Notes: a model not told the origin generated them from the letters alone. A DNA stretch of 45,723 nt from Syntrophomonas sp. DTU018 (GCA_001513155.1 LFSR01000033.1:1-45723), one strand, 5' to 3'. Shown: positions 1-45,723, counted from the stretch's first letter. A program made the numbers and translations.

Positions 1-74
1 CTGGAATCCTTGGCATCCGACAAAAATAGATGCTGAAGTAATTCTGAGTCGATGGTAACATGGTATTGAGCCAT
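1..74 (-). CDS. IS256-family transposase, N-terminal fragment (runs off the window)
   Basis: On the minus strand an ATG at 74 opens a reading frame of 24 codons that continues past the left edge. It begins MAQYHVTIDSELLQHLFLSD and continues with AKDS. This matches the N-terminus I know for IS256-family (mutator-type) DDE transposases, which start MAQY and carry a conserved LFLxDxKD stretch. A good Shine-Dalgarno (cggaggtgacc on the coding strand) lies just upstream at 80-90. The catalytic DDE residues lie outside the window, so whether the gene is intact cannot be judged. Confidence 0.8.
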   Translation of the reverse strand, partial: MAQYHVTIDSELLQHLFLSDAKDS

Positions 75-173
75 TGCAAGGTCACCTCCGGTTGTGGTTT
101 GTTTTGGTCACTTACCATTCTAAACCAGGGGCCTTGTCTTGGCTCTTCATTTTACACAATTATATGGACTTAA
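1..173 (-). mobile_element. IS256-family insertion sequence, left end as seen here
   Basis: Outside the transposase start, about 100 bases of non-coding sequence end in tttacacaattatatggact (151-170). This resembles the terminal inverted repeat of IS256-like elements, so the element probably stops near 170-175. The exact edge and target duplication cannot be fixed because the other end is outside the window. The element points away from the tRNA gene and no neighbouring gene is visibly broken at this side. Confidence 0.65.
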
Positions 174-317
174 CTTAATACTGATTAGCTTTAAATTTAT
201 TCTTCTTTTGTGGGTTACATACCCATAAAATAATTCTAAGAGTATGGGATTTATCCAAATAACAGCTTCTTACTTTTTTTAGTAAATTGAGGCTAAGCTT
301 TTTAGCATTCGACTGAT

Positions 318-346
318 TTGACATGTGGTTGTGTCAATGGTACTAT
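318..346 (+). promoter_or_regulatory. Sigma-A type promoter of the initiator tRNA gene
   Basis: A perfect -35 box TTGACA at 318-323 is followed after 17 bases by TACTAT at 341-346 (four of six matches to TATAAT). Transcription would start near 353, about 14 bases before the tRNA. The position and spacing fit a strong housekeeping promoter for a stable RNA. Confidence 0.6.
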
Positions 347-366
347 ACTTTTGGTATTTAGATTGA

Positions 367-442
<76 letters not shown>

Positions 443-454
443 AAGAAGGAGATA

Positions 455-470
455 TCCCCCGCAAGGGGGA
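455..470 (+). other. Short GC stem with GCAA tetraloop behind the tRNA
   Basis: tccccc (455-460) pairs perfectly with ggggga (465-470) around the loop gcaa, a GNRA tetraloop. It lies 12 bases after the tRNA CCA and before the true terminator. It probably marks the 3' trailer for tRNA processing. It has no T-run of its own. The following attgaaat looks like the end of some CRISPR repeats, but there is only one copy. Confidence 0.5.
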
Positions 471-494
471 TTGAAATAGGAATACCCGGCTGGT

Positions 495-524
495 AAAGTC
501 TGAAGTTTTATTCAGACTTTTTTT
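495..524 (+). terminator. Rho-independent terminator after initiator tRNA
   Basis: A perfect 10-base stem (aaagtctgaa at 495-504 and ttcagacttt at 511-520) with a six-base loop runs into a T-tract to 524. It ends the tRNA transcript about 80 bases before the typA start codon. Confidence 0.85.
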
Positions 525-604
525 GTGCCGTTTTCTTACTGATAAAAATCTTTGAACCTACTTGCTTTTTGTTTTTAAAACACTTATCTCAGAAGGGATG
601 TTGC

Positions 605-2428
605 ATGGATAAACACTTGTTGCGCAATGTGGCTATAGTTGCTCATGTTGATCACGGGAAAACTACTCTGGTGGATCAATTATTGAAGCAGTCGGGCTGT
701 ATCCGGGAGAATCAGAAAGTTCCTGAGCGGATTATGGATCGCAATGATTTGGAGCGTGAACGGGGTATTACTATTTTATCGAAAAACACCAGTATCCGCT
801 GGAACGGATACAAGATAAACATAGTTGATACTCCTGGCCATGCTGATTTCGGCGGGGAAGTTGAGCGTATTGTGCAGATGGTGGATGGAGTGCTTCTGCT
901 GGTGGACGCTTTCGAAGGGCCTATGCCCCAAACTCGTTTTGTTTTGCGCAAAGCCCTGGAAGCCAAGCTGAAACCGGTGGTGGTAATCAACAAGATGGAC
1001 CGCCCCGGAGCCCGACCTCAGGAAGTAGTCGATGAAATACTGGATTTGTTTATTGAATTAGGAGCTGATGATGAACAACTGGACTTCCCGGTAATATATA
1101 CCTCAGCTCGCTATGGCTATGCCATTAAGGATTTAAGTGATGCCCCTGCAGATATGGGTCCCTTGTTCGAGTCTATCATAGAGCATATACCTTCTCCCCA
1201 GGGGAATGAAGAAGACCCGCTGCAGCTTAGCATCGCTTCCCTGGACTACGACAACTATGTGGGCAGAATCGGAATTGGCAAAGTACTGCAGGGCAGTCTT
1301 GCCAGAGGCGATGAAGTTATAGTCTGCAATACCGAGGGAAAAGAGCAGCGGGTCAAGATTGCCAATCTCTATACCTTTGAAGGATTGGTCCGGGTGGAAA
1401 AAGATAGGGTGTCGGCCGGGGAAATAGCCGCAGTTTCCGGTATAGATTCTTTAACCATTGGCGATACCCTGTGCCCTCCGGACAAGCTGGAACCGGTACC
1501 CTTTGTTAAAATTGACGAACCCACCATATCCATGAATTTCATAGTAAATGACAGTCCTTTTGCAGGCCAGGACGGCATTTATGTAACCAGCCGCCACCTG
1601 CGGGACCGTTTGTTCAGAGAATTGCTGTCCAATGTAGCTTTGCGGGTTGAGGAAATTAACCCGGATTGTTTCAAAGTTTCCGGCCGGGGAGAACTTCATC
1701 TTTCCATTTTGATTGAAACCATGCGCCGGGAAGGCTATGAATTTGCAGTAACTCGCCCGGAAGTAATTCTCCGCCGGGAACAGGGGGCGATACTGGAACC
1801 CATGGAATTGCTGCACATTGAAGTACCGGAAGCTTATGTAGGTACAGTAATAGAAGCTACCGGCCGGAGAAAGGGAGAATTGCTAAACATGGTACCTGGT
1901 CCGGGTGAAACAGTGAAACTGGAAATTCGTATTCCTTCCCGGGGTTTGATAGGATATCGTCCCGAGTTCCTTACTGATACCCGGGGCACCGGCGTAATGT
2001 ATCACGTTTTCGACGGATATGACACCTACCGGGGAGAAATACCGGGAAGAAACCGGGGTTCCCTGGTGGCATCCGAAACCGGCACTGCCGTGGCCTATGG
2101 GCTGTACAATGCCCAGGAACGGGGCAGCCTCTTTATAGAACCAGGGACAGAAGTATATGAGGGCATGATAGTGGGCGAGAATGCCCGCAGCCAGGACATA
2201 GCCGTAAACGTCTGCAAGAAAAAGCACCTGACCAATACCCGGGCTTCTGGTTCCGATGAAGCTCTGAGGTTGGTGCCGCCAGTGGTGATGACTATGGAAA
2301 AGTGCCTGGAATTTATCAAAGATGATGAACTTCTGGAAGTAACTCCTCATCACCTTCGTTTAAGAAAAATAATACTGGACAAAACTTCCCGCGAAAGAGC
2401 TCATAAAAAGAAAGAACAAGCTTCCTAG
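605..2428 (+). CDS. typA: Ribosome-associated GTPase TypA/BipA
   Basis: A 607-residue translational GTPase of the EF-G superfamily that binds the ribosome and acts in stress adaptation and ribosome assembly. The G1 motif AHVDHGKTT is at residues 13-21, followed by the G2-region RGITI, the G3 motif DTPGHADF and the G4 motif NKMD. The C-terminal half carries the BipA-specific [14 protein letters not shown] segment. The length is normal for the family (about 610). I chose ATG 605 over the upstream ATG at 569, because an agaaggg ribosome site sits at 591-597, seven bases before 605, and the extra 12 residues precede the conserved start. It is monocistronic, ending in a terminator immediately after the stop. 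Confidence 0.97.
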
Positions 2429-2454
2429 AACTGGCCACTTGGGCCAGTTTTTTT
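2429..2454 (+). terminator. Rho-independent terminator of typA
   Basis: aactggcc (2429-2436) pairs with ggccagtt (2442-2449) around a five-base loop and runs into a T-tract ending at 2454. It starts directly after the TAG stop of typA. Confidence 0.9.
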
Positions 2455-2527
2455 ACATGTATACATATTTTTTCGCAGGAATCCGCAATTATTATTAAGA
2501 ATTAAATTAAGCGTTCCTATTTTTTGT

Positions 2528-2553
2528 CAGTGAAATTTTGCCAGTTTTCACTG
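2528..2553 (+). promoter_or_regulatory. Stem-loop in the leader of the alanine symporter gene
   Basis: cagtgaaa (2528-2535) pairs perfectly with tttcactg (2546-2553), followed by attttag, about 15 bases before the gaggt ribosome site. It may be a weak attenuator or only a leader structure. No known riboswitch class is recognisable. Confidence 0.35.
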
Positions 2554-2582
2554 ATTTTAGATCACAAAGGGAGGTAAATCAC

Positions 2583-3951
2583 TTGGAGGCATTCAGTAAT
2601 CTAGTTTCAGTAGTAAAACAGCTTTGTTTGGGGGCCGTGGTTGCTGGTATTATTGGTGGGAACAGGAATATTTCTAACCATACGTTTAGGCTTTTTACAG
2701 TTAAGCCAGTTACCTTACGCATTAAAGTTAGCCTTTTTCCCATCCCAGCAGGATAGAAAGTCAGCGGGGGACATTTCCCATTTTCAGGCCCTGATGACAG
2801 CATTGGCCGCAACCATAGGTACAGGTAACATTGTTGGTGTGGCTACTGCTTTTGTTCTCGGCGGCCCGGGAGCAATTTTCTGGATGTGGATCACTGCCTT
2901 ATTTGGCATGGCTACCAAGTACGGAGAAGCCGTATTGGCAGTGAAATACCGGGTAGTTGATGCCTACGGTGAAATGGCCGGCGGCCCTATGTTCTATATT
3001 GAAAAAGGCCTAGGCTGGAAGTGGCTGGCAGTCTTGTTCGCCTTCTTCGGTGCTGTTGCTGCTTTTGGTATCGGCAACTTGGTGCAGATCAATTCCGTGG
3101 CCGGCAACATGGCTTCTACTTTCCATGTCAGTCCGGTAATTACCGGTATTGTTCTGACTATCTTCACTGCCATCGTAATATTAGGAGGTATCAAGAGTAT
3201 CGGCCGCTGGTCCAGCATTATTGTTCCTTTCATGGCATTATTTTATATTCTAGCTGGACTCTACATTGTTTTTTCCAATCTGCCTTTGGTAGGCCCCGCA
3301 TTTGCTTTGATCTTCTCTGACGCTTTTTCAGCAGAAGCAGGTCTCGGCGCTTTGATCGGAACCACCATTCGTTATGGTGTAGCGCGGGGATTGTTCTCCA
3401 ATGAAGCTGGTATGGGTTCAGCTCCCATTGCTGCAGCAGCAGCTAAGACCGACCATCCCTGCCGTCAGGGACTGGTATCCATGACCGGTACTTTCCTGGA
3501 TACCATCATTGTCTGTACCATAACCGGTCTGTCCCTGGTTATGGCTAGTTTAGGCGGATTTGCTCAAGCAGAAACGAATGCTGCTGCTCTCACCAGCCAA
3601 TCATTCCAGTACTTTTTACCTTTCGGCAGCATATTAGTAACCATTGCCCTGGTGTTCTTTGCTTACTCCACCGTACTGGGCTGGTCTTACTACGGAGAAA
3701 AATGCTTCTACTATTTGGTGGGAGAAAAAGGATTGATACCATACCGGTTGGTTTTCTGCGCCATGGTTTTTGTGGGTGCAGTAACTGAACTTGATCTGGT
3801 GTGGTCCATTGCTGATACTTTCAACGCCGCTATGTGTGTACCTAACTTGATTGCCTTGATCTTGTTATCCGGAGTGATTGTCGCTGAGACCCGGGATTTC
3901 AAAGAATTACGCGCCCGGGAAATTGCCCAGGAAATTAAAAAAGCCAGCTGA
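2583..3951 (+). CDS. Sodium:alanine/glycine symporter (AGCS family), frameshifted near the 5' end
   Basis: A multi-spanning inner-membrane carrier of about 455 residues that imports alanine or glycine with Na+. The family motifs AATIGTGNIVGVATA, GGPGAIFWMW and FSNEAGMGSAPIAAAAA are clear. The gene starts at TTG 2583 behind an excellent site (aagggaggt), giving LEAFSNLVSVV. It then runs in the wrong frame, while the frame read from 2641 onward (LLVLLVGTGIFLTIRLG) continues the family sequence. Removing one A from the AAAA at 2615-2618 restores VVNSFVWGPWLLVLLVGTG, exactly the family pattern. So the gene carries a +1 indel, or the assembly does. If real, only a product starting at TTG 2641 without a clear ribosome site could be made, lacking about 20 N-terminal residues. 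The following terminator separates it from the convergent yitT-like gene. Confidence 0.9.
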
Positions 3952-3966
3952 TAGCTGTTCTTGTTG

Positions 3967-3992
3967 AGCCCCTGCTTCGGCGGGGGCTTTTT
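3967..3992 (+). terminator. Rho-independent terminator of the symporter gene
   Basis: A GC-rich hairpin (agcccctgc, ttcg loop, gcgggggct) is followed by a short T-tract. It sits between two convergent genes. The T-tract favours the plus strand. Confidence 0.8.
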
Positions 3993-3996
3993 AAGT

Positions 3997-4872
3997 TTAA
4001 AAATCAGCCTGGCTGTCACGAAAGCCCCGGCCGTATACCTCAATGGTTTCACTAATAGTAATAAAGGCCTCCGGATCTATCTGAAACACTATCTCTTTCA
4101 GGCGAGGCAACTGGGTTTTAGCCACCGTAACCATAATAATCTGCCTCTCTTCTCCGGTATAAGCCCCTTGCCCCAACAAGTAGGTGCATCCCCGGTGCAG
4201 GGTGTGAATTATGGCATGAGTAATTTCTTCGTATTCCCGGGAAATAATGAAGGCTGTACGGCTTACATCCAGACCCGCTTCTACCACGTCTACCATGCGG
4301 GAACTAATGAAGATGCTGATGGCCGAATACAAAGTGAGTTCCAGACTGGCTGTGAAAAGAAACAGGGCCAGAATAGACAGGTTGGTAACCAGAAATGTCT
4401 GGCCGAAGTTGTATCCCCAGAAGCGCCGCACGATGACGGCTATAATATCGGTTCCTCCTACCGATCCTTTGCTGCGCAAGACAATCCCGGAGCCTATGCC
4501 CGCCAGCACCCCTCCGAATATGGTAGACAGCAGGATATTGTCGATACCAAAATCCATATGCTTAAAAAGTTCCAGAAACAGGCTCTGAAAGATAACTCCC
4601 CATAAGCTATAAATAATAAAACGCCGGCTGATATACCGGTATCCGGCTATAAATATCGGGATGTTTAATGCTGCATACCACACAGCTATGTCCAGATGGG
4701 TAAGGTACTTGAGGATAACCGCCAGACCAGTCACTCCACCGGTCAATATATGGGCCGGTACCAAAACCGCCTGAACGCCTAGAGCTAACAGGGCTGATCC
4801 TACAGTAATACCCAGCACATCTTTGGCCGACATTTTTTCCGTAAAACGGGACAAATTAACCCGGGTACGCAT
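3997..4872 (-). CDS. YitT family (DUF161/DUF2179) membrane protein
   Basis: A 291-residue integral membrane protein with five or six hydrophobic helices in roughly residues 20-215, and a soluble C-terminal DUF2179 domain (about 220-285, containing REYEEITHAII, RGCTYL and ITISETIEVYGRGF). The TGGVTG and GSVGGTDIIA motifs are typical of the YitT/YpjC/YvjA family of Bacillus, whose transport substrate is not established. The ATG at 4872 has a gggaggaaggg ribosome site upstream. It faces the symporter gene tail to tail and is divergent from manC across 245 bases, so it is probably its own transcription unit. The family call is firm; the function is unknown. Confidence 0.92.
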   Translation of the reverse strand: MRTRVNLSRFTEKMSAKDVLGITVGSALLALGVQAVLVPAHILTGGVTGLAVILKYLTHLDIAVWYAALNIPIFIAGYRYISRRFIIYSLWGVIFQSLFLELFKHMDFGIDNILLSTIFGGVLAGIGSGIVLRSKGSVGGTDIIAVIVRRFWGYNFGQTFLVTNLSILALFLFTASLELTLYSAISIFISSRMVDVVEAGLDVSRTAFIISREYEEITHAIIHTLHRGCTYLLGQGAYTGEERQIIMVTVAKTQLPRLKEIVFQIDPEAFITISETIEVYGRGFRDSQADF

Positions 4873-5117
4873 AATATGCCCTTCCTCCCTGGTTAAAACT
4901 GACCAGGTTTAGCTTTTCCCAAGGGGCCGGGAATATTACCTGTTTATGATAGCCACTTTAGACTCGCGCCTATCCATCCGGCTGGGCTTGGTTCATGGAG
5001 TTATATATGTCCGGCCAGAGGGGCATACTAGAAAGAAATGCCTGGCAAATATATGGCATAGACCTCGGATAGAAAAGCATACAATGACTTGTCAGCAAGT
5101 TGGAGGTAACGCTTCTT

Positions 5118-6164
5118 ATGATATCAGTAATCCTAGCGGGCGGTAAAGGACTGCGTCTTTGGCCGGAAAGCAGGCGATCCCGCCCCAAACAATTATGCAA
5201 ATTTGTCGACAACCGCTCCATGCTGGACCATACCATTGATCGGCTTATAAATCTGGGGTCACGCCGAATAATAATTATTACCAGTGATGATCTCAAACCT
5301 TCCATTCAGGCCCTGGTGCAGCAGCGGCCTGACGGGGGCTGTATCGATATACTGAGCGAACCGGTAGGAAAAAACACTGCTCCGGCAGTGGGCATGGCAC
5401 TGGCCCGGTGTTTAGATGAAGCTTTAGATGACGTCTTGGGCATTTTTCCGGCTGACCATCATATCCTGGACAATCGGGCCTTTGAAGAAAGCATCCGGCG
5501 GGCGGTTAAAGCGGCCCAACAGGGGTGTGTGGTGACTATCGGCATCACCCCCAGCAGGCCGGAAACCGGCTATGGATATATTGAAAAAACTAAATGGGAA
5601 ATTGCTTCCCTGGATAATGTCTATCAGGTAAATTCCTTCTGTGAAAAACCTGACCTTAACATAGCTCAGGCCTACCTTAACAGCGGCTCCCACATGTGGA
5701 ATGCCGGGATTTATATAGCTAAAGGCGGCACCCTGCTGGAAGAATTCGCCCGTCACCTGCCGGAGATTTACGAAAACATCATCAAGGGATTGGAGGGGTA
5801 TATATCCTCTTATGAAAACTTGCCGGAAATCAGCCTGGATTACGGCATTGCCGAGAAATCGGACCGTATGGCGGTAGTCCCGGCAGATTTTGGCTGGTGT
5901 GACCTGGGCAGTTGGAATGCTCTGGAAGAATTATATGAAGTGGATAAAGACAACAATGTGGTCTGCGGTGAGGATGCGATTCCTCTGGACAGCCGCAACT
6001 GCGTAATAAAACAGTGCGACAAGTCCATAGTTCTGTTCGGGGTGGATCGCCTGCTGGTGGTAGAGACAGATGACGTGATTTTTATCGCCGATCGCAACCG
6101 GGCGCAGGAAGTGCGCACAGTAGTGGACACTTTATACCAGCTGAACCGTCACGATCTTTTATAA
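5118..6164 (+). CDS. manC: Mannose-1-phosphate guanylyltransferase
   Basis: Transfers GMP from GTP to mannose-1-phosphate to give GDP-mannose, in the cytoplasm. At 348 residues it consists of the nucleotidyltransferase domain only, without the cupin isomerase domain of bifunctional enzymes. It shows the signature LAGGKGLRLWPES at residues 6-18 with the following RPKQ. It also has the sugar-phosphate region EPVGKNTAPA, FPADHHI, GYGYIE, FCEKP and WNAGIY. I chose ATG 5118 because ttggaggt at 5100-5107 is its ribosome site; starting at TTG 5100 would make that site coding. The next gene, 27 bases on, is the phosphomannomutase that supplies its substrate, so the pair forms a GDP-mannose module for the downstream glycosyltransferases. 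Confidence 0.94.
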   Translation: MISVILAGGKGLRLWPESRRSRPKQLCKFVDNRSMLDHTIDRLINLGSRRIIIITSDDLKPSIQALVQQRPDGGCIDILSEPVGKNTAPAVGMALARCLDEALDDVLGIFPADHHILDNRAFEESIRRAVKAAQQGCVVTIGITPSRPETGYGYIEKTKWEIASLDNVYQVNSFCEKPDLNIAQAYLNSGSHMWNAGIYIAKGGTLLEEFARHLPEIYENIIKGLEGYISSYENLPEISLDYGIAEKSDRMAVVPADFGWCDLGSWNALEELYEVDKDNNVVCGEDAIPLDSRNCVIKQCDKSIVLFGVDRLLVVETDDVIFIADRNRAQEVRTVVDTLYQLNRHDLL

Positions 6165-6191
6165 AACTGCAAAAAACACTTTGGAGGATCT

Positions 6192-7574
6192 ATGATGAGC
6201 ACTATTTTTCGCCAGTACGATATACGGGGGATAGTAGGACGTGATTTAGACGATGAACAGGTGGACCGGATCAGCCGGGCTTTTGCTGCCTACGCCTGCG
6301 GCCAAGGTCAAACTCAAATCCTGTTGGGCTACGATAATCGCCATTCTTCTCCCCACTTTCGGGATATAGCCGCCCAGGCCTTAGTGGAAAGCGGCTTCCG
6401 GGTTATAGACCTGGGTATGGTAATAACGCCCATGTTCTATTTTGCCTGTCACCACCTTAACATTAGGGCGGGCTTAATGATTACCGCCAGCCACAATCCC
6501 CCGGAATACAACGGGTTCAAATTGCTGTTGGGCGAATCAACTATTTGCGGTGACCAGATCCAGGAAGTAAAGCGTATTGCAGAGGAAGGAGCTTTTCTCT
6601 ATAAAGACGGAGGATCTCTGGAAACATACGATATACAGCCGGCTTATCACCAAATGATCCTGGAAAAAATCAAAATGGGACCGCGCCTTATAAAGGCAGT
6701 AGTGGACTGCGGCAATGGCACTGCCTCTCTTTTCGCTCCCCAGATATTACGGGACCTGGGTTGTGAAGTGGTAGAACTATACTGTGAATCTGATCCTGAT
6801 TACCCCCATCATCACCCGGATCCGGTCAATCCCAACAATATGGACGATCTTGTGGATATGGTCCTGCGCTGTAAGGCAGATCTGGGAATAGGTTTCGATG
6901 GGGATGGGGACCGCCTGGGATTGGTAGATTCCCACGGCAATATGATCTGGGGAGATTTGCTCATGATTCTTTTCTGGCGGGAGCTGCTGCCCCGCTATCC
7001 AGGCACTCCGGCTATAGTGGAAGTAAAATGCTCCCAGAGTCTTATCGACGAAATCAAGCGTCTGGGGGGCAAACCGGTTCTCTACAAAACCGGTCATTCC
7101 CTGATAAAGGCCAAAATGAAAGAGATTGGGGCCATATTCACCGGGGAAATGTCGGGGCATATGTTCTTCGCCGACGAATACTACGGCTATGATGACGCCA
7201 TTTATGCCGCTGCCCGGCTGTTATCCCTGCTTTCCCGCCAGGAAAAAAGCTTGGCTGAACTCCTGCAGGATGTGCCCCGTTACTATTCAACTCCGGAAAT
7301 ACGGATTCCCAGCACCGATGCCGAGAAATTCCATCAAGTGGAGCGGGTTATCCAGCATTTTGAACCCCTTTACGAAATAATTAAAGTTGATGGCGCCCGT
7401 ATTCTCTTTCCCCAGGGATGGGGTCTGGTCCGGGCTTCCAATACCGGTCCCGAATTGATAGTGCGCTGTGAAGGCAATACCCCTCAGGCTTTGGAAGAGA
7501 TTAAGTCAGAACTGTTTTCATTTCTGGCTGAACTCGGTCTTCCCATGGCAGAGGAAGAATTGATCAAGGTATAA
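6192..7574 (+). CDS. Phosphomannomutase/phosphoglucomutase
   Basis: A 460-residue alpha-D-phosphohexomutase that interconverts mannose-6-phosphate and mannose-1-phosphate (often glucose phosphates too). It has the full four-domain layout: the N-terminal FRQYDIRGIVG, the phosphoserine loop TASHNPPEYNGFKL, the Mg-binding GFDGDGDRLG, a sugar-binding GEMSGHMFF, and the C-terminal phosphate-binding RASNTGPELIVRCEG. Its length and the YDIRG start match the AlgC/ManB-type bacterial enzymes. ttggagg lies just upstream; ATG 6192 or ATG 6195 could be used. It is placed 27 bases after manC and 59 bases before the GT4 gene, all the same way round, so one operon is likely. Confidence 0.95.
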   Translation: MMSTIFRQYDIRGIVGRDLDDEQVDRISRAFAAYACGQGQTQILLGYDNRHSSPHFRDIAAQALVESGFRVIDLGMVITPMFYFACHHLNIRAGLMITASHNPPEYNGFKLLLGESTICGDQIQEVKRIAEEGAFLYKDGGSLETYDIQPAYHQMILEKIKMGPRLIKAVVDCGNGTASLFAPQILRDLGCEVVELYCESDPDYPHHHPDPVNPNNMDDLVDMVLRCKADLGIGFDGDGDRLGLVDSHGNMIWGDLLMILFWRELLPRYPGTPAIVEVKCSQSLIDEIKRLGGKPVLYKTGHSLIKAKMKEIGAIFTGEMSGHMFFADEYYGYDDAIYAAARLLSLLSRQEKSLAELLQDVPRYYSTPEIRIPSTDAEKFHQVERVIQHFEPLYEIIKVDGARILFPQGWGLVRASNTGPELIVRCEGNTPQALEEIKSELFSFLAELGLPMAEEELIKV

Positions 7575-7633
7575 AGTCATCCAAACAAGTCTAGAATATT
7601 GGGAAAGTCTGCTTGAGTTCGAGGAGGTTATTA

Positions 7634-8803
7634 ATGACTGTTGTTAATCTAGGTACCTATCCACCCAAGCAGTGTGGAATAGCTACTTTTTCTCAGGATT
7701 TGCGACGCAGCCTTATGAAAGCCGGACACACGGTTTTAGTGGCAGCGGTTTCTGATCATGAGTATGAATACCAGTATCCATCCGAGGTAATAATTGAAAT
7801 CGGCCAGCACCAAAAACAGGATTATCTCCAAGCTGCCTCGCTGATCAACAGCCATAATGCAGTCGACCTGGTGATTATCCAGCATGAATATGGCATCTAC
7901 GGAGGACCCAGCGGCAGTTACTTGCTGGATTTTTGCCGTGCTTTGGATAAACCCTTTATGGTAGTCACCCATACCGTGCTTCCCTCCCCGGAAGAACTGC
8001 GCTATAAACTACTGGCAGAACTGACCCAGCAGGCTGCGGCTGTAGTGTGCATGACCCAGAATTCAGCTGATCTCCTGCAGCGGGTATATCATGTGCCTCG
8101 TTCGAAAATCAATCTCATCAGTCACGGGGTGCCTGAATTTACTCCCAAATCCCCCAGTGCCCTCAAGAAAAAGTATGGCCTGCAGGGGCAAAATGTTATT
8201 TCCACCTTTGGGCTGATAGGGCCGGGCAAAGGATTGGAACTGGGTATACGGGCCATAGCCGAGGTGGTAAAGGAATACCGGGAATGTACTTACCTGATAT
8301 TAGGTCAGACCCATCCCATGCTGCAGAAAAGCGAAGGGGAAAGATATCGCCAGATGCTGGAACAGCTGGTATTAGAATTAGATATCGCTGGCAACGTGAA
8401 ATTCGTAAACCGCTTTCTCACCGATGAAGAGCTGGGAGAATACCTATATCTTACCGATATTTATTTAAGTCCCTATCCCAACTTAGACCAGGCGGTATCA
8501 GGAACCTTGAGTTTTGCTGTTGGTTCCGGACGAGCTATTGTGTCTACCCCTTATGCTCATGCCCTGGAGCTGTTGGCCGAAGAACGGGGCCTGTTGGCTT
8601 CCAAGCCTGATTATCTGGAATTGGCCCAGTTGATAAAATCCATCCTGGCTGATCCGGCTTTGAAGACCCGGCTGCAGAACAATGCACGCCAATTGGGGCA
8701 CACCCTGAGTTGGACCCAGGTAGGACGGCGTTACAGCCAGGTCATAAGTGAAATCCTCAAGTACAGCCAAAAAGCAGAAGGGAAAAAGATCCATTATGCT
8801 TGA
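7634..8803 (+). CDS. Glycosyltransferase family 4 (group 1), GT-B fold
   Basis: A cytoplasmic 389-residue GT-B fold glycosyltransferase. The N-terminal domain opens with LGTYPPKQCGIATFSQDL, the acceptor-side glycine-rich loop typical of GT4 enzymes. The C-terminal donor domain starts near VISTFGLIGPGKGLELGIRA. The expected late E-x7-E region is degenerate (SPYPNLDQAVSGTLSFAVGSGRAIVST), a form seen in GT4 proteins that travel with beta-mannoside phosphorylases. ATG 7634 was chosen over TTG 7613 because gaggaggt sits seven bases before it. Its stop overlaps the next gene's start. With GDP-mannose made by the two upstream genes, a mannosyl donor is the obvious guess, but acceptor and linkage cannot be read from sequence. 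Confidence 0.87.
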   Translation: MTVVNLGTYPPKQCGIATFSQDLRRSLMKAGHTVLVAAVSDHEYEYQYPSEVIIEIGQHQKQDYLQAASLINSHNAVDLVIIQHEYGIYGGPSGSYLLDFCRALDKPFMVVTHTVLPSPEELRYKLLAELTQQAAAVVCMTQNSADLLQRVYHVPRSKINLISHGVPEFTPKSPSALKKKYGLQGQNVISTFGLIGPGKGLELGIRAIAEVVKEYRECTYLILGQTHPMLQKSEGERYRQMLEQLVLELDIAGNVKFVNRFLTDEELGEYLYLTDIYLSPYPNLDQAVSGTLSFAVGSGRAIVSTPYAHALELLAEERGLLASKPDYLELAQLIKSILADPALKTRLQNNARQLGHTLSWTQVGRRYSQVISEILKYSQKAEGKKIHYA

Positions 8804-9818
8804 CTACCGCCATTTGTACCGGATGACAGACGCTCATGGCATGCTGCAGTTTTCCAAACTGTCTGAGCCCGATCCTGCCAGTGGTTATACCCTGGATGAC
8901 AATGCACGTGCCTTAATAGTAGCTGTGCACATGGAAGATGGCCACCAACTGGCTGTTACTTACGCTTCCTGGCTCAATCAGGCCCAGCGCTATGACGGTA
9001 CCTGGAGCAACCTGCAGGCCCTCGGCCATGACATCCGGGCACTAGACTCGGAGGATAGCGTGGGACGGGCATTGCTGGCTTGTGCTATAGGCATGTCCAG
9101 TTCCTGGCATGATGTACAGAGCTTGTGCCGGGCTATGTTTAACCGGCACTTGCCCCAGGCTATGCGTTTCAGATCTCCCCGGGCGGTGGCCTACACTTTA
9201 ACGGCCCTCTGCAAGCTAAATAAGCCCTTGTCCCGGGAAAACCTCCACCAGGTTAAGCAGCTAAGCTCTTTTTTAGTAAACTTGTACAAACAGAACCGTA
9301 AAAGAAGCTGGCACTGGTTCGAAGACATTATTGCTTACAGCAACGGCATATTGCCCCAGTCGTTATTATGCGTATATGCCAGAACCGGGGATAAAAGTGC
9401 CCTGAAGACCGCCCACGATACCCTGAATTTTCTATGCGATATCCTGTTTAGAAACGGTTACCTGAATATTATCGGCAACCAGGGCTGGATGGTAAGGGGC
9501 AAAAAACCAGCTTGCTATGATCAACAGCCTGTAGACGCTGCCTCCATCGCTTTCGCCTGCCTGGAAGCTTACCAGAGCATAGGGGGGCAGCATTATTTGG
9601 ATTTGGCCCATAGGGCCCACCGCTGGTTTCATGGAGAAAATATCCACGGATTATCGTTGTATGACGAGACAACAGGAGGGTGTTTTGACGCTTTAACCCC
9701 TGCAGGGGTTAATCTCAATCAGGGAGCGGAATCCCTGCTGGCCTATTTGCTTTGTGAACAGCATGCAGCCAAATACGTCCAAAAAGATCAGCCAGCAGCC
9801 CTGGAGCAGTCTTCCTAA
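8796..9818 (+). CDS. Six-hairpin (alpha/alpha-barrel) glycosidase-like protein
   Basis: A 340-residue soluble protein, rich in helices and aromatic residues, resembling six-hairpin glycosidase-superfamily proteins. It starts MLDYRHLYRMTDAHGMLQFS, then has SGYTLDDNARALIVA (about residues 25-39), SEDSVGRALLACA, SWHWFEDIIAYSNGILPQSLL and a late ETTGGCFDAL. The DDNARAL motif recurs in proteins encoded next to GT4 enzymes and GH130 phosphorylases. No signal peptide is present, so it is cytoplasmic. ATG 8796 overlaps the stop of the GT4 gene by eight bases, pointing to translational coupling and joint action on one product. Catalytic residues and activity are unknown; an earlier in-frame start at 8748 would lie inside the GT4 gene and is less likely. 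Confidence 0.75.
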   Translation: MLDYRHLYRMTDAHGMLQFSKLSEPDPASGYTLDDNARALIVAVHMEDGHQLAVTYASWLNQAQRYDGTWSNLQALGHDIRALDSEDSVGRALLACAIGMSSSWHDVQSLCRAMFNRHLPQAMRFRSPRAVAYTLTALCKLNKPLSRENLHQVKQLSSFLVNLYKQNRKRSWHWFEDIIAYSNGILPQSLLCVYARTGDKSALKTAHDTLNFLCDILFRNGYLNIIGNQGWMVRGKKPACYDQQPVDAASIAFACLEAYQSIGGQHYLDLAHRAHRWFHGENIHGLSLYDETTGGCFDALTPAGVNLNQGAESLLAYLLCEQHAAKYVQKDQPAALEQSS

Positions 9819-9833
9819 CTGAGAAAGTCCGTT

Positions 9834-10937
9834 TTAGTTAACTGGGGCGGTCTTTTCCGGGGAACTATCGGGCAGCTTGAAATCAATGTGGAAGGTTGTT
9901 CCTTGAGGGTCGGTCTGGATGTCCACCGTAGCCTGATGGCGGGCAATAATACTGAAACACACAGCCAAACCTAAACCGGTTCCTTTTTCCTTGGTCGTAA
10001 AGAAGGGAGTACCGATTTTATCCATGATGGAGGGATCAATTCCCGGGCCTTCATCCCGGATGGACATTCGAACCCGGTCTTCCAATTGTTCGGTAGTTAT
10101 AGTAACCTTACCCCCGGGTGACATTGCTTCCAGCCCGTTGCGGACCAGGTTCAATATTAACTGGCGGATCTCCTGCTCGTTCAGCAGCAGATCATCAATG
10201 TCTCCCGGAACAAAACAAACCTGTTTGTCATCGATAGCCGCATCAGCCTGCAGGAGAGGATGCAGGCTGTTAATTATATGGTTTAGATTGGCGCGCCGGA
10301 AACTGACCTTTTTATTGCCGGCCAGGGACAGGAACTCATTGATAATGCCGTTGGCCCGCTCCAGTTCATCCAGCATAAGCTGAAAATAGGACTGATACTT
10401 GCTCAAGTCTTCATTCTGGCTGAGCATCTGCAAGAAACCCTGTACTGTGGTCATAGGATTACGTATTTCGTGACCTATGCAGGCCGCGATCTCCCCTACT
10501 TTATATAACTGGGCCAGTCGCGCCATTTCCTGTTTGATTTTGACTTTTTCAGTGACATCTTCACAGACTAGCAAACCGCCAACGACCATGTTGTTTTTCC
10601 TAATAGGAGTATTACGCAGGCTCACCGGCAGCAATGAGCCATCCTTGCGTTTAATGGCAGTTTTATAATGACCGGTTTTATCTTCCAGAAAACTGCTCAC
10701 CAGGTTCTCCAGGACCTGAAACTGGTACTTTCCCGGAAAGAGTTCCAGTATGCTCCTGCCTGTCATTTCATCCGGAACATAGCCCAGGTAATCATAACAG
10801 CGCTTATTCATTAGAGTAATACGAAGATTACTGTCATAGCTGAAGAACAACTCATTAATAGAATCAATCAGAGCATTCAAGTACTCAGCCTTCTCATCCC
10901 AACCTGTGCAATTGGCTGATACCCCCCGCATCTTCAT
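9834..10937 (-). CDS. PAS-domain sensor histidine kinase (soluble)
   Basis: A 367-residue sensor kinase without membrane segments. A PAS domain (about residues 18-130) includes FFSYDSNLRITLMNKRCYDY and the RKDGSLLPVSL stretch. Then come the HisKA helix with phosphoacceptor His156 in IGHEIRNPMTTVQGF, and an HATPase domain with N-box LNLVRNGLEAM, G1 DEGPGID, F-box FFTTKEKGTGLGLAV. The family resembles sporulation kinases of the KinA/KinE type. No response regulator is encoded nearby, so it may feed a phosphorelay such as Spo0F/Spo0A (inference). It lies 102 bases downstream of the GT-GH130 gene on the same strand and could be cotranscribed with it. Its stop faces that of the plus-strand carbohydrate operon across 15 bases. 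Confidence 0.93.
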   Translation of the reverse strand: MKMRGVSANCTGWDEKAEYLNALIDSINELFFSYDSNLRITLMNKRCYDYLGYVPDEMTGRSILELFPGKYQFQVLENLVSSFLEDKTGHYKTAIKRKDGSLLPVSLRNTPIRKNNMVVGGLLVCEDVTEKVKIKQEMARLAQLYKVGEIAACIGHEIRNPMTTVQGFLQMLSQNEDLSKYQSYFQLMLDELERANGIINEFLSLAGNKKVSFRRANLNHIINSLHPLLQADAAIDDKQVCFVPGDIDDLLLNEQEIRQLILNLVRNGLEAMSPGGKVTITTEQLEDRVRMSIRDEGPGIDPSIMDKIGTPFFTTKEKGTGLGLAVCFSIIARHQATVDIQTDPQGTTFHIDFKLPDSSPEKTAPVN

Positions 10938-11039
10938 AAGCCCTAACCCCCATCCATATACTTCTTCCTTTTGCTGCTAAATCCTCTCAGATTGTTTTAT
11001 TTTTTCCATAATAAGGAAAAATATTCAGGCGGAGGTAAG

Positions 11040-14000
11040 TTATTTTTGGACTACTTTTCTAAATGATTCGGGCACCAGGTCAGCCAGGGTTGCTTTTGCC
11101 ACTCCTATACTGGTATCAGCCGCACCGTAGTAGACCAGGATTTCATCGTCATCCTCCAGGATCTCTTTATCAGTTCCTGGTACGGCCCCGCAGGTAAACA
11201 CCACATTGGGCACCCAGGCACCGCTCAGGCCGATTTCGTAATCCTCTTCCGGTTCCAAGATGGGATTGGGGGACCGGTAGATAACCTTGCGGGGATTGTC
11301 GAGGTCCACCAGCAATACTCCCAGGCGATAGACGTAATTGTAATCAACCCCATGATAGATCAGCAGCCATCCATACCGGGTCTTCAGAGGCTGGGCTCCG
11401 GCCCCGATTTTCATGGAATCCCACATGCGCCCGGGTCGGGGCCCAGCAATAATGGCATGTTTATCCCAAATGGGAAACTTTAATTCACTGCTGTAAGTTA
11501 CCCAAATGCTGGGCTCAATACGATGATAGATGATATACTTGCCGTTGATTTTCTCGGGGAAGATAATAGCATCCTTATCCCAGATATTTTGGAAAGCCAG
11601 CCCTTCCCGTTTCCAGTTGGTATAGTTTCCGGCTTTGAAGTCCTCCAGGGAAATGGAAGCCGCCGCTATCTGAGCAATGTTGCCGTCATAAGCGGTGTAG
11701 AGCATAAAAATCCGGTCTTCGATGACAATCAGGCGGGGGTCCTCGCAGCCCATTTTTTCCTCGGGTATCTCCGGGGAAAATATCGGATCCGGCAGGCGCT
11801 CCAATACCTTGAACCCATCGGTTATTGCCAGCCCGATGCGGGATATATTGTCCTCACCTACTGCCCGGTAGAACAGGTACACCTTGTCCCCAAAGCGCAA
11901 AGCTCCCGGATTCAGCACATATTTGGACTCCCATTTGCTTCCTTCCAAGGGCTCCAGCAATGGATTGCCTTCATAACGCTGCAGAGGACGACTGGGTTCA
12001 GTAGTGGTTTCCTGAACCACCACGGTTACATCCTTCGGACGGGTAGGCATCAAGGTATCCAGGAGACTGACATGGCTCTTGCCTGCTTGAATCATGCGGT
12101 AAACAATCTTTATCATTTCCTCCGGATCATAGCCCAATTCCCTATAGAGGTCTTCCAGGAAATCGTGGTTAAACCAGCGGCTTTCTACACTGGTGGTAAC
12201 GGGAGTGGGTATCTTTTGCCCGCCTTTGAAACTATAACTGGCCCAACTCCAGGCGGTACAGGTCAGAAAGGTTTCCTTTTCCAGCACTTGACTCAAGCCA
12301 TAACCCTGGACCATTAGATGCAGCAGACGGGCAATTTCCGTCCGGCCTTCCTTTTCCAGCCTCTCCGCCAGGAGCTTTACTTTCTTCACCAGGCTGCGGT
12401 GATGGTAGTTTTCAAAGATATTATGAGCCGAGAACTCATCACCCCGGCGAATCCCCAACAGCGAGTTGCGCACTTTAAGGCTGATGTTTTTCCTCTCGGA
12501 AACATTGATCTGAAAGATCTTGGAATACTGTTCCGCCACCGCCAGCCGGCGCACTATACTGGTAAAGTAACGGGTCTTGGGGTATTTACCCCCCTGGTCG
12601 GCAACCATGGGAGTCACGATTATCCTGCCGGTTACCCGGTTCAGGTCAGTAATCTTGGCCTGGCTTAAGCGACCTGCATGCAGTTCAGGACTGAGCAGGA
12701 CTGGTTTCAGGTCCACCCATTCAAAGCTTTCCGGTTTCAAATTATCTACCAGCCATAGCAAATCCCGGTCGGTATAGCTCCAGCTGGCCATGAGATTGGC
12801 ATAGGTAACCACATCCCGGGGGTCCATGTTTTCCAACAGCTGTTCCGCTTTGTAGTATCCTAAGGGAATCATCAGATTGACCGGCGGGAATCTGACTAAC
12901 ATTTCCCGCAGCAGGTCGGAGCTGATGGTAAACATGCGGTGGTCCGGGAAAAGAGCTAATAATCCTTCTACAAAAGACCTTAACCCGTCCTCTGTGCGGA
13001 TATCCCCTGGCAGGAGTTGGTCCAAGCCGGCTTCCAGCTTCTGCATGTACTCTTCCATCGCCCGGATAATGACCTCTTCGGGAGAATGCAGATCCACACC
13101 CAGGCCCTGGCTGATAAACTCATTGAAGCGATCTTCATAGCGTTTGCGCAGTTCCCGGAAAATATTATCCGTAGCTATTATCCGCTGGTCCTTGCCGATT
13201 ATCCGCTTGGGCACCACAATAGGCTTGCCGGGTACATATTCCATGTAGCTGAGGGGAATGATAGGCGGACGGCACTGTTCCTGATATTGGCTCCATAACT
13301 CATTCAACCTGGGTTTGTGTTTCCAGAATACCTCAGTCAGCCGGCGATGAATGGACTCCATTTTATGAAGGATGAGCTCATCCTGCTCCTGTTCCGCTGA
13401 CTCAGGCAAGCTCTTCTGAAAGTCTTGTATTTCGTTGATATAGCTCAGCACCCGCCCATTGTACAGACCGGTTAACAGGTCAAAAATAGCATCTGCGTTG
13501 ACCTGATCGCTAAAAACGTACTGCACCATCAGGTCAAACAGAGCCGACACCCAGAGATCATCATCCATTCGGAAAGGTTCAGCGTAGGCCAGACTGGTCA
13601 ATTCCCCGTTTGGATCAATTATGGCCAGCAAGTCCCGGTTTCTTTTCAGGCTTTGCTGAAAATTCTTCAGCAGGCTGGCGGGAGGATAAGTTATAAAGTC
13701 AGGGCGTTTGACTTCCTGGCGGGAAAGTATGTCGGCTACCTTTATCAGCAGGCGATCCTTGAGCCAAACGGCACTGTCCCTTTTCACCGCTTCAAATATG
13801 GTACGGGCATTTTCCCGGAAAATGCGGTTCCTGGTTTCCAGATTGTGCAGTTTTACCGCGCCGCCTAAGTTTACTTCACAAATGTTCTTATTCCAGCTTA
13901 AAGCTCTAGTGAGAATCCAAAAATCAATACCATACCCCTGGATGCTTTCTCCCCAAAAGGGGCCTTCGTGAACCAGTTCCTCCACAAAATCGTGGGAAAA

Positions 14001-14570
14001 AGCATATATCCCTCCCAGGGGATCTCCCACTCTGGCACCATAAAAGCTTTCCAGGATGGGGGAAGCCAGCATATGAGCAATACTGTCCATTACCTGATAC
14101 CGGCGCAGGCTTCCCAGCACCAAGTCATAATCTCCTTGAATAGGAGTTAACAGGCTGTCCAGCCAGGCATCCTCCAGCACCGGATCGTTTTGGCTGGACA
14201 TATGAGCTGAAAACACCATCAAATCAGCTTCTATGGCGTTGGCAATCTCCAGCAGAGCGCGAATGCTCGTCCCCCGCCCGCTGATTTCGGGAGGCAGGAC
14301 AAATTCTATATGCGGATGGTGCAATTGCAGGCTCTGTATGGATGCCAGTATATGCTGGGCTGATCCATCACCCACGCAGACAATCAACTGCCGTTTGCCT
14401 ATCCAGGATTTCAGTACTTCGTCAATAGATTGCAGCAACTTGGGCAGGTGGTCCTGTTCATCTACAAAAGGAATGCCTACTACCAGGTCAAAGTTGGCAT
14501 AATCTCTTAAAAGGGGTTTGATTTCCTGCATAACTTCATCAAATCGACTCTCACTATAGCTCTGGGTCAA
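11040..14570 (-). CDS. Bifunctional glycosyltransferase (GT81/GT2-like) - GH130 beta-mannoside phosphorylase fusion
   Basis: 1176 residues with three regions. Residues 25-250 form a GT-A domain resembling glucosylglycerate/mannosylglycerate synthases: GRGTSIRALLEIA at 98-110, DPLGGIYAFSHDF at 183-195, GYGIDFWIL at 212-220, KLHN at 240-243. Where a GT-A enzyme should have DXD after ADLMVF, this protein reads SAH (121-123). Residues 250-850 are a long region I do not recognise. Residues 865-1176 are a complete GH130 domain: NPGALRFGDKVYLFYRAVGED, the catalytic-acid motif GCEDPR (Asp944), YHRIEPS, GAGAQPLKTRYGWLLIYHGVD. GH130 enzymes are mostly inverting phosphorylases of beta-mannosides. No signal peptide is seen. 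With GDP-mannose genes nearby, a make-and-recycle enzyme for a mannan or mannosyl solute is plausible. The domain calls are firm, the activity is inferred. Confidence 0.88.
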   Translation of the reverse strand: MTQSYSESRFDEVMQEIKPLLRDYANFDLVVGIPFVDEQDHLPKLLQSIDEVLKSWIGKRQLIVCVGDGSAQHILASIQSLQLHHPHIEFVLPPEISGRGTSIRALLEIANAIEADLMVFSAHMSSQNDPVLEDAWLDSLLTPIQGDYDLVLGSLRRYQVMDSIAHMLASPILESFYGARVGDPLGGIYAFSHDFVEELVHEGPFWGESIQGYGIDFWILTRALSWNKNICEVNLGGAVKLHNLETRNRIFRENARTIFEAVKRDSAVWLKDRLLIKVADILSRQEVKRPDFITYPPASLLKNFQQSLKRNRDLLAIIDPNGELTSLAYAEPFRMDDDLWVSALFDLMVQYVFSDQVNADAIFDLLTGLYNGRVLSYINEIQDFQKSLPESAEQEQDELILHKMESIHRRLTEVFWKHKPRLNELWSQYQEQCRPPIIPLSYMEYVPGKPIVVPKRIIGKDQRIIATDNIFRELRKRYEDRFNEFISQGLGVDLHSPEEVIIRAMEEYMQKLEAGLDQLLPGDIRTEDGLRSFVEGLLALFPDHRMFTISSDLLREMLVRFPPVNLMIPLGYYKAEQLLENMDPRDVVTYANLMASWSYTDRDLLWLVDNLKPESFEWVDLKPVLLSPELHAGRLSQAKITDLNRVTGRIIVTPMVADQGGKYPKTRYFTSIVRRLAVAEQYSKIFQINVSERKNISLKVRNSLLGIRRGDEFSAHNIFENYHHRSLVKKVKLLAERLEKEGRTEIARLLHLMVQGYGLSQVLEKETFLTCTAWSWASYSFKGGQKIPTPVTTSVESRWFNHDFLEDLYRELGYDPEEMIKIVYRMIQAGKSHVSLLDTLMPTRPKDVTVVVQETTTEPSRPLQRYEGNPLLEPLEGSKWESKYVLNPGALRFGDKVYLFYRAVGEDNISRIGLAITDGFKVLERLPDPIFSPEIPEEKMGCEDPRLIVIEDRIFMLYTAYDGNIAQIAAASISLEDFKAGNYTNWKREGLAFQNIWDKDAIIFPEKINGKYIIYHRIEPSIWVTYSSELKFPIWDKHAIIAGPRPGRMWDSMKIGAGAQPLKTRYGWLLIYHGVDYNYVYRLGVLLVDLDNPRKVIYRSPNPILEPEEDYEIGLSGAWVPNVVFTCGAVPGTDKEILEDDDEILVYYGAADTSIGVAKATLADLVPESFRKVVQK

Positions 14571-14680
14571 CTGTAACCCTCCTTGTGCCGTATGTATTGA
14601 AAAGTATCTCCTAAATAGTTATGCTCCATTTCCCCTCAATATATTTAGCAATCGCCAACAAAATACAATTCTGATTACAG

Positions 14681-14712
14681 AAAAAAAGCCCTCGCCGGTT
14701 GATGGCAAGGGC
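14681..14712 (-). terminator. Rho-independent terminator, leftward
   Basis: On the minus strand gcccttgcc (14712-14704) pairs with ggcgagggc (14696-14688) and runs into seven T residues (14687-14681). It lies about 330 bases beyond the pepF stop and 110 bases before the GT-GH130 start, so it separates these two same-strand genes. It could end either the pepF transcript or a short RNA made from the structured element just upstream. Confidence 0.8.
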
Positions 14713-14780
14713 GCAGCCTGTGAATATCTAAGAGGAAGCTAACCGCGTGTCGTGGTTGGCGCAGATCAGCATATACGGAT

Positions 14781-14988
14781 GCAGGAGTATTAGTCGGCTC
14801 GCTCCGGTACTCCTCACCTGCAACCCATCGGCTTACTTCGGTGCGAAGGGGACCGCTCGTAATTCGGCATCCCTGCACTCAGTACTCGCTGCTCGAAACG
14901 TCCTGTTTCTCGCTCCCCTTCGCAACCCCAGTTTCAACCTGGGTTGCAACGGCTCGTCGTAAGTCACTCGCCCGGCTAATACTCCTGC
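14781..14988. repeat. Nested inverted-repeat element (about 208 bp)
   Basis: The outer arms gcaggagtattagtcgg (14781-14797) and ccggctaatactcctgc (14972-14988) are complementary with one mismatch. Inside, tgcgaagggga (near 14842) is complementary to tccccttcgca (near 14915), and gcaaccc...gggttgc forms a hairpin at 14922-14948. No convincing coding potential is seen; a 67-codon minus-strand frame across it lacks any recognisable protein pattern. The motif aatactcctgct recurs at 38970-38981, so the element is likely a dispersed repeat or a structured RNA. Together with flanks and the terminator it fills the 470-base gap between pepF and the GT-GH130 gene. Confidence 0.6.
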
Positions 14989-15041
14989 TCAACTGCCAAT
15001 GTGTCATTCCTGGGCACCAAGTGCCACAGCCATCTCAGGGT

Positions 15042-16844
15042 TTAGACTGCGCTAAATGCCAGCTTTTCAAACTCATCCAGGAGTTTGCTGAAGTAGGTGA
15101 GAGCTTTCTCTACCGGTTCAGGGGTGGTTAGGTCCACTCCGGCTTTTTTCAGCAGATTAATAGGATAATCGGAGCTGCCAGATTTGAGAAAGTCTAAATA
15201 CCTGTCTACAGCCGGCTGGCCTTCTTCCAGGATACTCTGCTTGATAGCCGTAGCCGCCGAAAAGCCGGTAGCGTATTTGTATACGTAAAAGGCTGAATAG
15301 AAATGGGGAATACGCGCCCACTCCGCACAGATGTTGTCGTCCATCTCAACTTCCGGGCCATAGTATTTTTTGTTCAGTTCCAAATACAGTTCCCCCAGAT
15401 TCTCCGGGGTCAAGGCATCCCCTGCTTCCACCCGCTCGTGAGTGATCTTTTCAAATTCAGCAAACATGGTCTGCCGGTAAACGGTACCCCGGAACTGCTC
15501 CAGGTAGTGGTTGAGCAGATACATCTTTTCCTGAGGATTGTCGGTGTTTTTCAGAAGATAATCGATTAAAAGGGACTCGTTTACCGTTGAAGCAACTTCC
15601 GCCACAAATATGCTGTACTGACTGTAAATATAGGGCTGGGCTAGGTTGGAATAGTAGCTGTGCAGGGAGTGGCCCATCTCGTGAGCCAGGGTAAACAGGT
15701 CATCCAGTTTGTCGTCATAATTCATTAAAACATAAGGATGGGTGTCATAGGTTCCCCAAGAGTAAGCGCCGCTGGTTTTACCCTGGTTTTCGTAGACGTC
15801 AATCCAGCGCCCCTGATATCCCTGGCGCAGAACCGACAAGTATTCCTCGCCCAGGGGCTTTAAGCCCTGCAGGGTTATCTCTTTGGCTTCTTCATAGGTT
15901 ACCTTCATATCAAAGTCAGCCACCAGGGGCACATAGATGTCATACATGTACATGGGGTCTACCTGCAACAGCTTTTTCCGTATCTTCATATATCGGTACA
16001 TGCTGTCCAGGTGATTGTTGACGCTGGCAATCAGCTGATTATATACCTCCACCGGCACATTGTCCTGATCCAGAGCCGCATGAAGGGCGGAAGGATAATT
16101 GCGGGCCCGGGCATAAAAAATATCCCTCTTGATACTGGAACTGAGCGTAGCCGCCAGGGTATTAATCAAACCCTTATAGGAGCTATACAGTCCTTCATAG
16201 GCCTCTTTACGCACCCGGCGGTCCCGGCTTTCCATGAAGCGCCCGTAGCGACCCTTGGTCAGTTCCACTTCCTGGCCATTTTCATCGCGGATGGTAGGAA
16301 ATTTGATATCCGCATTGTTCAACATGGTAAAAATATTGTTGGAAGCGGAAGACAAATCCGCCGACATAGCCAGCAAGCGTTCTTCCTTTTCCCCCAAAAT
16401 GTGTTCCTTCTGCCGGAACAGTTCATCAAAATAATGGGCATAAACCGCCAGTTCCGGCTCAGCTTTTTCATACTCCTTGATCTGCTCCCGGCTTAAACTA
16501 AGCAGCTCAGGTACCACAAAGGCCACCGCGCTGCTGCATTGTACGCTCAAGCTTTCCGCCCGGTCAAAGAGAGTTTGATACTCCGCCTTGGAATTATCTT
16601 CATCCCGACGCATCCGGGAATATACATAAAGATTATCTGTTTTACGCTGCATTTCGTTTAATATCTGTAAAACCTGCTTTAAGGTGGACGCTGACTCCCC
16701 TACTCTGCCTTGATAGGGTCCGATCTGTTCTATTAATTCCTTAACCCGCTGGAAATCCTGTTCCCAATCATCCTGATTCCGGTAGATATCTTCCAACTGC
16801 CAACGATATTCCTCCGCTATTTCTTCACGTTTCCTGGCTTTCAC
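15042..16844 (-). CDS. pepF: Oligoendopeptidase F (M3 family zinc peptidase)
   Basis: A cytoplasmic zinc metallopeptidase of 600 residues that cleaves oligopeptides. The M3 active-site motif HEMGHSLHSYY places zinc ligands at His388 and His392 with catalytic Glu389. Also visible are the N-terminal M3 all-helical region with RRDEDNSKAEYQ and the substrate region GAYSWGTYDTHPYVLMNY, both typical of PepF. I prefer the GTG at 16844: an aggagg site lies six bases upstream of it, whereas it overlaps or follows the alternatives ATG 16850 and TTG 16868. The neighbours are unrelated and the gene seems to stand alone. The downstream terminator is distant, past a repeat element. Confidence 0.95.
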   Translation of the reverse strand: MKARKREEIAEEYRWQLEDIYRNQDDWEQDFQRVKELIEQIGPYQGRVGESASTLKQVLQILNEMQRKTDNLYVYSRMRRDEDNSKAEYQTLFDRAESLSVQCSSAVAFVVPELLSLSREQIKEYEKAEPELAVYAHYFDELFRQKEHILGEKEERLLAMSADLSSASNNIFTMLNNADIKFPTIRDENGQEVELTKGRYGRFMESRDRRVRKEAYEGLYSSYKGLINTLAATLSSSIKRDIFYARARNYPSALHAALDQDNVPVEVYNQLIASVNNHLDSMYRYMKIRKKLLQVDPMYMYDIYVPLVADFDMKVTYEEAKEITLQGLKPLGEEYLSVLRQGYQGRWIDVYENQGKTSGAYSWGTYDTHPYVLMNYDDKLDDLFTLAHEMGHSLHSYYSNLAQPYIYSQYSIFVAEVASTVNESLLIDYLLKNTDNPQEKMYLLNHYLEQFRGTVYRQTMFAEFEKITHERVEAGDALTPENLGELYLELNKKYYGPEVEMDDNICAEWARIPHFYSAFYVYKYATGFSAATAIKQSILEEGQPAVDRYLDFLKSGSSDYPINLLKKAGVDLTTPEPVEKALTYFSKLLDEFEKLAFSAV

Positions 16845-17023
16845 GGTCATCCTCCTTATGCCTGCCAATCTTTTCTATCCTAGTATAGCCCATTATCCCG
16901 TAATATAAGCAAGGGAATGTGAAGACAGGGAGGACACTTACTTATCTTTTGCAAAAAATTATCAACATAAAACAGGTACCAATACAAAAACTAAAATATC
17001 CAACCGAGAAAGGAGGGCTTTCC

Positions 17024-17350
17024 ATCACAAGACTTCAGAAGACTCTGATAGCATCGCTGTTGACCTTCGCATTTCTAACTGCATTAGGTTCTCCGGTTTA
17101 TTCTGCAGTTAATGCAGGAACACCCAAACAGGAGATCCAGTTGACGGAAAAGCAAAAGCAAGAACTTGCGGCGCTGTACAAGGATGTTCTAAACAAGAAA
17201 AAAGAGATAATATCCAAGTACGTTGAATACGGAGTCCTATCTGAAGAAACAGGAAAGAAAATAATTTCTCGGATGGAGAAACGCTACGAAATGCTGGAGC
17301 AGAGTGACTTTATCCCTAAATGGGGTAAACCTAAGCACTGCAAATCGTAG
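17024..17350 (+). CDS. Small secreted DUF2680/YckD-like protein, probable ATC start
   Basis: A short exported protein: residues 2-6 TRLQK are basic, TLIASLLTFAFLTALGSPVYSA is a textbook signal peptide ending in an AxA-like site, and the mature part (LTEKQKQELAALYKDVLNKK, IISKYVEYGVLS, MEKRYEMLEQS) resembles the helical DUF2680 repeat of YckD-like proteins. Function is unknown. The start is odd. A perfect aggaggg site at 17011-17017 stands six bases before ATC 17024, with no ATG, GTG or TTG nearby in frame. The alternatives are GTG 16919, which adds 35 residues before the signal peptide, and TTG 16949. It is followed by a terminator hairpin. Confidence 0.6.
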   Translation: MTRLQKTLIASLLTFAFLTALGSPVYSAVNAGTPKQEIQLTEKQKQELAALYKDVLNKKKEIISKYVEYGVLSEETGKKIISRMEKRYEMLEQSDFIPKWGKPKHCKS

Positions 17351-17360
17351 CGCAGCAACA

Positions 17361-17395
17361 GGGGCTATTCCAAAGGATAGCCCCTTATCATTTTT
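17361..17395 (+). terminator. Hairpin terminator after the DUF2680-like gene
   Basis: ggggctat (17361-17368) pairs perfectly with atagcccc (17377-17384) around an eight-base loop. It is followed by ttatcattttt, an interrupted T-tract. Confidence 0.7.
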
Positions 17396-17534
17396 GTTCA
17401 TCGATATGATCAACAAATTACATTTTCTTGTATAATTTCAACAAGTCTGCTTTAACGGGCAAATGAAGTAATATCAAAAAGAGAAAGGAAATAAAAGTGC
17501 TTGATTCCGTGAATAAAGCAAAGGAGAGATAAAT

Positions 17535-17879
17535 ATGAGTAAGTCCATATTCCCTGAACCCATTAGGAATCTGCCCGAAGCGGATATTCCTTTAAAAGGG
17601 GTAAAAGCTTACTTGTCCCAGGCAGATGATCATCAAATCATCTTCATGGAGTTTGTAGAGGATGTTGACTTGCCGGAGCATGAGCACGAGAGTCAATGGG
17701 GCATCGTTCTTGAGGGTAAAATTGAGTTGGTAATTGATGGAGAAAAACGTACCTATGAGAAAGGTGACCGTTATTTTATTCCCAAGGGGGTCAAACATTC
17801 CGGCAAAATCTTTGCAGGTTATGCGGATATAACGTATTTTGCGCAAAAAGACCGCTACGGCTGTAAAAAGAATACATAA
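17535..17879 (+). CDS. Small single-domain cupin protein
   Basis: A 114-residue cytoplasmic protein with one cupin beta-barrel. Motif 1 reads EHEHESQWGIVLEGKIELVI (about residues 48-67), with the likely metal-binding His-x-His, and motif 2 reads KGDRYFIPKGVKHSGK (about 76-91). Such small cupins bind a metal and a small ligand; many are of unknown role, and none can be chosen here. ATG 17535 follows a good aaaggagaga site. A TATAAT-like box at 17431-17436 may be its -10, but no matching -35 is clear. The methyltransferase gene starts 39 bases after its stop, so the two are likely cotranscribed. Confidence 0.85.
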   Translation: MSKSIFPEPIRNLPEADIPLKGVKAYLSQADDHQIIFMEFVEDVDLPEHEHESQWGIVLEGKIELVIDGEKRTYEKGDRYFIPKGVKHSGKIFAGYADITYFAQKDRYGCKKNT

Positions 17880-17918
17880 ACGATAAGAAGTAACCTATCT
17901 CTATTAAGAGGAAAAAGT

Positions 17919-18590
17919 ATGACTATAGAAGAGCAGTTCAATTTGATTGCCCAAGAGTATGATGGCAACCGGAGAAAGTTTATTCCTTGCTTTGATGATT
18001 TTTATGAAAGCACTACCAAACTGATTGTCGCCAATATCGATACACCCAGACGTGTATTGGATCTGGGGGCGGGAACAGGACTGCTTTCGTATTACTGGTA
18101 TAAAGAGTGTCCTTCCGCGGAATATGTCTTAGTTGATATCGCTGATGAAATGCTGGAGATATCCAAAAAAAGATTTGCCGGAATTGATAGAGTTCAGCAT
18201 AAAGTATTAGATTATACCAGGGAACTCCCCGAGGGGAATTTTGATGCGATTATCTCAGCATTGTCAATCCACCATTTAGAAGATGCCCAAAAAGAAGAGT
18301 TGTTCAAGCGCATTTATAATAAGCTGCCCGCGGGTGGAGTATTGGCCAATTATGACCAGTTTTGCGCCGGAACAGCTAATATGAATAAATGGTTTGATTT
18401 GTATTGGGAACAGCAATTACTGGCCAGCGGGTTGACGGAGCGGGATATCGAACTGTGGAAGGAGCGCCGGAAGTTGGATAAAGAATGTTCCGTTGAAGCA
18501 CAGATGGAGATGTTATATAGATGTAATTTCTCCGAGATTAAATGCCTGTATTCTTATCATAAATTCTCGGTAATTGTGGCTATCAGATAA
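17919..18590 (+). CDS. Class I SAM-dependent methyltransferase
   Basis: A 223-residue cytoplasmic methyltransferase with the Rossmann-type SAM fold. Motif I is VLDLGAGTGLLS (about residues 45-56), the acidic end of strand two is YVLVDIADEML, motif II region is LDYTRELPEGNFDAIISALSIHHL, and motif III is LPAGGVLANYDQF. The substrate cannot be told; small-molecule methylation is typical of this branch. The start has a aagagga site ten bases upstream. It lies 39 bases after the cupin gene in what looks like a two-gene unit. Downstream there is no strong terminator before the repeat cluster at 18687. Confidence 0.9.
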   Translation: MTIEEQFNLIAQEYDGNRRKFIPCFDDFYESTTKLIVANIDTPRRVLDLGAGTGLLSYYWYKECPSAEYVLVDIADEMLEISKKRFAGIDRVQHKVLDYTRELPEGNFDAIISALSIHHLEDAQKEELFKRIYNKLPAGGVLANYDQFCAGTANMNKWFDLYWEQQLLASGLTERDIELWKERRKLDKECSVEAQMEMLYRCNFSEIKCLYSYHKFSVIVAIR

Positions 18591-18686
18591 AAAGTAATGT
18601 GTGTTTTCGCAGGTAATTTGCTTGCTTAAAAAAGAGACAGAAGGCAAATTAAAATCAGACTGTCAAAGAAGTCTATTAGCGGTTAG

Positions 18687-18803
18687 ACGTTCGAGATTGC
18701 CACGCCCCTCCGGGGCTCGCAATGACACATAAGAGGACTTTTCATTCATCGTGGCCTGTGCTTCAGGTGATAATTGCGAGCGCAGCGAAGCAATCTCGAA
18801 CGT
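18687..18803. repeat. Dispersed palindromic repeat, type A
   Basis: The ends acgttcgagattgc (18687-18700) and gcaatctcgaacgt (18790-18803) are perfect inverted repeats of 14 bases. Inside are gctcgcaatgacac and the internal segment atcgtggcctgtgcttcagg. The same internal segment occurs in opposite orientation near 42080-42105, so this is a family member, not chance. No coding function; MITE-like in size and shape. Confidence 0.8.
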
Positions 18804-18820
18804 TGAATGCAGGTATGTTG

Positions 18821-18963
18821 AAAGAGATCGCCACGCGCTTCGCGCTCGCGATGACACTATTGTTGATTTTTTCTGGCGTGAGGGCTTTTTTCCCAGCAAT
18901 GACAAATAATATGGCCTTTTGGTATGTCATCGCGAGGAGCGTAGCGACGTGGCGATCTCTTTT
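18821..18963. repeat. Dispersed palindromic repeat, type B
   Basis: aaagagatcgccacg (near 18821-18835) is perfectly complementary to cgtggcgatctcttt (near 18949-18963), 143 bases overall. Each arm continues into cgcgctcgcgatgacac or tgtcatcgcgaggagcg. Related copies lie at 38883-38962 and 42175-42317, and a remnant near 34104. With the type A repeat it fills the gap between the methyltransferase and the EMO-like gene; the only open frames here are repeat sequence. Confidence 0.8.
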
Positions 18964-19015
18964 AGCAACTTTTATGCCACTCTCTTAAAATGTCTTTTTG
19001 TCTTCCTGTCCCCGA

Positions 19016-21145
19016 TTACTCCTGGCATTGCCAGAGGAGTTCGCAGATATCCAGGACCGGTATTTTGCCTTCCTGGTCGACTTCTTTCACCCCGTCAGTT
19101 ATCATAGTCATGCAGTAAGGGCAGTTAACAATCACGGTGTCCGGATTAACCTCCAGAAGCTGTTCGGTGCGGGTCTGGTTGATGCGTTTGAATCCTTCCA
19201 CCGCTTTTTCCTCCAGCCACATGCGGCCCCCTCCGGCACCACAGCAGAAGCCGAACTCCTTGGACTTTTCTATCTCCAAAAGAGTCCCGCCCGCCGCGGC
19301 AATAACCTCCCGGGGCTGGGAAAAGACCTGGTTATAGCGGCCCATAAAGCAGGAATCGTGATAGCTGATTCGCCGGTCGGTTTTCGAGGCGGTTTTGAGC
19401 TTCCCTTCTGCGATCAGCCGGGCCAGGATTTCCGTACTGTGGTATACCTCAAACTCCCCTCCCAGCTGAGGGTACTCATTTTTAATGGTGTTGTAGCCAT
19501 GGGGGCAGATGCAGATGATCTTCTTGGCATTGTAGCGCTGGAAGGACTCAATATTCTGGCTGGCCAGGGTCTGCCACAGGTATTCATTGCCCAATCTCCG
19601 GGCCCAGTCACCGCAGCAGTATTCTTCCGTACCCAGGTAAGCCACCTTGAGCCCGGCCTTATGCAGCAGTCGTACCAGGGCTTCCGCCGCCTTCTTGTAG
19701 CGGTCATCAAAAGCTGCAGCACAGCCGGCAAACAGCAGGTACTCAAACTCTCCTTCATCCTCGGGCAGCAGTATTACCAAATCGCGAATATTTCTTTCCG
19801 TAAGCCATTCAGCCCGGTTAGCCCAGCCCACGCCCCAGGGATTGTAGTTGCGTTCGGTATTGGTAAAGGCCATCTGGGCTTCGCTGGGCATGTCCCCCTG
19901 CCACATCACCAGGTTGCGGCGCATGTCAATAATCTTGGGAACATGTTCGATAAACATGGGACAATGATACACACAGGCCAGGCAGTTGGTACAGTCCCAC
20001 AGTACCTGGGGAGTGACAATATCGTAGATCATGTGTTTTTCCGTTTCCTTGACCCCTTCTATTTCAGCTTCGGTGGTCATGGTGACCTCCTCCATATCAT
20101 CGCTGCCTTGCCCCAGCATATAAGGGGACTTGTTGTCCAGGTGTTTTTTCAGAGCCTGGATTATAGTTATCTTGGGGTTCAAGGCTTTACCGGTATTATA
20201 GGCCGGACAGGCTTCCTGGCACCTGCCGCAGCGGATGCAGGCATCCAGGTCCAGCAGATCCTTCCAGCTGAAGTCTTCAATTCTCTCAATTCCGTATGTT
20301 TCAGCTTCCTCAATATTCTCCACCAGCCGTACCGCCTGGGGCTGGTAATCCCGGGCATAGTAACTGGTCATGCCGGTGAAGATATGCCACAGCTTGGTAA
20401 AAGGCACCATAGCTATAAAGAGGAAAGAGATAGCCATGTGAAACCACCACATGAAACGGTGCCAGCTGAGGATACCTTCCAAAGCTGCACCGGAAAAGAA
20501 ACTGGCAAACAGCCAGCCAATGGGAGAAGCGGTGCGTTCATAGGCAATAGCCGCCATGGTGGGAGCCAATTGAATCTGAGCCGCGATACGCAGCCCTTCA
20601 ATAATGTATCCGGTTAGCAGAATAGCGAAAATCAGCACCAAAATCCAGCCGTCCAGGGGTTTGCTGTCATTCAGGCGATCGGGCCGCTGAACGTAGCGTA
20701 TATAAGCCAGGACAGCAACGCCGATCATAGCCAGAAATCCCATTATGTCCACAAACCAGGAAAAATAGATATAGATATTGCCGGTCATAGGGGGAAACCC
20801 GGTTACATTCCAAAGAGCAAAACTGGCTGTGGCTATCAGGAGCACCACAAAACCCCAGAACAGCAAGAAATGCATCCACCCTGGCACCGGCTTTTCCAGC
20901 ACCCTGGCCTGTCCGAAGGTATTATAGAGGAATGAGACAATTCTTTGGCCTATGGGCTCCTGGCGATGAGTCTCCCCCTGGGCCTGCATCCAGAGGCGGA
21001 CCCGTTTGTAGACCCCGTACAGGAAAATACTGATAGGAATCCACATCAGAATGTAAATCAGCCATTCATAATATATGTTGGCCCCTACAACCCGCATGGG
21101 AATCTCGTAACCGCCTTCCAAAGGATGAAAACTGAAAAAGCGCAC
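19016..21145 (-). CDS. Membrane FeS oxidoreductase, DUF224/EMO-like (EtfAB:quinone oxidoreductase type)
   Basis: A 709-residue protein. The N-terminal 280 residues are a NarI-like haem-binding membrane domain with five or six helices and histidines such as WHRFMWWFH. Two 4Fe-4S motifs follow, CIRCGRCQEACP (from Cys303) and CTNCLACVYHCP (from Cys385). Two CCG domains follow, the last with FCCGAGGG (Cys634-Cys635). This order matches the HdrD-related family that passes electrons from EtfAB to menaquinone in Syntrophomonas and relatives. The aaggaggag site points to GTG 21145 rather than ATG 21193, which overlaps a stem-loop. It directly follows nuoN on the same strand, with no etfAB in the window. 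The exact partner is inferred. Confidence 0.9.
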   Translation of the reverse strand: MRFFSFHPLEGGYEIPMRVVGANIYYEWLIYILMWIPISIFLYGVYKRVRLWMQAQGETHRQEPIGQRIVSFLYNTFGQARVLEKPVPGWMHFLLFWGFVVLLIATASFALWNVTGFPPMTGNIYIYFSWFVDIMGFLAMIGVAVLAYIRYVQRPDRLNDSKPLDGWILVLIFAILLTGYIIEGLRIAAQIQLAPTMAAIAYERTASPIGWLFASFFSGAALEGILSWHRFMWWFHMAISFLFIAMVPFTKLWHIFTGMTSYYARDYQPQAVRLVENIEEAETYGIERIEDFSWKDLLDLDACIRCGRCQEACPAYNTGKALNPKITIIQALKKHLDNKSPYMLGQGSDDMEEVTMTTEAEIEGVKETEKHMIYDIVTPQVLWDCTNCLACVYHCPMFIEHVPKIIDMRRNLVMWQGDMPSEAQMAFTNTERNYNPWGVGWANRAEWLTERNIRDLVILLPEDEGEFEYLLFAGCAAAFDDRYKKAAEALVRLLHKAGLKVAYLGTEEYCCGDWARRLGNEYLWQTLASQNIESFQRYNAKKIICICPHGYNTIKNEYPQLGGEFEVYHSTEILARLIAEGKLKTASKTDRRISYHDSCFMGRYNQVFSQPREVIAAAGGTLLEIEKSKEFGFCCGAGGGRMWLEEKAVEGFKRINQTRTEQLLEVNPDTVIVNCPYCMTMITDGVKEVDQEGKIPVLDICELLWQCQE

Positions 21146-21172
21146 AGCAAAACTCCTCCTTAAAACAACAAC

Positions 21173-21202
21173 GGGTAGACCATGTTTTTCCATAGTCTAC
21201 CC
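21173..21202 (-). promoter_or_regulatory. Intercistronic stem-loop between nuoN and the EMO-like gene
   Basis: gggtagac (21173-21180) and gtctaccc (21195-21202) form a perfect eight-pair stem with a 14-base loop. On the coding strand it is followed by gttgttgtttt and then the ribosome site of the EMO-like gene. It could attenuate, or stabilise or process the mRNA, setting the EMO level apart from the nuo genes. Confidence 0.5.
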
Positions 21203-21228
21203 GCTCTTGAAGGAATATATTTGCGAGT

Positions 21229-22641
21229 TTATAAGAATATCTGAATGGCCACCTGAGCCAGGTCGGAGAGGGGGCCCGGGTAAAGACCCAGGAAGATCGT
21301 TCCTGCCAGGCAGATCCACAGGGCAGCACCCACGGCCTTTCCGGGCTTGATGGCACTTGTATCATCATTAGTGCCGATGTACATGGCGCGGGCCACCTGC
21401 AGATAGTAGTAAACCGAGACCATGCTCATAATCAAACCTATAAAAGCCAGCCACAGCAATCCGGACTGGATGGCGCCGGAAAACAGGTAGAATTTGCCCA
21501 CGAAACCGGCCAGGGGCGGAATGCCGGCCAGGGAGAGCATGCATATGGTCATAATGGCCGCCACCATGGGGGATCGCCGGGCCAGGCCATTGAAAGCTTC
21601 AATATCCGTACTGCCGGTTTCCACTTCCACTACGGTAGCCGCAGCAAAGGCTCCCAGGTTGGAGAAGACATACAGCATGGAATAGAACAGCACGCCTTTT
21701 ATCCCATATATATTGTAGGCCGCCAGACCGACTATAATATATCCTGCCTGGGCGATACTGGAATAAGCCAGCAGGCGTTTTACATTGGTCTGAGCCAGGG
21801 CAATCAAATTGCCTGCTATAATCGTAACCGCCGCCAGCACTGCCAGCAGTAAAGGCCAATCAAAGGCTCTCACCGGGAAAGCGATGATAAACACTCGTAC
21901 CAGAGCAGCAAATGCAGCCGCTTTCGAACCCACGGACAGGAACGCGGTAACGGGTATGGGTGCTCCCTGGTAAATATCCGGGGCCCACATGTGGAAAGGC
22001 ACCAGGGATACTTTGAAGGCAAAGCCTGCCAGGATCAGGATTATGCCGGCAATCATCACCGGTTCAATGGTAAATCCTGCCGCCATCTCGGCAATAACCG
22101 TTGTTCCGGTAACAGCATACACCAGGCTTATACCAAACAGCAGTATGGCAGATGAGAGGGCACCCAGAATCAAATATTTCAGACCTGCCTCTGCCGACAG
22201 CTTATCGTTTAACAGGTAAGCGGTGAGGATATAGAAGCTTATGGTCATCAGTTCCAGGCCTATATAGAGGGTGATCATTTCTCCGGCGGAAGCCATAACC
22301 ACCATACCCAGCAGGGCAAAGACCATTAAGCTGTAGAACTCATTGACCCGCTCCGCAAACCGTTCCAGGTAACGGCCGGCACTGAGAATTACCAGTATCC
22401 CGGCTACCAAAAACAGCAGTTTGAAGAAGCCGGCAAAGGGATCAACCTGGTAGTTCCCGCTGAAGAGATCATATTGAGCAGCATATAATGTGCCGCCCAG
22501 AATCAATATGGCCAGCAGTCCTATCACTGTCAAAGGCTGCATTAACAGGCGCCCTTTTTCCGGCAGCACCAGCCCCAGGACCAGCAAAACCAACCCCAGC
22601 AAAGCCAAAGCTATCTCTACCGAAAGCAGCGACCAGGGCAT
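21229..22641 (-). CDS. nuoN: NADH-quinone oxidoreductase subunit N
   Basis: A 470-residue proton-pumping antiporter-like subunit of complex I in the membrane arm, with about 14 helices. Conserved pieces are LYIGLELMTISFYILTAY (the key helix-5 Glu), the broken-helix Lys region FKVSLVPFHMWAPDIYQGAP, and RLLAYSSIAQAGYI. It is last of the eleven nuo genes. Its ATG overlaps the nuoM stop by one base, giving translational coupling. Size and motifs are normal and nothing is missing. Confidence 0.96.
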   Translation of the reverse strand: MPWSLLSVEIALALLGLVLLVLGLVLPEKGRLLMQPLTVIGLLAILILGGTLYAAQYDLFSGNYQVDPFAGFFKLLFLVAGILVILSAGRYLERFAERVNEFYSLMVFALLGMVVMASAGEMITLYIGLELMTISFYILTAYLLNDKLSAEAGLKYLILGALSSAILLFGISLVYAVTGTTVIAEMAAGFTIEPVMIAGIILILAGFAFKVSLVPFHMWAPDIYQGAPIPVTAFLSVGSKAAAFAALVRVFIIAFPVRAFDWPLLLAVLAAVTIIAGNLIALAQTNVKRLLAYSSIAQAGYIIVGLAAYNIYGIKGVLFYSMLYVFSNLGAFAAATVVEVETGSTDIEAFNGLARRSPMVAAIMTICMLSLAGIPPLAGFVGKFYLFSGAIQSGLLWLAFIGLIMSMVSVYYYLQVARAMYIGTNDDTSAIKPGKAVGAALWICLAGTIFLGLYPGPLSDLAQVAIQIFL

Positions 22642-24146
22642 TAGAACATCCCTCCTATCTGCAGCGATCCCAGTTGAGCAACCAGGTCGCCCACCCCCAG
22701 ATTAATGAGGTCCATTAAGGTGAAGGGGGCTATGCCGCCGATTAATATAGCTGCACCCAGAACCACCAGGGGTACCATTTCCGGACCCTTAAGGTCCTCC
22801 AGGTGATCCCATTCCGGTTTGCGCGGTCCGAACAAAACCGCAGCCAGGGTTCTCAGGATGTACAGGGCGGTGAATATAACTCCGGAGACCGCTAATATGG
22901 TTAAAACCTTGTAGACACCGAAAGCACCGATGAATATGGTGAACTCGCCTATGAAGTTAACCATGCCCGGCAGGCCCAGGGAGGCCAGTCCGGCGATCAT
23001 AAATCCGGCAGCCAGCCGGGGCATCTGGTGAGCCAGCCCGCCGAAATCATCCACATTGCGGGTATGGCTCTTCTCATACAGGTTGCCGATCATAGCAAAG
23101 AACAGGGCGGCCATAACACCGTGGGCAAACATCATGATGATGGCTCCGTTGATGCTGATCAGATTCAAGGCCGCAATACCAATCAGCACATATCCCATGT
23201 GGCTCACACTGGAATATCCCACAATATACTTGAGGTCCTTTTGGCTCAGGCAGATGAAAGCTGCATAAACTACGTTGCCCAATGCCAGTACCGCAATTAC
23301 CGGAGCCACATAAGCCGCTCCTCCCGGCAGGATCATCAGGCCTATGCGAATCAATCCGTAGCCGCCGATTTTCTTCAGTACGCCGGCATGGATCATACTA
23401 ACCGCTGTGGGCGCTCCCGCGTACCCGTCCGGGGACCAGGCATGGAAGGGGAACATGGACAGCAGGGTCCCAAAGCCAAAGGCCATCAAAGCAAATACGA
23501 ATATCTGAAATCCCAGGGGGAAGTCAATGGTTGCCAGCTCGAAAATATCCATAGTGGGATAGCCCAGAATATAGTAGGACTGGACAAACAGGGCGATTAA
23601 TCCCACCAGGAGGAAAGCGCTTCCGATCAACAGGTAGATGGTCAGCTTCATACCGGCATATTCCTTGGTAACCCGCTTACTGCTGCCGAACATGATTACC
23701 AGCAGGTATATGGGGATAACCACCACTTCGTAGAACAGAAAGAATATGAACAAATCGGTGGCCAAAAAGGTTCCCATAACCCCGGTTATCAGAATCAGCA
23801 ACAGGCTGAAGAACTCCTTGACCCGATCGTTTATTCTCCAGGAGGCATAAACGGCACTGAAGCCGATCAGGTTGGTAAGGAGGAGCATGGGAATGCTTAT
23901 CCCATCTACTCCCAGGGCGAAGGTTACACCAAGATCAGCCACCCAGGGGATTTGCTGTACAAACTGCAATCCTCCCTGAATGCGGTCATAAGCAAACCAC
24001 ACCCAGATAGACAGGGCCATGCTGATAAAGGTAAATACCGCGGCGATTGACTTGATGGTCTTTTCCCGGTCCGGGGGCAGAAGCATTATCAGTATGGCTC
24101 CCAGTACCGGTGCAAAAAGGGTTATTGCTAAAATCCAGCTGCTCAT
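22641..24146 (-). CDS. nuoM: NADH-quinone oxidoreductase subunit M
   Basis: A 501-residue antiporter-like membrane subunit of complex I. Proton-channel landmarks are FFLFYEVVVIPIYLLVIMFG (Glu on helix 5), FPFHAWSPDGYAGAPTAVSM (helix 7-8 region) and KYIVGYSSVSHMGYVLIG. It sits between nuoL (12 bases upstream) and nuoN (overlapping), in the usual order for the membrane arm. The start is ATG 24146 with a ggggtgaaggt site. Confidence 0.96.
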   Translation of the reverse strand: MSSWILAITLFAPVLGAILIMLLPPDREKTIKSIAAVFTFISMALSIWVWFAYDRIQGGLQFVQQIPWVADLGVTFALGVDGISIPMLLLTNLIGFSAVYASWRINDRVKEFFSLLLILITGVMGTFLATDLFIFFLFYEVVVIPIYLLVIMFGSSKRVTKEYAGMKLTIYLLIGSAFLLVGLIALFVQSYYILGYPTMDIFELATIDFPLGFQIFVFALMAFGFGTLLSMFPFHAWSPDGYAGAPTAVSMIHAGVLKKIGGYGLIRIGLMILPGGAAYVAPVIAVLALGNVVYAAFICLSQKDLKYIVGYSSVSHMGYVLIGIAALNLISINGAIIMMFAHGVMAALFFAMIGNLYEKSHTRNVDDFGGLAHQMPRLAAGFMIAGLASLGLPGMVNFIGEFTIFIGAFGVYKVLTILAVSGVIFTALYILRTLAAVLFGPRKPEWDHLEDLKGPEMVPLVVLGAAILIGGIAPFTLMDLINLGVGDLVAQLGSLQIGGMF

Positions 24147-24158
24147 ACCTTCACCCCC

Positions 24159-26048
24159 TTACATGAATACCGTATAGCGCATTGTAAAGCCGGCAATCAT
24201 GACCAGCCCTGCGATAACGATGACACCAACCAACATGTAACCGGCATAAGTCTGCACCTGACCGGTTTCCGTATAGCGCAGCACCTTGCCTGCTCCTCCG
24301 GTCAGGGCGGCGATGCCATTGACAATGCCATTTACTACATAGATATCGAACCAGAACAGAACTTTGGCGGTTCCGTCAATGAATATCTGACCCAGTTGGT
24401 GATAGATTTCATCAATGTAGTACTTGTTGTACAGCAGGGTATAAATACCCCGGAATTTTTCCCGCAAAGCCAGGTGGCTGATCCATTCCTTCTGGTATAC
24501 AGCCCAGGCCAGCACTATGCCGGCTATGGCTACCAGAGCGGAAATCACCATAACCATGGCATTAGGATCATGATGGACCGCTCCCGGATAGGTCACATAG
24601 TGGGCAAAAGCATAGTCCATCAGCGGAGAGCCCACAAATCCCGCTACCAACGCCAGAACCGCCAGGATTACCAGCGGTACCGTCATTACTGCCGGTGACT
24701 CATGGGCATGCTCCCCGCCCTTATTGCTGCCGAAGAAGGCTACAAAGATAAGGCGGAACATATAGAAAGCGGTCAGGAAGGCTACCAGGGTGCCCAGCAG
24801 GTAAAAGCCCATATACCCGCCGGCATAGGCTCCCAGGAGTATCTCATCCTTGCTCCAGAACCCGGACAGGGGCGGAATGCCCGCCAGGGCCAGAGCACCG
24901 ATAACAAAGGTCCAGGTGGTAACCGGCATTTTATCTTTCAAATTGCCCATCTTCCAGATATCCTGTTCATTGGCCATAGCGTGGATAACACTGCCGGCGG
25001 CCAGGAAGAGCAGGCTCTTAAAGAAGGCATGGGTCATCAGGTGGAACATTCCTGCGGTCATGGCTCCAATGCCCATGGCCATCACCATATATCCCAATTG
25101 GCTCAAAGTGGAATAAGCCAAAATCCGCTTGATATCGTTCTGTACCAGGGCAATTGTGGCGGCGAACAGTGCGGTAAATCCGCCTACCACCGCAATCACC
25201 ATCATGGATTCCGGTGTGGCGCTGAAAATAAAGTAAGCCCGGGCTATCAAATACACACCAGCCGCTACCATGGTAGCCGCGTGGATCAGAGCGCTGACCG
25301 GAGTGGGACCTTCCATGGCATCCGGTAGCCAGACATGCAGGGGGAACTGGGCCGACTTGCCGATAGGCCCGGCCAGGAGCAATATGGATATGATAATTAA
25401 GACTGCCGTATTGGTATACCCGGCGATTTCCCCTGCCAGGCCATTAAAGTTAAGGGTACCGAAAATAATCTGCAGGAACAATATCGCCAGCAGGAATCCG
25501 AAATCCCCTACCCGGTTGGTGACAAAAGCTTTAACCGCCGCATTCTTGGCTGAATCACGGCCGAACCAAAAGCCTATCAACAGGTAAGAGGCCAGACCCA
25601 CCAGTTCCCAGAAGACAAATATCTGACCGAAGTTGTTGGCCAGAACCAGTCCCAGCATAGCTCCCGCGAAAACCGACTGGTAGGCGTAATAACTGCTGAA
25701 ACCGGGATCACCGTGCATATAGCCCAAGGAGTATACCTGAACCAGCAAGGCTACCAGAGTCACCACGATGAGCATGACCCCGGTTATTCCATCTATTAGC
25801 AAGCCCATATCTACCTTCAAACCCGGCATATCCAGCCAGCGTATGGACATTTCAAAGGCTTCCTCCATGCCTCCCAGGAAAACATGGGCTGCTACCAAAA
25901 CCGATAATATAAAGGACAGACCAATGGCCAGGATCGACAAAGAGGCGGACAGCCTGGGCCAACGGTGTAAGAACAGGCCAATCAGAGCAAAGGCTGCAAA
26001 GGGCAGCAGTACGATCAGCCAGGCTAATTCTAAGCTCCATGCAAACAT
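24159..26048 (-). CDS. nuoL: NADH-quinone oxidoreductase subunit L
   Basis: A 629-residue distal antiporter-like subunit of complex I with the long C-terminal lateral helix expected of NuoL. Motifs include FWELVGLASYLLIGFWFG, SAQFPLHVWLPDAMEGPTPV and KRILAYSTLSQLGYM. ATG 26048 is preferred because aaggtgg lies upstream; the GTG 26060 start would sit inside it. It is separated from nuoK by 13 bases. Full length, no gaps seen. Confidence 0.96.
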   Translation of the reverse strand: MFAWSLELAWLIVLLPFAAFALIGLFLHRWPRLSASLSILAIGLSFILSVLVAAHVFLGGMEEAFEMSIRWLDMPGLKVDMGLLIDGITGVMLIVVTLVALLVQVYSLGYMHGDPGFSSYYAYQSVFAGAMLGLVLANNFGQIFVFWELVGLASYLLIGFWFGRDSAKNAAVKAFVTNRVGDFGFLLAILFLQIIFGTLNFNGLAGEIAGYTNTAVLIIISILLLAGPIGKSAQFPLHVWLPDAMEGPTPVSALIHAATMVAAGVYLIARAYFIFSATPESMMVIAVVGGFTALFAATIALVQNDIKRILAYSTLSQLGYMVMAMGIGAMTAGMFHLMTHAFFKSLLFLAAGSVIHAMANEQDIWKMGNLKDKMPVTTWTFVIGALALAGIPPLSGFWSKDEILLGAYAGGYMGFYLLGTLVAFLTAFYMFRLIFVAFFGSNKGGEHAHESPAVMTVPLVILAVLALVAGFVGSPLMDYAFAHYVTYPGAVHHDPNAMVMVISALVAIAGIVLAWAVYQKEWISHLALREKFRGIYTLLYNKYYIDEIYHQLGQIFIDGTAKVLFWFDIYVVNGIVNGIAALTGGAGKVLRYTETGQVQTYAGYMLVGVIVIAGLVMIAGFTMRYTVFM

Positions 26049-26061
26049 CCGTCCCACCACC

Positions 26062-26370
26062 TTACCATTTCAGCAGATTGAAATCGTTCAAATTGACCGA
26101 TTTTCTCTGCCGGAATATTGAAATAATCAAGGCCAATCCTACGGCCACCTCAGCAGCTGCTACCACAATCACGATCAAGGCGAACAGCTGTCCCACCGCA
26201 TGATCAGTTACCAGGTAACGGTTAATCGCCACGAAATTGAGATTAACCGAGTTCAGCATCAGTTCAACGGACATGAGTACTGCCACTGCATTGCGTTTGC
26301 TTAATACTCCGTAAATACCCACCGCAAATAAAACCGTGGCCAGGAGCAGGTAATGCTGAAATCCGATCAT
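26062..26370 (-). CDS. nuoK: NADH-quinone oxidoreductase subunit K
   Basis: A 102-residue three-helix membrane subunit of complex I. It carries the two conserved buried glutamates in VLMSVELMLNSVNLNFVA and AAAEVAVGLALIISIF, which belong to the proton path beside NuoJ. Its ATG overlaps the nuoJ stop as ATGA, so its translation is coupled to nuoJ. The usual length is about 100. Confidence 0.96.
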   Translation of the reverse strand: MIGFQHYLLLATVLFAVGIYGVLSKRNAVAVLMSVELMLNSVNLNFVAINRYLVTDHAVGQLFALIVIVVAAAEVAVGLALIISIFRQRKSVNLNDFNLLKW

Positions 26371-26870
26371 TGTTCCTTCGCTCCTTTCGCCAGAATGATA
26401 GCTCCTACAACAGCGACCAGCAGCAGAATGGCGGCTATCTCAAAGGCAATTACATAATTGCCCAGTACCAGTTCCGCAAGCTGACCAACCCGGTCGGCAT
26501 CGGGGCTGCCTGCCTGGCCCGTAAAGCGGCTTTCCCGGATGGCAAACCCAATAATACCCGCAAACAGCAGGGCAATTAACCCTCCCCACCAGCGGTTGAC
26601 CGGGTGGGAGATATTAGTTTGGTTGGGGTCCCGGTCCATGACCAGCATTATGGCAAATATGATCAACACGGAAATAGCCCCGGCATATACCATAATCTGC
26701 ACCAAACCCAAAAACTCAGCCTGCATCTGGAAATAAAAGCCTGCCACTCCCAAGAAGGACAAAACCAGAGAAAGGGCGGCATGAACGATGTTGGTGAAGC
26801 TAACTACTCCTACCGCTCCCAGCAGGGTTATGAATCCCAGGACAATAAAGACAAGGTCATTCATGTTCAT
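26367..26870 (-). CDS. nuoJ: NADH-quinone oxidoreductase subunit J
   Basis: A 167-residue membrane subunit of complex I with five helices. Conserved features are TNIVHAALSLVLSFLGVAGFYF and the helix-3 region GLVQIMVYAGAISVLIIFAIML, matching the pi-bulge helix region of NuoJ. ATG 26870 is chosen since the aaggagg site is eight bases upstream; the longer frame to 26924 would read back into nuoI. One base separates it from the nuoI stop. Confidence 0.95.
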   Translation of the reverse strand: MNMNDLVFIVLGFITLLGAVGVVSFTNIVHAALSLVLSFLGVAGFYFQMQAEFLGLVQIMVYAGAISVLIIFAIMLVMDRDPNQTNISHPVNRWWGGLIALLFAGIIGFAIRESRFTGQAGSPDADRVGQLAELVLGNYVIAFEIAAILLLVAVVGAIILAKGAKEQ

Positions 26871-26871
26871 G

Positions 26872-27588
26872 CTATTCGCCTCCTTCCGTTTGACGCTGCC
26901 GCTGTTTCTTCTCTTTATTGACAAAGGCCACTGCCACCTTGCGGGCTTTTTCCTGATCGTCCGCCATAAGCTCCACTAACTTTTCGGCTTTGCTGCGATC
27001 CGCCTGGATAATTTCCGCCAGGATCTGGGCGTCATCTTCGCTGTCTACATAACGGCTCAGCACTTTGACCGGGTTTTTGTCCAAAGCCGTCATCAGGGCT
27101 TCCATCTTCTTTTGCTTTTTCAGGGCATCCTCAGTCAAATCCGATGAGGGTTCAGGAGCTTCCCCACTGTCCGGAGCACTGACCTGGGCAGGTACCTGGT
27201 CCATCTCCGGAGGACGGTGGTATACCTCCTTGATGTCTGCCCGGTTGTACCGGGACATCTCAAAATCATGACTGAAATGCAGGCAATTGCTGGGGCAATT
27301 CTCAACACATAGATTACAGAACATGCAGTACTGGTGGTCTATGGTATAAGAAATCAGTTTCTTTTTCTTGGTGTTCTCATCCCGGGCGTCTTCCAAGCTC
27401 AGCACATCATTGGGGCAAGTCTTGGTGCATATCCCGCAGGCAATGCACTTTTCAAACTCAATGTACAGGCGGCCCCGGAAACGTTCCGGCAGCTTGGGCA
27501 TCTCCTCAGGATACTGAATAGTTATTTTTTTGGAGAAAAAGTATTTGAGGGTAATGGCCATACCTTTCAGTAAACCGGTTCCGTACAT
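26872..27588 (-). CDS. nuoI: NADH-quinone oxidoreductase subunit I with long C-terminal extension
   Basis: A 238-residue ferredoxin-like subunit that carries clusters N6a and N6b of the peripheral arm. Cysteines are in CIACGICTKTCP (48, 51, 54, 58) and CMFCNLCVENCP (88, 91, 94, 98). Residues 1-130 are the normal NuoI. Residues 130-238 are an added tail: a Pro/Ala/Glu-rich linker followed by a highly charged helical segment with RYVDSEDDAQILAEII and KAEKLVELMADDQEKARKV, ending basic. The tail is not part of the ordinary subunit. As nuoEFG are absent, it might serve as docking site for another electron donor (inference). It is tightly packed between nuoH and nuoJ. Confidence 0.94.
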   Translation of the reverse strand: MYGTGLLKGMAITLKYFFSKKITIQYPEEMPKLPERFRGRLYIEFEKCIACGICTKTCPNDVLSLEDARDENTKKKKLISYTIDHQYCMFCNLCVENCPSNCLHFSHDFEMSRYNRADIKEVYHRPPEMDQVPAQVSAPDSGEAPEPSSDLTEDALKKQKKMEALMTALDKNPVKVLSRYVDSEDDAQILAEIIQADRSKAEKLVELMADDQEKARKVAVAFVNKEKKQRQRQTEGGE

Positions 27589-27594
27589 GCGCTA

Positions 27595-28641
27595 TCACCC
27601 TCCTATTCCTTTGAAGATATACAGGCCAAAACCAGTTGCCACAATATTTACCAGGGTAACAGGGATCAGCACCTTCCAGCTGAAAGCCATGAGGTGGTCC
27701 ATTCTGATCCGCGGGAAGGTCCATTTTACCCACATAAACAAGAACATAACCAGGTAGGTTTTAATAATAATCCAGAGCCAGGAAGGCAGCCAGGGTCCCT
27801 GCCATCCCCCCAAGAATAGAGTGGACAACAGAGCGGAAACTGCCACCAGGTTGGTATATTCAGCCAGGAAGAACAGGGCATAGCGCATACCGGAGTATTC
27901 AGTGTAAGCACCGGCGGTTAATTCCTGCTCCGCTTCCGGCATATCGAAAGGTCCCCGGTTCAGCTCTGCGGTTGCTGCAATGAAATACGTTATAAATGCA
28001 ATAGGCTGCAGCAATATAAACCAGACGTTGTCCTGAGCAGCCACAATGTCTGACAAGCGCAGGGATCCAGTGATCATTACCACTCCCATCAGGGACAGGG
28101 CCAGGGGGATTTCATAGCTGATCATTTGGGCTACGGATCGCATGGCCCCCAGCAAGGACCATTTGTTATTGGATCCCCATCCTCCCATCAACAGGGCGAT
28201 GGTAGTGAGTGAACCCAGGGAAATAAAGAAGAATAATCCCACATTAAGGTCCACTACCTGCATGTCCTTGCCCATGGGCAGGACAATATACAGCATTACC
28301 GATATGGTCATGAACAGTATGGGGGCGGTAATAAAAATCAAGCGATCAGTTTTGCTGGGTATAATGTCTTCCTTGGTCAACAGTTTAAGAGCATCAGCTA
28401 CCGTCTGAAAAACACCATGAGGTCCCAATCGGTTCGGACCAGGACGCTGCTGGATAAAGCCGGATACTTTTCTTTCCAGCCAGATCAGAATGGTAATATT
28501 CGCCAGAATAATACCCACTATGCATAGAAACTGGATCAATAACAGGATGGCATCAGCCCAGGCCAATGGCACCCCCAGGCTTTGCAGCCAGGCGATGAAC
28601 CAGTCAGACAGATCCACGAATAATGTTTCGATCTTCTGCAT
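27595..28641 (-). CDS. nuoH: NADH-quinone oxidoreductase subunit H
   Basis: A 348-residue membrane subunit that forms much of the quinone chamber with NuoB and NuoD. It has RKVSGFIQQRPGPNRLGPHG near the N-terminus and AELNRGPFDMPEAEQELTAGAYTEYSG, the charged loop and helix that line the quinone channel. A late RIRMDHLMAFSWKVLIP is also typical. It lies 30 bases after nuoD and six before nuoI. Confidence 0.96.
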   Translation of the reverse strand: MQKIETLFVDLSDWFIAWLQSLGVPLAWADAILLLIQFLCIVGIILANITILIWLERKVSGFIQQRPGPNRLGPHGVFQTVADALKLLTKEDIIPSKTDRLIFITAPILFMTISVMLYIVLPMGKDMQVVDLNVGLFFFISLGSLTTIALLMGGWGSNNKWSLLGAMRSVAQMISYEIPLALSLMGVVMITGSLRLSDIVAAQDNVWFILLQPIAFITYFIAATAELNRGPFDMPEAEQELTAGAYTEYSGMRYALFFLAEYTNLVAVSALLSTLFLGGWQGPWLPSWLWIIIKTYLVMFLFMWVKWTFPRIRMDHLMAFSWKVLIPVTLVNIVATGFGLYIFKGIGG

Positions 28642-28671
28642 ACTAACCTCTCCTACTCCTAAAACCTGGCC

Positions 28672-29772
28672 CTAGCGGTCTGCTTCTCCTAAAACCGGGT
28701 CCAGGGTGGCGATGTTGACTATAATGTCCTGCACTAATCCCCCTCTGGAAACCAGAGGCAAAGCCATCAGATTCACGAAAGAAGGAGCCCGGACATGGAG
28801 CCGGTAGGGTTTTTCACCGCCGTCACTGACGATGTAATAACCCAGTTCCCCTTTGGCTCCTTCTATCCTATGGTAAACGGACTTGCCCTTCTCCGGTTTA
28901 AATACCCGGGGGACTTTAGCCCGTATTTCTCCCTCCGGCAGTTGGTCCAGGGCCTGCTCAATAATCCGGCCGCTCTGAATGATTTCCTCATTGCGCACCA
29001 TCAAGCGGTCCCAGGCATCCCCATTGCTGCCCACCGGTATTTCAAAGTCAAAGCGATCGTAAATACCATAGGGTTCAGCCTTGCGGATATCGTAGCTAAC
29101 CCCGCAGGCTCTGAGGTTGGGGCCAGTTACACCATAGGCGATGGCGTCTTGAGCTGATAATTTTCCTATCCCTTTAAGACGGGCCTGGAAAATCTCGTTG
29201 CCGTACAATAATCCCTGGTATTCTTTGATCATCTTGGGTATATCCCGCACAAAACTGCGCACCGCAGGCAGGAACTCCGGCGGCAGATCTTCCGCAATAC
29301 CGCCGATGCGCATGTACGCAGCCAGCAAGCGCTGCCCGCTGGTCATTTCAAACATGTCCATGATCCGTTCACGGTCCCGCATGCAGTAGAGCAGTCCGGT
29401 GGTGGCTCCCAGATCGATAGCCAGACTGCCTATGAACAACTGGTGGGAAGCGATACGGGACAGTTCTCCCATAATTACCCGGATATATTCAGCCCGTTCA
29501 GGAACTTCTATGCCCGCCAGTTTTTCCACCGCCTGTACGTAACCTATAACCGGCAGATGGGTGCCCAGGTAATCCAACCGGGCAGTGTAGGGTACAAACT
29601 GGGCATAGGTTCTGCTTTCAGCAATTTTTTCTACCGAACGATGCACATAGCCCACATGGGGTATAGCATCAACCACTACTTCTCCGTCTAATACCGCCTC
29701 TACATGCAGTCCACCATGAGCACTGGGGTGCTGAGGTCCGATATTGATGGTTAATTGTTCCGTTTGCAGCAT
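28672..29772 (-). CDS. nuoD: NADH-quinone oxidoreductase subunit D
   Basis: A 366-residue 49-kDa-type subunit related to the large subunit of NiFe hydrogenases; it forms the quinone site. It has [13 protein letters not shown] with the quinone-binding His, then [20 protein letters not shown] and [10 protein letters not shown], and ends in [17 protein letters not shown], the typical C-terminus ending in Arg. It is a separate gene from nuoC, with four bases between them. No NiFe cysteine pairs are present, as expected for a true Nuo subunit rather than a hydrogenase. Confidence 0.96.
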
Positions 29773-29776
29773 TATC

Positions 29777-30217
29777 TCACCCCTTCATTTGAAAATCTTT
29801 GCGAAGGGGATGCCCTTCGAACTCGTCAGGAAGCAAAATCCGTTTCAGATTAGGATGGCCTTCAAAGCGGATTCCCATCAGGTCAAAGACCTCCCTTTCC
29901 TGCCAGTCAGCGGTAGGCCATATAGACACTGCCGATGGGGCTGAAGGTGCATCATGGTCAACATCCGCTTTAACCATCAATTTGCGGTTATCGGGAATAG
30001 AATAGATATGATAAACCAGTTCAAAGCGATCCTGGTGATCTACAGCCGTCAGATTAGCCAGGTAGTTGAACCCGTGTTCATCACGAATTTTTCGGAAAAG
30101 TTCCGGCAGGATCTGAAGGGGCACTTTAACCCCGGCAAAAAACTCGTCCTCCAGGACCTCTATCTGATTGCCCCAGGTATTGCTAATATCCTCAATAACA
30201 GCTTGCTGCGAACTCAT
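29777..30217 (-). CDS. nuoC: NADH-quinone oxidoreductase subunit C
   Basis: A 146-residue 30-kDa-type subunit of the peripheral arm. The signature [20 protein letters not shown] is followed by [22 protein letters not shown] 30217 is preferred to ATG 30226: the aggag site directly abuts the latter. It stands between nuoB and nuoD, unfused. Confidence 0.95.
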
Positions 30218-30222
30218 GCCTC

Positions 30223-30732
30223 TCATCTCCTGTGGGTATATTGGCCGGAGGCCACCTTTTTCTTAAGCTCCAAAAGCCCGTGAAACAGCGCTTCCGGTCG
30301 GGGAGGACAGCCGGGAACATACACATCTACCGGAACTACCGTGTCACAGCCAGGCAGTATACTGTAACCATCCTTGAAAGGTCCACCGCTGGTGGCGCAG
30401 TTTCCCATGGCTAAAACCCATTTGGGTTCCGGCATCTGGGCCCATACCCTTTCCAGGATAGGTTTCATTTTTAGAGTTACCGGTCCGGCTACGATTATGA
30501 GATCCGCCTGCCGGGGCGAAGCCCGGAAGACTTCGTAGCCATAGCGGGCGATATCAAAACGGGCCGCACTGGCCGCTAGCATTTCTATAGGGCAGCAGTT
30601 GCAGCCATAGTTTAAAGGCCAAAAAGACCAGGATCTGCCCCAATCCCAGATCTTCTCCAGGGTGGTAACCAGAATGTTGTTCTTTTGCAGGACTTCCACA
30701 TCGTTATTTTCTTTGTTTAAGTCTACCGCCAT
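30223..30732 (-). CDS. nuoB: NADH-quinone oxidoreductase subunit B
   Basis: A 169-residue subunit that carries cluster N2, the last FeS cluster before quinone. Its cysteines lie in [20 protein letters not shown] and [13 protein letters not shown] 30732 overlaps the end of nuoA by ten bases and has the strong aaggaggggg site; longer frames read into nuoA. Normal length, and all four N2 ligands are present. Confidence 0.96.
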
Positions 30733-31088
30733 TCCAAAGCCCCCTCCTTCCATGCATACCAGAGTCCGATAATCAAAATGCCGATAAAAATCAGCATCTC
30801 CACAAAAGCGAATAATCCCAGCATCTGGAATTTGACCGCCCAGGGAAACAAGAAGACTACTTCCACATCGAAGGCCAGGAATATCAGGGCATACAGGAAG
30901 TAATTGGGCTTGAACCTTATCCAAGTGGGACCGATAGTGTCCACACCGCATTCGTAAGGAACCAGCTTCTGGTCATCTGGGGGCGTCTTGGGTTTCGGTC
31001 GCAGCATCCAGGCGGCAATCATTGCTCCCACCGGGAAGCACACGGCCAAAAGCAAAAATATACCTATGGTAGCGGAGTGGGATAACAT
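30723..31088 (-). CDS. nuoA: NADH-quinone oxidoreductase subunit A
   Basis: A 121-residue three-helix membrane subunit of complex I and the first gene of the operon. Conserved pieces are [27 protein letters not shown] (loop 1, with the quinone-site Cys) and [13 protein letters not shown]. The start is ATG 31088 with an aaggaggttgg site. All eleven genes run leftward without interruption; no nuoE, nuoF or nuoG lies before it. Confidence 0.96.
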
Positions 31089-31460
31089 ATTTTACCAACC
31101 TCCTTTGCCATCAGATTTATACGTTCCAGTGATGAGCTTCACCATAGTTATCAAGCATATCTGTTTAATAATAGCAGATGGCAGGCCAATGGTGAATCCA
31201 GAATATTCTGGTACTTTATATTCCCGAAAAAAGGCATTCCTCATTAGCTGTTGCATCCCTTGCCAATTTTTATACTTTTATGATAGCTTTGTGATTGTTC
31301 TAACAAGTTCAATATACATCATTCTTGTTGAAAATTGGGGCTTTTCCCACATTAAAAATAACTATGAGGGGACAAAAATAGTTCTTACATCCATTAGGTT
31401 TCTCCAGACAGTTTTGTAAATTTTTCTATGCCCTTCTCATACAATTGGATAGGAAGTTAG
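31089..31460. other. Divergent intergenic region, probable nuo operon promoter region
   Basis: 372 AT-rich bases lie between nuoA (leftward) and the PGB-LysM gene (rightward). It must hold the start of the long nuo transcript, but I see no -35/-10 pair good enough to place. No repeat of the dispersed family and no convincing gene is present. Confidence 0.4.
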
Positions 31461-33461
31461 ATGCAAAGGATGGGTAGGGTGCGCTCTCCAAAAGAGCCTC
31501 CATATCACTATTTCGGCAGCCGTATACTGCGAATAAAAATCCCTTATATCGAGGGCAACGATGTCAAAGTCTTGCAGAGCCTTTTGCACCTTTGCCCGCC
31601 TATCATGGTCTGGCCTCCGCCGCCTCTGGATGGGGTTTTTGGCCAGTCCACCCGCCAGGCAGTCAAACAGTTCCAGCGTTACTTTGGGCTGGCAGCTGAT
31701 GGGGTGGTGGATCAGGAGACTTATTATTATCTGGGTCACCGTACGGGCAGCTATGCTCATAATGAACCGGTGTTTTCTTCCCGCTTGCTAGGCTACGGAT
31801 CCCGGGGACCAGATACTGCCGTGCTGCAAAACCGCCTGGCGGCCTTTCGCCGTACCCAGCTGAACCGGCCGGCCAACGGGCGTTTTGACTTTTCTACCGA
31901 ACAGGCTCTCCGTTGCTTTCAAAGCTGCTTTCCTGATTTAAAAACTGATGGCATAGCTGGTCCCGAGGTTTTTGACAAACTCCTCTGCTGGTGCCCTCTG
32001 GGCGGGCGTACCCTAAAAAAGGGACGCCATGGTCTGGACACCTATTTTCTGCAGTACATCCTTTACCAGCTGGGTTATTATCCCAAAATGCCCAATGGTT
32101 TTTTTGACCAGCGGACGGAAAAAGCCTTGGTCCAGTTCCAGCAGGATGCTGGTATTGCCGCCGATGGAGTGGCGGGCAACAAAACCTACCTGGCCCTGGG
32201 CACGGTCATGCCTTTTCCCAATCACCGCTATTATTACCGGGCAGCCAGCAAAGACAATGTAGCCCAGATAGCGCGGCTGTTTAACAAATCCAGTGAAGAC
32301 ATCATCAAAAGCAACCAACTGGCCGCTCCCGACTTCAGCATTGAGCCCGGGCAGCTGCTGGTCATACCCCCTCCCCTGACCTTTCATCTAACCGCAAAAG
32401 GAGATACCCTCGAAAACATAGCCCATCGCTATGCCATTCCGTTGGAAGATTTAAAAAGAGCCAACCCCTGGCTTCCGCCGGGAACGCTGATGCCCGATGA
32501 CATGGTAGTTCTCCCTAGGCACCGCCAGGATTATCAGGGTTCTATAATATATCTGGAATACAAGAACCGGCAGGCTAAATTGGAACAACTGCACCTGAAG
32601 GACTTCCGTATCTTGAACCTTTTTACTACTGAAGTCAGCTCTCCCCCCCGGCTTTTTGTATCTGCGGATCAGCTGAAAGCAGCCGTCCTGGACACCAGTC
32701 GTTCCCAGCTGATCCTGCATGACCGCTCCAGCAATATCAGCAGGTTCTTCCGTTTGGCCAATAAGACCGAACATATGAGCTGGTCACCTGACAACCGCAA
32801 GCTGATCATCAATGGCAATCTGGTGATCAGTGCATCCAATGCCCAGCCCCGTTTTAAGCTGGAGGGAAACCAGGGACAATGGCTGGCTGACAGCTTCACT
32901 TTGGTGTACAGGCAAGGCCGGCATCAATTACGCAAAGTGCACAGTGAATCCGGCCGGGATCAGGAATTATTGTCCCTGCCGGGTGAAGATATTATCAGCT
33001 TTTTCCTTCATCCCGGCACCCATCAGCTGGTTATTTTTTCGCAGGTGCCGGCAGACCGGAATACCCTTACTTACAGCTATAACCTGCTTACCGGAGAATT
33101 AAAGGAATTCAGCCGTAATGACCACATGGCGGTCTGGTCAGAGGATGGCAACTTGCTGGTTTTGTTAGCCCGAGAATACTATGGTGATTTCTTCCCCTGG
33201 TTTTACCAGAAGCTGCACCTTTACTCCCCGGCATCCCTGGACCAAGAGTTAGATGTCCTCCCCGGCAAGAGTATCAAGATTTGCCCGGGCTGTTTTTCTC
33301 CAGACAATCAATATTATGTGCTGACCCTGTCCATACCGACGGCTTTTTATGCCGTACCAGAACAGCCCGGGGATTTGTTTATTAAACGTATTGGTGCCCG
33401 GACCATAACACAAATTACTATTAATCAAAACGTAAGTTATCCCGTGTGGATAAAGGGATAG
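31461..33461 (+). CDS. PGB-LysM-beta-propeller multidomain protein
   Basis: A 666-residue protein. Three peptidoglycan_binding_1 domains occupy about 23-92, 107-176 and 184-247, each with the VKxLQ/AVLQ...DGxxGxxT pattern. Two LysM domains follow (257-304 with NVAQIARLFNKSSEDIIKSN, and 307-354 with DTLENIAHRYAIPLEDLKRAN). From about 365 to the end are repeated blade-like strands (MSWSPDNRKLIINGN, AVWSEDGNLLVLLA, CFSPDNQYYVLTLS), like a TolB/WD-type propeller. No signal peptide or membrane segment is present, so it may be a spore coat or cortex protein rather than a secreted one (inference). ATG 31461 has an aggaag site. I know no characterised protein of this layout. Confidence 0.83.
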   Translation: MQRMGRVRSPKEPPYHYFGSRILRIKIPYIEGNDVKVLQSLLHLCPPIMVWPPPPLDGVFGQSTRQAVKQFQRYFGLAADGVVDQETYYYLGHRTGSYAHNEPVFSSRLLGYGSRGPDTAVLQNRLAAFRRTQLNRPANGRFDFSTEQALRCFQSCFPDLKTDGIAGPEVFDKLLCWCPLGGRTLKKGRHGLDTYFLQYILYQLGYYPKMPNGFFDQRTEKALVQFQQDAGIAADGVAGNKTYLALGTVMPFPNHRYYYRAASKDNVAQIARLFNKSSEDIIKSNQLAAPDFSIEPGQLLVIPPPLTFHLTAKGDTLENIAHRYAIPLEDLKRANPWLPPGTLMPDDMVVLPRHRQDYQGSIIYLEYKNRQAKLEQLHLKDFRILNLFTTEVSSPPRLFVSADQLKAAVLDTSRSQLILHDRSSNISRFFRLANKTEHMSWSPDNRKLIINGNLVISASNAQPRFKLEGNQGQWLADSFTLVYRQGRHQLRKVHSESGRDQELLSLPGEDIISFFLHPGTHQLVIFSQVPADRNTLTYSYNLLTGELKEFSRNDHMAVWSEDGNLLVLLAREYYGDFFPWFYQKLHLYSPASLDQELDVLPGKSIKICPGCFSPDNQYYVLTLSIPTAFYAVPEQPGDLFIKRIGARTITQITINQNVSYPVWIKG

Positions 33462-33530
33462 TCACTTTTGCCGAGGAAAGTCTATACTTATTTAAGATGG
33501 CGATATTCAGAGGATTTAGGAGGACCAGGT

Positions 33531-34037
33531 ATGAGTATACGGCAAGTTTTTTTCGACAATGCCACTGAACTGCTGACCCAGCTTCCCCGGGGAGCTTTTC
33601 TTTCCGTGCAGGCCAACGACAGGGCTAATACCATGACCATCGGCTGGGGGTTAATGGGCTTCATGTGGAGAAAACCTATCCTCATGGTAATGGTGAGGTT
33701 TTCCCGTTTTACCTATGGGCTGATGGAAGCCGCCGACACCTTTACGGTCAGCCTGCCCCGTTCCGGCAAATACAAGGAACTGCTGGCCCAGGCTGGCACC
33801 CTGTCCGGGAGGGATATGGACAAATTCAAGGAACTGAACATTCCGGCGGCCCAGGCCCAAAAAGCTGATGGACCGGTCATTGATCAATGCGGGCTTATTC
33901 TGGAGTGCCGTACCCTCTACAAACAAGCCCTCAATCCCGATGATCTGGACCCTGAAATTCGTGCTAGTTTTTACGAGGATGAGGACTACCACATGCTCTA
34001 CTTCGGAGAAGTCCTGGCTTGTTACCATAACGATTAA
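33531..34037 (+). CDS. Flavin reductase-like (FMN-binding split-barrel) protein
   Basis: A 168-residue cytoplasmic protein with a flavin-reductase-like split barrel. It starts MSIRQVFFDNATELL, then has ANDRANTMTIGWGLMGFMWRKPILMVMV, the flavin-binding strand-turn region, and TFTVSLPRSGKYKELL with a late EDYHMLYFGEVLACY. Members reduce or bind FMN and may be flavoredoxins or domain partners of flavodiiron proteins. ATG 33531 follows taggaggacc; an earlier TTG at 33468 adds residues before the ribosome site. It follows the PGB-LysM gene after 69 bases. Confidence 0.88.
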   Translation: MSIRQVFFDNATELLTQLPRGAFLSVQANDRANTMTIGWGLMGFMWRKPILMVMVRFSRFTYGLMEAADTFTVSLPRSGKYKELLAQAGTLSGRDMDKFKELNIPAAQAQKADGPVIDQCGLILECRTLYKQALNPDDLDPEIRASFYEDEDYHMLYFGEVLACYHND

Positions 34038-34103
34038 CAGCACTGTCAACCGCCCAGTTAAAGAGCGCCCTCTTTCTGGGGGCGCTTGAGTGTGTCAAAA
34101 AAT

Positions 34104-34123
34104 TAGCTAAAAGAGATCGCCAC
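34104..34123. repeat. Remnant of the type B dispersed repeat
   Basis: gctaaaagagatcgccac (near 34106-34123) is identical to the end of the type B element seen from 18967 downward on the other strand. The rest of the repeat is missing or decayed. It lies between the flavin reductase gene and the LCP terminator. Confidence 0.55.
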
Positions 34124-34145
34124 ACCTTTGGCTAGCAACATGAAA

Positions 34146-34173
34146 GTAAAAACCGCCCTTCACAGGGCGGTTT
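34146..34173 (-). terminator. Rho-independent terminator of the LCP gene
   Basis: aaccgccct (34151-34159) pairs with agggcggtt (34164-34172) around a four-base loop. On the minus strand it runs into a T-tract (34152-34148). It starts about ten bases after the LCP stop codon. Confidence 0.88.
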
Positions 34174-34183
34174 CAGACTGTTA

Positions 34184-35389
34184 TTAAGGGTTAGAGTTGG
34201 GTGGTTCTGAGGCTTGTGTATCAGGACCAGAGCCCTCCACTCCGGTACTAGGCTCCTCTGCCGGAATTTCCGGTCCTGGAGTCTCCGGGTTGGTGTTGCC
34301 TTCCTCAGGCGGGGAGGTATCCCCGGGCTGGGTGTCTTCCCCAGGGGGCTGTTCATCGCTGATATATCCTTCCGGACCGGTGTCGGTCTCAGTATCAACC
34401 ACCTCAGCCGGGTCTTCGGTGAGCTCAGGGGGTACCTCTTCTTCCAGCATCTCGTTGGTAACCGGCTGTTCAACCGGCGGCACCCAGTGGGGCGGGTCCT
34501 GAGCCACATCATAGGTTTTGCCGGCAAATAAATCATCAATTATGCCTTTGGCTATATCCTTGTCTGCTATCCAGTAGCTGGCCCCGGTTTTGGGGTCGGT
34601 AAAAGGATAACCCGGCAAGGTCTGGGTGATTATGCTGCTGGCATCAAATTCCCGGGCTACCTGTACCAAAAACAGTATATCGGAGGCTGGAATATTGGTA
34701 TGTACGTTTTTGCTGAGTTCCGGGATGAGTTCCGGCAGCTTGGTAATGGTGCTGGGCTTAAGTATTTCCCTGGCCACAGCCTTGACAAATTTCTGCTGCC
34801 TCACCGTGCGACCTATATCTGCAGTAGGCCCGCCCCGGTACCTGACATAGCTCAGGGCTTGATATCCGCTTAAGCGCTGCTTGCCCGGGGACAGGTTTAT
34901 GTTTAGCTTGGGATTGGGGTCATAATGTTTCATGGCCGATTCTACTTCAATTTCCACCCCGCCCAGGATGTCAATAATCTTTTCAAAACCTGCAAAGTTG
35001 GTTACCACATAGTAATCAATCCGGGCATCCAAAAGCTTGCCAGCCACCTTGCAAGCTTCTTCCGGTCCTTTCAGCACATTCACACTGTTGATCTTGTCAT
35101 AGCGATTAGGGGATACTTCTATACGGGTATCCCGGGGTATCCACACCATGACCACTTTTTTAGTCTTCCGGTCAATACTGGCCACAATCATGGTGTCACT
35201 GCGGGAGTTCATCTCTGCATTGCGGGCATCAATTCCCATTATCAGAATATTAACCGGTTTGCCCTTTTCCACCTTTTCCGTCACCGTTTTTTCGGAGAAA
35301 AAACCCGCTATTAAGTTACCCATTAAAAAAAATCCCGCAAATACCAGAATATAAATTGCTATCTTACGCAGCCTGGGATTGGCAGCCAT
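34184..35389 (-). CDS. LytR-CpsA-Psr (LCP) family cell-wall polymer ligase
   Basis: A 401-residue membrane-anchored protein that, in this family, attaches teichoic acids or other glycopolymers to peptidoglycan. A short basic start and one membrane helix (about residues 8-30) are followed by the LCP domain (about 45-215): VNILIMGIDAR, SRSDTMIVASI, IPRDTRIEV, GYQALSYVRYR and GRTVRQQKFV with the catalytic arginines. The C-terminal 90 residues are a low-complexity Pro/Glu/Thr/Gly tail, probably running through or lying in the wall. The start has a gaggag site. Monocistronic, with a terminator close behind. In this organism the ligated polymer could be the mannose-containing glycan suggested by manC (inference). 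Confidence 0.93.
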   Translation of the reverse strand: MAANPRLRKIAIYILVFAGFFLMGNLIAGFFSEKTVTEKVEKGKPVNILIMGIDARNAEMNSRSDTMIVASIDRKTKKVVMVWIPRDTRIEVSPNRYDKINSVNVLKGPEEACKVAGKLLDARIDYYVVTNFAGFEKIIDILGGVEIEVESAMKHYDPNPKLNINLSPGKQRLSGYQALSYVRYRGGPTADIGRTVRQQKFVKAVAREILKPSTITKLPELIPELSKNVHTNIPASDILFLVQVAREFDASSIITQTLPGYPFTDPKTGASYWIADKDIAKGIIDDLFAGKTYDVAQDPPHWVPPVEQPVTNEMLEEEVPPELTEDPAEVVDTETDTGPEGYISDEQPPGEDTQPGDTSPPEEGNTNPETPGPEIPAEEPSTGVEGSGPDTQASEPPNSNP

Positions 35390-35460
35390 TATTGCTTCTC
35401 CTCGATTCCTTTATAAATCCCACTTATTTTACCTCGCCCATTCGCAACTGTCCAGGCAAG

Positions 35461-36570
35461 CTAACTTATATCCTGGAGCAGGCTATCGATACAATGCAGC
35501 AATTCGCCTATACCCTGACCGGTTTTAGCAGAAACGGCCACCATGTTGGTCATTTCATGGTGTGAGCCAGGTTGATCCAGAAGATCTATTTTGTTAAATA
35601 CGACCAAAGCAGGCTTACCGGCAGCATTTATATCAGCCAGCACCTCCTCAACCACCGCCATTTTGTCCAGGTATAGAGGATCGGACCTATCCACCACATG
35701 CAGCAGCAGGTCGGCATCAACCGTCTCCTTGAGAGTGGAACGGAAAGCAGCTATCAGGTGGGGAGGAAGCCGGTTTATAAACCCTACCGTATCGGTAAGC
35801 AGCAGTTCCCGCCCGGAGGGCAGTTTCACGTTGCGGGTAGTGGTATCCAAAGTCTGAAACAGGCGCTGGTCAGCTTCTACCTGTTCCTGGCCGCTGCTGT
35901 GGGCTCTAAGGCAGATGGCATTAAACAAGGAAGACTTGCCGGCATTAGTATAGCCAACCAAAGAAGCGGTCTTAAACCCCTGGCGCTGGCGGCGATAGCT
36001 GTGCAGTTCCCTGGTTTTCTCCACCTTGGCCAGCTGGTTTTTAATGTCCTGAATGCGTTTGCGCAGGTAGCGGCGATCCAACTCCAGCTGCTGCTCACCA
36101 GCACCCCTTAATTTTCCGCCTCCCAAGCGGCTCATGGATTTGCCCCGGCCTGTGAGGCGGGGTAGCTGATATTGGAGATCAGCCAGTTCCACCTGGAGTT
36201 TTCCCTCATGGGAGCGCGCTCTGTCCTTGAATATCTGCAAAATCAGCATGGTGCGGTCAATAATGTCTACCTCCAGGGCTTCTTCCAGGTTGCGAATCTG
36301 CAGCGGGCTCAGGTCCACATTAAATACTACCCCGGCAACCTCCAGTTCCTCCGCCAAATGACGGAGCTCTTCTACTTTGCCCTTGCCAATATAGGTAGCC
36401 CGGTCAGGCTTTTGCCGGGACTGCAGCATAACCGCCACCAGTTCCAGACCGGCAGCTTCGATGAGGCCCTTCATTTCCTGCACGTCCGGATCATTTTCCT
36501 GCTTGTCAAACCCTGGTCCTACACCAGCAAGTACAACTCTGTCCAACACCTTTGTCCTTTCTTTATTCAT
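35461..36570 (-). CDS. hflX: Ribosome-associated GTPase HflX
   Basis: A 369-residue GTPase that splits stalled ribosomes. It has the HflX N-terminal domain with TYIGKGKVEEL and DLSPLQIRNLEEAL, the glycine-rich linker SMSRLGGGKLRGAGEQQLE, and the G domain: G1 GYTNAGKSS, G3 DTVGFI, G4 NKID and G5 VSAKTG. It is shorter than E. coli HflX by lacking part of the C-terminal tail, as is usual in Firmicutes. The ATG at 36570 has a weak site. A GTG/TTG pair a few codons on (rtKVLDRVV) follows aaagga and might be the real start. Nothing is linked to it. Confidence 0.94.
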   Translation of the reverse strand: MNKERTKVLDRVVLAGVGPGFDKQENDPDVQEMKGLIEAAGLELVAVMLQSRQKPDRATYIGKGKVEELRHLAEELEVAGVVFNVDLSPLQIRNLEEALEVDIIDRTMLILQIFKDRARSHEGKLQVELADLQYQLPRLTGRGKSMSRLGGGKLRGAGEQQLELDRRYLRKRIQDIKNQLAKVEKTRELHSYRRQRQGFKTASLVGYTNAGKSSLFNAICLRAHSSGQEQVEADQRLFQTLDTTTRNVKLPSGRELLLTDTVGFINRLPPHLIAAFRSTLKETVDADLLLHVVDRSDPLYLDKMAVVEEVLADINAAGKPALVVFNKIDLLDQPGSHHEMTNMVAVSAKTGQGIGELLHCIDSLLQDIS

Positions 36571-36755
36571 CCGCTCACTCTAAACTTTCACAGCCAAATT
36601 ATCACCATATGGCAGCTTCCTGATTCAGCACATGCAACCTGATTTTATAAAAATGCAACAGCAACGGCCAGACCGCTCTCCCAATCCAGACGGTGTCTTT
36701 ACCGCCAGGTACTCCCCCGGCAGCCGGTGACAGGAAAAACGGAAATACCTGCCGC

Positions 36756-38691
36756 CTAGGCCTGGCTTTCATTAACCTCTTCCCATCTCTGGTTAAGCTC
36801 CTCCCAGTGATAGAAAGCCTCCTCATACTGTTTCATTAGTTCCTCATATTCCTTTCCCAAGCGGGCTGCTGCAGCCGGATCTGCATAAAAATTGGGATCG
36901 GCCAAATCCCGTTCCACTTCACTAATCCGCTTTTCCAGGGCGGCCAGGTTTGCTTCAGCCTGCTCCTTTTCCCGCTGCAATTTGCTCAGTATCCGCTGCA
37001 TCTCTTTCTGCTGCTGGCGGTACAGCTGCTGGTCAGAGACAGCCTCTGGTTTTTCGCATTTATCATTAACATCTTCCAGAAGCTGAGCCTGTCTAGTCTT
37101 GTAGTCACTGTAATTGCCGGTATAGCTGGCCAGATGGCCGTTTTCAAATACCAATACCCGGTCAGCCAATAAGTCGATCAAACTGCGGTCATGGGATACC
37201 AGCAGCAGGGTTCCGGTAAACTGGCTGAGCATTTCTTCCACCACCAAGCGGCTCTCCATATCCATATGGTTGGTGGGCTCATCCAGCACCAGAAAGTTGG
37301 CTCCGGTCAGCATCAGTTTCAGCAGCGCCAGCCGTGCTCTTTCCCCGCCGGACAAATCCTTTACCTTTTTAAATACGTCATCCCCGGTAAAAAGCATACG
37401 TCCCAGCAGGGTACGGGCTTGTTCTACCGTACAGTCGCTGTTGTAAACAACCTCATCCAAGACGGTCATTTCCGGGTTCAATCCTTCGTGCTGCTGGGCA
37501 AAATAACCTATCTGTACCTTGGACCCCAACTGCACCTGACCTGCACCGGCAGTTTCTTCTCCAACAATAATCTTCAGCAGGGTACTCTTGCCGCATCCAT
37601 TGGGTCCAATCAGGGCTGCCCTTTCCCCTTTGCGCAGCAACAGGTCCACTCCGGCAAACAGGTGACGGCCCGGGTAGGCTTTGGCCAGCCCGCTGATGGT
37701 CAAGACATCCTGGCCGCTTTCCACCTTGACTTCCAGATCCCAGTTAGCTATCCGCGGGTTCTGATCGGGACGTTCCAGCCTCTCCAGGCGCTGCAGCTGA
37801 GCCTGCCTGCCCCGGGCCTGACGGGCTTTGACCCCTGCCTTATAGCGGCGGATAAATTCTTCAGTCCTTCTTATCTCTTCCTGCTGCTTTTGATAGGCCT
37901 TTTCCAGAGCCTGGTGGCGCTCCTGTTTTTGGACCATAAATTCGCTGTAATTGCCCGGGTAGGAGTCCAGCTTGCCCTGATGCAAATCCAGTATGCGGGG
38001 TAACCACTTTGTCCAGAAAAAGCCGGTCGTGGGAAACCACCAGGATACTACCCGGGTAGCTGAGCAAAAACTCTTCCAGCCATTCCAGGGAAGTTAAGTC
38101 CAAGTGGTTGGTGGGCTCATCCAGCAGTAATATGTCTGGTTCCTCGGCCAGCAGCCTGGCCAGAGCAATGCGGGTTTTCTGCCCCCCGCTGAACCCGGCT
38201 ATGGAACGATGAAACTCCTCTTCGCCAAAACCCAGGCCGCTTAAAATGCGCCGGGCGGTATTTTCACAGGCAAAGCCATTGGCCTGTTCGTAACTCTCCG
38301 TCACACGGGCATACCTGTCCATAATGCTTTCCAGATCCGGGCCGCCTTTCTCCATGGCCAGTTCCAGATTTCTCATATCTTGCCGCATTTGCAGCAAGTG
38401 GCGGTAGGCTCCCATCACAATATCCCAGGGAGTCAATTCCGGATTATAGTCCGGCATTTGCTCCAGACAGGCCACCCGGCACTGGGAGGAAATCCACACG
38501 TCGCCGCTGTCGGGTGTAACTTCGCCGGTAATACATTTCAATAAGGTGCTTTTACCGCAGCCATTCACTCCCACCAGGCCTGCTCTTTCTCCCTTATGGA
38601 GGACAAAACTGACATCCTTCAGGATCTGGCGGTCACCATAGGATTTATTTAATTTTTGCACCTGCAAAACCAGCATATTGTTCAGCTCCAA
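36756..38691 (-). pseudogene. ABC-F family ATPase (Uup/YdiF type), frameshifted by one base
   Basis: A two-ATPase soluble protein of about 645 residues acting on the ribosome. It is read as two overlapping frames: 38691 to 37861 (first ATPase: GVNGCGKST, SGGQKTR, ILLLDEPTNHLD) and 37985 to 36756 (second ATPase: GPNGCGKST, SGGERAR, FLVLDEPTNHMD, then a coiled-coil C-terminal domain). The break is exact: after SHDRLFLDKVVT the frame reads PHTGF, but removing one C from the CCCC at 37997-38000 (GGGG on the plus strand) gives TRILDLHQGKLDSYPGNY, the family sequence. Nothing else is lost. It may be a true recent pseudogene or a sequence error; both halves look otherwise under selection. The start at 38691 could also be an internal ATG. 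Confidence 0.9.
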
Positions 38692-38784
38692 CTAAGGGTC
38701 CTCATAATTATAGGCCAGGTGTCGCCTATCGTAAATGGCATATGCAAGAAGATGAAAGAAGAAACGGATTATTCTCCGCGAAAG

Positions 38785-38882
38785 CATTGCTGTGAAAATG
38801 GCTATCGCGATAGCCAAAAGACAACCAAATTGTCATTGCTGTGAAAATAGCTCCCAATTGTGTCATTGCTGTGAAAATGACT
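38785..38882. repeat. Three direct copies of a 19-base unit
   Basis: cattgctgtgaaaatggct occurs at 38785-38803, with one change at 38834-38852 (...atagct) and again at 38864-38882 (...atgact). The first copy runs into an 18-base perfect palindrome (38799-38816). The reverse form tttcacagc is found at 42228-42236 and 42307-42315, next to further copies of the dispersed repeat, so the unit belongs to the same family. Confidence 0.75.
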
Positions 38883-38962
38883 GCGTTGTGTCATCGCGAG
38901 GAGCGAAGCGACGTGGCGATCTCAACCGGTAAGCCCGGCTAATTATGAATGAGATTGCCACG
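38883..38962. repeat. Dispersed palindromic repeat, type B, upstream of pflB
   Basis: gcgttgtgtcatcgcgagga (38883-38902) continues through gcgaagcgacgtggcgatct. A short inverted partner tgagattgccacg (38950-38962) sits 25 bases beyond the first arm. The unit matches the reverse complement of 42258-42317 over about 60 bases. The 395 bases between the ABC-F gene and pflB hold this, the direct repeats and no gene. Confidence 0.75.
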
Positions 38963-39086
38963 CCCCGCCAATACTCCTGCTTGCAATGTTCCCATTCCTG
39001 AGGAAAGAACCATCTTTGGTATCAGTAATTAATTTTCTCCAGCAGCAAATACTAACAAAAGACTTCAAAGAAAGGAAGTGGATGCG

Positions 39087-41312
39087 ATGGATCCCTGGCA
39101 GGGTTTTAAACCGGGACAATGGATGCATGAAATCGATGTACGGGATTTTATCCAGAAAAACTATCGTCCCTATCTGGGGGATGCCTCCTTTCTGTCTCCC
39201 CCCACCGACCGCACCAGGCGTTTGTGGGATAAATGCCGGACCCTGCTGGCAGAAGAGCGCCAACGCCAGGGGGTTTATGCTGTTGATCCCGACACACCCC
39301 TGAATATCACCAGCCATCCTCCCGGCTACATCGACCGGGATTTGGAAGTGATCGTGGGGCTGCAAACGGATGAACCCCTGAAACGGGCTATCCAGGTTTA
39401 CGGCGGCCTGCGCCATGCCGCTAAAGCCTGTGAAGCCTACGGTTACCGGATAAATCCCCAGGTAGAGGAATTCTTCTCCAAGCACCGGCGCACTCATAAT
39501 GAAGGAGTCTTTGCCGTTTATACCCCGGAAATGCGTATGGCGCGCAAATCGGGTATCATCACCGGTCTGCCCGATTCCTACGGCCGGGGACGCATTATCG
39601 GCGATTACCGGCGAGTGGCTCTCTATGGCGTTGACCGGCTTATTGAGGCCAAAGAGATGGATCGCCGGTTAACCAGTGAGGTAATGACCGACCAGGTTAT
39701 CCGCCTGCGGGAAGAACTTTACGACCAGATCCAGGCTCTAAAGGAATTAAAGGAAATGGCCTTAAGCTATGGTTTTGACATCTCCAAACCGGCGTCCACC
39801 GCTGCCCAGGCGGTCCAGTGGCTGTATTTTGGTTTTCTGGCAGCTATCAAAGAGCAAAACGGAGCCGCCATGAGCCTGGGCCGCATCTCCACCTTCCTGG
39901 ACATATATATCGAAAGAGATCTGCAGGCCGGGCTTTTGGCCGAAGCTGAAGCCCAGGAACTGATAGATCAGCTGGTCATTAAGCTGCGCCTGGTGCGCCA
40001 CCTGCGTACTCCCGGTTACAGCGACCTGTTTGCCGGTGACCCAAATTGGATAACCGAAGCCCTAGGCGGCATGGGAGTGGACGGACGCACTCTGGTAACC
40101 AAGACTACCTACCGGATGCTGCATACCCTGGAAACCCTGGGTCCATCTCCGGAACCCAACCTGACAGTATTATGGTCCAATAACCTGCCCCGTCCCTTCA
40201 TGGAGTACTGCGCGCACCTTTCCATAACCACCAGCGCTATCCAGTATGAGAATGACGATATTATGCGGCCTTTTTACGGAGATGATTACGCTATCGCCTG
40301 CTGTGTGTCGGCTATGCGCTTGGGCAAGGAAAGCCAGTACTTCGGCGCCCGCTGCAATTTGGCTAAGCTCTTGTTGTACGCCCTCAACGGCGGCCGGGAT
40401 GAAATAACCGGCCAGCAAGTAGGACTGGAAATGCCGGTATACCCTGATGAAATCCTGGATTACGACCAGGTAATGCACCGCCTGGACAAGCAGATGGACT
40501 GGCTGGCCAAGCTGTACGTCAATACCATGAACGTGATTCATTACATGCATGACCGCTACTCATATGAACGCATTGAAATGGCCCTCCATGATACGGATCT
40601 TACCCACTTTATTGCTTTCGGTATTGCCGGGCTGTCAGTGGTAGCCGATTCCCTCAGCGCCATACGCTACGCCCGGGTAAGGCCTATCCGCGACCAGAAC
40701 GGCTTGATAACTGATTTTGCCATTGAAGGTGACTTTCCCAAGTTCGGCAATGACGATGACCGGGTGGACATGATAGCAGTTGAGCTGGTCAAAACCTTTA
40801 TGCGCAAGCTGCGCCGCTATCCCAGTTACAAGAACTCGGTGCATACCCTGTCCATTTTGACCATTACTTCAAATGTAATGTACGGCAAGCACACCGGCAC
40901 CACCCCTGACGGGCGCAAGGGCGGGGAACCTCTGGCTCCGGGAGCCAACCCCATGCATGGCCGGGAAGAACACGGTGCCATTGCTGCCGCAAATTCGGTA
41001 GCCAAACTGCCCTATGGCTTTGCCCGGGATGGTATTTCCTATACCTTCTCCATCGTCCCCAGTGCCCTGGGCAGCAGCCATGATGAGCGGGTAAGCAACC
41101 TGGTAGGCTTTTTATGCGGGTATTTTGCCCAGGATGCTCACCACATAAATGTAAATGTGCTTAATCTGGAAACCCTGCGGGAAGCCATGGAACATCCTGA
41201 ACAGTATCCCGATCTGACCATCCGGGTGTCCGGCTATGCAGTCCATTTCACCAAGCTGAGCCGGGAACAGCAGGAAGAAATTATTGCCCGCACCTTCTAC
41301 AAAAGGATGTAG
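39087..41312 (+). CDS. pflB: Pyruvate formate-lyase (formate C-acetyltransferase)
   Basis: A cytoplasmic glycyl-radical enzyme of 741 residues that turns pyruvate and CoA into acetyl-CoA and formate. The adjacent active-site cysteines are Cys405-Cys406 in [11 protein letters not shown], the pattern of true PFL. This differs from diol-dehydratase-type relatives, which have one cysteine. The radical glycine is Gly716 in RVSGYAVHF. The N-terminal WQGFKPGQW and the length (about 740-760) agree. ATG 39087 is chosen because aaaggaag lies eight bases upstream; GTG 39078 overlaps it. The activase gene follows three bases after the stop. It is probably made under fermentative or formate-producing growth. 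No Fnr- or Rex-type site is evident. Confidence 0.96.
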
Positions 41313-41315
41313 CCG

Positions 41316-42053
41316 ATGGGACTGGTTCATTCTATTGATACCTTCAGCACTTTGGATGGCCCCGGCATCCGTACCGTAATATTTCTGCAGGGCTGTCCCT
41401 TGCGCTGCCGGTATTGCCAAAACCCGGACACCTGGTCAAAAACCAGCGGTTCAGCCCGGGAATACCCGGTGGCTGAATTAATGAAGATAATCCGCCGGGG
41501 CATTCCCTATTTTCAGGCTTCCGGAGGAGGGGTGACCGTATCGGGAGGCGAGCCCTTGCTGCAGGCTGAATTTGTAGCCGAACTGTTCACCGCCTGCCAG
41601 GCGGAGCATATTTCCACCGCTATAGATACTTCCCTATATGTGGCCACATCCAAGGTGGAAAGAGTTCTGCCGGTTACCGACCTGTTCCTGGCTGATATCA
41701 AGCATATGGAGCCGCAAAAAAGCCGTAAGCTGACTGGACTGGCCAATCAGCTAAATATCGCTAATCTCTGTTTTTTGAGCCAGCATAACGCCAGGCTATG
41801 GATTCGTTACGTGGTGGTCCCTGGTTTAACTGACGATCCCCAGGATGTAACGGCTATGGCCGAACTAGTTAAAACTCTCGATAACGCAGAGAGAATCGAA
41901 CTGCTGCCCTATCATGCGCTGGGAGCTCACAAGTGGGACCTGCTGGGGCTGAATTATACCCTGCACCAAACCCAGCCCCCTACTTCCCAGCAGATGAATG
42001 ACCTGGCCCACTTGGTCCGTTCCATCACCGGCAAACCGGTGTTCTGGCAATGA
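41316..42053 (+). CDS. pflA: Pyruvate formate-lyase activating enzyme (radical SAM)
   Basis: A 245-residue radical SAM protein that removes a hydrogen from Gly716 of PflB to create its glycyl radical. The 4Fe-4S/SAM motif is CPLRCRYC (Cys27, Cys31, Cys34), with QNPDTW following, and the SAM-binding GGEPLLQ is next. There is no extra ferredoxin insert with added cysteines as in activases of other glycyl-radical enzymes, so it is the compact PflA type. It starts three bases after the pflB stop and is surely cotranscribed. Confidence 0.96.
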   Translation: MGLVHSIDTFSTLDGPGIRTVIFLQGCPLRCRYCQNPDTWSKTSGSAREYPVAELMKIIRRGIPYFQASGGGVTVSGGEPLLQAEFVAELFTACQAEHISTAIDTSLYVATSKVERVLPVTDLFLADIKHMEPQKSRKLTGLANQLNIANLCFLSQHNARLWIRYVVVPGLTDDPQDVTAMAELVKTLDNAERIELLPYHALGAHKWDLLGLNYTLHQTQPPTSQQMNDLAHLVRSITGKPVFWQ

Positions 42054-42064
42054 GAAGAAAACAC

Positions 42065-42152
42065 TGTCATCGCAATTTTCACCTGTAGCACAGGCCACGA
42101 TAAATTGAGAAGTCACCTCTTGTGTCATTGCGAGCGCAGCGAAGCAATCTCA
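42065..42152. repeat. Dispersed palindromic repeat, type A, downstream of pflA
   Basis: Read on the minus strand this is nearly the same as 18716-18780. Shared pieces are gctcgcaatgacaca, atcgtggcctgtgct, caggtga and aattgcg, with small changes between. It begins about 12 bases after the pflA stop and ends with gcgaagcaatctca (42139-42152). Confidence 0.75.
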
Positions 42153-42174
42153 ACGTGGACAGCGGGTCTGGTGA

Positions 42175-42317
42175 ATGAGATCGCCACGCACTTCGCGCTT
42201 GCGATGACACTTGAGTAGAATTCATTTTCACAGCAAAAACACATAAGATGGCTTTTTTGAGATCGCCACGTCGCTGCGCTCCTCGCGATGACACAACGCG
42301 AGCTATTTTCACAGCTA
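42175..42317. repeat. Dispersed palindromic repeats, type B, two copies
   Basis: gagatcgccacgcacttcgc (from 42177) to gcgatgacac is one copy; gagatcgccacgtcgctgcg (from 42259) to gcgatgacacaacgcg is the second, continuing into agctattttcacagct. Between them, attttcacagc is repeated. They fill the 382-base gap between pflA and the unknown gene, in opposite orientation to the repeats ahead of pflB. Confidence 0.75.
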
Positions 42318-42435
42318 TGAAACGCTTGGAGAATATTTCCCAGCAAAATGTAAAGGAGGCTTAGCCGCTTAATTCTTGATAAATCCGTTAATAAGGTGAT
42401 ATGAAAACACCCAAACTAATCCTGGAGGTGAAACC

Positions 42436-42825
42436 ATGCTGGAGAAAGGCAAAAGAAGCATATTTGCATATTTTCCTTCCAGCATCAATGCAGATAAGGC
42501 TTCAAAAGAGCTTAAAGGGGCTGGTATACCTATTGATGAAGGTTCTATAGCCATAGACCGGATATCCAGATATAACATGAGAATGGATGATGAACGGAAC
42601 CAACCCGTCAATAATGCCCTAACCTTGAGTGGCCCAGTTTTATATTCCAGTAGTCCAGTTGAAGGCCCCAACCCTTTGCTAGCGGCTTCTGATTCAGCCA
42701 GCGGCATAGGAAATCCGGATGCGGGTGCTGCTGGGGGCACTGCTTTTCTGCTTACAGTTGTCACCAAAGAGGAAAGAGTTCGGGAAGCTATGCAAATAAT
42801 TAAGGAAAATGGCGGCAGGGTTTAA
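42436..42825 (+). CDS. Unknown small protein with Ala/Gly-rich C-terminal half
   Basis: 129 residues, soluble, not recognised. The first third (RSIFAYFPSSINADKASKEL) looks like the beta-alpha start of a ferredoxin-like or ACT-like fold that is followed by a helix. A serine- and proline-rich middle (SSSPVEGPNPLLAASDSASG) leads to a glycine-rich turn GNPDAGAAGGTAF. The end, LLTVVTKEERVREAMQIIKE, resembles the last strand and helix of such a fold, as in small stress or signalling proteins. The start has a perfect tggaggtg site, and TTGATA at 42376-42381 may be part of its promoter. Its TAA stop overlaps the stop of the convergent ABC ATPase gene by three bases. Confidence 0.75.
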   Translation: MLEKGKRSIFAYFPSSINADKASKELKGAGIPIDEGSIAIDRISRYNMRMDDERNQPVNNALTLSGPVLYSSSPVEGPNPLLAASDSASGIGNPDAGAAGGTAFLLTVVTKEERVREAMQIIKENGGRV

Positions 42826-43517
42826 TACGCACTGGACAGGACATGCAGTATATCTGATTCTATACTAAGCAAGGCGGGATCGGATATTTTCCTATTCACC
42901 GGATTTAAATCCACCGTCAGGTCTTTTATAATCCGCCCGGGACTGGAAGATAAAATGATGATCCGGTCAGCCAGCAGCAATGCTTCCTTCAGATCGTGAG
43001 TTACTAGTATCATGGTGAACTTTCTTTCCTGCCACTGCAGCAAAACATCATTGATGATTTCCAATTTGATGGGCAAGTCCAGGGAAGAGAAAGGTTCATC
43101 CAGGATAAGCAAATCAGGATTGGTTATCAGAGCCCGGGCCAGGTTGACCCTTTGTTTCATACCCCCGCTTAATTGATGGGGGTAATGGTTTTTGAAGTCC
43201 TTTAGACGAAGTTTGGCCAGGATGTCTTCCAGCTCAGCATCCGGGTTTACAAAAAGTAAATTCTGCTCTACAGTCCGCCAGGGAATCAACCTGGGTTCCT
43301 GAAAGACGTAACCGATATTACGGGTATGTATTTGCACCGTACCCTGGGAAGGGGTTTCCAAACCGGAAATAATGCGCAGCAGAGTAGTCTTGCCTGATCC
43401 TGAAGGACCGATGAGGGCTGCTCGCTCCGATTTGCAAATTGACAGGTTGATATTGTCCAATACCTTTTTATCGTCAAATGACTTGGCTAAGTTGGTAATT
43501 ACAATTAAATTGCCCAT
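42822..43517 (-). CDS. ABC transporter ATP-binding protein, nitrate/sulfonate/taurine type
   Basis: A 231-residue cytoplasmic ATPase of an uptake system of the SsuB/TauB group. Walker A GPSGSGKTT, Q-loop YVFQEPRLIPWRT, signature LSGGMKQRV, Walker B LLILDEPFSSLD and the switch His in VTHDLKEAL are all present. Its start overlaps the permease stop by 13 bases. The substrate cannot be told from this protein. Confidence 0.93.
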   Translation of the reverse strand: MGNLIVITNLAKSFDDKKVLDNINLSICKSERAALIGPSGSGKTTLLRIISGLETPSQGTVQIHTRNIGYVFQEPRLIPWRTVEQNLLFVNPDAELEDILAKLRLKDFKNHYPHQLSGGMKQRVNLARALITNPDLLILDEPFSSLDLPIKLEIINDVLLQWQERKFTMILVTHDLKEALLLADRIIILSSSPGRIIKDLTVDLNPVNRKISDPALLSIESDILHVLSSAY

Positions 43518-44248
43518 CTTTTAGCTACCTTTCTGAATAACAGCTTGACCAGGCGTTCAGTAATAAGCCCCAGCAGCACTGCCAAAAAAGTCAGTGCCCA
43601 AACCTTGGCGGGATTTACTTCGTAGCGGGCAGCTAATATAAGCACCCCCAACCCCGAGTTGCCGCACAGGTATTCTGAAACCAATATTACTTTCCAGGCC
43701 TGTCCCAGGGTGACATCAAGAATGGCCACAATGAACGGAAGCAGTGAACCCAGGTATATATCTCTTATTACCTGCCAACGGGGCACCCGGTACAATGTGG
43801 CCATTTCCAATAGGTTTTTGTCAAGATTTCTTACTCCTGACACAGTAGTGAGCAGGGCGATAGGAAATAGAGAAAGGAAAGTAATAAAAATGGGTCCTCT
43901 AAATCCTATGCCCCAGGCGAAAATAACCAGAGTCAGCCAGGATATCACTGGGACCGCTTGAATAACCATGATTACCGGCCGGAACATGTCAAAAAGCTTA
44001 TTGTTTATTCCCAATAGAAATCCCAGCGGCAAACCTATTAATAAGGTCAGCAGCAGACCTGCTATTACCTTGACCAGGGTGCTGACTACAGCAACTAAAA
44101 AGGTCTTTTTGCCGACCAGTCCGGTTAGTTCGCTGAAGATGGCACCCAAGCCAGGTACAATGGTATTGGCATCTAAACAGATAGCCAATACCTGCCATAT
44201 GGCAAGAAACAGAATTATTCCTAAAAGAGTCCTTTCAAGTTTAATCAT
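43505..44248 (-). CDS. ABC transporter permease, SsuC/TauC type
   Basis: A 247-residue inner-membrane permease with about six helices. The coupling loop that meets the ATPase is near ATLYRVPRWQVIRDIYLGSLLPF, the EAA motif variant of this group. GQAWKVILVSEYLCGNSGLG is the other family-typical stretch. Its ATG overlaps the stop of the binding-protein gene as ATGA, so the order binding protein, permease, ATPase forms one unit. Confidence 0.92.
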   Translation of the reverse strand: MIKLERTLLGIILFLAIWQVLAICLDANTIVPGLGAIFSELTGLVGKKTFLVAVVSTLVKVIAGLLLTLLIGLPLGFLLGINNKLFDMFRPVIMVIQAVPVISWLTLVIFAWGIGFRGPIFITFLSLFPIALLTTVSGVRNLDKNLLEMATLYRVPRWQVIRDIYLGSLLPFIVAILDVTLGQAWKVILVSEYLCGNSGLGVLILAARYEVNPAKVWALTFLAVLLGLITERLVKLLFRKVAKRWAI

Positions 44249-45234
44249 TGGGCATAGAATCCAGAGTCAGGTACTTTACTGATACTTTCGCTGTCTAACT
44301 CTTTTATATTGGTTAAATAGGCCTTGACTTCTTCCCGGCATTCCTGACTGGGAACATAGTAAAAATCAATCCGCTCCAAAGCAGCTTTTATGACAGCGGG
44401 CGGAACAGGAAGGATATCCTGGCTCTTTTCTATAGCCAAGTCCGGATTGGCATTGGCCCACTCTATAGATTTATTAAACAATTCCACAAACTTTTCGGTT
44501 TCAGTCGGGTAATCTTTCAAGAATTGTTTGGTAACAAACAAACCGGAAATAGGTATTCTCTCCTCACTCTGTCCAGTCATGTCAGCCCAGTATTTCTGGA
44601 AATCCAATACCACTTGGCCTTTACCGCCCTGGATAGCCATAGTTACGAAAGGTTCAGGCAAAGCGGCAAAATCAATTTTGCCTTCCTTAAACAGAGCCAC
44701 AATTTCCTGGGGCGGTGCATAATTGATATTTACGTCTACTCCTGGCTCCAGTCCCGCTTCTTTAAATGAAGCCCGCATGATTACATCAGCCGTTTGGCCC
44801 TTGCCTACCGGAGTATATACATTCATGTTTTTCATGGAAGTCCAGTCTTCAAACTCTACACCGTCTTTGGCGATCAAATAAAATAATTTCCAACCATGAA
44901 TCCCCAGCAATGCTATATCTACGCCTTGATTGTAGATGTTGACGCCGGCACTGATGGGCATGACTAAAAATTGAACTTCATTTTTGGCCAGACTAGCCAG
45001 TACTTCGTCGTTATTATTCCAATACCGTACGGTCACATCCAACTCACCGGCAACTTCTTTGGCGTCCATACCTATTACCGGAATGACGGTAGGCCCGGAA
45101 GGATTTAACAATACTACTTCCTCGACGGGCTGCATCACAGGCGTAGTGACAGTGGGTGTACTGTTATGTTTATAGATATACACTCCCGCCGCCACTAGAA
45201 GAATCGCCACAACACCAATAATAAGTTTTCTCAT
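44245..45234 (-). CDS. ABC transporter substrate-binding protein, NMT1/SsuA-like
   Basis: A 329-residue extracytoplasmic binding protein. Residues 2-21 (RKLIIGVVAILLVAAGVYIY) are a hydrophobic anchor without a lipobox cysteine, so it is held as an uncleaved signal anchor or released, unlike the lipoprotein form usual in Firmicutes. The NMT1-like fold shows NEVQFLVMPISAGVNIYNQG, NVYTPVGKGQTADVIMRASF and KIDFAALPEPFVTMAI, the standard ligand-cleft regions. Candidates for ligand are sulfonates, nitrate, thiamine precursors or similar small molecules; nothing in the neighbourhood decides. It has a ggaggggg site. Confidence 0.88.
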   Translation of the reverse strand: MRKLIIGVVAILLVAAGVYIYKHNSTPTVTTPVMQPVEEVVLLNPSGPTVIPVIGMDAKEVAGELDVTVRYWNNNDEVLASLAKNEVQFLVMPISAGVNIYNQGVDIALLGIHGWKLFYLIAKDGVEFEDWTSMKNMNVYTPVGKGQTADVIMRASFKEAGLEPGVDVNINYAPPQEIVALFKEGKIDFAALPEPFVTMAIQGGKGQVVLDFQKYWADMTGQSEERIPISGLFVTKQFLKDYPTETEKFVELFNKSIEWANANPDLAIEKSQDILPVPPAVIKAALERIDFYYVPSQECREEVKAYLTNIKELDSESISKVPDSGFYAQ

Positions 45235-45503
45235 TCCCTTTCCCCCTCCATTTGATTTTTCTTATCTAACTTTAAAAATTTGCCATCAAGGTTAAAAACT
45301 ACAATTCTATATTTCATTTAACCATCCTGCCAAAAAAGGGAAATATTTGCTATTATTCATTATCCGGAATTAATTTGTTGAAAAATTACTTTATATCTAA
45401 AACCAGCAGGATTTTAAGGTAAAATAGGAAATGTACAGTTCTCATAATTTTTACAAGCAAGTATTATATGAATAAAGCAAATTAATCACTAGGAGTGATA
45501 GAC
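45235..45503. other. Divergent intergenic region with promoters for both sides
   Basis: About 270 AT-rich bases lie between the leftward binding-protein gene and the rightward lipoprotein gene. No repeat or hairpin stands out, and I cannot place promoter boxes with confidence. Confidence 0.35.
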
Positions 45504-45723
45504 CTGAGAAAGATCAGTGTTATCTTGCTAGGTTTTATGATATTTTTGTCAGGTTGTGCTGCCAATTTTGAAAGGGGACTGTTTTTAACAGAAAATCCCC
45601 TTCTGAATGAAAAATGGGCTCAGGAAAATGTAAATTCTTCCAAAAGCACCTCCACAGATATAATGAGGATTTTGCATAACTCCGTTTTTCTTGAAGTCAG
45701 TGCAGTGAATACATCGTTAAACA
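45504..45723 (+). CDS. Putative lipoprotein, N-terminal part (runs off the window), non-ATG start
   Basis: 73 codons are open to the right edge. Residues 2-18 (RKISVILLGFMIFLSGC) are a lipoprotein signal peptide with lipobox LSGC, so Cys18 would be lipidated and the protein anchored outside the membrane. The mature start AANFERGLFLTENPLLNEKW is not recognised. The aggag site at 45491-45495 is eight bases before CTG 45504, which is then the start codon; GTG 45495 is in frame too but overlaps the site. The rest is outside the window. Confidence 0.65.
   Translation, partial: MRKISVILLGFMIFLSGCAANFERGLFLTENPLLNEKWAQENVNSSKSTSTDIMRILHNSVFLEVSAVNTSLN

Follow-up and report, generated by a model that had tools for sequence, protein, structure and literature searches.

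A conserved three-part protein of Syntrophomonas and related anaerobes joins a glycosyltransferase-like module with an altered metal site to a GH130 domain

We analysed a 45,723-nucleotide stretch of DNA from Syntrophomonas sp. DTU018 (henceforth the window) and found that one of its genes encodes a conserved chain of three parts, which we are somewhat inclined to read as a cytoplasmic beta-1,2-mannoside phosphorylase of family GH130 whose N-terminal glycosyltransferase (GT) module binds, positions or regulates rather than acting as a metal-dependent transferase. This reading builds on the architecture, the modelled GT fold, the residue content, the gene neighbourhood and the purifying selection, all computed here; from these we infer what the substrate is, which way the reaction runs and what the GT module does. 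The gene and its start are as follows:

11040..14570, minus strand: three-part protein of 1176 amino acids with a TTG start (open reading frame; conserved over its whole length in 61 full-length sequences, including the window's)
14578..14583, minus strand: ribosome-binding site AGGAGG, 8-13 bases upstream of the TTG start

The initial annotation had described a single 1176-residue chain, and the reading frame is indeed present, on the minus strand, with a ribosome-binding site and with full-length homologues at 42-93% identity; the motifs that it listed as kept (GRGTSIRALLEIA, DPLGGIY and GYGIDFW) are all present in the translated frame. Compared with the homologue L031, dN/dS was 0.02-0.12 across every part of the fusion (against the nearest relative, 0.034 in the GT core and 0.020 in GH130), which together with the full-length homologues argues that the three-part frame did not arise by chance. 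The genome (2.56 Mb, 99.9% complete) holds a single copy with no other match, while among 398 genomes sampled from the phylum, 48 (i.e., about one in eight), spread over 11 families, have the same architecture. A signal peptide is not evident and the protein is most likely cytoplasmic.

To describe the N-terminal part, we used an AlphaFold model of residues 1-860 built from 19 homologues (pLDDT 77, pTM 0.54); a single-sequence model of the whole chain (pLDDT 35) was discarded. Two segments were distinguished:

13761..14501, minus strand: GT-A core, residues 24-270, mannosylglycerate-synthase-like (structure model and alignment)
13281..13760, minus strand: C-terminal helical domain of the GT module, residues 271-430, its fastest evolving part (mannosylglycerate synthase match to residue 422; dN/dS)

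Foldseek and VIA-align matched model residues 29-422 to mannosylglycerate synthase (MGS; family GT78) with Z 33 and rmsd 3.0 over 354 of 380 residues, followed by GT81 enzymes with Z of about 19. At the level of sequence profiles, the best match was to the GT81 enzymes GpgS and R. xylanophilus MpgS (E 1e-5), and the Pfam GT2 match was weak (E 0.033). The earlier label "GT81/GT2-like" needs correcting: by fold the closest family is GT78, with GT81 next, and GT2 is just a weak Pfam echo. Standalone transferases of about 430 amino acids from the same phylum, which carry DSD and KVHD and lie near glucosyl-3-phosphoglycerate synthase, can also be aligned with the module over its whole length (about 20% identity); these relatives match NCBIfam PRK13915 weakly (E 1e-16, below the cut-off), and the window's protein was not among the matches of that search. 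Within the genome, Pfam MGS_GT gave no match even at E 1 and no other MGS-like transferase was found. Taken together, the fold match and the end-to-end likeness to standalone enzymes indicate that the predicted module is complete, including its C-terminal helical domain, and ends at about 424-430 rather than at 250, as had been proposed. By this model, its ancestor was most likely a retaining nucleotide-sugar transferase akin to GT78/GT81 enzymes.

Given that the GT module reaches this far, the region of 600 residues previously left unrecognised resolves into the C-terminal part of the GT module (about 160-170 residues) and a domain of about 430 residues that is truly unclassified and that we refer to as MID:

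11991..13280, minus strand: MID, unclassified conserved domain, residues 431-860 (alignment; Pfam, PDB and genome searches)

MID carries the motifs GGxYPKLRY, FSAHNIFEN and SAWSWASYSFKGGxxIPTPxxxxVExxWF. Profile searches of Pfam and PDB sequences returned no match for it, and the Foldseek list for the 1-860 model was filled by matches to the GT module. We detected MID in the same 48 of 398 genomes and 11 families, in fusion-length frames except for a few shortened ones, some of them at contig ends; a weak 49th match (in G086) was attributed to chance, as its protein has no similarity to the fusions. No MID was seen outside the three-part architecture in these 398 genomes, meaning that the three parts travel together.

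The last third of the chain is a GH130 domain, with the following extent and residues of interest:

11061..11984, minus strand: GH130 domain, residues 863-1170 (Pfam, NCBIfam and PDB sequence matches; alignment)
11739..11741, minus strand: Asp944 in GCEDPR, the conserved GH130 active-site aspartate (Asp142 of BT3780; alignment)
11574..11576, minus strand: Lys999, equivalent of BT3780 Lys199, a beta-1,2-mannose determinant (alignment)
11520..11525, minus strand: His1016-Arg1017, candidate phosphate site that the hydrolase relative lacks (alignment)
11409..11411, minus strand: Lys1054 (KIG), candidate phosphate site (alignment)
11352..11354, minus strand: His1073 (YHGV), candidate phosphate site (alignment)

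Pfam GH130 matched residues 884-1165 with E 2.9e-54 (184.6 bits against a cut-off of 26), in agreement with the intact domain annotated before, and the best solved relatives were the Thermoanaerobacter beta-1,2-mannobiose (E 2.7e-61) and 1,2-beta-oligomannan (E 1.2e-57) phosphorylases. The alignment comprised nine fusions, two GH130 proteins of the Thermoanaerobacter type and one Bacteroides protein homologous to GH130 mannosidases. Asp944 was invariant, and Lys999, His1016-Arg1017, Lys1054 and His1073 were likewise retained in all eight other fusions; Arg1017, Lys1054 and His1073 match the Thermoanaerobacter-type pair (with Arg in place of Lys1054 in one of the two), whereas positions 1016, 1017, 1054 and 1073 are W, G, L and N in the mannosidase homologue. 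GH130 phosphorylases are known to have three basic phosphate-binding residues, which hydrolases lack, having a glutamate pair instead, and Lys199 of BT3780 marks beta-1,2-mannose specificity (PMC4599007). By this alignment and precedent, residues 1017, 1054 and 1073 would bind phosphate, and the presence of phosphorylase-type rather than hydrolase-type residues, in line with the activity first proposed, together with Lys999 makes the domain look like a beta-1,2-mannoside phosphorylase and not a mannosidase. Lys999 is common to hydrolases as well and does not fix the substrate by itself. The NCBIfam equivalog for beta-1,2-mannobiose phosphorylase (NF052550) scored 259.7 bits, under its 450-bit cut-off, so the exact acceptor may differ from that of the mannobiose enzyme.

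A link to mannose genes had also been anticipated, and such genes do adjoin the fusion. Four recurrent neighbours are encoded on the plus strand and run towards the fusion:

5100..6164, plus strand: mannose-1-phosphate guanylyltransferase, ManC type (profile matches, locus comparison)
6192..7574, plus strand: phosphomannomutase/phosphoglucomutase (profile matches, locus comparison)
7613..8803, plus strand: GT4 glycosyltransferase (profile match, locus comparison)
8748..9818, plus strand: unannotated (alpha/alpha)-barrel-type protein (profile searches, locus comparison)

The family profile of the last of these has distant matches to GH76 alpha-mannanase, C5-epimerase and GH127 domains, and its protein is fused to GT4 in two other families (its TAL-effector matches were dismissed as a repeat artefact). 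Outside the Syntrophomonadaceae clade, at least one member of this set was found within about 9 kb of the fusion in 15 of 19 loci, compared with none of the 19 for PepF, HK, TypA and AgcS, which indicates that the association with GDP-mannose genes is not just local synteny. PepF is also conserved beside the fusion inside the clade, and there its conservation may be mere synteny. A cluster with ManC and GT4 has been described for the Thermoanaerobacter GH130 pair (PMC4264767). True GlgA is sparse in the family, though GT4-like matches blur the distribution of glycogen synthase, and we draw no conclusion on a storage role.

In the mechanism that we favour, the GH130 domain would remove (or, in reverse, add) a terminal beta-linked mannose with phosphate, yielding alpha-mannose 1-phosphate, from which the neighbouring ManC could form GDP-mannose and the mutase mannose 6-phosphate, linking the pathway to central metabolism. 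The GT78-derived module, both of whose metal acids are lost in the clade, would hold a nucleotide sugar or a glycan end and position or regulate the phosphorylase. The residues that bear on this role are the following:

14202..14210, minus strand: S121-A122-H123, at the position of the GT78/GT81 DXD (alignment)
14271..14279, minus strand: G98-R99-G100, equivalent of the GKG motif (Lys114 in GpgS, Lys76 in MGS), with Lys or Arg at 99 in all 58 homologues
14004..14024, minus strand: D183-PLGGIY motif (PLGGE in MGS, PLSGE in GpgS; alignment)
13917..13937, minus strand: G212-YGIDFW motif, with D216 equivalent to Glu232 of GpgS and Asp192 of MGS (alignment)

In GpgS and MGS, the metal is bound by a histidine and the second aspartate of DXD, while the first aspartate forms a network with the lysine of GKG and the acidic residue of YG(V/I)E/D (PMC2581804). 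Among 58 non-redundant fusion homologues, none has both aspartates, in keeping with the reading of SAH for DXD that had been made from the window: position 121 is S in 19, E in 19, A in 9, N in 3 and D in 2 (with others in the rest), and position 123 is D in 33, N in 10, H in 6, K in 5, G in 2, and E and Y in 1 each. The 33 sequences that retain the second, metal-binding aspartate (D123) are mostly from families other than Syntrophomonadaceae, and most other families keep one aspartate within the triplet (EAD or AAD). What the initial annotation had named as contrary to its idea, homologues with a normal DXD and no tie to mannose genes, did not turn up. In the Syntrophomonadaceae clade (24 rows, support 100), nearly every sequence has a residue other than D at 123, and SAH itself is not conserved, the triplet there reading SAH, SAN, SAK, NAH, SVG and others. 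We dismissed a sequencing error, as SAH recurs in the homologues L031 and L032 and DXD is missing throughout the clade.

Three further sequences (L073, L098 and L076) are non-D at 123 separately from this clade, and a quick tree of MID and GH130, its root not inferred, requires a minimum of six changes between D and non-D. L075, L077 and L101, which are deep and divergent, have the motifs most like the standard ones (EAD, GKG, and PLGGE or PLGDE), a pattern suggestive, though not proof, of a gradual loss of the metal site. The remaining pocket residues were kept (K/R99, G214 and W218 in 58/58, E38 in 49/58 and D216 in 48/58), and no stretches of the GT module are better conserved than the pocket motifs. 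H242 lies near the position of the metal-binding histidine in 15 of 58 homologues, two alignment columns off that of standalone relatives (His217 in MGS), and could be part of a rebuilt metal site. Considering the conserved pocket together with strong purifying selection (omega 0.03), the module is a retained one with an altered metal site, and a decaying pseudogene was ruled out by the same dN/dS of 0.03. Loss of DXD with a kept pocket would fit either a transferase that works without metal or a module that binds or regulates, and the initial annotation had thus framed the right alternative in opposing changed metal binding to such a module. In the families with EAD or AAD, which keep a potential metal ligand, the GT module may be an active transferase.

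These two readings of the pocket have to be weighed against each other and against explanations that give the GT module a lesser part. We consider it rather unlikely that the module is active without metal, comparable to the bacterial GT6 enzymes, and primes or extends a mannoside from GDP-mannose that GH130 then trims or extends. There is a precedent, in that replacement of DXD by NXN gives metal independence in GT6 (PMC3961637), and several homologues read NAN or SAN among the ten with Asn at 123; R99 and D216, the counterparts of sugar-contacting residues, have been kept, the modelled fold is complete with its C-terminal domain, and purifying selection, the adjoining GDP-mannose genes and the lack of a second MGS-like transferase in the genome all point the same way. 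However, position 123 is unsettled within the clade (H, N, K, G, E, D), the aspartate completing the Asp-Lys-Glu network of GpgS and MGS is lost, and MGS-type alpha-mannosides are not an expected substrate of an inverting GH130. More generally, GT78 and GT81 enzymes are retaining and give alpha-mannosides, whereas GH130 enzymes are inverting and have beta-mannosides as substrates, so that one half cannot simply be breaking the bond that the other forms; this stereochemical obstacle counts against the "make-and-recycle enzyme" as originally stated. A primer role, with an alpha-mannosyl primer carrying a beta-mannan chain, might be possible, on the analogy of GpgS in the synthesis of methylglucose lipopolysaccharide. 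A bolder and, in our judgement, improbable version would give anaerobic Bacillota their own equivalent of Leishmania mannogen, an intracellular beta-mannan served by a self-contained machine in which the GT78-derived module senses GDP-mannose or primes without metal, MID holds the growing glycan and GH130 adds or removes mannose according to the balance of mannose 1-phosphate and phosphate.

That the GT module has no small-molecule function and just supports the structure or oligomerisation of the phosphorylase and MID strikes us as similarly improbable: it does evolve faster than GH130 (36-44% against 61-69% identity between families, and 12-25% in its C-terminal part), and L073 is without even the GRG and NE motifs, but the conservation of the pocket and the low dN/dS of the core speak against such a role. 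Ordinary mannose salvage, in which GH130 degrades imported beta-mannosides and the mannose neighbours serve a cell-surface polysaccharide made by GT4, follows the model proposed for Thermoanaerobacter (PMC4264767). In its favour, ABC ATPases (type unassigned) with about 30% identity to the window's gene at 42822 lie 0.4-6 kb from the fusion at six loci in other families. Yet within the window we recognised neither a sugar importer nor a secreted mannanase close to the fusion, and the window's own ABC ATPase (42822) is 28 kb away. The closest relatives with a name are bacteria of the Syntrophomonas type, which are known for oxidising fatty acids in syntrophy and not for degrading glycans, and we hold this explanation to be unlikely.

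Each end of the chain belongs to or resembles a known kind. In the open-licence papers searched, which are limited evidence, we found no description of the GT-GH130 chain, of MID or of the graded loss of the metal site. A GT fold and a phosphorylase in one conserved chain, its metal site lost in one clade and partly kept elsewhere, would offer a natural series for studying how a glycosyltransferase becomes a binding or regulatory module. In addition, syntrophic and related anaerobes may have a beta-mannoside pathway tied to GDP-mannose that has yet to be characterised, and the chain brings to light a domain of 430 residues without a match in Pfam.

Among known systems, the closest solved relatives of residues 863-1170 are Teth514_1789 (beta-1,2-mannobiose phosphorylase) and Teth514_1788 (1,2-beta-oligomannan phosphorylase) of Thermoanaerobacter, which share the catalytic aspartate, the lysine, the phosphorylase-type residues and a cluster with ManC and GT4, but are single-domain proteins of about 300 amino acids clustered with an ABC importer and GH5, whereas the fusion's domain is the last third of 1176. 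Rhodothermus marinus MGS (GT78) has the same two-domain fold over fusion residues 29-422 (Z 33) at about 15% identity; its Asp100 and Asp102 correspond to S121 and H123, the Glu of PLGGE is replaced in the fusion, and two further domains are attached. GpgS and R. xylanophilus MpgS (GT81), the best sequence-profile match (E 1e-5), have a related fold (Z of about 19), but GpgS keeps DSD and His258 and is without the large C-terminal helical domain. BoGT6a (GT6, NXN) resembles the fusion in that the DXD acids of a retaining GT-A enzyme are replaced, and differs in its fixed NXN, demonstrated activity and family. Finally, the Leishmania mannogen transferase/phosphorylases (GT108) have a GH130-like fold and both make and recycle beta-1,2-mannan (PMC8950772); likened here by description and not by sequence, they are single propellers with dual activity and no GT-A module, unlike the three-part chain.

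Transferases resembling the GT78/GT81-like module of the fusion also occur as standalone proteins of about 430 residues in other families of the phylum (loci L065, L067 and L068), and these have intact DSD and KVHD motifs. Of the fusion itself, two paralogues were found in a single genome, G100 (loci L073 and L072), of which the L073 copy is the one adjoined by ManC and phosphomannomutase (PMM):

7335-10985 (coordinates of locus L073), minus strand: fusion, genome G100

The GRG, NE and DXD motifs of the GT pocket have all disappeared from this copy, the GH130 domain of which is intact. Its paralogue L072, identical in sequence to L011, has kept AAD at the metal-site positions. The two copies constitute a natural pair for testing the idea that the GT module is a pseudo-enzyme.

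Of the two window genes listed here, the first lies directly behind the fusion:

9834-10937, minus strand: PAS-domain histidine kinase
8748-9818, plus strand: 8748-type protein, of an unannotated family

Given that only three loci of its clade had a kinase match close to the fusion, the histidine kinase probably lies outside the fusion system. ABC ATPases about 30% identical to the one encoded by window gene 42822 were found 0.4-6 kb from the fusion in six loci of other families (L074, L077, L088, L090, L091 and L092). Elsewhere in the window, a pyruvate formate lyase-type glycyl radical enzyme (39078-41312, plus strand; Pfam PFL-like, E = 8e-211) is immediately followed by a 245-residue ORF (41316-42053). 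An iron-sulfur/cysteine-rich oxidoreductase (19016-21193, minus strand) lies near a proton antiporter subunit of the complex I or Mrp type (24159-26060, minus strand), and this gene group (19016-26060) looks like an energy-conserving complex.

Second fusion copies of the AAD type were detected in two genomes of the window's family (L069 and L070), accompanied by their own GT4, PMM and ManC genes and with no recognisable 8748-type gene. The 8748-type family is marked by the motifs SGYTxDDNARAL, YDQQPVDAAS and NQGAEA, and in L076 and L077 its member is joined to GT4 in one chain. The 8748-type protein has the appearance of an uncharacterised (alpha/alpha)-barrel enzyme acting in the same pathway as the fusion.
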